Assembly: GCA_021773815.1 (NCBI GenBank)
Contig: JAJFJS010000130.1
Span: 1 to 34,458, forward strand
Length of the DNA: 34,458 nucleotides
Source: Gammaproteobacteria bacterium
GTDB taxonomy: Bacteria > Pseudomonadota > Gammaproteobacteria > Steroidobacterales > GCA-2729495
Direction: 5' to 3'
Shown: piece by piece, positions 1 to 34,458 of the stretch
How the letters are laid out: the number at the start of each line of letters is the position of its first letter
Numbering within the stretch: the first letter of the stretch is position 1
The notes under the pieces: model-generated
Told to the model about the DNA's origin: nothing
What the model saw: the letters and a program-made list of their open reading frames with translations, nothing else
Database searches by the model: none
Program-made: the position numbers and the translations under genes

Positions 1-127
1 CCAGCATGAGTTCGATCACCTCGACGGGGTGCTGTACATCGACCGGATCACCGATAGCCGACAACTCGCCTTCGAACAGGAGTTCGAGCGTTACCATGAC
101 CTGGGGCCTGCCCCCGAACTTCATTAA
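1..127 (+). CDS. def: Peptide deformylase, C-terminal fragment (cut by window edge)
   Basis: The frame starting at base 2 is open to a TAA at 125-127 and gives 41 residues beginning QHEFDHLDGVLYIDRI. The HExDH signature (His-Glu-Phe-Asp-His) followed by LDGVLYIDR is the third conserved block of peptide deformylase, which carries two of the metal-binding histidines and the catalytic glutamate. The enzyme removes the formyl group from nascent polypeptides in the cytoplasm. The tail after this block is about 30 residues and ends with ELH, a normal length. The rest of the gene lies to the left of the window. The stop lies directly against the first palindrome of the repeat cluster. The short length is the only limit on this call. 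Confidence 0.9.
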   Translation, partial: QHEFDHLDGVLYIDRITDSRQLAFEQEFERYHDLGPAPELH

Positions 128-413
128 TGGGGTCAGACCCCAATTTTTCAGGCGCCTTCCTGCGCCGATCCGCTCGATGACGGGCTACAGTACGTACCAA
201 GAAATAACCGCCCGCTATCGCGCCCAGAATTTTGGGGTCTGACCCCAATGTGACCCCGATGAGCGGCCATGGGGTCAGACCCCGATTTTCTTAGCCCCGT
301 CACGCGCCGATCCGTTCACCGACAGGCTGCAGTATGTGATCAGGAAAAAGAGCCCGCTATCGTCTCCAATTTTCGGGGGTCTGACCCCCTGACTTTGGCG
401 GGGGTCGGACCCC
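128..413. repeat. Two tandem MITE/REP-like units bounded by GGGGTCWGACCCC palindromes
   Basis: Five copies of a 13-base palindrome lie here: at 129-141, 234-246, 271-283, 376-388 and a variant GGGGTCGGACCCC at 401-413. The first two bracket a spacer of about 90 bases and the next two bracket a second one. The two spacers are related to each other (both contain GCGCCGATCCG, then a GACNGGCTNCAGTA-like block and CCCGCTATCG). A third copy of the same spacer lies at 2435-2535. This is a dispersed, non-autonomous element bounded by inverted palindromes. Such sequences are typical of REP/BIME families mobilised by RAYT transposases, but no transposase is in the window, so that link is inferred. The remaining bases to 496 hold no gene that I can support. 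Confidence 0.7.
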
Positions 414-496
414 GGTCATGTCGGCGATGTAGAATATTCGCGTAATCGCCAGCCCATGCAGCAGCCGGATTCGGGCCGCCCGGCCGAGTAACGTCC

Positions 497-2218
497 ATGT
501 TTCGAATTCGCCAAGTGCACGATGCCGTCACCACTCAGAACCAGTTGGCGATATCGGCGGTGCTGCGTATCTACGAGGACGCGTTTTCCTATGATCCGCA
601 ATACGCGTCCAAGATCGCCAGGATTCTGCAGTTTACGAGTGACAAGGATTTCGATGTCATCTTACTGGTTGCGGAGGGACAGAAAAATCGGTCTCTCGGG
701 TTTGCGCTGAGTTTCTATTTCACGCGGCAACGTTACGGGTATCTCGATTACCTGATTTCACATCCCAAGCGCAATGCGCGCGGCTACGGCGGTGCGCTGT
801 ATGAGGCGACCTGTGAATGGTTGCTGCAGCGAAAGGCCAAAGGGCTGTTCATGGATGTGCCGCCCGACGACGTCGATTTGTTGATAGAGAGGAAGCGCCT
901 CGGCGTGAACAAGCGGCGGCTGGCCTTCTACGAACGCTTCGGGGCACGGCCGATCATCAACACGGCGTACGAAACGACGACGCATCAGGCCAACGCCGGT
1001 CATGGCACGTACCTGGTCTATGACGATCTTGATACCGGGAAACCGCTGACACGCAAGGATTTGCGCGCCTTCGTCAGGCGACTACTGGGGGTAAAGGCCA
1101 ACCTCGACGAGACGGACGCGCGGGTCAAGCATATCGTGCAGTCGATACAGGATGATCCGGTGCAATTACGGCCGCCGATCTACACTGTGCCGATCAGGCA
1201 CCGACCGGGACCCGATCAGGCCCGCCTGGCGTTCATTACTACCGGCGACGCTCACCAGATCCACCATTTGCGGGAGAAGGGCTATGTCGAACGGCCGGCC
1301 CGGGTGCAGTCCATTCGCAAAGGCATCGATTCGATCCCGTTGGACGAATTCAAGATCAAAGCGTTTTCTGAAAAACATATCCTGCGGGTGCACCAGCCCG
1401 GCCTGTTGAACTTCCTGAAGCAGGGTGGCAAGAATCTGGATTCCGGGCAATTGCTGTACCCGAACGTGTTCCCGATGCGCAGACCGGATCGGATACCCAA
1501 AGCATGGGATATGCGGGCGGGATACTACTGCATCGACACGTTTACGCCGGTGACGGCCAATGCGTACAAGGCCGCCAGGAATGCCGTCAATGTCGCGCTC
1601 ACCGGCGCCGAGCGTATCGGCAAGGGGGCAGAGCTTTGTTACGCGCTGTGCCGCCCCCCGGGTCATCATGCCGAGTCCCGCGCGTTCGGCGGATTCTGTT
1701 ATTTCAATAACGCTGCCATAGCCGCCGATTATCTATCGAAGCTCGGCAGGGTCGCATTCCTGGATATCGATCACCATCATGGCAACGGCTCGCAGGAGAT
1801 TTTTTACCGGCGCAGTGACGTGTATTTCATCTCGATCCACGGACACCCGCGTCTGTGCTATCCGTATTTTGCCGGCTATGCCGATGAGTGCGGCGAAGAT
1901 GAGGGCAAGGGGTTCAACCGGAATCTGCCGCTCTACCCGGGCGTGGATGATCATGCCTATTGCGAAACCCTGTCCAAGGCGATCAACATCATCCATCGCT
2001 TCAAGCCCGATTACCTCGTGCTGTCCCTCGGATTCGACATCATGGCGGGTGATCCGACCGGCACCTTTAACGTGTCGTCCAGAGGTATGTTCCGTATCGG
2101 CAGGATGCTCGCGGAAACGGGCATACCGACGTTGGTCGTGCAGGAGGGTGGTTACAGTCTGCGCAACCTGCGCATGGGTGCGATGGAGTTTTTCAAAGGC
2201 ATTACCGGCTTCTCGTGA
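497..2218 (+). CDS. GNAT acetyltransferase-histone deacetylase family fusion protein
   Basis: The protein has 573 residues in two parts. Residues about 1-190 look like a GNAT N-acetyltransferase, with the acetyl-CoA loop RNARGYGGALYE around residues 92-103. Residues about 230-573 are a class II-like histone deacetylase/acetylpolyamine amidohydrolase domain. It keeps the catalytic pair H390-H391 (RPPGHHAE), the zinc ligands D425 and H427 (DIDHHHGNG) and D514 (GFDIMAGDP), and the transition-state tyrosine Y553 (QEGGY). All zinc and catalytic residues are present, so hydrolysis of an acetylated lysine or polyamine is expected in the cytoplasm. The fusion places an acetyl donor reaction and an acetyl removal reaction in one chain. 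The ATG at 497 is the only good start before the GNAT fold. The substrate is unknown. Confidence 0.9.
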   Translation: MFRIRQVHDAVTTQNQLAISAVLRIYEDAFSYDPQYASKIARILQFTSDKDFDVILLVAEGQKNRSLGFALSFYFTRQRYGYLDYLISHPKRNARGYGGALYEATCEWLLQRKAKGLFMDVPPDDVDLLIERKRLGVNKRRLAFYERFGARPIINTAYETTTHQANAGHGTYLVYDDLDTGKPLTRKDLRAFVRRLLGVKANLDETDARVKHIVQSIQDDPVQLRPPIYTVPIRHRPGPDQARLAFITTGDAHQIHHLREKGYVERPARVQSIRKGIDSIPLDEFKIKAFSEKHILRVHQPGLLNFLKQGGKNLDSGQLLYPNVFPMRRPDRIPKAWDMRAGYYCIDTFTPVTANAYKAARNAVNVALTGAERIGKGAELCYALCRPPGHHAESRAFGGFCYFNNAAIAADYLSKLGRVAFLDIDHHHGNGSQEIFYRRSDVYFISIHGHPRLCYPYFAGYADECGEDEGKGFNRNLPLYPGVDDHAYCETLSKAINIIHRFKPDYLVLSLGFDIMAGDPTGTFNVSSRGMFRIGRMLAETGIPTLVVQEGGYSLRNLRMGAMEFFKGITGFS

Positions 2219-2234
2219 TAGCGGGCGTTAGTTA

Positions 2235-2434
2235 TTGGTGTCTGACACCAATTTCCTCTGGCCGTGCAGGAGGGTGGCTACAGCCTGCGTAATTTGCGTA
2301 TGGGTGCGATGGAATTCTTCAAAGGCATTACGGCTGCGCGTGATATTGGGCGTCAGGAATTGGTGTCAGACACCAAATCTTCTCTCGTGATCGTGAGCGT
2401 AAGAAATTAGGAAGATTTTGGTGCCTGACACCAA
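2235..2434. repeat. Three TTGGTGTCWGACACCAA palindromes
   Basis: Nearly identical 17-base palindromes lie at 2235-2251 (TTGGTGTCTGACACCAA), 2360-2376 (same with TCAGA) and 2418-2434 (one change, GCC for GTC). They resemble the GGGGTCTGACCCC family at 128-413 but have TGGTGT arms in place of GGGGT. The first two follow the two copies of the deacetylase 3' end at the same relative position, so palindrome and coding end were duplicated together. They could form hairpins in the transcript downstream of the deacetylase gene. Confidence 0.7.
2264..2410 (+). pseudogene. Remnant of a second histone deacetylase gene (C-terminus only)
   Basis: Beginning at GTG 2264 this stretch repeats the C-terminal coding end of the preceding gene (2138-2209). 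The first 23 codons encode the same residues, starting VQEGGYSLRNL and running through MEFFKGIT. At least nine of these codons differ, and every difference is silent (for example GGT/GGC, AGT/AGC, AAC/AAT, CTG/TTG, GAG/GAA). The frame then diverges and continues through a palindrome to TAG at 2408-2410. There is no upstream deacetylase sequence for it, so it cannot make a working enzyme. The silent pattern shows that it came from a paralogue that was once under selection and has lost everything but its end. Confidence 0.75.
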
Positions 2435-2552
2435 TTTCCAGACGCCAATTTCCAGGACTCGTGGCGCGCCGACCCAATCATCGACGGGCTGTCGTACGTG
2501 CTCAGGAAGAAGATTCCTCCGGCGCCCCCGGAATATTGGGGTCTGACCCCAA
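2435..2552. repeat. Third copy of the palindrome-bounded element, running into the tetR 3' end
   Basis: The spacer at 2435-2535 contains the block GGCGCGCCGACCCAATCATC followed by GACGGGCTG and TCAGGAAGAAGAT. It aligns with the spacers at 142-232 and 284-374. The left boundary is the TTGGTGCCTGACACCAA palindrome (2418-2434) and the right boundary is TTGGGGTCTGACCCCAA (2536-2552). The element therefore carries one palindrome of each class. It overlaps the 3' end of the regulator gene on the minus strand and supplies its last codons and its stop. Confidence 0.65.
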
Positions 2553-3227
2553 TGTATCGAGTAGCTGCGAAAGGATATCGGCCTGACCGTTGCGAATGAT
2601 GCGTTTGATCCGGGCCAGCAGCATCAGGTCGTCGGCGATCTTCTCGATGCGTGCCATCGCATCGTTCCAGCCCTCGTCGGTATCGAGCCGCAGGCCCGTG
2701 TGCGCGCTTTCGTGGCGGGAGCGCAGCGCGAGGTAATTGATCGCGCTGTACAGGACAAACATCAGGTTCCAGTTGTCCGGCTCGCGAATTTCCGGGTGCA
2801 GCAGCACGTCCCGCATATTCTCTTGCAGCCATTTCTGGCGGCGGTCGTCCAGCACCTGCAGCCATTCCGGCGGACAGCCGAGCTCCGCCGTCAGCAGTTC
2901 GAGCGTGACCGGGCTGTTGCGGAGTTTGTCGGCGGTCGTGATCAGGAAGCGTTTGAGATGGACCTTAAAATCGGTGCCGTCGTCCTCGGTCGGAAAATCG
3001 TAATTCGGCCAGATCGTCTCGCGCTCGGCCCAGGCCGCCGCGAGGCCGGCCATATTGCCGAAATAGTCGTACAGCAGCGGTTTGCTGAAACCGGCCTCGG
3101 CCATGATGCTCGTCGGATTCGCAGCGGCTACCCCGTCCCGGGCGATCACGCGCTCAAAGGCGTCCAGGATCGCGGCCTCCGTGGTCTGTCGATTGCGCCG
3201 CTGTTTCGGCTTGGTGGATCGGGTCAT
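2502..3227 (-). CDS. TetR/AcrR family transcriptional regulator
   Basis: The protein has 241 residues. Residues about 15-65 form the TetR helix-turn-helix: an amphipathic first helix (AAILDAFERVIARDGV), then TSIMAEAGFSKPLLYDYFGN with the typical recognition-helix ending. The remainder is the helical ligand-binding and dimerisation domain. It is divergent from the flavin oxidoreductase gene at 3455, and a strong palindrome lies 30 bases upstream of its start, so autoregulation and control of the divergent gene are likely. The last 15 or so residues (LGSDPNIPGAPEESSS) come from the repeat element at 2418-2552, so the native C-terminus was replaced by read-through into the insertion. The ligand is unknown. 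The start at 3227 precedes a basic leader, which is normal for the family. Confidence 0.88.
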   Translation of the reverse strand: MTRSTKPKQRRNRQTTEAAILDAFERVIARDGVAAANPTSIMAEAGFSKPLLYDYFGNMAGLAAAWAERETIWPNYDFPTEDDGTDFKVHLKRFLITTADKLRNSPVTLELLTAELGCPPEWLQVLDDRRQKWLQENMRDVLLHPEIREPDNWNLMFVLYSAINYLALRSRHESAHTGLRLDTDEGWNDAMARIEKIADDLMLLARIKRIIRNGQADILSQLLDTLGSDPNIPGAPEESSS

Positions 3228-3256
3228 TGATATGCCCTGGGCTAAGAACAGCCAAT

Positions 3257-3280
3257 ATTACCTACGCGGTCGTAAGTAAT
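3257..3280. promoter_or_regulatory. Candidate TetR operator
   Basis: This is a 24-base near-perfect palindrome. The left arm is ATTACCTACG, the spacer is CGGT and the right arm is CGTAAGTAAT, with one mismatch between the arms. It lies 30 bases upstream of the tetR start and about 175 bases upstream of the divergent flavin oxidoreductase gene. Length, symmetry and position fit an operator for the adjacent TetR protein. Confidence 0.6.
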
Positions 3281-3360
3281 GCAATTCGTGCAGCCCGATT
3301 TGACGCGTTTGTTTACCATAATCGACGCTTTCCAAAGCCCCTTACCGGTCATGGTTGCTT

Positions 3361-3380
3361 TTAACCTACCGCGTAGTAAG
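3361..3380. promoter_or_regulatory. Possible second, weaker operator half-sites
   Basis: The sequence TTAACCTACCGCGTAGTAAG shares the CCTAC...GTAGTAAG character and the TACGCGGT core (on the opposite strand) with the palindrome at 3257-3280. Its symmetry is limited to a short CTAC/GTAG core. It lies about 75 bases upstream of the flavin oxidoreductase start, a sensible place for a repressor site. Confidence 0.3.
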
Positions 3381-3454
3381 ATTCTGTCGGAACGACTCAC
3401 CCCTGAACCCAGTCGCCATATTGGCGTTGCGGGTTCGGCCATGCATGGAGTGCG

Positions 3455-4882
3455 ATGATGACCGGTGCATTGAGCCGACGAAAGACACTGAAATGGCTCG
3501 CCGCAGCAGGCGGTGTTGCCGGATTGCCCGTCTCGCTGACCGGCTGCGGACGCGGCAAACCCGATGCCGACGTCATCGTGATCGGCGCCGGGCTGGCCGG
3601 ACTCAACGCGGCGGTCCTGCTGCAGGAACAGGGCGCCGACGTACTGCTCGTGGAAGGCAGTGAGCGAATCGGTGGCCGGGTATACACGCGCGATGATTTG
3701 CCGGGGCACCCGGATGCGGGCGGCAGCGAATTCAGCATCGACACCTATGCGCGGATCGTCGATCGCATCGATCGCCTCGGGCTGCGCGCCATACCCTGGC
3801 GCGGGGGCGGCATTGAATTCGGTTACCACGTCAACGGCCAACTCGTCCATCCGGACGCCTGGCCGACGTCGGAATTCAACGGCATCGAGAGCCCGGCACG
3901 CAATGTTCCGCCGTTGTTCCTGAGCGGCATGTATTTTCCGCGGCCGCTGCCGCTGGCGACGCCCGAGGCCTGGCTGGAGCCTTCTGCTGCGCAATTCGAC
4001 ATCCCGTTCAGTGATTTCCTGCGCCAGAACGGCGCCAATGCCGAGGCATTACGGTTGATCGAGGCGCGCGCCGAGGCAGATTCGCTCGACGATATCTCTG
4101 CGCTCTGGCAGATGCATGTCCAGCAGTTCAATGTGGCGTCCGGCGCGCTGACGCAACTGCGCAATCTCGAGGGCGGCATGAGTCGCTTCACGGATGCGAT
4201 GGCGAACCAGCTGAACCGGGAAGTGCGTCTGCGCGCGAAGGTAACCGGCATTCGTTCGGATCGAGACGGTGTCGAAGTGCAGGTTGTCGGCCGCCAATCG
4301 CTGCGCGCGCGTTTCGTCGTCTGCACGATGCCGTTGCCGTTGCTGCGTGACGTTGCATTCGATCCGCCGCTGCCGGCGCTGCAAGCCGGAGCAGTTGCGC
4401 AGACGCCGTACAGCGAGCACACCGATGTTTTCCTCGAAATCAAGGCGCCGTTCTGGGAAGAAGACGAGCTGCCGACATCGCTGTGGACCGACGGCAAGCT
4501 GGGCATCGTGCTGAAGATGAATTCGGAGGCCGAGCACGGTTACCTGTGGGTCGCCATCGCCGGCCGGTCCAGTATTCCGTGGCGGACGATGTCCGATGAC
4601 GACGTCATGGCCGCGGTCACGGCCGAACTGGCCCGCGTTCGGCCCAGCACGGCCGGCCGCGTCGCACCGATGGCTGTGCAGAACTGGAGCAGGCACCCGT
4701 GGACCCGCGGCCACCTGGCGTATCGCGGACCGGGACAGATCAGCAAGTTCGGCGCCGTGCTGACCGAACCGCATTTGCGTACGCATTTCGCGGGCGAGCA
4801 CACGGCAAAATTGACCATGGGCATGGAAGGGGCCATGGAGTCCGGGGAACGAGCAGCTTTGGAGATTCTGCTGCAAATCTGA
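3455..4882 (+). CDS. Tat-exported flavin-dependent amine oxidase family protein
   Basis: The protein has 475 residues. The N-terminus has a twin-arginine motif (SRRKTLKW, residues 7-14), a short hydrophobic stretch and a lipobox LTGC with Cys31, so it is probably exported folded and anchored as a lipoprotein. The FAD-binding dinucleotide fold begins at VIVIGAGLAGL (GAGLAG at residues 44-49), continues with LLVEGSERIGGRV, and closes with the C-terminal FAD block HFAGEHTAKLTMGMEGAMESGERAA typical of monoamine oxidase/polyamine oxidase relatives. It would oxidise an amine or related substrate with oxygen or another acceptor in the periplasm. It lies between the divergent tetR and the TonB receptor gene, 115 bases upstream of the latter, which suggests shared control. 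The start could equally be the second ATG at 3458. Confidence 0.85.
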   Translation: MMTGALSRRKTLKWLAAAGGVAGLPVSLTGCGRGKPDADVIVIGAGLAGLNAAVLLQEQGADVLLVEGSERIGGRVYTRDDLPGHPDAGGSEFSIDTYARIVDRIDRLGLRAIPWRGGGIEFGYHVNGQLVHPDAWPTSEFNGIESPARNVPPLFLSGMYFPRPLPLATPEAWLEPSAAQFDIPFSDFLRQNGANAEALRLIEARAEADSLDDISALWQMHVQQFNVASGALTQLRNLEGGMSRFTDAMANQLNREVRLRAKVTGIRSDRDGVEVQVVGRQSLRARFVVCTMPLPLLRDVAFDPPLPALQAGAVAQTPYSEHTDVFLEIKAPFWEEDELPTSLWTDGKLGIVLKMNSEAEHGYLWVAIAGRSSIPWRTMSDDDVMAAVTAELARVRPSTAGRVAPMAVQNWSRHPWTRGHLAYRGPGQISKFGAVLTEPHLRTHFAGEHTAKLTMGMEGAMESGERAALEILLQI

Positions 4883-4997
4883 TTGCAGCCGATGGGCTCG
4901 TGTTCGCGGGTTGATACACAGAGCGGCAACGCTGCAGGATGCGGCGAAGCCAACGGGGGGCAATGTTCTTGCCCGGAACATCCTTGGGAGAATGATC

Positions 4998-7523
4998 ATG
5001 AAGTTTGGGAAGACAACCGCGTCGAGCGGCTGTGTGGTTGGACTGGCGGGGCTGTTGTTCGCGGCACCCTGGGCATCGGTCTGGGCCGCAAACGGCGCGC
5101 AATCGACCAAAGAAGAAATCGTCATCACCACGCGTAAACGGGCCGAGAACCTCCAGAAGGTTCCGGTTGCCGTCGGCGTGTTCGACGATACGAGTATCGA
5201 CAAACTCAATATCACCGGCGCCGCGGACATCGGCAAGTATTCGCCGAGCCTGATTTTCGACCAGGGATTTGCGGCGCAGGACGTGCGCATCACAATCCGC
5301 GGACTGGCCCCGACGCGCGGGCGGCAGAATGCGGCCGTGCTCGTCGACGGTATCGACGTCACGGGACTGGCCATACAGTCGAACGGCGGGTCGCTGCTGA
5401 TCAATCCGCGGCTGTTCGACCTCGAGCGCATCGAGGTCGTCAAGGGCCCGCAGAACGCCCTGTATGGCCGGACGGCCTTTGCGGGCGCGATCAACTACAT
5501 CACGCGCAAGCCGACCGACGACCTGACGGCACAGGTATACACCGACCTCGGTGACAACAGCCGTTACGACGTTCGCGGTTCCGTGGCCGGGCCGCTGGTG
5601 CCGGGCGTGTTGCTCGGCGGACTCAGTGCGGCGGTGTGGACCGACGACGGGCACCACAGCAACTCGGCGACCGGCGGCGATATCGGCGGTGCCGAAGGCT
5701 GGGGCCTGTCCGGTTCGCTGTTGTGGAATATCTCCGAGCGGTTCAGCGCGAATGCGCGGGTTGAATACACCGATGACGAACTCGATCAATCGGCGTACAC
5801 CAGCATCACGCCGACCGTCATGGTGCCGTTGCCGGCCAACGCGTTCACGGGTGTCATCGCGCCGTCCGTCGCGTCGATCGAGTCGGTACGCGGCACGCTG
5901 CCGGACGGCGACAGCCGGGCCGTGACGCTGTCGGAAGATCCGCGCACCGGCGGAGACTACCCGGGTGTCGAGCGTGAACTCCTGCGCGCGTCGCTGATTC
6001 TCGATTACGACTTCGGGCCGGTCAGCCTGGTCTCGCTGACCGGTTACACGGATGGCGACACGTTCAGCTTTGAGGACGCGCGCCGCGAGGGCAGCGTTTC
6101 AGCCGCCGGCAAGACGACGGGCGCCGAGTTCTGGGCCGACGAGCAGACCGAGGTCATCAGCCAGGAACTGCGTCTGCAGTCCAACAGCGACGGTGCGCTG
6201 AACTGGACCGTCGGCGCTCTGTACTGGGAAGAGAACGTCGATTTTGTCGACGGCGGCGTGAACTGTATCGCCAACAGCCTGTTCTCGCCGTTTCCGCCGC
6301 CGGGCGGCATCGTGCCGGGCGCCAATTGCGGCGCGCCGATTGCGGCGATCACCGATGCGCTGCGCTTCGCCGATCCGTGGGAGCGCGACAGCGAGCACTG
6401 GTCGGTCTACGGTCTCGTCGACTGGGAATTCATCGAGACATTCTCGGTGGTTTTCGAGGCCCGCTACAGCGATGAGAAGATCACCGTGACAGGTCCCGAC
6501 CGGACGTCCGGCGGCGATCGTTCGCGGGCCATCGACCCGCGCGGGATTCTGTTCGGCACAGCGTTACAGCCGTCGTTCGGCAACATTACCGATTCGGTGT
6601 CCGACGATTTCTTCGCGCCGAAGGTCACGCTGCAGTGGGAACCGGCCGACAACAGCCTGTATTACATTTCTTGGGCGCAGTCGTTCAAGCCCAAGGGCAT
6701 CGCCATTGTCGGCGCGTTGTCCGGCTTCAATCCGCAAGGCAGCAGTTTCGACCAGGAAGAACTGCAGGTCTGGGAGATCGGCGCCAAGACGAGTTGGCTG
6801 GATAATCGCGTGATCCTGAACGGCGCGTTGTTCTACCAGGACTTCAGCGACAAGCAGGTCACGTCCCAGCGTCTCGATCCGGCCACCGGCCTGCTGTTCG
6901 CGGCACCGGTCAACGCGGCCTCGGCGGAGATCTATGGTCTCGAGCTCGATGCGAGCTGGCAGATCACCGAGGGCCTTGAGGTCTATGCGCAGTACACGTA
7001 TCTCGATTCGGAATACAAGGACTACAAACAGCTGAGCAAGGGTCCGGCGCCGATCGCCGACGCCGGCAATTGCACAGTGGTGCCTCCCGTCCCGCCGGAA
7101 ACGGATACCTTCTGCGAGATCGACCTGTCGGGTCGCGATCTCGAGTACGTGCCGGAGCATTCGCTGGTGGCGGGCGTCGAGTATCGCCAGCAGGTCGGCT
7201 CGTCAATGGAGTGGTTCGCCGGCATGAACTACATCTACCAGGATGAGCGCTATACCAGCGCGTTTAATATCGTCTCGTTCGACAGCTACTCGCTGTTCGA
7301 CTTCCGCGCCGGCTTCGGCGGCGAGAACTGGGAGGTACAGGGTTACGTCGACAACGCGTTTGACGACGACACGATCAAGTCGAGCTTCGGCAATACCTAC
7401 AACCAGGGGCTGCGCGTCGCCGCGCCGCCGTTCACGTTTGTACTGCCGCTGAACCAGACGCCGATCCTGCCCGATGGACGCGAAGTCGGCGTGCGGGCGA
7501 GATATCGGTTCGGTACGCGCTGA
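4998..7523 (+). CDS. TonB-dependent outer membrane receptor
   Basis: From ATG 4998 the protein has 841 residues. A GGGAG ribosome-binding site lies about 8 bases upstream of this ATG; the ATG at 4992 is too close to it. The signal peptide ends at VWA|ANG (residue 30). A TonB box (EEIVITT) follows at residues about 38-44. The plug domain contains VRITIRGLAPTRGR and IEVVKGPQNALYGRTAFAGA, both hallmarks of the family. The rest is the 22-strand barrel, ending in VGVRARYRFGTR. It imports a large or scarce ligand across the outer membrane using TonB energy; the ligand cannot be told from sequence. Its position behind the flavin oxidoreductase suggests that it may import the oxidase substrate. A terminator follows at 7616. 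Confidence 0.93.
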   Translation: MKFGKTTASSGCVVGLAGLLFAAPWASVWAANGAQSTKEEIVITTRKRAENLQKVPVAVGVFDDTSIDKLNITGAADIGKYSPSLIFDQGFAAQDVRITIRGLAPTRGRQNAAVLVDGIDVTGLAIQSNGGSLLINPRLFDLERIEVVKGPQNALYGRTAFAGAINYITRKPTDDLTAQVYTDLGDNSRYDVRGSVAGPLVPGVLLGGLSAAVWTDDGHHSNSATGGDIGGAEGWGLSGSLLWNISERFSANARVEYTDDELDQSAYTSITPTVMVPLPANAFTGVIAPSVASIESVRGTLPDGDSRAVTLSEDPRTGGDYPGVERELLRASLILDYDFGPVSLVSLTGYTDGDTFSFEDARREGSVSAAGKTTGAEFWADEQTEVISQELRLQSNSDGALNWTVGALYWEENVDFVDGGVNCIANSLFSPFPPPGGIVPGANCGAPIAAITDALRFADPWERDSEHWSVYGLVDWEFIETFSVVFEARYSDEKITVTGPDRTSGGDRSRAIDPRGILFGTALQPSFGNITDSVSDDFFAPKVTLQWEPADNSLYYISWAQSFKPKGIAIVGALSGFNPQGSSFDQEELQVWEIGAKTSWLDNRVILNGALFYQDFSDKQVTSQRLDPATGLLFAAPVNAASAEIYGLELDASWQITEGLEVYAQYTYLDSEYKDYKQLSKGPAPIADAGNCTVVPPVPPETDTFCEIDLSGRDLEYVPEHSLVAGVEYRQQVGSSMEWFAGMNYIYQDERYTSAFNIVSFDSYSLFDFRAGFGGENWEVQGYVDNAFDDDTIKSSFGNTYNQGLRVAAPPFTFVLPLNQTPILPDGREVGVRARYRFGTR

Positions 7524-7615
7524 TCGTTGCGTTTGCGGTCGCCGGAATTTTCCGGAGATCGCCGTAATCGGGACGGCGCCGCTGCTTGTTGCCGGCGTCC
7601 GTTACCGTCCCCCGA

Positions 7616-7649
7616 CTCCCGGTCGCTTCGGCGCCCGGGAGTTTTTTTT
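7616..7649 (+). terminator. Rho-independent terminator after the TonB receptor gene
   Basis: The stem arms are CTCCCGG (7616-7622) and CCGGGAG (7635-7641), directly followed by eight T residues (7642-7649). It lies 93 bases after the receptor stop codon. The bases from 7524 to 7615 and from 7650 to 7816 hold no gene that I can support. Confidence 0.85.
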
Positions 7650-7816
7650 CGTGCGGGCAGAGCCGGAGAATGAAGGGCGCTGTCGGGGGCAAGTAAATAA
7701 GGGGAGCAGTTTCGAAATACAGGGAGACCGTCTTCCTGTTTTCCTCTAAGACCCATCAAGGCATGGACGGGGTGCGATGGCCGGTCAGTACAGCGTTTTC
7801 TTAATGCGGGACGGGA

Positions 7817-7904
7817 ATTAAGGGGACAGTTTACTTATCTCCCGCTGCGATCGATCAAGAAATCGATAGAGTGCAATAGGAGATAAGTAAACTGTCCCCT
7901 TAAT
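7817..7904. repeat. 88-bp element with perfect 26-bp terminal inverted repeats
   Basis: The left arm 7817-7842 begins ATTAAGGGGACAGTTTACTT and the right arm 7879-7904 is its exact reverse complement over all 26 bases. They flank a 36-base AT-richer centre that contains ATCGAT twice. The GGGGACAGTTTACTT motif is recurrent in gammaproteobacterial genomes as a dispersed palindromic repeat. The perfect arms suggest a recent insertion or selection on the hairpin. It lies about 135 bases upstream of the SDR start and might affect its transcript. Confidence 0.75.
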
Positions 7905-8039
7905 GCCATGCTGCCCGTTGTGCCCCTCGTATCCGCACCTCGGTCCGGGCAGTACCCCGGGTCGGGTGCGCGGAATTTTATGCTCGGGGTACACTCGAAC
8001 GAAGAGTTGAACCGGACGGTCCGGATCGGGAGTGCAGGC

Positions 8040-9041
8040 ATGAAGGGCAGAATGAATCGGCGTACCGTGATGCAATCGGGCGCGGCGGCGGGGTTGGCGG
8101 CGCTTTGGTCGCCGGCGCCGCGGGCCGGCATCGGCGACGTGCCGCGCAGCGAATATGGATTCGCGACGACGGCCGACGAGGTCGTCGCCGGTCTCGACCT
8201 GTCCGGCAAGACGGCGCTGATCACCGGGTGCAACTCGGGGCTCGGCTACGAGTCAATGCGCGTTATGGCCGCGCGTGGCGCCCATGTTATCGGCACCGCG
8301 CGCACGCAGGCAAAAGCGGCCGAAGCGTGCGCGAGCGTCGCGGGCAGGACGACGCCGCTGGTTTGCGAACTGGCTGACTTCGACGCGGTCGTGGCCTGTG
8401 CCCGCCAGGTGCAGGCGCTGGATGTGCCGATCGACATCCTGTTGTGCAATGCCGGCATCATGGCGCTGCCGAAACTCGAGCAGGTCAATGGCATCGAGAA
8501 ACAGTTTGTCGTCAATCACCTGGGGCATTTCCTGTTGACCCGACACTTGCTGCCGCAAATTGTCGCGGCGCCCGCCGCGCGCATTGTCGTGCTGAGCAGC
8601 ATCGGCTATCGCAACGCGCCCGAAGCCGGCATCCAGTTCGATAACCTCAGCGGCGAACGGGATTATCGCCCGTTCACGGCCTACGGCCAGAGCAAGCTGG
8701 CCAATGCGCTGTTCTCGCGCGAGTTGAGTCGCCGGTATGCCGATGCCGGCATCGCCTCCAATGCGGTGCACCCGGGTATGGTCGCGACGAATCTCGGCCG
8801 CTACATCACCGGCAAGCCGCGGGATCCCGATGCGCCGCTGCGCAAGGGCTTCAAGACGCCCGAGCAGGGCGCCGCGACGCAGGTCTATGTTGCGGCCGAC
8901 CCGCGCCTGGCGGGTTTCAGCGGCTACTACTTCGAGGACTGCAACCCTGTCGAACCGGACGGGCCGCACATGGCCGACGATGCGCTGGCGCTCAGGCTCT
9001 GGCAGGTGTCTGAAGAACTGACGGCCGCGCACCTGTTCTGA
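8040..9041 (+). CDS. Tat-exported short-chain dehydrogenase/reductase
   Basis: The start at ATG 8040 is chosen because GGGAG lies 7 bases upstream and the twin-arginine motif follows at once (MNRRTVMQSGAAAGLAAL, residues 5-22). The protein has 333 residues. The cofactor site TGCNSGLG lies at residues 62-69, then LLCNAGIM, and the catalytic YGQSK has Tyr215 and Lys219. It belongs to the WWOX/retinol dehydrogenase-like SDR group. It would reduce or oxidise a carbonyl or alcohol with NAD(P), unusually with a Tat leader that implies periplasmic location with cofactor loaded in the cytoplasm. A clear paralogue lies at 22335-23381. The open frame extends upstream to 7908, but without a ribosome-binding site. 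Confidence 0.85.
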   Translation: MKGRMNRRTVMQSGAAAGLAALWSPAPRAGIGDVPRSEYGFATTADEVVAGLDLSGKTALITGCNSGLGYESMRVMAARGAHVIGTARTQAKAAEACASVAGRTTPLVCELADFDAVVACARQVQALDVPIDILLCNAGIMALPKLEQVNGIEKQFVVNHLGHFLLTRHLLPQIVAAPAARIVVLSSIGYRNAPEAGIQFDNLSGERDYRPFTAYGQSKLANALFSRELSRRYADAGIASNAVHPGMVATNLGRYITGKPRDPDAPLRKGFKTPEQGAATQVYVAADPRLAGFSGYYFEDCNPVEPDGPHMADDALALRLWQVSEELTAAHLF

Positions 9042-9282
9042 CTGGTCACGCCGGCGCTGCGCTGGGGTCGCACCGGGCCCGAATGTTGACGCCGCTGAGC
9101 GCCCCGTCATCACCGCACCGCCGGCGGTTATTGACAGTGTTATTCAGCAGGCTGACTGAGGGTCAGTCCTCCGCAGCGCCGCCCGCAGCGCATATTGCGC
9201 GAGTTGCGTGCGGCCGGTTGCTGCGTATTCGCGCGGTGTCGGGACCGGCGCCAAGCGTCTGTCCGGATCGGTCGCGCGGCGC

Positions 9283-10041
9283 CTATGGCGTGCGCTCCGG
9301 CGTATCGAGGCCGAGGTCCGCGTGAAACCCGGTGTGGCGCCAGGCACGCCAGACAGCCCAGTAATACGCGGCCATCAGCAACGCGAAGTTCCACTCGACG
9401 ATGTTGCGCGGCTGGCGCTTGTCGACGATGAAATTCGAGATCGGGATGCTCGCCAGGCCGATAACCAGCAGGCCGATCAGGATAATCAGCATCGTTCTGA
9501 GTAGCGCGGGGGGAACGGCGATGCCGGCGTCGGCGCGCAGTTGCTGCAGTCGGGCCAGCAGCAGGATCTGCGCGAGCCCGCCGCAGCCGAAATACAGGGT
9601 CACGCCAAAGCGGCGCATCAGGTTGTAGAAGTCGCCCTTCGAGCCGAGAAACACGGCGTACAGAATCAGGAATACGGCCGCGCACACGCCAAGCATCGTC
9701 ATCGCCCGCGTCATCGCCCCGTCGCGGTCGCCGAGCGTGATCAGCCAGCGACGACAGGCGAGCCAGAAAGCGGCAAGCAGCACGGCCGACGGGATGATGC
9801 CGGCCTTGAAAAAGAAATAGCTGAGGCCGTAGCGGCCGGCCGAACTGATCGACGTGCAGCCGGTCAGGTACGGGATGCAGGCCGGGATATGGCCGCCCAG
9901 TGCGGAACCGAGATAGGCGGCGTTGATGACGATGAATGGCAGCAGTCCGGTCCAGAGTGCGAGCCACGCCATATCGACGCGGCGGGACGGCGCAGTCGCC
10001 CGATGCCGGGTACTTTTCGGTCGCTGTCCGCGGGACATCAT
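9283..10041 (-). CDS. Multi-pass membrane protein, possibly Frag1/DRAM/Sfk1-like
   Basis: The protein has about 252 residues from the double ATG at 10041/10038, or 229 from ATG 9972 (MAWLALWTGLLPF). It has about six hydrophobic segments. The loop after the first is GGHIPACIPYLTGCTSISSAGR, which resembles the conserved P..S..G loop of the Frag1/DRAM/Sfk1 (CWH43 N-terminal) family; this is a weak resemblance. Later segments include AVLLAAFWLAC, TMLGVCAAVFLILYAVF and TMLIILIGLLVIGLA. It is divergent from the SIMPL gene. No function can be given. Neither start has a convincing ribosome-binding site. Confidence 0.7.
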   Translation of the reverse strand: MMSRGQRPKSTRHRATAPSRRVDMAWLALWTGLLPFIVINAAYLGSALGGHIPACIPYLTGCTSISSAGRYGLSYFFFKAGIIPSAVLLAAFWLACRRWLITLGDRDGAMTRAMTMLGVCAAVFLILYAVFLGSKGDFYNLMRRFGVTLYFGCGGLAQILLLARLQQLRADAGIAVPPALLRTMLIILIGLLVIGLASIPISNFIVDKRQPRNIVEWNFALLMAAYYWAVWRAWRHTGFHADLGLDTPERTP

Positions 10042-10157
10042 CGATGAGTATTTTACTCGACGCACGCCGGCCCGCGCGTGGCCTGATCGCCGCTCGATCG
10101 CGCCGGTCGGTGACTTTTCTGGCATATTGATACCAGTTGACTGGCAAAGGTGATGAC

Positions 10158-10868
10158 ATGCGCTACCCGATTCTCGCTACAGGAATATTGGCGCTGCTGG
10201 CCCCTTGGTCGGCAATGGCTGCAGAGACACCCCGGACGATCACGGTCGATGGCAGCGGTTATGCGACCGTCAAACCGGATACGGCCCGGCTGGGTCTGTC
10301 CGTGGAGACGCGTGATTCGTCGCTGGCGCGCGCACAGCGCGACGTGGCTGACGTTACGGCGCGCGTACTGGCGCTGCTGGCGGAACTGGGCGTGGAACGC
10401 CGGTATATCGATTCCACCGCCGCGACCGTACAGCCCCATTACCGCTGGAATCGCGAGACCGAACAACAGGAACTGATCGGTTATATCGCCGCACGCCGGA
10501 TCAATGTCGAGATCCGTGATCTGGCATTGCTCGGCCGGGCAGTCGAAGGGGCCGTCGCGGCCGGCGTCAACCAGGTATCCCCGCCGGCGCTCGACAGCAC
10601 CGAGCGGCGCAAAACCTACCGCGCCGCGCTGGCCGCTGCCGCCGTGGACGCACGGGCCAATGCCGAGACGCTGGCCGCCAGCCTCGGCGTGCGCCTCGGG
10701 CCGGTGATCCGGATCGATGCCGGCAGCGGCGACCGGCCACCGCCGCAACCGCGGATGCGCGGCGTGCAGGAAATTTCGGTAATGAGCGCGGTTGTGGCCC
10801 CGGAGACCTACCAGGCCGGTGATATTCGTTTCGACGCGGCTGTCAGCGCGGTGTTCGCGCTCGAATAG
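10158..10868 (+). CDS. SIMPL (DUF541) domain periplasmic protein
   Basis: The ATG at 10158 has AAAGG about 7 bases upstream and opens a signal peptide (MRYPILATGILALLAPWSAMAAE). The mature protein is one SIMPL domain of about 215 residues. It starts with TITVDGSGYATVKPDTARLGLSVET and ends with the paired strands FDAAVSAVFALE. The family includes E. coli YggE, linked to oxidative stress tolerance, and forms oligomeric rings in the periplasm. The length of 236 residues is normal. It is followed at 68 bases by a small gene on the same strand. Confidence 0.87.
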   Translation: MRYPILATGILALLAPWSAMAAETPRTITVDGSGYATVKPDTARLGLSVETRDSSLARAQRDVADVTARVLALLAELGVERRYIDSTAATVQPHYRWNRETEQQELIGYIAARRINVEIRDLALLGRAVEGAVAAGVNQVSPPALDSTERRKTYRAALAAAAVDARANAETLAASLGVRLGPVIRIDAGSGDRPPPQPRMRGVQEISVMSAVVAPETYQAGDIRFDAAVSAVFALE

Positions 10869-10935
10869 CCGGCGCTGAACTTGTCGCGCCGCCGCGGGTC
10901 TGAACGGGCAGGCCTCGTCAGGTGATGAACGGGGT

Positions 10936-11382
10936 ATGACCGTCCGCAATTCCGCTATGCAATTGACCCGACAACTCCGGCAGCAGTCACTCGCGATCAT
11001 CAGCCTGTGCGTTGCGTTCAGTGCGCTCGGCTACAACACGTGGCGCAACGAGCAGACCGAGCACAATCGAAACGTGCGCGAGGCCGGCTTCGAGATGCTG
11101 ATCCATGTCGGTGAACTGCAGCGCATCGTCTATCTCGCCCATTTCGACGCCGATCCGGTGGCCGGTAATCCGCGTCGCGGCTGGGTCGAGGTGCTCGTGC
11201 TCCGCGACCTGTCGCGGCTGATGCCGGCATCCGCCGCGCACCATGCCGATGCGCTGCACGATGCGTGGTCCGAGCACTGGGGCGGCCTCGGCGGCGACGA
11301 CGACATCGCCGTCGCGGCGATCGATCATGCGATCAAAGCCCTGCGCGACGACATCGTCGTGGTGCTCGAATCGCTGGATTGA
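10936..11382 (+). CDS. Small single-span membrane protein, function unknown
   Basis: The protein has 148 residues with one membrane segment near the N-terminus (LAIISLCVAFSALGYNTW, residues about 20-37), then a charged, mostly helical domain (NEQTEHNRNVREAGFEMLIHVGELQ) facing away from the N-terminal side. The C-terminus is acidic (VVVLESLD). I do not recognise a family. It lies 67 bases after the SIMPL gene and may share its transcript. It converges on the hemerythrin gene. Confidence 0.7.
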   Translation: MTVRNSAMQLTRQLRQQSLAIISLCVAFSALGYNTWRNEQTEHNRNVREAGFEMLIHVGELQRIVYLAHFDADPVAGNPRRGWVEVLVLRDLSRLMPASAAHHADALHDAWSEHWGGLGGDDDIAVAAIDHAIKALRDDIVVVLESLD

Positions 11383-11403
11383 CCGCCGGTCGCGGCCGGT
11401 GGG

Positions 11404-11913
11404 TTAGTCCCGGGCCGGCATCGCGGCGTGCCAGGCCGCGTGAAACGGCGCGATGACGGCTGCGCGCCAGACGGCGTCCGTCTGCCTGTCCAGCGCGGGC
11501 AGCAGGCCTTTTTCTTCGCGTTCCTGGTGGTGCTCACACAGACCCTTGACGGATTTCTCACGGTCCAGCAGGTCGATGATCTCGACATGCAGCGCCGTGC
11601 CGGTCGGCGCGTTCCGGCACAGCTCGGCGACGCTCGCATCGAGGCGCGTCAGCAGATCTTCGATCTTGTTGTGCTCGTGATGATAGAGCGACGCCGGCCA
11701 GTCGCCGGGGTCGTCGAGTTCGGCGAGCCGCGGTAGCAGGTGTTCGTCTTCGAAACGCTTGTGCAGATCGTGCATGGCCGTGAATATGCGCAGCGTCTCG
11801 ACGGCGCGCGGCAATTCACCGACCAGCACGGCCTGCTGATGGCAGAAGAACAGGTGATCCAGTGCCCGGTGGCAGCGGGAGATGACGGCGTGCAGGCTGG
11901 TGTCGTCGTTCAT
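11404..11913 (-). CDS. Hemerythrin-like domain protein
   Basis: The 169-residue protein is a four-helix bundle of the hemerythrin HHE type. Candidate di-iron ligands lie in RALDH (His20), HDLHKRFEDEH (His51, Glu55, His58 region), HHEHNKI (near residue 78) and HHQEREEKGLLP (near residue 128). Such proteins bind oxygen, nitric oxide or iron and serve as sensors or stores in the cytoplasm. There is no signal peptide or fused domain. The stop faces the stop of the small membrane protein gene 22 bases away. Confidence 0.85.
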   Translation of the reverse strand: MNDDTSLHAVISRCHRALDHLFFCHQQAVLVGELPRAVETLRIFTAMHDLHKRFEDEHLLPRLAELDDPGDWPASLYHHEHNKIEDLLTRLDASVAELCRNAPTGTALHVEIIDLLDREKSVKGLCEHHQEREEKGLLPALDRQTDAVWRAAVIAPFHAAWHAAMPARD

Positions 11914-12012
11914 GGCCGCTCCGGGCGCACCGGCGCCGGGTTGTTGTCATGCGCGGGGTCATTGTCGGCCGGCGATGACCCGGGTTTCGTTCGCAGATAA
12001 ACCATCGGTGAA

Positions 12013-12897
12013 TTATTCACTGGTCTGCGTGCCGGTTTCGATGAATTCGATCCATTCGCCCGCCGGTCCGACCGTGACGGCCGTGCGTTGGCCCGCGTAC
12101 GGCAGATCGGCGAGTGTCCGCGGCGGCGCGCGCCAATCGAGATCCAGCGCCGCCAGGTCATCAACCGTGAACGTGACCATCGCCGTGCCGGGTGGCAGGA
12201 ACCCGTCGGTCACTGGCCGCGCGCCGACGAGCGGCGGGTATTCGTCGAGTTCAATCAAAAAGCGCGGCGATACCGTGGCGATCGCCAGTGGATAAGTCGT
12301 GTTCATGGGCTGTCCCAGCGCACGCGAGACCATCGTGATCGGATACGGCAGCGGGTCGCCGACGTCGAGGCCCAGACGGTTTGTATACCAGGCATCGAGC
12401 GCGGCCATCGACGGTCCGGCCAGCACCATGATGAAGATCCGATCGACCGGTGTATTGATCGTGAAGCGATGATTGCGGGTCAGGTACAGCAATTCGCCGG
12501 CCGGGCCGAGTACCTGCATCGCGCGCGGCGCGTCCGGCGCGGCCCAGAGATCCTTGGGCGGGCCGACGATCCTGAATGGAGAATCGGCGAGTCGTTCGGC
12601 GAGCGCGTCGGGATCTGTGACGAGCAGTTCGGTTGCATTCCAGCCGTGCGTCGTCATCGCCGCGTGGCCTTCGGTGGTCGGGTTCTCGACGAATCGGAGG
12701 TAGACGCGCTCGCGGTTGGTCGGTTGCATGATCAGATAGCCGCGCCCGGTCATGTGCCGTGCGTCCCAGGTCCCGGCGGTTTCAGCGCTCACGGCGCCGC
12801 GCTCGACGGCCCGGTAGTCGAGATGCGTCCGGTACGCATCCTCGACCGGACCGAGGTGCAGCACCGAGATCGTGACGATGATGATGGACTTGAGCAC
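12013..12897 (-). CDS. VOC (glyoxalase/bleomycin-resistance) superfamily protein
   Basis: The 294-residue protein starts at GTG 12897, with AGGAG about 8 bases upstream. It contains repeated beta-alpha-beta units of the vicinal oxygen chelate fold. Blocks such as VDRIFIMVLAGPSMAALDAWYTNRLGLDVG, MVTFTVDDLAAL and the final GPAGEWIEFIETG are typical. The residue positions for metal binding are only partly conserved, so catalysis is uncertain. It lies 99 bases upstream of the hemerythrin gene on the same strand. The substrate is unknown. Confidence 0.78.
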   Translation of the reverse strand: MLKSIIIVTISVLHLGPVEDAYRTHLDYRAVERGAVSAETAGTWDARHMTGRGYLIMQPTNRERVYLRFVENPTTEGHAAMTTHGWNATELLVTDPDALAERLADSPFRIVGPPKDLWAAPDAPRAMQVLGPAGELLYLTRNHRFTINTPVDRIFIMVLAGPSMAALDAWYTNRLGLDVGDPLPYPITMVSRALGQPMNTTYPLAIATVSPRFLIELDEYPPLVGARPVTDGFLPPGTAMVTFTVDDLAALDLDWRAPPRTLADLPYAGQRTAVTVGPAGEWIEFIETGTQTSE

Positions 12898-13016
12898 GTT
12901 ATCGTCTCCTGTAATCGATCCGGAATCATACCCGGCGAAATGACGCCTCGCTGCCGGCCGGAATTACGTTCCCGATACCGGTGGTCTCATGCGCAGGTCA
13001 CTGCGGGCATGCACGC

Positions 13017-13188
13017 GCTATTTCGCGGGTTTGCGCTCCCCACCTTCGGCGGGCTTATGCCTTCATCCTCTGCGGGTTTACGCCCCTAAGCCTCGGCGGG
13101 CTTGCGCCCCTAAGCCTCGGCGGGCTTGCGCCCCTAACCCTCGGCGGGCTTGCGCCCGTAACCCTCGGCGGGCTTGCGCCCGACGGCC
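13017..13188. repeat. 24-bp coding minisatellite, about seven units, extending past a stop codon
   Basis: Units begin near 13023, 13046, 13069, 13093, 13117, 13141 and 13165. The last four are nearly identical with a strict 24-base period (TCGGCGGGCTTGCGCCCCTA plus four bases). On the minus strand one unit encodes GRKPAEGY. The two units nearest the gene are translated as the methyltransferase tail, and then TAC becomes TAG, so the following units are untranslated. The outermost units show 23-base spacing and more substitutions, as expected once the frame no longer matters. Confidence 0.85.
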
Positions 13189-13976
13189 TCGACCCAGGCG
13201 GCTGCATACAGGGAGACCGGATCGCGGGCGAAGCGCTCCCAGTCGCGCGCCTGCTCGTCGATCTCGGCCCGCGTCGCCCAACCCAGTTCTATATAGCGTG
13301 TCGCGAGCACCTCATCGATCAGGCGATTGTTGCGATCGACGTAGTCGGGCAGGTCGGTAGCGGCCGTGCGCTGGTCGAAAAACGCGTGTGAGTGTTCGAT
13401 GTGGCAGCCATTGTCGTGCAGCCATTCGCGCAGTCGCCGCCCGCCGCGCGATTCATGGCCGTGTTCGGCACGCACGCGCTGATAGAGTTCGATGCTGCGG
13501 ACCAGCTGCGGCGTCTGCGGATAGACGATATCGCCGCCGTGATCGAACTCCTTCATCGCGATGATGCCGCCGGGCTTCAACACGCGGACCATCTCGCGGA
13601 CGACTGCTGCCGGTCGGCTGACGCTGCCGAGTACCGCCGAGCAGAACACCGCATTGAAACAGGCGTCTTCAAACGGCAAGGAATAAACGTCGCCGGTCTC
13701 GAACTGCAGGTTCTCGACGCCGTGGTCGGCTGCCCAGGCAATCGCGGCGGCCATTTGCGCCCGTTCGCGGTCGATGCCAACGACGCGACCCGGGGACAGG
13801 TATTGGGCAAAACCAATCGTCAGGCTGCCGGGGCCGCAACCGCAATCGAGCAGGCTGCCGCCCGGTTCCAGGTACGGCAGCACGAACGCGCCGTGCACAT
13901 CGACCGTGCGGCTGCGCATCCAGTCCATCGCGCCGTCACCGTAACCGAGGACATAGTTTTCATCGTCATGACTCAT
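13134..13976 (-). CDS. Class I SAM-dependent methyltransferase with repeat-derived tail
   Basis: The 280-residue protein has motif I LLDCGCGPGSLT (residues about 42-53), the acidic VVGIDRERAQM block, FETGDVYSLPFED for motif II and VREMVRVLKPGGIIAMKEFD for motif III. It fits a UbiE/Methyltransf_11-type small-molecule methyltransferase in the cytoplasm. The C-terminus ends in two GRKPAEG repeats that belong to the minisatellite at 13017-13188 and are not part of the fold. It is divergent from the secreted protein gene at 14129. The acceptor is unknown. Confidence 0.87.
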   Translation of the reverse strand: MSHDDENYVLGYGDGAMDWMRSRTVDVHGAFVLPYLEPGGSLLDCGCGPGSLTIGFAQYLSPGRVVGIDRERAQMAAAIAWAADHGVENLQFETGDVYSLPFEDACFNAVFCSAVLGSVSRPAAVVREMVRVLKPGGIIAMKEFDHGGDIVYPQTPQLVRSIELYQRVRAEHGHESRGGRRLREWLHDNGCHIEHSHAFFDQRTAATDLPDYVDRNNRLIDEVLATRYIELGWATRAEIDEQARDWERFARDPVSLYAAAWVEAVGRKPAEGYGRKPAEG

Positions 13977-14128
13977 TGCGGCTCATGATAATCGGATCGA
14001 GCCGGTATGCCGAATACGGCACCGACATCGTCCGTGTCGGTGCCGGTGCCGCGTTCGTTCGGACCCGGTTCGTCCTGCGGGCACTCTGCGGGTACACTAC
14101 CGGGAACGGATCCATCGGGAGAATTTCT

Positions 14129-14830
14129 GTGAAAGTTACTTCGTGCGTCTCGCTGCTCACTGCGTTGCTGACTGTCTCTGTTTCCGTCCCCGCCCGCAGC
14201 GACGCACTGCCGGACCCGACCTCGACCGGGTTCTGCCAGACCGTGCAGCAGATCTTGTCCAGTACGGATCGAGCGGGCGAGAACACGCTGTTTACGGACA
14301 TGCCCGAATACCGTCATTCAAAACCGTCTGCCGATCCGCACCGGATCTACCAGGTCGTGACCTACGCTGGGCAACAGCCGATCATGGTGTCGTGCAAGGT
14401 CAAGGGCGCGGCCCACTTGCGTTCGGCGTACGGTGAGGCGGCCGCCGGGGAACAGCTGAACTGCCCTGAGATCACGCGGCGCGTGCGCACCCAGGCGGCC
14501 GGCGAACTGCGCGCCGCAGGCAATGCGGAGGCGGCGCGGGCCGCCGAAGCGATCGTCATCGATGACGATGAACCGTATATCACCGGTCAGCAGTATCTGT
14601 CCGAGTTCGCGCTGAGCTACCGGGGTGACGACGGCGCCATCCATGTCAGTTCGCCGGGATTGTTTCACGACTATGACAGCTGGACGACCTGGATTTTGCC
14701 CGCGCGCTTTGTCGGTCAGACTTATTGCCATATCGCGACGGCCGCCTACATCAAGGCGCTCGCGACCGGTGCGACCGAACCGGGTACGATGATCGGCACC
14801 GGCGACGATGCGCCGGTGACGCCTGAATAG
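14129..14830 (+). CDS. Secreted protein of unknown function
   Basis: The start is a GTG at 14129 with CGGGAG 7 bases upstream. The 233-residue product begins with a signal peptide (MKVTSCVSLLTALLTVSVSVPARSDA). The mature part has paired cysteines (FCQTVQQ, MVSCKVKG, LNCPEI, TYCHIA) that could form disulfides, fitting a periplasmic location. I do not recognise a family. It converges on the EF-G gene, with a strong hairpin in between. The open frame continues upstream to 13976, but that part overlaps the divergent promoter region. Confidence 0.72.
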   Translation: MKVTSCVSLLTALLTVSVSVPARSDALPDPTSTGFCQTVQQILSSTDRAGENTLFTDMPEYRHSKPSADPHRIYQVVTYAGQQPIMVSCKVKGAAHLRSAYGEAAAGEQLNCPEITRRVRTQAAGELRAAGNAEAARAAEAIVIDDDEPYITGQQYLSEFALSYRGDDGAIHVSSPGLFHDYDSWTTWILPARFVGQTYCHIATAAYIKALATGATEPGTMIGTGDDAPVTPE

Positions 14831-14888
14831 CCCGGAGATCTTGCCAGCCGGCCAACAGCGGGCCGGTCGTTGAGATAGCCTGCCAATC

Positions 14889-14918
14889 ACCGCGGGCCGG
14901 CACGAAGCCGGCCGCGGT
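14889..14918. terminator. GC-rich hairpin between convergent genes
   Basis: The sequence pairs CCGCGGGCCGGC with GCCGGCCGCGG around ACGAA, with one bulged G. It lies 6 bases beyond the EF-G stop codon on the minus strand and 59 bases after the stop of the secreted protein gene. No T run follows on either side, so it may act as a transcript end stabiliser or a weak terminator. Confidence 0.4.
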
Positions 14919-14923
14919 ATGCG

Positions 14924-17008
14924 TTACTTGGCTGCCTTGCGCGCCTGCGTCTCGGCGATGACATCTTCCGCGACGTTTTTCGGGCACGGCGAGTAGTGCG
15001 AGAATTCCATCGAAAACTGGCCGCGGCCCGACGTCATCGTGCGCAGGTGGCCGATGTAGCCGAACATCTCGCTCAGCGGCGCATCGGCCTTGACGCGGAC
15101 GCCGGTGACGCCGATTTCCTGTGACTTGATCATGCCGCGCCGCCGGTTCAGATCACCGATGACGTCGCCGACGTTGGCCTCCGGCGAGTACACGTCGACC
15201 TTCATGATCGGTTCGAGCAACTGCGGGGCGGCCTTCGGGACCGACTGGCGATACGCGGCGCGGGTCGCCTGTTCGAAGGCCATCGCCGACGAGTCGACCG
15301 CGTGGTACGCACCATCCTGCAGCGTGAACTTGATGTCGAGCAGCGGGAAGCCGGCCAGTGTGCCTTCGCTCATACAATTGCCGAACGCCTTCTCGATCGC
15401 GTTCCAGTACTCGCGCGGGACGTTGCCGCCCGTAACCGTGCAGTCAAACACGTAGCCGCTGCCGGTGTCCGCCGGTTCGATCGTGTAGTCGATTCGGCCA
15501 AACTGTCCGGAGCCGCCCGTCTGTTTTTTGTGCGTGTAGCTGTCGGTGACGGATTGCGTGATCGTCTCGCGGTAGGCGACCTGCGGCTTGCCGACCTCGA
15601 CCTCAACATGGTGCGTGCGGCGCAGGATGTCGACCTTGATGTCGAGGTGCAGTTCGCCCATGCCCATCATGATGGTTTCACCCGAGTCCTCATCCGTCAT
15701 AATGCGGAACGAAGGATCCTCCTGGGTCATCTTGTTGAGCGCGACGCCGAGTTTCTCGGTGCCGGCCTTGTCCTTCGGTGCGATCGAGATCGAAATGACC
15801 GGATCGGGGAAGACCATCGGTTCGAGTGTCGCCGGTTTCTTGACATCGGAGAGCGTGTGTCCCGTCTGTGTCTGTTTCATGCCGAGCAGTGCGACGATGT
15901 CGCCGGCCTGTGCTGAGTCCCGTTCTTCGCGCGAATTAGCGTGCATCTCGACGATGCGGCCGATGCGCTCGGTCTTGCCCGTGAAAGTGTTCAGCACGCT
16001 GTCGCCTTTCTTCAGGCGTCCGGAATAGATCCGGGTAAAGGTCAGGGCGCCGAAGCGGTCATCCATGATCTTGAACGCCAGCGCCCGCAGCGGGCCGTCG
16101 GGATCGACGATCGCGAAACCGCCCGTCTTGTTGCCCTCGAGGTCCATCTCCGGCTGCGGTGGGACCTCGGTCGGGCAAGGCAGGTAATCGACGACGCCGT
16201 TAAGCATGTTCTGTACGCCCTTGTTCTTGAACGCCGAGCCGCAATAGGTCGGGAAAAAGTCAAGCTTCACGGTGCCGGTGCGAATGCATTTCTTGATGTC
16301 ATCGATCGACGGCTCGTTGCCGTCGAGATAGGCTTCGAGCAGGGCGTCGTCATGCTCGAGCGCCATCTCGATCATCTGCTCGCGATATTCCTCGACCTTG
16401 GCCTTCATATCCTCGGGGACATCGACGATTTCATAGTTCTGCGGCTCGCCGGAGTCATCCCAGACCCAGGCCTGACGCATCAGGATATCGACGACACCTT
16501 TAAAGTCATCTTCGACGCCGATCGGCAGCGTCATGACCAGCGGTTTCGCGCCGAGCACCTGTTTGATCTGCTTGACGACCCGATAGAAGTCGGCGCCCAT
16601 GCGGTCGAGCTTGTTGACGAAGATGATACGGGCGACCTTCGAGTCATTGGCATAGCGCCAGTTTGTCTCGGATTGCGGCTCCACGCCGCCGGATCCGCAG
16701 AACACACCGACGCCGCCGTCGAGTACCTTGAGTGAGCGGTAGACTTCGATCGTGAAGTCGACGTGCCCCGGCGTGTCGATAATGTTCAGGCGGTGTCCGT
16801 CCCATTCGCAACTGGTCGCGGCGGACTGGATCGTGATGCCACGTTCCTGTTCCTGCTCCATGAAGTCAGTGGTCGCCTCGCCGTCGTGCACCTCGCCGAG
16901 TTTGTGGATCTTTCCCGTCAGCTTGAGGATGCGCTCCGTCGTCGTGGTCTTGCCGGCGTCGACGTGGGCAAAGATGCCGATGTTTCTGTATAAGCTAAGG
17001 TCCGTCAT
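14924..17008 (-). CDS. fusA: Elongation factor G, stand-alone paralogue type
   Basis: The 694-residue protein has all EF-G domains. G1 is AHVDAGKTT (residues 14-22), then [19 protein letters not shown] and NKLDRMG, and the C-terminal block is [28 protein letters not shown]. It promotes GTP-driven translocation on the ribosome or ribosome recycling. The N-terminus [20 protein letters not shown] and the features [16 protein letters not shown] and [18 protein letters not shown] match the second EF-G type seen in Vibrio and Pseudomonas rather than the str-operon copy of E. coli. It has no rpsL, rpsG or tuf neighbours here, as expected for the paralogue. The ATG at 17008 is unambiguous. Confidence 0.95.
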
Positions 17009-17446
17009 GTCAGTTCTTCACGCTCAGTTCAGTTCGCCAAAATGGGCCATAGCCGCTTGCGCGGCACAGCATCGCAGTCGGGGGAGTACTCTCTATAGAA
17101 CACTAACGAGTGCCGTCTGGCCTCAGCGGTTCGGCGCTAACTCGTTGCCGGAGCGGGGGAATTCACGATCGTCACGCCCGAGCCGTGACGCCGAATGACC
17201 GGCAATCCGGGCGCGGATAATACCAAGAGTCGGTAGTCCCGGCCACCGTGTTGACAACATTGCCGCGAACCCGGTGCTGCAAGGCGTTTGCCGTCTGCGG
17301 CGGTCCCCGATGGCCTGGTCCGGTGCGGAGGCCGGATCGGCCCGGCCGCCGGAACCGGGCGTCGACCCGGGATCCTGCCGGTCGGCCAAATCCGGTATCG
17401 TGGACCCGGACCAGGACATCAATCCCGGACAAGACTGGAGCGAACC
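17009..17446. other. Intergenic region, EF-G leader on one side, methyltransferase leader on the other
   Basis: No gene is supported in these 438 bases. A TATAGA on the minus strand (17092-17097) could be a -10 box for the EF-G gene, but the -35 position is poor. The right end carries GGAG for the gene at 17447. The stretch 17280-17400 is very GC-rich without a clear coding frame. Confidence 0.4.
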
Positions 17447-18208
17447 ATGAAAACAAAGATCTGGACGGCCGCCTTGATGCTCGTGGCGGCCATGGCGTGC
17501 ATCCCGCCGGCCGCCGCCGACCAGGCGGCAATCGCGCGCGCGATCGCGAACGACAGTCGGACCGAACCGCACCGGGAGCGTGATGCGCGCAGCAAGCCCG
17601 AAGTCGTGCTCGGTCTGCTCGACCTGCAGCCCGGCCAGACCGTCGCCGATGTTTTCGGCGGCGGCGGCTATTACGCTGAATTGATGGCTGGCGTCGTTGG
17701 TCCCGATGGGACGGTCATCCTGCACAACAATACCCCGTACTCGCGGTTTGTCGAAAAGCAGGTTGCCGAGCGGTATGCCGGAGATGCTGTGCCGGCAATC
17801 CGCTTGCTCAAGAGCGAGGTTGACGACCTGAAGCTCGAGCCCGGCAGCCTCGATGCCGCACTGATGGTCATGTCGTATCACGACCTGTATTTCAATGCGC
17901 CGGATCGCGGCTGGTTTGACACGGATGTGCCGCTGTTCTTCTCGCAGCTGCATGCTGCGCTCAAGCCCGGCGGCAGGCTGGTGGTTGTCGACCATGCAGC
18001 CGTCGACGGGTCCGGCAAGAGTGCGGCCCAGGAGATCCACCGGATCGATGAGGCCTGGGCGAAGCAGGATATCGAAGGCAATGGTTTCCGTTTCGTTGCG
18101 AGCAACGAGGCGTTGCGTAACCCCGATGATGATCGGACCAAAATGGTGTTCGACAAAACGATTCGCGGCAAGACGGACCGTTTCATCCTGCTGTTCGAGC
18201 GCGACTGA
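17447..18208 (+). CDS. Exported class I methyltransferase-like protein (COG4798 type)
   Basis: The ATG at 17447 has GGAG 6 bases upstream and opens a signal peptide (MKTKIWTAALMLVAAMACIPPAAADQA). The 253-residue protein then has a SAM-binding-like fold: ADVFGGGGYYAELMAGVVGPDGTV, DAALMVMSYHDLYF and HAALKPGGRLVVVDHA. This combination of a signal peptide with a methyltransferase fold is a known family of predicted methyltransferases. Free SAM is not expected in the periplasm, so the true role is open. It converges on greB, 24 bases apart. Confidence 0.82.
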   Translation: MKTKIWTAALMLVAAMACIPPAAADQAAIARAIANDSRTEPHRERDARSKPEVVLGLLDLQPGQTVADVFGGGGYYAELMAGVVGPDGTVILHNNTPYSRFVEKQVAERYAGDAVPAIRLLKSEVDDLKLEPGSLDAALMVMSYHDLYFNAPDRGWFDTDVPLFFSQLHAALKPGGRLVVVDHAAVDGSGKSAAQEIHRIDEAWAKQDIEGNGFRFVASNEALRNPDDDRTKMVFDKTIRGKTDRFILLFERD

Positions 18209-18232
18209 CCCGGGCAGTCCGTGAACGAGGTG

Positions 18233-18724
18233 CTAGTCGTAACGGATCTCGTCGATGATCAGCGACTCACGCCGGTCGCCGACGCGCAGCTCCGCGTCGT
18301 CGCCCGGCGATTTCTTCAGTAGTGCCCGTGCCAACGGTGAGTCGATACTGATCAACCCGCGTGCGGCGTCCGCCTCGTCGGGACCGACGAGGCGATACTG
18401 CGTGCGCGCACCGTCATCGCGTTCGACCGTGACCCATGCGCCAAAAAACACGCGGTCTCGCGCGGGGGCATCACGCACAATATTGAGTGCCGGCAGCCGT
18501 TTCTGCAGGTAGCGGATTCGTGAATCGATGCCGCCGAGTTCCTTTTTGCGGTAAATGTACTCGGCGTTCTCCGAGCGGTCGCCCTCGGCCGCCGCGGCCG
18601 CGAGCGCCTTGACGACGTCGGCGCGGCGCGCCCACAGGCCCTGCAGGTCGGACTGCAGGGCTGCATAACCCTCGGGCGTGATATACGGCGAAGACTTCGG
18701 TGGTGGCGGTTTCCAGCGGCCCAT
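18233..18724 (-). CDS. greB: Transcript cleavage factor GreB
   Basis: The protein has 163 residues from ATG 18724, close to the 158 of E. coli GreB. The N-terminal coiled coil holds EGYAALQSDLQGLWARRADVVKALAAAAAEGDRSENAEYIYRKKELGGIDSRIRYL, with the acidic tip DRSENAEY that reaches into RNA polymerase. The C-terminal FKBP-like domain has VFFGAWVTVE, then ISIDSPLARALLKKSPGD. It rescues backtracked polymerase by stimulating cleavage. GreB rather than GreA is chosen for the VFFGAWV and RYL(Q/T)K blocks. The frame continues upstream to 18799 without support. Confidence 0.9.
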   Translation of the reverse strand: MGRWKPPPPKSSPYITPEGYAALQSDLQGLWARRADVVKALAAAAAEGDRSENAEYIYRKKELGGIDSRIRYLQKRLPALNIVRDAPARDRVFFGAWVTVERDDGARTQYRLVGPDEADAARGLISIDSPLARALLKKSPGDDAELRVGDRRESLIIDEIRYD

Positions 18725-18771
18725 CGTTAGCGGGCCGGTCTCGATGCTGCCGTTGTGCCCGCGTGGCCGGC

Positions 18772-18935
18772 CAGCCGTTGAAAAACTCTCAGGCGGCACG
18801 ATCCGGCGTGCAGAATTCGTGAAAAATGCTTTTGTATTGACCTATGCACTGCGCTTTTCCCCCACCTGCGTCTTGTCAGTCGCCCGAAGGAAGTGCCCTT
18901 GGGGCGGACTCGCCTGATGCTTTTTCAACAGGCTG
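18772..18935. mobile_element. 164-bp MITE with about 27-bp terminal inverted repeats
   Basis: The left end (18772-18797) reads CAGCCGTTGAAAAACTCTCAGGCGGC in pieces: CAGCCGTTGAAAAA then CTCTCAGGCGGC. The reverse complement of the right end (18935-18909) begins CAGCCTGTTGAAAAAGCATC and then AGGCGAG. The two agree over most of their length apart from one gap and a few changes. CAGCCTGTTGAAAAA is a recurrent insertion-sequence end in proteobacteria. The interior has no open frame of use. The right end touches the stop codon of the solute-binding protein gene. Confidence 0.6.
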
Positions 18936-19988
18936 CTACGGCGCATCGATCTCGACACAGGCGTCCTCGGTTTTCGGATCGTCGTCCGGCGGGCAGGCGA
19001 TGCCTTCGGCCGCGACCCACAGCGGCGTGCCGGCGACCAGTGATGTGGGCACCGCGACGTAGCCCGCGATCTCGGCGATGCGCAGATCGTGCAGCGGGTT
19101 GATGATGATATCGAGCTGTCCCTTGCGGACGGCCGCATCGCAGCCGGTCAGGTCATCGACAAACCGGGTCCGGATCGTGTGTTCCGGCAGATACGCACGA
19201 GCCGTCTGTGTTGTCAGCGGTCCGGCGCAGATTCGTACTTCGGGCCTTGCCATCAGGTCGTCCAGGTTGGCGATCTCATCGACGAGCGCGGACTTCGCGG
19301 GAATGTGGATGAACTGGCTCGAGGCCGTCATTGTGCAGCTAAAGCGCCGTGATGTGCGGCGTCGCATGCCCTGGCTGTTGCCGCCGGTCGCATTCAGCTG
19401 GCTCACGAAATCGACCTTGCCGTCATTGAGGATCGACGTGATCGGTAGCCGCCCCGGCGGCACGACAACGCTCTCGACGCGGAGCCGTACGCCGTAATGC
19501 TTCTCGATCTCCGCGATGACCCCGGCCTGATATTGCCTGCTGATGCTCGAGAAATACCATGACGTATTGGCCGGCGTTTCCGGAACGCCCTGAACCAGTT
19601 GCCGGATGACGCCCGTCGCGAGGATGTCTTTGAACATGCCGACCGGTTTCTCGGGCCACGGCGCGATGTCCGGCTGCGGCAGGCAATCGGCGAGCCGCAC
19701 GATATAGTCGCGCGCCGCGCCGGGGTGCGTCGGCGGTTCCTGGGCCAGCACGGCCTGATCCTTGCGCGCCGCGATGAAGCGGATCCAGCCGGCGTCGAAG
19801 GCGCGAATCAGCTGTTCGCGGCCCCTGGCGATCTCCGCGGCAGACCAGTCGCCGGTGCGTATTGGCAGCGCGTCGATATCCGAGGCCCGGGCGCCGCCGT
19901 GCGCGCCGCCGGATGCCTCGCCCGTGATCAACCCCGTGATCAGCAGTGTCGCGACGCTGATAGCCGATATATGTTCTCTGATGCCCAT
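18936..19988 (-). CDS. Periplasmic solute-binding (transporter substrate-binding domain) protein
   Basis: The start at ATG 19988 has a strong AGGAGG 6-7 bases upstream. The 350-residue product has a signal peptide (MGIREHISAISVATLLITGLITGEASG). It then follows the type 2 periplasmic binding protein pattern: VGMFKDILATG, YQAGVIAEIEKHYGVRLRVESVVV, VDFVSQLNA, MARPEVRICAG and TRFVDDLTGCDAAVRKGQLDIIINPL. Such domains bind amino acids or similar small ligands for an ABC transporter or a sensor. No permease or ATPase gene is adjacent, so it may work alone or with distant partners. Its stop codon abuts the MITE at 18772-18935. Confidence 0.75.
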   Translation of the reverse strand: MGIREHISAISVATLLITGLITGEASGGAHGGARASDIDALPIRTGDWSAAEIARGREQLIRAFDAGWIRFIAARKDQAVLAQEPPTHPGAARDYIVRLADCLPQPDIAPWPEKPVGMFKDILATGVIRQLVQGVPETPANTSWYFSSISRQYQAGVIAEIEKHYGVRLRVESVVVPPGRLPITSILNDGKVDFVSQLNATGGNSQGMRRRTSRRFSCTMTASSQFIHIPAKSALVDEIANLDDLMARPEVRICAGPLTTQTARAYLPEHTIRTRFVDDLTGCDAAVRKGQLDIIINPLHDLRIAEIAGYVAVPTSLVAGTPLWVAAEGIACPPDDDPKTEDACVEIDAP

Positions 19989-20168
19989 AAGTGGCCTCCT
20001 GATGCTCGACAGTGTGCCCGGTTTCCGTGCGCAATATGGCGATGTTAAGCGCTGGCCGTGCGCGATCGCGACAGCCCGTGAGCGGCGCGCCGCTCCGCGG
20101 CTGGACGGCCGTGCCCGTTTCTGTGATGCGCGCCATGACCCTGACGCTCCGGCGGTGCGATAGTTAGC

Positions 20169-21203
20169 GTGATAGTCCTGATCGCCCGGCACACGCTGGC
20201 GATTCGACAAGGAGATGCCGTACTGATCAAGCCGCCGATATCCTGCGATGAGACGCTCCGACTCCAGTCTCTGCACGCGCTGAAGGTGCTGGACACCGAA
20301 CCCGAAGAACGGTTCGATCGCTTCACGCGCCTGGCATGCAAGATTTTTGATGTGCCGATCGCCCTCGTGAGCCTGATCGACCGCGAGCGTCAGTGGTTCA
20401 AATCTCGCTATGGCATCGACGTGACCGAGACGCCGCGTGAGGTGTCGTTCTGTGGTCATGCCATCGCCGACGATGATGTACTCGTCGTGTCCGACGTTCT
20501 GGGCGATGAACGATTTCGCGAGAACCCGCTGGTCCTGGCGGCACCGAATATTCGCTTCTATGCCGGCTGCCCGCTGAGTAGCGCCAGCGGCGAACGCCTG
20601 GGAACGCTCTGTCTGATCGACCAACGGCCGCGTCCGTTTTCCTCGCAAAATATCGATACGCTGCGCGAGCTTGCGCACATGGTCGAGGCAGAGCTGCTGT
20701 CGGCCACGCTCGCGACGACCGATGAACTGACTCGCATTAGCAATCGCCGCGGACTTCATGCGGTTGCCGGTCACGCACTGCAGATGTGCCGGGATGCGGA
20801 ATGTCCGGCGACGCTCGTGATGTTTGATCTCGATGGCTTCAAGGGGATCAATGACGACCTCGGCCATGAGGCCGGCGACCAGGCCCTGGCCGATTTCGCC
20901 CGCGCCCTGCTCAAGACCTTTCACGATTCCGCCGTGGTTGCACGACTCGGCGGCGATGAATTCGCCGTGCTCGTGACGGGTTCGACCGGCCGGCTGGTTC
21001 AGGATTCGCTCGAGCGGCTGAACGACCGGATTGCTCAGCGCAACCGCGGCTTCCGGGATCGCTATGCGCTGCGCTACTCGGCCGGCATCGTCACATTCGA
21101 TCCGCAGCGCCACGCCGATCTCGATGCGTTGCTGCGGGATGCCGACCGGTGCATGTATGCGCACAAGCGTGACCGCTGCGACGAACCGTCTACTGCCGCA
21201 TAG
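20169..21203 (+). CDS. GAF domain diguanylate cyclase
   Basis: Residues about 25-175 form a GAF domain (LKVLDTEPEERFDRFTRLACKIFDVPIALVSLID, then GHAIADDDVLVVSD). Residues about 180-335 form a GGDEF domain with DELTRISNRRGL and RLGGDEF (GGDEF at residues 261-265). The GGDEF motif is intact, so cyclic di-GMP synthesis is expected in the cytoplasm, modulated by the GAF ligand. The RxxD product-inhibition site upstream is absent. The start given is GTG 20169, which has a poor ribosome-binding site. A CTG in frame at 20223 has AAGGAG 8 bases upstream and gives the usual family N-terminus LIKPPISCDETLRLQSL, so it may be the true start. Confidence 0.88.
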   Translation: MIVLIARHTLAIRQGDAVLIKPPISCDETLRLQSLHALKVLDTEPEERFDRFTRLACKIFDVPIALVSLIDRERQWFKSRYGIDVTETPREVSFCGHAIADDDVLVVSDVLGDERFRENPLVLAAPNIRFYAGCPLSSASGERLGTLCLIDQRPRPFSSQNIDTLRELAHMVEAELLSATLATTDELTRISNRRGLHAVAGHALQMCRDAECPATLVMFDLDGFKGINDDLGHEAGDQALADFARALLKTFHDSAVVARLGGDEFAVLVTGSTGRLVQDSLERLNDRIAQRNRGFRDRYALRYSAGIVTFDPQRHADLDALLRDADRCMYAHKRDRCDEPSTAA

Positions 21204-21221
21204 TCGATTCGGCTGTTCCGG

Positions 21222-22295
21222 TCAGGCGCCGGAGATTGCCCGCAGGGGCGCGTCGTAGATGCCGCGTCTCTGGACGAGTTGATGGGTGCGCATGCCGCCC
21301 GCCACATTGCATTCGATGGCCACGGGTCCCCGGTCCGTCACGGCGATATCCCAGTGCTGCAGGCGCAGTCCCGGCAACAGTCGGGCACCGTCCAGGCACA
21401 GTTGCCGCATGCTTTCCCAGTCCGGCAGTTGCAGGCCGGTAAAAGCGCGCCCGGTATCCGGGTGATGCGTCAGTGAAAAGGTTTGCCAGCCGGCGCCGCG
21501 CACGACCCGTTCGATCCGTCCCGTGAGCGGCTCGATGCCGGCGGCGATATTGCCGGTGCGCCCGCAATCGAAATTATCAGTCACATTCGTACCGGTCGGG
21601 ACGCGCCATACGGCGCTCAGGATTGTCGGGACTTTTTCGGCAACCGTCACAATGATGCGTGCCGTGGTCAGTCGGTCGCCGCAAATTTCCTGCGTCGACG
21701 GATGGGGGCGCAGCATTTCCTGCAGCACGAAGTTTCCGGTCCGGTTCCGGCCGAGACCGTCCGTGAACTGTGTCAGTGCGATGGGTTGCCCGGCGGTTGT
21801 CATCAGGCGGTCGCCGCTTTCCAGCCAGCCGCGCAACGCGACAATATTGCGTCCGCGCGCACCGCGGGCCGGCTTGATGAGCAACGGGTAGCGGTCCGGG
21901 TTGCGCAGGTAACGGGCGACGCCCGTCGTGTCGTGCAGGCATTCGGCACCCAGCGCACCGCGACCGTCGGGCGCAAAGACGGCCCCGATACGCGCATGCG
22001 GCAGGCCGTGTCGATACATCAGGTCGTGGAACAACCGCTTGTCATTGGCCGGTTCGCGCGCCGCCGCCGCGTTGGCTGCGCGGTCCAGCGCGATCTCTCG
22101 TCGCCAGCCGACAAAACGGCGTTTTTCCCCGGGCGAAAACGAATCCCGGAACACCTCGAAGAAGTAATACTCCCACGGGTCAAGTTGCGGCGCGCCGAAG
22201 CGCAAGCCGGCCGCCTGCCGGAGCTGGCGCCACAGGCCGATGCCGTGCCGTTCGCGGACGCGCAGCGCCTGTTTGATCAACAGCGGGATCGGCAT
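21222..22295 (-). CDS. ATP-grasp protein, probably sugar-transfer-associated type
   Basis: The 357-residue protein has an ATP-grasp core: YPLLIKPARGARGRNIVAL for the ATP-binding lysine and glycine loop, NFVLQEMLRPHP, ARIIVTVAEKVP and the metal-binding end VAIECNVAGGM. The N-terminus carries LDPWEYYFFEVF, a hallmark of the sugar-transfer-associated ATP-grasp family (PF14397), in my recollection. It would ligate a carboxylate to an amine or thiol in the cytoplasm. It lies 39 bases downstream of the SDR gene at 22335 on the same strand, so the two probably form an operon. Confidence 0.7.
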   Translation of the reverse strand: MPIPLLIKQALRVRERHGIGLWRQLRQAAGLRFGAPQLDPWEYYFFEVFRDSFSPGEKRRFVGWRREIALDRAANAAAAREPANDKRLFHDLMYRHGLPHARIGAVFAPDGRGALGAECLHDTTGVARYLRNPDRYPLLIKPARGARGRNIVALRGWLESGDRLMTTAGQPIALTQFTDGLGRNRTGNFVLQEMLRPHPSTQEICGDRLTTARIIVTVAEKVPTILSAVWRVPTGTNVTDNFDCGRTGNIAAGIEPLTGRIERVVRGAGWQTFSLTHHPDTGRAFTGLQLPDWESMRQLCLDGARLLPGLRLQHWDIAVTDRGPVAIECNVAGGMRTHQLVQRRGIYDAPLRAISGA

Positions 22296-22334
22296 GGATT
22301 GTCAGGGAAACCGGCGTCGGCGTTGCGAGGCCGG

Positions 22335-23381
22335 TCAGGCGGCGCGTGGGGACGGCGCGGACGTCGTCCCGGAAAGATACTCGGCTGTCAGTTCCACGGA
22401 GACCTGCCAGAGCCGCGTGGCCATGTCGGTGTTTTCGGTATGCCCGCCGGGCCGATGCGGATTGCAATGGTTGAAAAAGTAACCGCTCGCCTTCGCCAGC
22501 GCCGGACTCGTGGCGACATAACAAGTGGTTGCCGCGCCCTGGGCAATCGTCTTCGTGAACGATCCGCCGAGGTTTTCCAGCGCCCAGGTCTTCCAGCGCG
22601 GCATGTGGCGACCGAGATTGGTCGGGATGACGCCGGGACGCAGCGCGTTGGCCGTGGCATTCGTCGCGCGCAGCCGCCGGGTCAGTTCGAGCGTAAACAG
22701 GACATTGGCGAGTTTCGACTGACCGTAGGCGCGGCCCGGATCGTAGCTGCGTTCGCCGGACAGGTTGTCGAACTCAATGCCCCTTTCCGGCGCCTGGCGG
22801 GTTGCCGCGCCGCTGCTGACGTTGACGATGCGCCCCTGTGGGGCCGCGACGACGCGCTCGAGCAGATGGTTGACGAGCACAAAGTGACCGAGGTGATTGA
22901 CGAAAAACTGTTTCTCGATGCCGTCAACCTGTTCGAGTTGCGGCAGCTCCATGATGCCGGCATTGCAGATCAGCATGTCCAGGGACACGGTCTGTGTTCG
23001 GAGCCATTCGGCGGCGGCGACCACCGAATCGAGGTCCGTCAGTTCGATAACGACCGGCGTCGCGCGGCCGTCGATGCGGCGGCACGCGTCCGTGGCCTTT
23101 TGCAGCGTTCGACCCGCGCCGAATACATGCGCGCCGCGCAGGGCCAGCACACGCATGGTTTCGTAGCCGATGCCCGAATTGCAGCCGGTGACGAGCGCGG
23201 TCTTGCCCGTCAGGTCGAGGCCCGCCGTGACCTGCTCGGCCGTCGCATCGGCGTCGAACGGTCCGATCGGTGCATCCGGCGGCAGCGGCAGCGGATCGCC
23301 GGCGCAGGCGGTGAGACCGGGTGCCATGACGACTGCGGGCAGGGCGCGCAGCAGCCGGCGGCGATTTGGCGAATGAGACAT
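22335..23381 (-). CDS. Tat-exported short-chain dehydrogenase, lipoprotein-like
   Basis: From ATG 23381 the protein has 348 residues. The leader has three arginines (PNRRRLLRAL, residues 5-14), a hydrophobic stretch and LTAC with Cys26, so it is probably a Tat lipoprotein. The cofactor motif is TGCNSGIG, followed by LICNAGIM and catalytic YGQSK. It is a close relative of the SDR at 8040-9041, sharing GLDLxGKTALxTGCNSGxGYE and other blocks. No ribosome-binding site is obvious. The TetR-type palindrome at 23459-23472 lies 78 bases upstream, between this gene and the chelatase-like gene. Confidence 0.84.
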   Translation of the reverse strand: MSHSPNRRRLLRALPAVVMAPGLTACAGDPLPLPPDAPIGPFDADATAEQVTAGLDLTGKTALVTGCNSGIGYETMRVLALRGAHVFGAGRTLQKATDACRRIDGRATPVVIELTDLDSVVAAAEWLRTQTVSLDMLICNAGIMELPQLEQVDGIEKQFFVNHLGHFVLVNHLLERVVAAPQGRIVNVSSGAATRQAPERGIEFDNLSGERSYDPGRAYGQSKLANVLFTLELTRRLRATNATANALRPGVIPTNLGRHMPRWKTWALENLGGSFTKTIAQGAATTCYVATSPALAKASGYFFNHCNPHRPGGHTENTDMATRLWQVSVELTAEYLSGTTSAPSPRAA

Positions 23382-23458
23382 CGTCGTACTGTAACAGCAA
23401 CCGGCCGCGGGTCTTTTCCCGGCGGATGGCGCGCGCCGCCGAACCCGACTAGAATTAT

Positions 23459-23472
23459 TGACCGTTCGGTCA
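23459..23472. promoter_or_regulatory. Candidate TetR-type operator between divergent genes
   Basis: TGACCGTTCGGTCA is a palindrome with arms TGACCG/CGGTCA around TT. GACCGNNCGGTC-type sites are typical of TetR/AcrR family operators. It lies 43 bases upstream of the first chelatase-like gene and 78 bases upstream of the SDR gene, so it could control both. It does not match the ATTACCTACG site next to the local tetR, so another regulator would act here. Confidence 0.5.
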
Positions 23473-23514
23473 CAATTTCGCATGACAGGCCCGCAGGGTC
23501 CGGGGGTTCGCACC

Positions 23515-24981
23515 ATGAAAAGGTTTCTGCTCGTCAGTCTCGCGCTGGTCGTCGTTGTCGTCGCCGGCGGTTACGCGACGTTCAAGATCAAGAACGCGAA
23601 GCATGGGCCGGATGTCTATGCGATGTACCAGTCCCAGGACGGAATTCCCGAAGGCCGAATCGGCGTGTTCTCGATCGGCCTGTCGACGACCGAAGATTTC
23701 GATCCGACCTGGTGGCACAACATCTTCAATCACATTGCTCATGCACGCATCCCGTGGCCGTTCCGGATTGCGGCGCTGGCCGATCGCGGCGTCGCGCTGA
23801 TGGATCCGGACCGCGATTATTCGACCGAACGATTCGAGCCGACGTCGCTCGTCGACCGTTTCGGCAGCGACGTTGACATGGATGCGACGCCTTATATCGA
23901 GCGCTACCGTCAGGGCTCGGTCGAATGGATACCACCGAAGGAGTCGATCCACCTCGACACCGGTTACTTCGTCTATACGGACCGGCAGGACGGCATCCCG
24001 ACGACGGCCGGCAAGTCGATAGGTTATGCGCGCTTGTGGTATTGGGGCCGCGGCATCGAGGGACAGAAGATCCCGGCTCAGCACCAGCAGCAGGTCGTCA
24101 ACGATTACGCGGTCGGGCGGCTCGCCGAGAAATACCCGGACGTTCTCTTTCAGCAGGCCGATACGATGAAGCCGTGGCTCTGGCGCAGGAAGATCTTCGA
24201 CATGCTCGACGCGGGTATCGAGACCATCGTGTTGTCTTCACCGTTGGTCGTGTATTCCGGCTACGAGGACTTTGACAACGGGTTTCTGCACAGTATCGAG
24301 TACATCGAGGAATGGGAGCAGGCTAACGGGCGCGATATCAAGATCGTCATTGCACCGCCGCTCGGCCACTTCAAGCCGATTCGCGACGGTTACCTGCTGA
24401 TGCTCAGGGACAAGCTCGATACGCTGCCCGCCGGCGTCAGCGTCAAGATGGTCTGGTCCGTGCACGGCATGCCGTGGCGGGAGTTTCAGAATGAACCGTG
24501 GCTTGAGATCGCACCTGCTTACCGCGATGTGCTCGTCGAGGAGTCGAAGGCGTTGCTCGCGACATACGATTTCGAGCGCTTCGAGGTTGTCGTCAGTCAG
24601 GATCACTTTGCCGACCACTACTGGGACCCGGATCACCTGTCGCTGGCGACGAACAAGGCCTACCTGGACGGCGTGGCGGATGGGTTCGATCATGTGCTGA
24701 ACCTGCCGATCGAGTTCTATAACGAAAACACCGACACGTTGTTCTATCACGCGATGGTCAACTACGAAAATTTCCCCGGCTATTCGGTCTATGACCGCAT
24801 CGCGTATCCGAAATCGGAATGGGACCGGCCATACACAAAGCATTTCGAGATCGACGGCACGCAGATCGATTACCTCGGCGTGCCGGCCGGGCCCCGCTAT
24901 TCGAAATACGTCGGCCAGTCGATGTTCGATTCCTGGGATGCAGTGCTGTCGCGGCGGATCGTACGCGCGGCCGCCCGCTAG
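23515..24981 (+). CDS. Membrane-anchored ferrochelatase-like protein, copy 1
   Basis: The protein has 488 residues from ATG 23515. Residues about 4-19 are a membrane anchor (FLLVSLALVVVVVAGG). The rest resembles a diverged ferrochelatase fold. EGRIGVFSIGL corresponds to the first strand (GVLLLNLG in HemH). SSPLVVYSGYEDFDNG matches the PLYPQYS.ST.G segment. VKMVWSVHGMPW matches SYHGIP, with His317 in the place of the HemH catalytic His194. HVLNLPIEF with ENTDTLF matches the terminal P..F..D..ETL segment, with Asp407 where HemH has Glu264. Metal binding is therefore possible but altered. It is a tandem paralogue of the next gene, 38 bases downstream. I have no search to confirm the fold. Confidence 0.6.
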   Translation: MKRFLLVSLALVVVVVAGGYATFKIKNAKHGPDVYAMYQSQDGIPEGRIGVFSIGLSTTEDFDPTWWHNIFNHIAHARIPWPFRIAALADRGVALMDPDRDYSTERFEPTSLVDRFGSDVDMDATPYIERYRQGSVEWIPPKESIHLDTGYFVYTDRQDGIPTTAGKSIGYARLWYWGRGIEGQKIPAQHQQQVVNDYAVGRLAEKYPDVLFQQADTMKPWLWRRKIFDMLDAGIETIVLSSPLVVYSGYEDFDNGFLHSIEYIEEWEQANGRDIKIVIAPPLGHFKPIRDGYLLMLRDKLDTLPAGVSVKMVWSVHGMPWREFQNEPWLEIAPAYRDVLVEESKALLATYDFERFEVVVSQDHFADHYWDPDHLSLATNKAYLDGVADGFDHVLNLPIEFYNENTDTLFYHAMVNYENFPGYSVYDRIAYPKSEWDRPYTKHFEIDGTQIDYLGVPAGPRYSKYVGQSMFDSWDAVLSRRIVRAAAR

Positions 24982-25019
24982 CCGTTGAGCCGACAGGCGA
25001 TTAATCGGAGAGACAGGAT

Positions 25020-26528
25020 ATGAAAGGATTCGGGAAGGTCCTGATCGGTGTCGTCGTCGTGGCGGCGTTTGCCGGCTACGCAATGGTGCAAAATCAGCCG
25101 CCGCAGCTGGCACAGCCGGACTACTACGAGTACTACATCAACCAGGACTCGCGGCCCGAAGGGCGGGTCGGCATTTTCGTCACGCATCTCATCATGCCGG
25201 AGAACTATCGCGAAGAAGACTTCTTCATGATGGCGCGCAAGTCGCTGCAGTACATCCCGTGGCCGATCCGCCGGCTCGTGCAGGCCGACAAGGGCGTCGT
25301 GTTGCTGGACCGGCAGCGGTTTTACGAGTTCGAGGAGTTCACGCCGACGGATCTGGTCGATCACCACGGCAGCAGCATCGATATCGACGGCGTGGCGTAC
25401 ATCGATAAATACCGCAACGGCGAGATAGAGTGGATGCCGCCCGGCGCTCAGCATCTGAGCCACGGTGCGTTTCTGTACAGCGGGCGGCCGGGTGGCGAAA
25501 TGGCGTCGGCGCTGAAGCTCGCCGCCAAGGCGCGCAACTACTATTACGCGCCGGGCGCCGGCTTCTCCGACGGCCGCGTGCCGCACGAGGCAGGCAACCG
25601 GCACATCGTCTACAGCGCGATGGAAAAGATCGAAGCGAAATACGGGGATATCCCGTGGGCCTGGGTCACGGCCGACAACCGGACGCTGGCCCGGCAGGCG
25701 TTGTTTGATTTGCTGGATCAGGGCATCGATACGCTGGTCATCGCCGCGCCGCGTCCCGTCTATTCACACCACGAGGAATTCAACGGCAGCATCAAGCATA
25801 CGATGCACTATTTACACGAATGGCAGGAAGCGAACGATCATAAAGAGATAAAGATGATCATCTCGCCGGAGCTGTCATTCTTCGAGCCGATGTTTGCGAC
25901 GCACCCGGCGATCATTCGCGATAACCTCGCCGATTTCCCCGCGGGGGCATCGGTTAAACTCGTACTGTCGGTGCACGGAATGCCGTGGGACAACGTGCCG
26001 CACGAGGGATGGATCAAGCTGTCGCCGAAGTTTGTCGATCGTGCGGTCGAGGAGGGACGCAAGGTACTCGCGGAGTATCCGTTCGGTCGCACCGAGGTGG
26101 TTCGGTCGCAGGATCACTTTGCGGATTCGCACAGCGATCCGCAGGGCAAATACCTGTCCACCAACCAGGCGTTCTGGGAGGGTATTCGTGACGGCTACGA
26201 TTATGTACTGAATGTGCCGCTCGAGTTCTTCGCCGAGAATACCGATACGATGTTTTTCCATGACATGGCAAACTTCGAGGGTTTCGATGACTACGATGTC
26301 TATCGAACCGTCGAGTACACGGACTGGTCAGAGCCGTATCGCAAGCGCGTCGTTCAGGACGGCACGACCGTGATTTACGGCGGCCTCGCTGCCGGGCACT
26401 TCAGCGATCCGATCATTGAGGCATTCTTCCAGGCGCTGGATTCCATCCTTTCGCAGGACGCAGTATCCCGACAGGCGGAAACGGCGCCCCAGGCGAGTGT
26501 CGCGGCATCAATAACGCAGCATCGGTAA
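25020..26528 (+). CDS. Membrane-anchored ferrochelatase-like protein, copy 2
   Basis: The protein has 502 residues, starting at ATG 25020 with CGGAG about 10 bases upstream. The membrane anchor is VLIGVVVVAAFAGYAMV. It shares the layout of copy 1: EGRVGIFVTHL, the LYPQYS-like AAPRPVYSHHEEFNG, LSVHGMPW with His319, SQDHFAD and VLNVPLEFFAENTDTMFFHDM with Asp409. The His-Asp distance is 90 residues in both copies. The C-terminal tail of about 30 residues (RQAETAPQASVAAS) is not found in copy 1. The two are probably co-transcribed and may form a heterodimer or act on related substrates. A GC-rich hairpin overlaps the stop codon. Confidence 0.6.
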   Translation: MKGFGKVLIGVVVVAAFAGYAMVQNQPPQLAQPDYYEYYINQDSRPEGRVGIFVTHLIMPENYREEDFFMMARKSLQYIPWPIRRLVQADKGVVLLDRQRFYEFEEFTPTDLVDHHGSSIDIDGVAYIDKYRNGEIEWMPPGAQHLSHGAFLYSGRPGGEMASALKLAAKARNYYYAPGAGFSDGRVPHEAGNRHIVYSAMEKIEAKYGDIPWAWVTADNRTLARQALFDLLDQGIDTLVIAAPRPVYSHHEEFNGSIKHTMHYLHEWQEANDHKEIKMIISPELSFFEPMFATHPAIIRDNLADFPAGASVKLVLSVHGMPWDNVPHEGWIKLSPKFVDRAVEEGRKVLAEYPFGRTEVVRSQDHFADSHSDPQGKYLSTNQAFWEGIRDGYDYVLNVPLEFFAENTDTMFFHDMANFEGFDDYDVYRTVEYTDWSEPYRKRVVQDGTTVIYGGLAAGHFSDPIIEAFFQALDSILSQDAVSRQAETAPQASVAASITQHR

Positions 26529-26546
26529 CGGCGTCGCGCCGTTGCC
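26524..26546 (+). terminator. Hairpin overlapping the stop codon of copy 2
   Basis: GGTAACGGCG (26524-26533) pairs with CGCCGTTGCC (26537-26546) around TCG, with one mismatch. The TAA stop lies inside the left arm. No T run follows, so it is a weak terminator candidate or an mRNA end stabiliser. Confidence 0.35.
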
Positions 26547-26770
26547 ATGCAGCGGACACCTGACGTGTTTGCAGTCGCCTGAAGTCACGGTCTGGCGCAT
26601 GTTTCGCCGTGCTCGATACGAACGGTAGGTATCTTTACGGATTGGACCGGTCGGCGAATAATGTGGGACTGTCAACGCAATACTGTGACAGGCATTGTCG
26701 AAAGCGGCGTAATGAATACCGATCCCGGACCATGACCGCCACTGCGTAACACGAAACGGAGACCGCGGTT

Positions 26771-27784
26771 ATGGATATCGATATTATTCTCGAACCGGAT
26801 GTGACGCCGGACCAACTCACCGAGCTCGGCCTGCTGGCCGAAAGCTGCGGCATCAACCGGATCTGGGTGCAGAACTACGCGGCGGCGCGCGACGCCTTCC
26901 TGAGCCTCGTGCCGTTGGCGCTGGCCTCGACGCGCATCAAGCTCGGCATCATGGTTGTCAGTCCCTGGGAGATGCATCCGCTGAAGATGGCCAATGCCCT
27001 GCTGACGCTCAACGAGTACAGCAAGGGCAGGGCGTCGCTGTGCGTCGGCGGCGGCGCTGAGTGGAACGGCATCATGTGCATTCCCGTCGAGCGGCGCGTC
27101 CGCGCGGTCCGCGAGACAACCGAACTGCTCAAGGCCGCCTGCGGCGAGCACAAGGTTACGAATTATCAGGGCGAGATGTACAAGGCCAGCCGATTTTCCG
27201 CCGAGTGGGCGAAAGACACGCCGCCGCTGATCTTCACGGGCGCCGGCCAGGAGCAGATGATCCGGATGAGCACGAAGAAGGCCGACGGCATCGTGCTCAG
27301 CGACGCCGTGCCGGCGTTCGCGGCGCAGGCCATGGGCTTCGTCCGCGAGACGCTGCCCGAGCGCGACGCATCGGTCGGCCCGTTTATCGCGAGCAATTTC
27401 TGGGCATGGCACGTCAAGGCGGACCGCGAGGCGGCGCTGAAGGAGGCGCGGCGCGAGTTGATCATCCGCAGCTGGCTCGGCATGCACCATATCCACACGT
27501 TCATGAATGAAGAAGACAGCTGGTATGTGCAGAAGAATAAGCAACCGTTTATCAATGCGTACCGGGACCGGTCCGGCGATATCAAGGGCGTGCCGCAGCG
27601 AATCATTGATGAATTGATCGAGGGCATCACGACGTCCGGCGACCTGACCGAGATGGACAAGCACATCGCGCGGATCGGGGAATTCAAGGCAGCGGGACTC
27701 GATGAGTTGGCCCTGCGCCTGCACGATGACCCGGCCGATGCGATACCGGTGATCGGTGAGCACATCGTGCCGGCCATGCGCTGA
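26771..27784 (+). CDS. LLM class (luciferase-like) flavin-dependent oxidoreductase, copy 1
   Basis: The 337-residue protein has the luciferase-like TIM-barrel pattern. It starts MDIDIILEPDVTPDQL, then LGLLAESCGINRIWVQNYAAARDAF, RIKLGIMVVSPWEMHPLKMANALLTLNEYSKGRASLCVGGGAEW, PPLIFTGAGQEQMI and KADGIVLSDAVPA. It would use FMN or F420 to reduce or oxygenate a small substrate in the cytoplasm. The ATG at 26771 has CGGAG 9 bases upstream. It lies 242 bases after the chelatase-like pair and 52 bases before its paralogue. No F420-specific residue can be decided by eye. Confidence 0.85.
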   Translation: MDIDIILEPDVTPDQLTELGLLAESCGINRIWVQNYAAARDAFLSLVPLALASTRIKLGIMVVSPWEMHPLKMANALLTLNEYSKGRASLCVGGGAEWNGIMCIPVERRVRAVRETTELLKAACGEHKVTNYQGEMYKASRFSAEWAKDTPPLIFTGAGQEQMIRMSTKKADGIVLSDAVPAFAAQAMGFVRETLPERDASVGPFIASNFWAWHVKADREAALKEARRELIIRSWLGMHHIHTFMNEEDSWYVQKNKQPFINAYRDRSGDIKGVPQRIIDELIEGITTSGDLTEMDKHIARIGEFKAAGLDELALRLHDDPADAIPVIGEHIVPAMR

Positions 27785-27836
27785 GAGCGAAGAGAATCAC
27801 AATACCCGCTGCAAGGCGGACAGGGGACAGCAAGAC

Positions 27837-28847
27837 ATGCAGGTCGATATCGTACTGGAATCGAAGATTGGCCCGGAGCAGTTCAAGGAACTGGGATTGC
27901 TCGCCGAGGAACTGGGGTTTCACGGTATCTGGGTACAGAACTATGCGCGCGCTCCCGATGCCTTTATGACCGCGATGCCGCTCGCGCTGGCCTCGAAGCG
28001 TATTCGGGTCGGTGTGGCCGTGATTTCCGCCTACGAGATGCATCCGTTGAAAATCGCCAACGCGGTGCTGACGCTCAACGAGGCCGCGCAGGGTCGCGCG
28101 AGCGTCGTGCTGGCCGGCGGCGGCGAATGGCCCGGTGTCATGAAGGTGGAGATCGGCAAGCGCGTGGCGCGGCTGCGCGAGGCGCTGGAACTCATCAAGC
28201 TCGCGTTCGGCGACAAGGTCGTCAACTACGACGGCGAGGCCTACAAGGCGCAGGCGTTCACGACGTCGTGGAAGACGCAGTCGCCGCCGCTGCTGTATGC
28301 CGGCACCAACGGCCCGAACATGTCGGTCATGGCGACCGGCATCGCCGATGGCATCATGATGAGTGACGTGCAGCCGACGATGTTCGACTGGACCCTGCCG
28401 ACGCTGAAAAAGGCCCTCGCCGATGCCGGGCCCGCCGCGAAGGACTTTCGCCTGACAAATTTCCTGTCCTGGCACGTCAAGGAAGACCGCGAGGCGTCGC
28501 TGTGGGAGTCGCGGCGCGAGTTGATTATTCGTGCCTGGCTGGAGCCGCAGTGGATCTCGTCGTTCCTGAGCCCCGAGGACGTCGCCACCGTCCGCGCGAA
28601 CGTCTGGCCGTTCCTGACGGCGTTTCGCGCGCGAACCGGGGACATCGAAGGCGTCGATCCGCGCATCGTCGATGCCCTGGTCGAGGGCCTGACGTGTTCC
28701 GGCGACCTCGGCGACCTGGATCGGCATATCGAGCGGCTCAAGAAATACGAGACGGCCGGATTCACGGAGATCGCGCTGGGCCTGCAGGACGATCCCGCCG
28801 ACTCGATGCGGATGCTCGCCGAACGCGTCCTGCCGAAATTTCAGTAG
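27837..28847 (+). CDS. LLM class (luciferase-like) flavin-dependent oxidoreductase, copy 2
   Basis: The 336-residue protein, from ATG 27837 behind AGGGGACAG, is a clear paralogue of the gene before it. It has MQVDIVLESKIGPEQFKELGLLAEELGFHGIWVQNYARAPDAF, the RIRVGVAVISAYEMHPLKIANAVLTLNEAAQGRASVVLAGGGEWPGV block and PPLLYAGTNGPNMSVMA. The shared VQNYA, EMHPLK and GGGxEW motifs show a local duplication. It probably forms an operon with copy 1. The stop is 7 bases from the stop of the convergent aldo/keto reductase gene. The frame is open further upstream to 27756, but only this start has a leader of normal type. Confidence 0.85.
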   Translation: MQVDIVLESKIGPEQFKELGLLAEELGFHGIWVQNYARAPDAFMTAMPLALASKRIRVGVAVISAYEMHPLKIANAVLTLNEAAQGRASVVLAGGGEWPGVMKVEIGKRVARLREALELIKLAFGDKVVNYDGEAYKAQAFTTSWKTQSPPLLYAGTNGPNMSVMATGIADGIMMSDVQPTMFDWTLPTLKKALADAGPAAKDFRLTNFLSWHVKEDREASLWESRRELIIRAWLEPQWISSFLSPEDVATVRANVWPFLTAFRARTGDIEGVDPRIVDALVEGLTCSGDLGDLDRHIERLKKYETAGFTEIALGLQDDPADSMRMLAERVLPKFQ

Positions 28848-28854
28848 GCCGCGC

Positions 28855-29766
28855 TCAGAGCGCGTCGAAGAACGCCTCCTGCTTCTTGCGCAGCGCTGCA
28901 TCCGGCAGCCGCCCGTACGCCGCGCCGATGTTGTCGCGTGCGTGACGAGGCTTGGTCGTGCCCGGGATCGCGCAGGTAACCGCGGGGTGTGAGACGACAT
29001 ATTTCAGCAGGAACTGCGCCCAGCTCCGGCAGTCGAATTCCGCGGCCCAGTCCGGCAGCGGCCGGTCGCCCAGCGCCGAGAACAATCGGCCGCGGCCGAA
29101 CGGCAGGTTGACGAGGACGGCGATGCCCTTGTCGATGGCCAGCGGCAGGATGCGGTCGGCGGCCGCGCGATTGCCGAGCGAATAATTGACCTGGATAAAC
29201 TCGAGCGGTTCGCGCTGCATTAGCGTCAGCATCCGCGGAAAGTCCTCGTCGTGTGACGTCGTGATGCCGATGTAACGGATACGCCCGTCCTGTTGCCACT
29301 CGCGCATCTCCGGCAGCATCGTCTCGGCGCCGCGCATATTGTGCGACTGCACCAGGTCGAGCCGATTCGTCTGCAGTTTTTCGAGCGAATCGCGCATGCG
29401 CTGCAGTCCGCGTTCCCGTTTTTCGAGTTCGACCTTGGTCGCGACGAACAGGTCGTCGCGAATGCCGAGGTCGGCGATGATCGTGCCGAGTGCCTGTTCC
29501 GAGCTGCGGTAGACAGGGGCCGTGTCGATCAGTTCGCCGCCGAGCTCGTGAAACAGGCGCAGCGTCTCGCGCAGCGTCGCCAGATCGTCACCGGTCCGGT
29601 ACCGATTCGTGCCGATGCCGATGACCGGCAGCGTCTCGTCATCGCCGGCCGGGATCGGTTTGCGGATCGGACCGTCTGGCTCCGCCGCCCACGCGTGCTG
29701 GCCGACGCTCAGCGAGACGCCGGCACCGGCGATGATGCGGAGTAGTTGGCGTCGGCGGATATCCAT
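28855..29766 (-). CDS. Tat-exported aldo/keto reductase
   Basis: The 303-residue protein opens with a twin-arginine leader (RRRQLLRIIAGAGVSLSVGQHAWA) and cleavage at HAWA. The (beta/alpha)8 reductase follows: LIDTAPVYRSSE (Asp and Tyr of the catalytic tetrad), FVATKVE (Lys), LVQSHNMRG (His), then IRYIGITTSHDE and FIQVNYSLGNR. The catalytic residues appear intact. It would reduce an aldehyde or ketone with NADPH. The Tat leader suggests periplasmic use with a preloaded cofactor. It converges on the LLM pair. Its start is preceded by the recQ-like 26-base repeat about 50 bases further upstream. Confidence 0.87.
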   Translation of the reverse strand: MDIRRRQLLRIIAGAGVSLSVGQHAWAAEPDGPIRKPIPAGDDETLPVIGIGTNRYRTGDDLATLRETLRLFHELGGELIDTAPVYRSSEQALGTIIADLGIRDDLFVATKVELEKRERGLQRMRDSLEKLQTNRLDLVQSHNMRGAETMLPEMREWQQDGRIRYIGITTSHDEDFPRMLTLMQREPLEFIQVNYSLGNRAAADRILPLAIDKGIAVLVNLPFGRGRLFSALGDRPLPDWAAEFDCRSWAQFLLKYVVSHPAVTCAIPGTTKPRHARDNIGAAYGRLPDAALRKKQEAFFDAL

Positions 29767-29817
29767 GCAGGCATCCTAACACCCGCGACGGGTCTGTCTC
29801 GCGGCGCGGAGTGCGCC

Positions 29818-29843
29818 TACGATGTTGCGTCGCGAATAACGTC
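29818..29843. repeat. Copy of the recQ 3' end (distal direct repeat)
   Basis: TACGATGTTGCGTCGCGAAT and the next six bases match 33022-33047 at 24 of 26 positions. On the minus strand it reads LDVIRDATS followed by TAG, the same as the RecQ C-terminus LDVIRDAAS followed by TAA. It lies alone, with no recQ sequence upstream, so it is the far end of an insertion at the end of recQ or of a duplicated recQ tail. Confidence 0.7.
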
Positions 29844-29854
29844 TAGAGCGGAAA

Positions 29855-29869
29855 TTGGGGTCTGACCCC
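29855..29869. repeat. Isolated GGGGTCTGACCCC palindrome
   Basis: TTGGGGTCTGACCCC at 29855-29869, followed by GTTTTCTTAG, is the same family as the cluster at 128-413. The GATTTTCTTAG following the palindrome at 271-283 is nearly the same, so this may be a decayed copy of the element. Confidence 0.6.
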
Positions 29870-29932
29870 GTTTTCTTAGTCGGATTGCAGCGGTACCGTC
29901 ACTGTCCCGAATTCCGTCGGACGTCGAGTTGC

Positions 29933-30183
29933 TCAATCGAGTCCCATCACAATACGCCAATAGGATTCCACCTCAGCCAGTTCACGGTCGGTCAGGACCG
30001 TCAGTATTTCATCCATGAAACGACGGTTGTCGATGGTTCTCGTCTGATCCAGCATGATGTCGGAATCTGCATCGAGGCGATCGCGCGCTATCAGGCGGTA
30101 ACGCAGCGGCGGCTCTTGCCCGGCTCGGTGCCCTTCCAGGGATTGAAATTGGCGAGATAGATCGCGCCCCGCTTGACCGGCAT
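29933..30183 (-). pseudogene. MazF/PemK-family toxin broken by an internal deletion
   Basis: From ATG 30183 the frame reads MPVKRGAIYLANFNPW, then KGTEPGKSR, the normal start of a MazF/PemK ribonuclease toxin. It then hits a stop within four codons. In a second frame the same stretch continues as PPLRYRLIARDRL and DSDIMLDQTRTIDNRRF and ends LAEVESYWRIVMGLD at 29933, the normal C-terminus of the family. The two parts meet at 30104-30116. About 35-40 central residues that carry the RNA-binding and catalytic core are absent, so this is a deletion with a frame change. The antitoxin gene lies directly upstream with a 6-base gap, as in a normal toxin-antitoxin operon. Confidence 0.8.
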
Positions 30184-30189
30184 TCGACA

Positions 30190-30423
30190 CTACAGCCCAT
30201 CAGCGCTGGCGGCATCGAAGTCGTCAGCCGCCTGTTTAGCCTGGGCGTGCGTCTTGAGAGACGCATCCCGCATTCGCCGCCGCAGCGCCTCGCGCTTCAG
30301 CTCCCGCTCGTAGCTGTGTACCGCATCGCGGATCACGCCGCTGCGGGTGGTCTTCATGCGCCGTGCCAGCCGGGTGAGCAGCGCATCGAAGTCCTGATCG
30401 GCCCTGACAGTGATTGTCTTCAT
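30190..30423 (-). CDS. Ribbon-helix-helix antitoxin
   Basis: The 77-residue protein from ATG 30423 begins MKTITVRADQDFDALLTRLA and continues RRMKTTRSGVIRDAVHSYERELKREAL, the ribbon-helix-helix DNA-binding pattern of CopG/MazE-type antitoxins. The tail is charged and probably bound the toxin. It represses its own operon through a palindrome upstream (30440-30456). The toxin gene downstream is broken, so this antitoxin now stands alone. Confidence 0.82.
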   Translation of the reverse strand: MKTITVRADQDFDALLTRLARRMKTTRSGVIRDAVHSYERELKREALRRRMRDASLKTHAQAKQAADDFDAASADGL

Positions 30424-30439
30424 CGTACTTATATCCGTA

Positions 30440-30456
30440 ATACGTTTTGAACGTAT
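30440..30456. promoter_or_regulatory. Antitoxin operator palindrome
   Basis: ATACGTT and AACGTAT are perfect inverted arms around TTG, 17 bases upstream of the antitoxin start. A TATAAG-like -10 lies between (minus strand). Size and position fit autoregulation by a ribbon-helix-helix antitoxin. Confidence 0.55.
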
Positions 30457-30903
30457 ACAGGGCCGGAAACCGCTGAGCAACCAGCTTCACACAGCAACCC
30501 GATCCACTTTCAGCGCTCAATCACCGGATTCGCGCTCACCGTGGCGTTTCAAGCCCTTTTCCGTGAGTAACTGGCTGGCGGCAGCCCTGAGCAACGAACG
30601 GGCTGAGGCGACTTCGCTGCTCATCGTACTTCTGGCACACCATGCGCCCGACTGCCCGTCCACCGACCGGTAGCTTGTACCGTCTGCGCAACCCGCGCGC
30701 CAGTCCGCTCTATCAATGCGCCCGCTGACCCACGCCGGCACCGTAGTCCACAGCCATAGCGCTGATCTGTGCGCTGACCCGCACCGAAATCTCCCGGCAT
30801 TCAGACTCTCATCGAGAAATCACAGCCTTGCCGACACGCATCCGGCCACGCCAACTCGAAAGAATTTCCTATCCTTTAACCAGGCTCGCACCACTGGTAT
30901 TCT
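30457..30903. other. Intergenic region without a recognisable gene
   Basis: In these 447 bases I see no coding frame with normal codon use, no RNA gene and no further repeat. Base composition is more even than in the neighbouring genes. It may be decayed material of the accessory segment. Confidence 0.4.
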
Positions 30904-32598
30904 TCACTTTCGCGCCGGCAACGCGACCTGTTGGGCACGCCAGTCCTCAAGCAAATTGATACATGAGTCATCCCGCAGGGTTACAAAGCTCGGCTGCCTG
31001 CCCAATTGGCGAGACTGGAACTCAATCCACGGGCCGCCCCGTTCCGCGCACATCGCACGCATCGCGATCGATGCGACCTCCGGTTGCCCCTCGAGCACCA
31101 GTCCGTAGATCTCCCGGTAGCCCGGAATTTCACCAAGGTCTCTGATGTGCTGTGAACTCGCCTTCTCAATATCGCGCAGGGCAAAGATCATTGTCTCGAG
31201 GCGCTTGGTGCTGCCGGGCCGATCCTGAATCTCCTGAACGAGTTGAGGGATCACCTCTGGAGCCTCTGTCCCAATAGCGACAAGAACATCCTGCAATGGG
31301 TTGCCTATGCTCGGATGCTGCGCGAGCAACTTGCCCAGAGCGGGTGACGTTGCGCTCGGCTCATACCAGAAGCAGGGGTCAGCGTGTTGGAACACCGCTT
31401 GAGCGACTGGCGCTCCGGCGCTGGCCAGGGCCCGCACATATGACGCGTAGGTATTCCAGGTGGTCCAATTCTTTTTGCCGGGAATGCACAGGGAAAGCTT
31501 GACCAGGCGTTGGATCATTGCCTCCGGCCCTACCATCGCCAGCGTCCAGCCATCGAACACCCGCAGAAAGTCGTTGGCGGACTGCAGCAAACTCACGTTG
31601 GAGGCGGATCTCGCTTCCCGGCTTGTTTTGTAGATATGAAGGATCCCGAGTACAGGACCCCCTTCTTCTGCAGCGAACTTCGCTGTGGCCGATTCGCCGG
31701 CCACCGTAATCGTGATTGTGCCATCGACGGTTCCGCGCTCGAACGATTGCCGATTCTCTTGTCTGTCCTTGTCCCAGTATGAGTACCCATGAGCCATCCC
31801 GGACGCCTCAACACGAATCGATACCCGGCTTGTCGATGCGCAGTCAGTTTCAGCGACGATGCGCTTGCCGAAGGGCTTGAAGATGTCAGTGATCCGGGCC
31901 GAGATCTGTGTTTCACTGCCTTGCACCAGATCGCCATGGAACTGGATCGTGACACAGTAAGTGTTGTCGGAAGCGGCTCGTTGCTCGAGTTGCCGCAGCT
32001 TCGCAGCCGAGGCGTGGCCCCCGTGTGGGTGCCCCCGGAGGTAGTCCGTGGTGGCTGAGAGGGTGCCGTTCTGCACTGCAATGGCCCAGTCTGCGTCGTC
32101 CTGCCTGAGCAGTGCGTTCGCTTCGACAACCAGCAGGTCTTCAGGACCGAACTGTTCGGTTCGCTGCTTCAGAAACGCCTCGATCTGGGCGCGAGTGCCT
32201 CCCGTGCTTAAGGATACCCAGCGCGTCTGCCATTCCAGTCGGGAAAGCTCCTTGCGTGCCGCCTCGACCTCCTGACCCGCGGTGCCCGGTGCAAGCTGGG
32301 CATATTGCGCGATGAACGCCCGATGCGCTTCTATCGTTCCGACCCGTTGCGTCGCCGCCCAGTCCAGCAGCACAACTTCGCGCAATGCCTCGCCGTAATG
32401 CTCCGGCAACGGCCTGAGCGCCATGTAGGCCGCGTACGCCTCGCGCGTATTCTCGGCCTGTGCCCGGTCCCAGGCTTGGCCTGCCTCGACGCTATCCAGA
32501 GCCATGCTCACAAGTCCACAGCCATTCAGGCAGAGGAGCACGAGCGCCGGCCCTGCGAATCGATTCAGCCTACTGCACCTCGCGTAGCTGATTTGCAC
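30904..32598 (-). CDS. Large lipoprotein of unknown function
   Basis: From GTG 32598 the product has 564 residues (a TTG at 32601 is equally possible; an ATG far upstream at 32721 is unlikely). The leader NRFAGPALVLLCLNGC places the lipobox cysteine at residue 27. Residues about 40-230 are helical, with long charged segments (AYAAYMALRPLPEHYGEAL, TRAQIEAFLKQRTEQ). Residues about 230-350 look beta-rich (YCVTIQFHGDLVQGSETQIS, DGTITITVAGESATAKF). The C-terminal third is helical again and could be HEAT-like. I do not recognise a family. It lies within the segment bracketed by the recQ-end repeats, and its codon use looks less GC-biased than the flanking genes, which suggests transfer. Confidence 0.68.
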   Translation of the reverse strand: MQISYARCSRLNRFAGPALVLLCLNGCGLVSMALDSVEAGQAWDRAQAENTREAYAAYMALRPLPEHYGEALREVVLLDWAATQRVGTIEAHRAFIAQYAQLAPGTAGQEVEAARKELSRLEWQTRWVSLSTGGTRAQIEAFLKQRTEQFGPEDLLVVEANALLRQDDADWAIAVQNGTLSATTDYLRGHPHGGHASAAKLRQLEQRAASDNTYCVTIQFHGDLVQGSETQISARITDIFKPFGKRIVAETDCASTSRVSIRVEASGMAHGYSYWDKDRQENRQSFERGTVDGTITITVAGESATAKFAAEEGGPVLGILHIYKTSREARSASNVSLLQSANDFLRVFDGWTLAMVGPEAMIQRLVKLSLCIPGKKNWTTWNTYASYVRALASAGAPVAQAVFQHADPCFWYEPSATSPALGKLLAQHPSIGNPLQDVLVAIGTEAPEVIPQLVQEIQDRPGSTKRLETMIFALRDIEKASSQHIRDLGEIPGYREIYGLVLEGQPEVASIAMRAMCAERGGPWIEFQSRQLGRQPSFVTLRDDSCINLLEDWRAQQVALPARK

Positions 32599-32689
32599 CA
32601 AAGGTTGCCCCCATTCCTGGAGTAAAAAATAGCCCACATGTTTGTTAGGATTATGTCCCAGATCTCGATGGAATGCGTTCGGTTCTCTG

Positions 32690-33043
32690 GAGGTTCGATT
32701 CTTCGAAAAATTCGAGACCATCGACGATGCGATTGAGAAGGCCGAGATTATCGAGCGCTTCCTGGACTGCGGCGACCTGCACCAGAGTTTTGCCAGAATT
32801 TATTGCAATTAGCGCTGCCCGAGCTGCCGCGCGGCCATGCGCATCATCGCACTGATCGATGATGCCGCCGTCATCGAGCGCATCCTCAAACACCTGAAGG
32901 TCTGGGATCCCGGCCCAGCGCCGATTCGCCCAGCAGGTCGCGATCCGCCGTGGCCCAAGGGTGAGACCTTGGCCATCACGTATCACCCGGGTCCGGTCGC
33001 CCTCGAGGCGCGAGCCCCGGTTACGATGCTGCGTCGCGAATGA
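32690..33043 (+). pseudogene. IS91-like transposase remnant with a large internal deletion
   Basis: One frame reads FFEKFETIDDAIEKAEIIERF, then ERFLDCGDLHQSFARIYC, the N-terminal part of an IS91/ISCR-type transposase, up to a TAG at 32810-32812. The same frame goes on without a shift as CPSCRAAMRIIALIDD and AAVIERILKHLKVWDPG, the C-terminal zinc-motif part of the same type. The central catalytic domain (several hundred residues) is absent. The frame runs on to TGA 33041-33043, where it overlaps the recQ stop on the other strand. Confidence 0.65.
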
Positions 33044-34458
33044 CGTCGAGGAACTGCTGGCCATAGCGTTCGAGCTTGGCCTGCCCGACACCGTTGATGG
33101 TCAGCAATGCGCCGGGTCCGTCGGGGCGGTCGGCCATCATCTGCATCAGGGTTGCGTCATGAAAGATCACGTACGGCGGGACGCCGTGTTCGGTGGCCAG
33201 CTGCTGACGGCAGGCGCGCAGCGCTTCCCACAGCGCGCGGTCGGCTTCGGGAATATCCCGTTGGGCGCTGCGTGGTTTCTTGCGCGGCGCGGCGACCCGT
33301 GTATCCGCGCGCAGCTGCACGGTCAGTTCGCCGCGCAGCAGGGGCCGGCTTTGTTCGGTCAGTGCCAGTGCCCCGAAACGTTGTGCGTTGACGCGCAGAT
33401 AGCCCTGCACGACGAGCTGGCGGATCACTGACCGCCACGGCTGGGCGGCAAGCTCGACGCCGATGCCGAATACGCTCAATGTGTCGTGACCGCGCTGGAC
33501 GACCTTGTCTGTGCGGTTGCCGAGTAGCACGTCGACGATATGTGCGGCGCCGAAATATTGTCCGGTTCGGTAGACGGCCGACAGCAGCTTGCGGGCGGCT
33601 TCCGTCGCATCCCACGTGACGGGCGGATCGAGGCAGTTGTCGCAATTACCGCAGCCGTCCTCGCCGCTGTCGAGCTCGTCGCCGAAATAGGCGAGCAGCG
33701 GACGTCGTCGGCAGACCGTCACCTCGCACCAGCCGAGCAGCGTGTCGAGCTTGCGGCGTTCGTGGCGGATGAATTCCTCGCCCGCATCCGAATCGTCGAC
33801 CATCTGGCGCAACCGCACGACATCCTGCAGGCCGTAGATCATCCAGGCATCGGCGGGTTCGCCGTCGCGGCCGGCGCGGCCGGTTTCCTGATAGTAGGCC
33901 TCGATACTCTTGGGCAGATCGAGATGGGCGACGAAGCGGACGTCGGGCTTGTCGATGCCCATGCCGAACGCAATGGTCGCGACGATGATCACGCCGTCCT
34001 CGGCCAGAAAGCGGCGCTGGTGCTCGGTCCGCGTAGCGGCAGGCAGGCCCGCATGGTACGGCAGCGCGTCGAATCCCTGTTGCCGCAACCAGTCGGCGGT
34101 GCTTTCGGCCTTCCTGCGGGACAGGCAATAGACGATACCCGCTTCGCCGCGGCGGTTGGCCAGAAACTGCTGCAGCTGGCGGCGGGGATCGGTCTTGACC
34201 TGGACGGTGTAGCGGATGTTTGGCCGGTCGAAACCGGCGTCGAACAGCCGCGGCTCGTGCAGCGCGAGACGTTCGATGATTTCCGTGCGCGTGGCTGCCG
34301 TCGCCGTTGCCGTCAGCGCCATCCGCGGCACGCCGGGGAACCAGTCGGCCAGTTCGTGCAGCGCCAGGTAGTCGCGGCGGAAATCGTGGCCCCATTGCGA
34401 GACACAATGGGCCTCGTCGATGGCCAGCAGTGCGATCGGCACGCTGCGCAGGAGCGCC
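33021..34458 (-). CDS. recQ: ATP-dependent DNA helicase RecQ (5' end beyond the window)
   Basis: The visible 479 codons begin inside the helicase core at [27 protein letters not shown] (motif II DEAH and RecQ aromatic loop). They continue through [28 protein letters not shown] and [12 protein letters not shown] (motifs IV-VI), the zinc site CGNCDNC, a winged-helix region and a C-terminal HRDC domain ([17 protein letters not shown] ... [22 protein letters not shown]). The enzyme unwinds DNA in the RecF pathway and at stalled forks. Nothing is broken in the visible part. The last codons are repeated at 29818-29843. Confidence 0.95.
33022..33047. other. recQ 3' end, proximal copy of the direct repeat (possible attachment site)
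   Basis: This is the coding end of recQ (VIRDAAS and stop on the minus strand). It matches 29818-29843 at 24 of 26 positions in the same orientation. The segment between carries a broken toxin-antitoxin pair, an unknown lipoprotein and a transposase remnant. Integration into the 3' end of recQ with restoration of its end would give this picture; no integrase gene remains. Confidence 0.5.

Follow-up and report, generated by a model that had tools for sequence, protein, structure and literature searches.

The window analysed here, a stretch of 34,458 nucleotides from a gammaproteobacterium, carries two adjacent genes whose products an earlier note had described as membrane-anchored, ferrochelatase-like proteins that are not HemH. 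This raises the question whether the two proteins are related to ferrochelatase, and if so what a ferrochelatase relative would do at the membrane.

Table 1. Coordinates of the ferrochelatase-like pair and of other genes in the window.
Feature	Coordinates	Strand	Remarks
FAD amine-oxidase-family protein	3455..4882	+	Tat-like signal, lipobox by eye; context
TonB-dependent receptor	4911..7523	+	context
Short-chain dehydrogenase (SDR)	7908..9041	+	58% identical to SDR 22335..23381; context
Short-chain dehydrogenase (SDR)	22335..23381	-	Tat-like signal, lipobox by eye (RRRLLRALPAVVMAPGLTAC); divergent neighbour of the pair
First ferrochelatase-like protein, P0001	23515..24981	+	488 aa; hydrophobic anchor 4-22, chelatase fold ~46-482, His317, Asp407
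Second ferrochelatase-like protein, P0002	25020..26528	+	502 aa; hydrophobic anchor 5-23, chelatase fold ~47-482, His319, Asp409
Luciferase-like (LLM) oxidoreductase 1	26771..27784	+	same strand as the pair, 242 bp downstream
Luciferase-like (LLM) oxidoreductase 2	27837..28847	+	48% identical to LLM 1
Aldo/keto reductase	28855..29766	-	Tat-like signal (RRQLLRIIAGAGVSLSVGQHAWA); context

Two distant relatives of ferrochelatase

Both open reading frames are present, separated by 38 bp, and their products, P0001 and P0002, are 39% identical over 491 columns, i.e. they are adjacent paralogues as described. Each begins with a single hydrophobic span (Table 1), and the blocks read from the translations (the GVF/GIF strand, VYS, SVHGMP and P-(I/L)-E-F..ENTDT) are all where the earlier note put them, with 90 residues from His to Asp in both proteins (317 to 407 and 319 to 409). 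In a scan for regulatory sites, promoter-like sites were no more numerous than in shuffles, and terminator-like sites were within one standard deviation of shuffles.

The genome contains a third copy of the family (P0005), 43% identical to P0001, on a different contig. A recent tandem duplication was considered as the origin of the pair and rejected. In a tree of 35 members P0001, together with sequences from two other loci (L007 and L008), is split from P0002 by a branch with a support of 98/100, while P0005 falls in yet another clade; the duplication behind the pair is old. The partial sequence L033 was left out of the tree and of alignment A4, and the position of L060, which has a very long branch, is unsure. 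The 36-member alignment used below excludes split, truncated or near-identical copies, among them L034, L035, L036 and two further members from G006.

AlphaFold2 models of P0001 and P0002 have a pLDDT of 92.6 and 90.7. By structure comparison both match yeast and human ferrochelatase with a Z of about 24-25 over about 317 residues, and the yeast matches are 7l78_A (Z 24.1, 316 aligned residues, 3.4 A) and 1l8x_A (Z 24.9, 317 aligned residues, 3.5 A). Other chelatases match the two models more weakly: SirB (Z 16.7 and 17.6), FetB (9b86; 14.6 and 15.2) and CbiK-P (2xvx, 2xvz; 13.9 and 15.0). Ferrochelatase, not CbiK, is the nearest structural match of both by a wide margin, as judged from Z.

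With PF00762 the window proteins obtain 13.3 and 20.4 bits, below the curated cut-off of 27, but several homologues exceed it, for instance with 49.4 and 42.5 bits. When the alignment members are scanned singly, Ferrochelatase is the sole Pfam family at E <= 0.01, found in 28 of the 36 with a best value of 8.5e-13. Comparison of the family with 13 canonical HemH by hhalign gives a probability of 48.8% (E 1.8e-4), which is weak by itself, and the main weight therefore lies on the fold match. Nothing relevant was found among PDB sequences by phmmer with P0002 or by hmmsearch with the 36-member profile. Since Ferrochelatase is the sole Pfam match, some homologues are above the cut-off and the fold Z is about 24-25, the likeness goes beyond chance. 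Both proteins are true but distant relatives of ferrochelatase, within the class II chelatase superfamily.

Active-site residues and cellular location

In the hhalign comparison HGMP of the family aligns with HGLP of HemH, and EFFAENTDT with AFVSEHVET. Aligning HemH to human ferrochelatase identifies the aligned His and acid positions as His263 and Glu343, so that His317 and His319 correspond to the human catalytic His263, and Asp407 and Asp409 to the catalytic Glu343. The two residues are thereby placed in the predicted active site, a placement that rests on the alignment. Conservation of the two residues, proposed as a check on the chelatase assignment, is complete: the His and the Asp are kept in 36 of 36 homologues, as are Glu406, Asn407 and Phe403 (P0002 numbering). 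The Glu343 position is Asp in all 36 family members versus Glu in 13 of 13 canonical HemH. At the human 337 position the family has a Phe, invariant in 36/36, and its residue at the His341 position is Asn.

According to a study of the human enzyme (PMC9133952), E343D disturbs a step after chelation, all studied His263 variants are inactive, and E343K is inactive with porphyrin co-purifying. With Asp in place of Glu and Asn in place of His341, chelation could be altered or lost in the family. A rival explanation of the pair would be a non-catalytic periplasmic carrier of heme or porphyrin, which holds the tetrapyrrole and hands it to the adjoining ABC or other transporter. The behaviour of E343K favours such a carrier, as do the transport genes: a closely similar ABC ATPase is found upstream in 12 loci besides that of the third copy, and the genome itself contains DUF3526 ABC-2 permeases. 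Searching the open-licence literature for DUF3526 together with ABC transporter returned nothing. A carrier would however have no obvious need for the catalytic His and acidic pair, both kept in 36/36, and we consider it doubtful.

All 36 family members have a hydrophobic N-terminal span. After it, 23 of them contain no cysteine and seven more contain one. The cysteine content of the family is 0.19%, compared with 1.57% in the 13 HemH; in the host genome 15 cytosolic-type proteins have 1.36% and three exported-type proteins 0.71%. Over the 15 residues that follow the span, the net charge is positive in 22/36, zero in ten and negative in four, which does not settle the side. The hydrophobic span that had placed the proteins at the membrane is borne out, and the scarce cysteine refines the location to a probable periplasm-facing one. 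Most likely, judging from these sequence features, one N-terminal helix anchors the proteins in the inner membrane and the chelatase domain is in the periplasm.

Heme synthesis in the carriers, neighbouring genes and a putative role

The family is patchy, with 32 loci among 84,980 species genomes in a stringent scan. HemE was found in 3 of 31 carriers; by comparison, a sample of 120 genomes from the order of one carrier (G013) has it in 112, and of 23 genomes that belong to the host's order but to other families, 20 have it. Of 30 carriers, 15 have canonical HemH, and HemE is missing from 14 of these. Within the taxonomic family of the host the counts are 4/37 for HemH, 6/37 for HemE and 35/37 for the heme-copper oxidase PF00115. 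The counts support the view that the carriers are respiring bacteria mostly without HemE; the carriers are not independent points, since HemE absence marks whole lineages.

We also considered a general negative association between the family and HemE. It holds between lineages but fails inside the host's family, where 4 of the 14 genomes with a family match have HemE versus 2 of the 23 without one. Of these 14 matches, that of the host genome was verified with the family itself, and nine share coordinates with genomes searched by the family alignment. The remaining four (G031, G057, G061, G063) have a weak PF00762 match and nothing else; two of them exceed the cut-off and two fall short of it. 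Separately, G078 has a PF00762 match of 27.6 bits in a 597-aa frame.

The host genome (98.95% complete) has three PF00115 genes and three HemE-type genes, and neither canonical HemH nor HemC was found in it. The missing HemH raised the idea of a replacement ferrochelatase that finishes endogenous heme synthesis. The cell itself is unlikely to supply a substrate, because HemE is missing in 28/31 carriers and no HemC could be found in the host genome. Half of the carriers have canonical HemH as well, and 20 of the 37 genomes of the host's family have neither HemH nor a family match, which also means that the family protein is not needed for this lifestyle. As the domain moreover appears extracytoplasmic, we rank this role as very improbable.

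That the carriers respire yet seem unable to make heme suggests that scavenged heme-like molecules are handled outside the cytoplasm. We give about even odds (roughly 0.5) to the reading we prefer, that these are membrane-anchored, periplasmic chelatase-type proteins acting on scavenged tetrapyrroles. A tetrapyrrole taken up from outside would be bound by the family protein, and its metal would be inserted, removed or exchanged, or the tetrapyrrole would be presented to a transporter. In this scheme protons would pass between His319 and the nitrogens of the ring, with the acidic helix (Glu406, Asp409) as a proton carrier. If human E343D is a guide, the natural Asp at the Glu343 position may alter the post-chelation step, and the protein may therefore hold its product for hand-over.

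Family neighbours include envelope transporters, which are often near the family genes, alpha/beta-hydrolases and Tat-type oxidoreductases. The start of the divergent SDR was set at the ATG before RRRLL, while the listed frame extends to 23516. In L007 and L008, too, the tandem pair has a homologue of this SDR beside it (80-81% identity). In the relative G010 a close homologue (68%) adjoins a canonical HemH, which has an LLM on its other side; G010 also has a HemE carrying a Tat-like signal as well as a HemD-like protein whose start is signal-like, adjoining genes for a TonB receptor and for a Fur-like regulator. The other SDR of the window shows an RR motif by eye (NRRTVMQSG), yet failed the scripted Tat test.

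Many of these neighbours (hydrolases, SDR, LLM), and the transport genes of L011, where the family gene comes after three genes that we take to be MMPL, DUF1302 and DUF1329, also fit the catabolism of another hydrophobic compound. The ferrochelatase fold would then have been recruited for a non-tetrapyrrole ligand, for example to help take up or degrade a hydrophobic natural product with the nearby alpha/beta-hydrolases, SDR, LLM and aldo/keto reductases. The number of hydrolases and oxidoreductases and the exchanged residues at the Glu343 and His341 positions agree with such a ligand. Against it stand the His-acid set, invariant despite divergence down to 26% identity, and the tie to the canonical HemH context in G010 and to HemE-less lineages. 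We see it as a possible, if unlikely, alternative.

The preferred reading, action on scavenged tetrapyrroles, can be extended. Some marine heme auxotrophs might have a periplasmic tetrapyrrole-processing pathway made of exported copies of heme enzymes (the ferrochelatase-like pair, the HemE and HemD-like protein of G010), remodelling heme, porphyrin or chlorophyll products that the cell scavenges, ahead of their import. This extension is speculative and, in our estimate, rather improbable.

A membrane-anchored ferrochelatase relative would, if it faces the periplasm, be a candidate enzyme for the handling of scavenged tetrapyrroles by environmental heme auxotrophs. The family protein can be cloned, has a confident model and can be probed through one residue (His319). 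Heme auxotrophy is common in several habitats, marine sediment included, according to a 2024 study (PMC11139205). No paper was found in the open-licence literature for the combination of heme auxotroph, ferrochelatase and marine bacteria.

Comparison with known chelatases

The family is a branch of the ferrochelatase superfamily of which we found no description. A survey with 497 putative ferrochelatase ORFs does not use the words transmembrane, periplasm or signal peptide in its main text (PMC8529089), and no paper on a periplasmic, extracytoplasmic, membrane-anchored or secreted ferrochelatase was found in the open-licence literature, with subscription journals outside this scope.

With HemH/PpfC and CpfC (PF00762; TIGR00109) the window proteins share the two-domain chelatase fold (~317 residues, Z ~24), the catalytic His, the Phe at the 337 position and an acidic helix in the equal place. 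Bacterial HemH is as a rule a cytoplasmic enzyme without an N-terminal signal anchor. The window proteins, in contrast, have a hydrophobic anchor, a greater length with extra segments (~490-500 aa), Asp in place of Glu343, Asn in place of His341, PF00762 scores below the cut-off and ~13% identity to HemH, and the family reaches five full-length copies in one genome (G006). Anchor, length, Asp and sub-cutoff scores bear out the claim that P0001 and P0002 are not HemH.

CbiK-P of Desulfovibrio vulgaris, a periplasmic class II cobaltochelatase according to its PDB title, is shorter and matches with a Z far below that of ferrochelatase. It belongs to the CbiK lineage and is not known to have a membrane anchor. 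The HmuS/BtuS heme dechelatases of Bacteroidota perform a related task, taking iron out of scavenged heme, but they are CobN-like, i.e. of another chelatase class, and their fold differs from that of class II chelatases. FetB of Porphyromonas gingivalis, also called IhtB, has a chelatase fold and is not known to belong to the HemH lineage; it differs by its 261-residue chain and by a Z far below that of ferrochelatase. FetB is reported to act on porphyrins on the outer surface of its cell, in a bacterium without a complete heme pathway (PMC13227078), and a review describes it as making Mn-protoporphyrin and possibly removing iron (PMC13402209).

The gene pair and its fold

The two ferrochelatase-like genes lie on the same strand, separated by 38 bp, and their products share 39% identity across nearly the full length. 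The same genome carries a third copy on contig C96, 43% identical to the first protein, and the tandem arrangement is also found in genomes G001 and G002. The earlier note described ferrochelatase-like blocks in both proteins, one N-terminal membrane span each and a His-Asp spacing of 90 residues. The blocks are present at the positions claimed, a single hydrophobic helix is found at the start of each protein, and the spacing is confirmed (His317-Asp407 and His319-Asp409, respectively).

Coordinates of the features in the window and in related stretches
Feature	Stretch	Positions	Strand	Residues
First ferrochelatase-like gene	window	23515-24981	+	488
Second ferrochelatase-like gene	window	25020-26528	+	502
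SDR (short-chain dehydrogenase) flanking the pair	window	22335-23381	-	
TonB receptor with FAD amine oxidase and second SDR	window	3455-9041		
ABC transporter with two DUF3526 ABC-2 permeases, adjoining the third copy	L004	7718-11423		
HemE/HemD-like cluster, own genome	L072 (C9:8500-28000)	2568-17050		
HemE/HemD-like stretch, G010	L116 (G010:C81)	6255-11436		

The Pfam Ferrochelatase family matches the window proteins below its cut-off, with E-values of 0.041 (first) and 0.00029 (second). In individual scans of 36 aligned homologues no other family reaches E <= 0.01; it does so in 28, with a best value of 8.5e-13, and some homologues exceed the cut-off. AlphaFold2 models built with the family alignment obtained a pLDDT of 92.6 and a pTM of 0.89 for the first protein, and 90.7 and 0.88 for the second. 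The best 44 PDB matches listed by Foldseek for the second protein are ferrochelatases throughout (top E 1.3e-8). The chelatase fold proposed earlier is borne out by structure prediction and comparison, with ferrochelatase as the best match: VIA-align gives Z-scores of 24.1 (7l78_A; 316 residues, 3.4 A) and 24.9 (1l8x_A; 317 residues, 3.5 A), at a sequence identity of about 10-15%, while SirB, FetB, periplasmic CbiK, CbiK and CbiX rank lower, Z 17.6 to 12.4. We regard the ferrochelatase fold and the homology as settled, and assign the family to the ferrochelatase superfamily as a branch with a membrane anchor.

Active site and side of the membrane

Using hhalign, the family profile was compared with 13 canonical ferrochelatases (HemH); the SVHGMP block pairs with SAHGLP, and EFFAENTDT with AFVSEHVET. 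For human numbering, one of the 13 HemH was aligned to ferrochelatase 2qd3_A and counted by hand (chain index + 64). Through the two alignments, His319, Phe403, Glu406, Asn407 and Asp409 of the second protein correspond to human His263, Phe337, Asp340, His341 and Glu343. Each is invariant in 36/36 family members, including the HG.P histidine and the ENTDT aspartate that the earlier note placed at the catalytic positions. All 13 HemH have the catalytic His and Glu; at the His341 position, five have His and eight have Cys. According to a review of ferrochelatase (PMC9133952), every His263 variant studied is inactive, E343D significantly affects a post-chelation step, and E343K is inactive and porphyrin-binding. 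With the histidine and acidic helix invariant and Asp at Glu343, the family retains base and acidic helix, and by the human E343D data its change is one that affects steps after metal insertion in the human enzyme. Alternatively, the family may be a non-catalytic carrier.

All 36 members have a hydrophobic N-terminal span preceded by a short, mostly basic segment. After the span, 23/36 have no cysteine and 7/36 have one; the cysteine share is 0.19% in the family vs 1.57% in the 13 HemH (4 to 8 Cys each), and, in the own genome, 15 cytosolic-type proteins reach 1.36% and 3 exported-type ones 0.71%. The span, the basic tail and the scarcity of cysteine favour a signal-anchor with a periplasmic domain. 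The net charge of the 15 residues after the span, positive in 22/36, zero in 10/36 and negative in 4/36, is evidence against this placement. From sequence, we predict a signal-anchor with a periplasmic chelatase domain.

Distribution and gene neighbourhood

Screening 84,980 species genomes with two sequence patterns yielded 32 loci from 30 genomes, a lower bound since both patterns are strict. In their genome records the carriers are labelled as Gammaproteobacteria, Chromatiales, Rhodospirillaceae and other Alphaproteobacteria, Thermodesulfobacteriota and one Deltaproteobacteria. Among 120 genomes sampled from the order of carrier G013, no family member was found outside G013 itself.

We examined 34 stretches (the 32 loci, the window and the third copy), some truncated and some near-identical, e.g. 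L021 and L036. On C96 the gene order is ABC ATPase, two permeases, third copy, cytochrome c', cytochrome c, alpha/beta-hydrolase. Upstream of the family gene, 12 loci labelled as alphaproteobacterial carry an ABC ATPase with 73-79% identity to the one at the third copy, which suggests transfer between classes; it adjoins the family gene in 11, and in L017 two permeases lie between, as at the third copy. The permeases flanking the third copy are of the DUF3526 ABC-2 type, with similar genes in L017 and L035. Alpha/beta-hydrolases are found downstream of the family gene in 11 loci and upstream in 7. In five gamma loci a HlyD-type gene lies downstream, together with a gene that we take to be of FtsX-type, and in L011 the family gene is preceded by presumed MMPL-, DUF1302- and DUF1329-type genes. 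In the window, no transporter gene directly flanks the pair.

In a scripted test of 16 window genes, a test also passed by 66/3200 shuffled proteins, Tat-like signals were found in three oxidoreductases (FAD amine oxidase, SDR, aldo/keto reductase); the first ferrochelatase-like protein passes too, because of its KR start. Elsewhere in the window, a TonB receptor has the FAD amine oxidase with the Tat-like signal on one side and, on the other, an SDR paralogous to that beside the pair, perhaps one uptake-and-processing module. In the relative G010, a canonical HemH is flanked by a luciferase-like oxidoreductase (LLM, 37% to window LLM 1) and an SDR (68% to the window SDR) whose start, by eye, is Tat-lipoprotein-like. 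In this single case, a true ferrochelatase has the surroundings in which the pair is found elsewhere.

Heme-synthesis genes in the carriers and proposed function

Among the 31 genomes (carriers and own genome), many incomplete and the relatives non-independent, HemE (PF01208, E <= 1e-20, a family that also takes in some methyltransferases) is found in three and HemC in 21. Canonical HemH is found in 15/30 carriers, the own genome, with none, being outside this count. Fourteen of these 15 are without HemE, and five of the 14 also without HemC: G017 (a single-contig genome), G022, G023, G024 and G027. In the order of G013, PF01208 is found in 112/120 genomes (one by a 97-bit match only; G013 among the eight without), so the HemE search is sensitive there. 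HemH loci were recorded in G013 (L112), G029 (L117), G017 (L113) and G024 (L115). The HemH of G013 (labelled Rhodospirillaceae) and gammaproteobacterial G017 are 67% identical and HemE was found in neither genome; HemH was kept or gained there without the pathway feeding it.

Neither canonical HemH nor a HemC match was detected in the own genome, which has three PF01208 genes of about 400 bits each; the one scanned passes the NCBI hemE cut-off (369.8 vs 302.95 bits). Of the 37 genomes of the host taxonomic family, three of them single-contig, 35 have heme-copper oxidase (PF00115), whereas HemE is found in 6 and canonical HemH in just 4, where one copy is split and another partial; in the other families of the order (23 genomes), HemH and HemE are each found in 20. 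The own lineage looks like one that respires without a standard route to heme, and the host family (f1; G000, G031-G066) is probably heme-auxotrophic. Within it, the protein shows no tie to HemE loss (HemE in 4/14 with it, 2/23 without).

In the own genome, without detected HemC or HemH, three HemE paralogues and a HemD-like gene cluster with a TonB receptor, a dipeptide-type binding protein and two FAD proteins similar to geranylgeranyl reductases (the one scanned scores below the cut-off of that family). A similar cluster in G002 (L114) has three HemE, three FAD proteins and two HemD-like genes. In G010, HemE, a HemD-like gene, a TonB receptor and a Fur-like regulator lie in one stretch; the HemE N-terminus is Tat-like (RRRFVKG) and that of the HemD-like protein signal-peptide-like, signals and Fur-like assignment being by eye. 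The G010 heme-pathway enzymes are apparently exported, judging from these N-termini. The bolder reading, export of heme-pathway enzymes, comes from this one relative; in the own genome and in G002, the HemE copies show no export-type N-termini in the ORFs as listed.

In the best-supported working model, the protein would reside in the periplasm and handle scavenged tetrapyrroles: it would insert, remove or exchange the metal, and the tetrapyrrole would then be handed on. The ligand may instead be a non-tetrapyrrole. Extracytoplasmic class II chelatases are already known, as is HemH. For a family that combines HemH lineage, a membrane anchor and a predicted periplasm-facing domain, we found no published description in open-licence papers. 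Its nearest functional precedents are periplasmic CbiK and FetB of Porphyromonas gingivalis, which, according to a review (PMC13402209), makes Mn-protoporphyrin via metal exchange of porphyrins.
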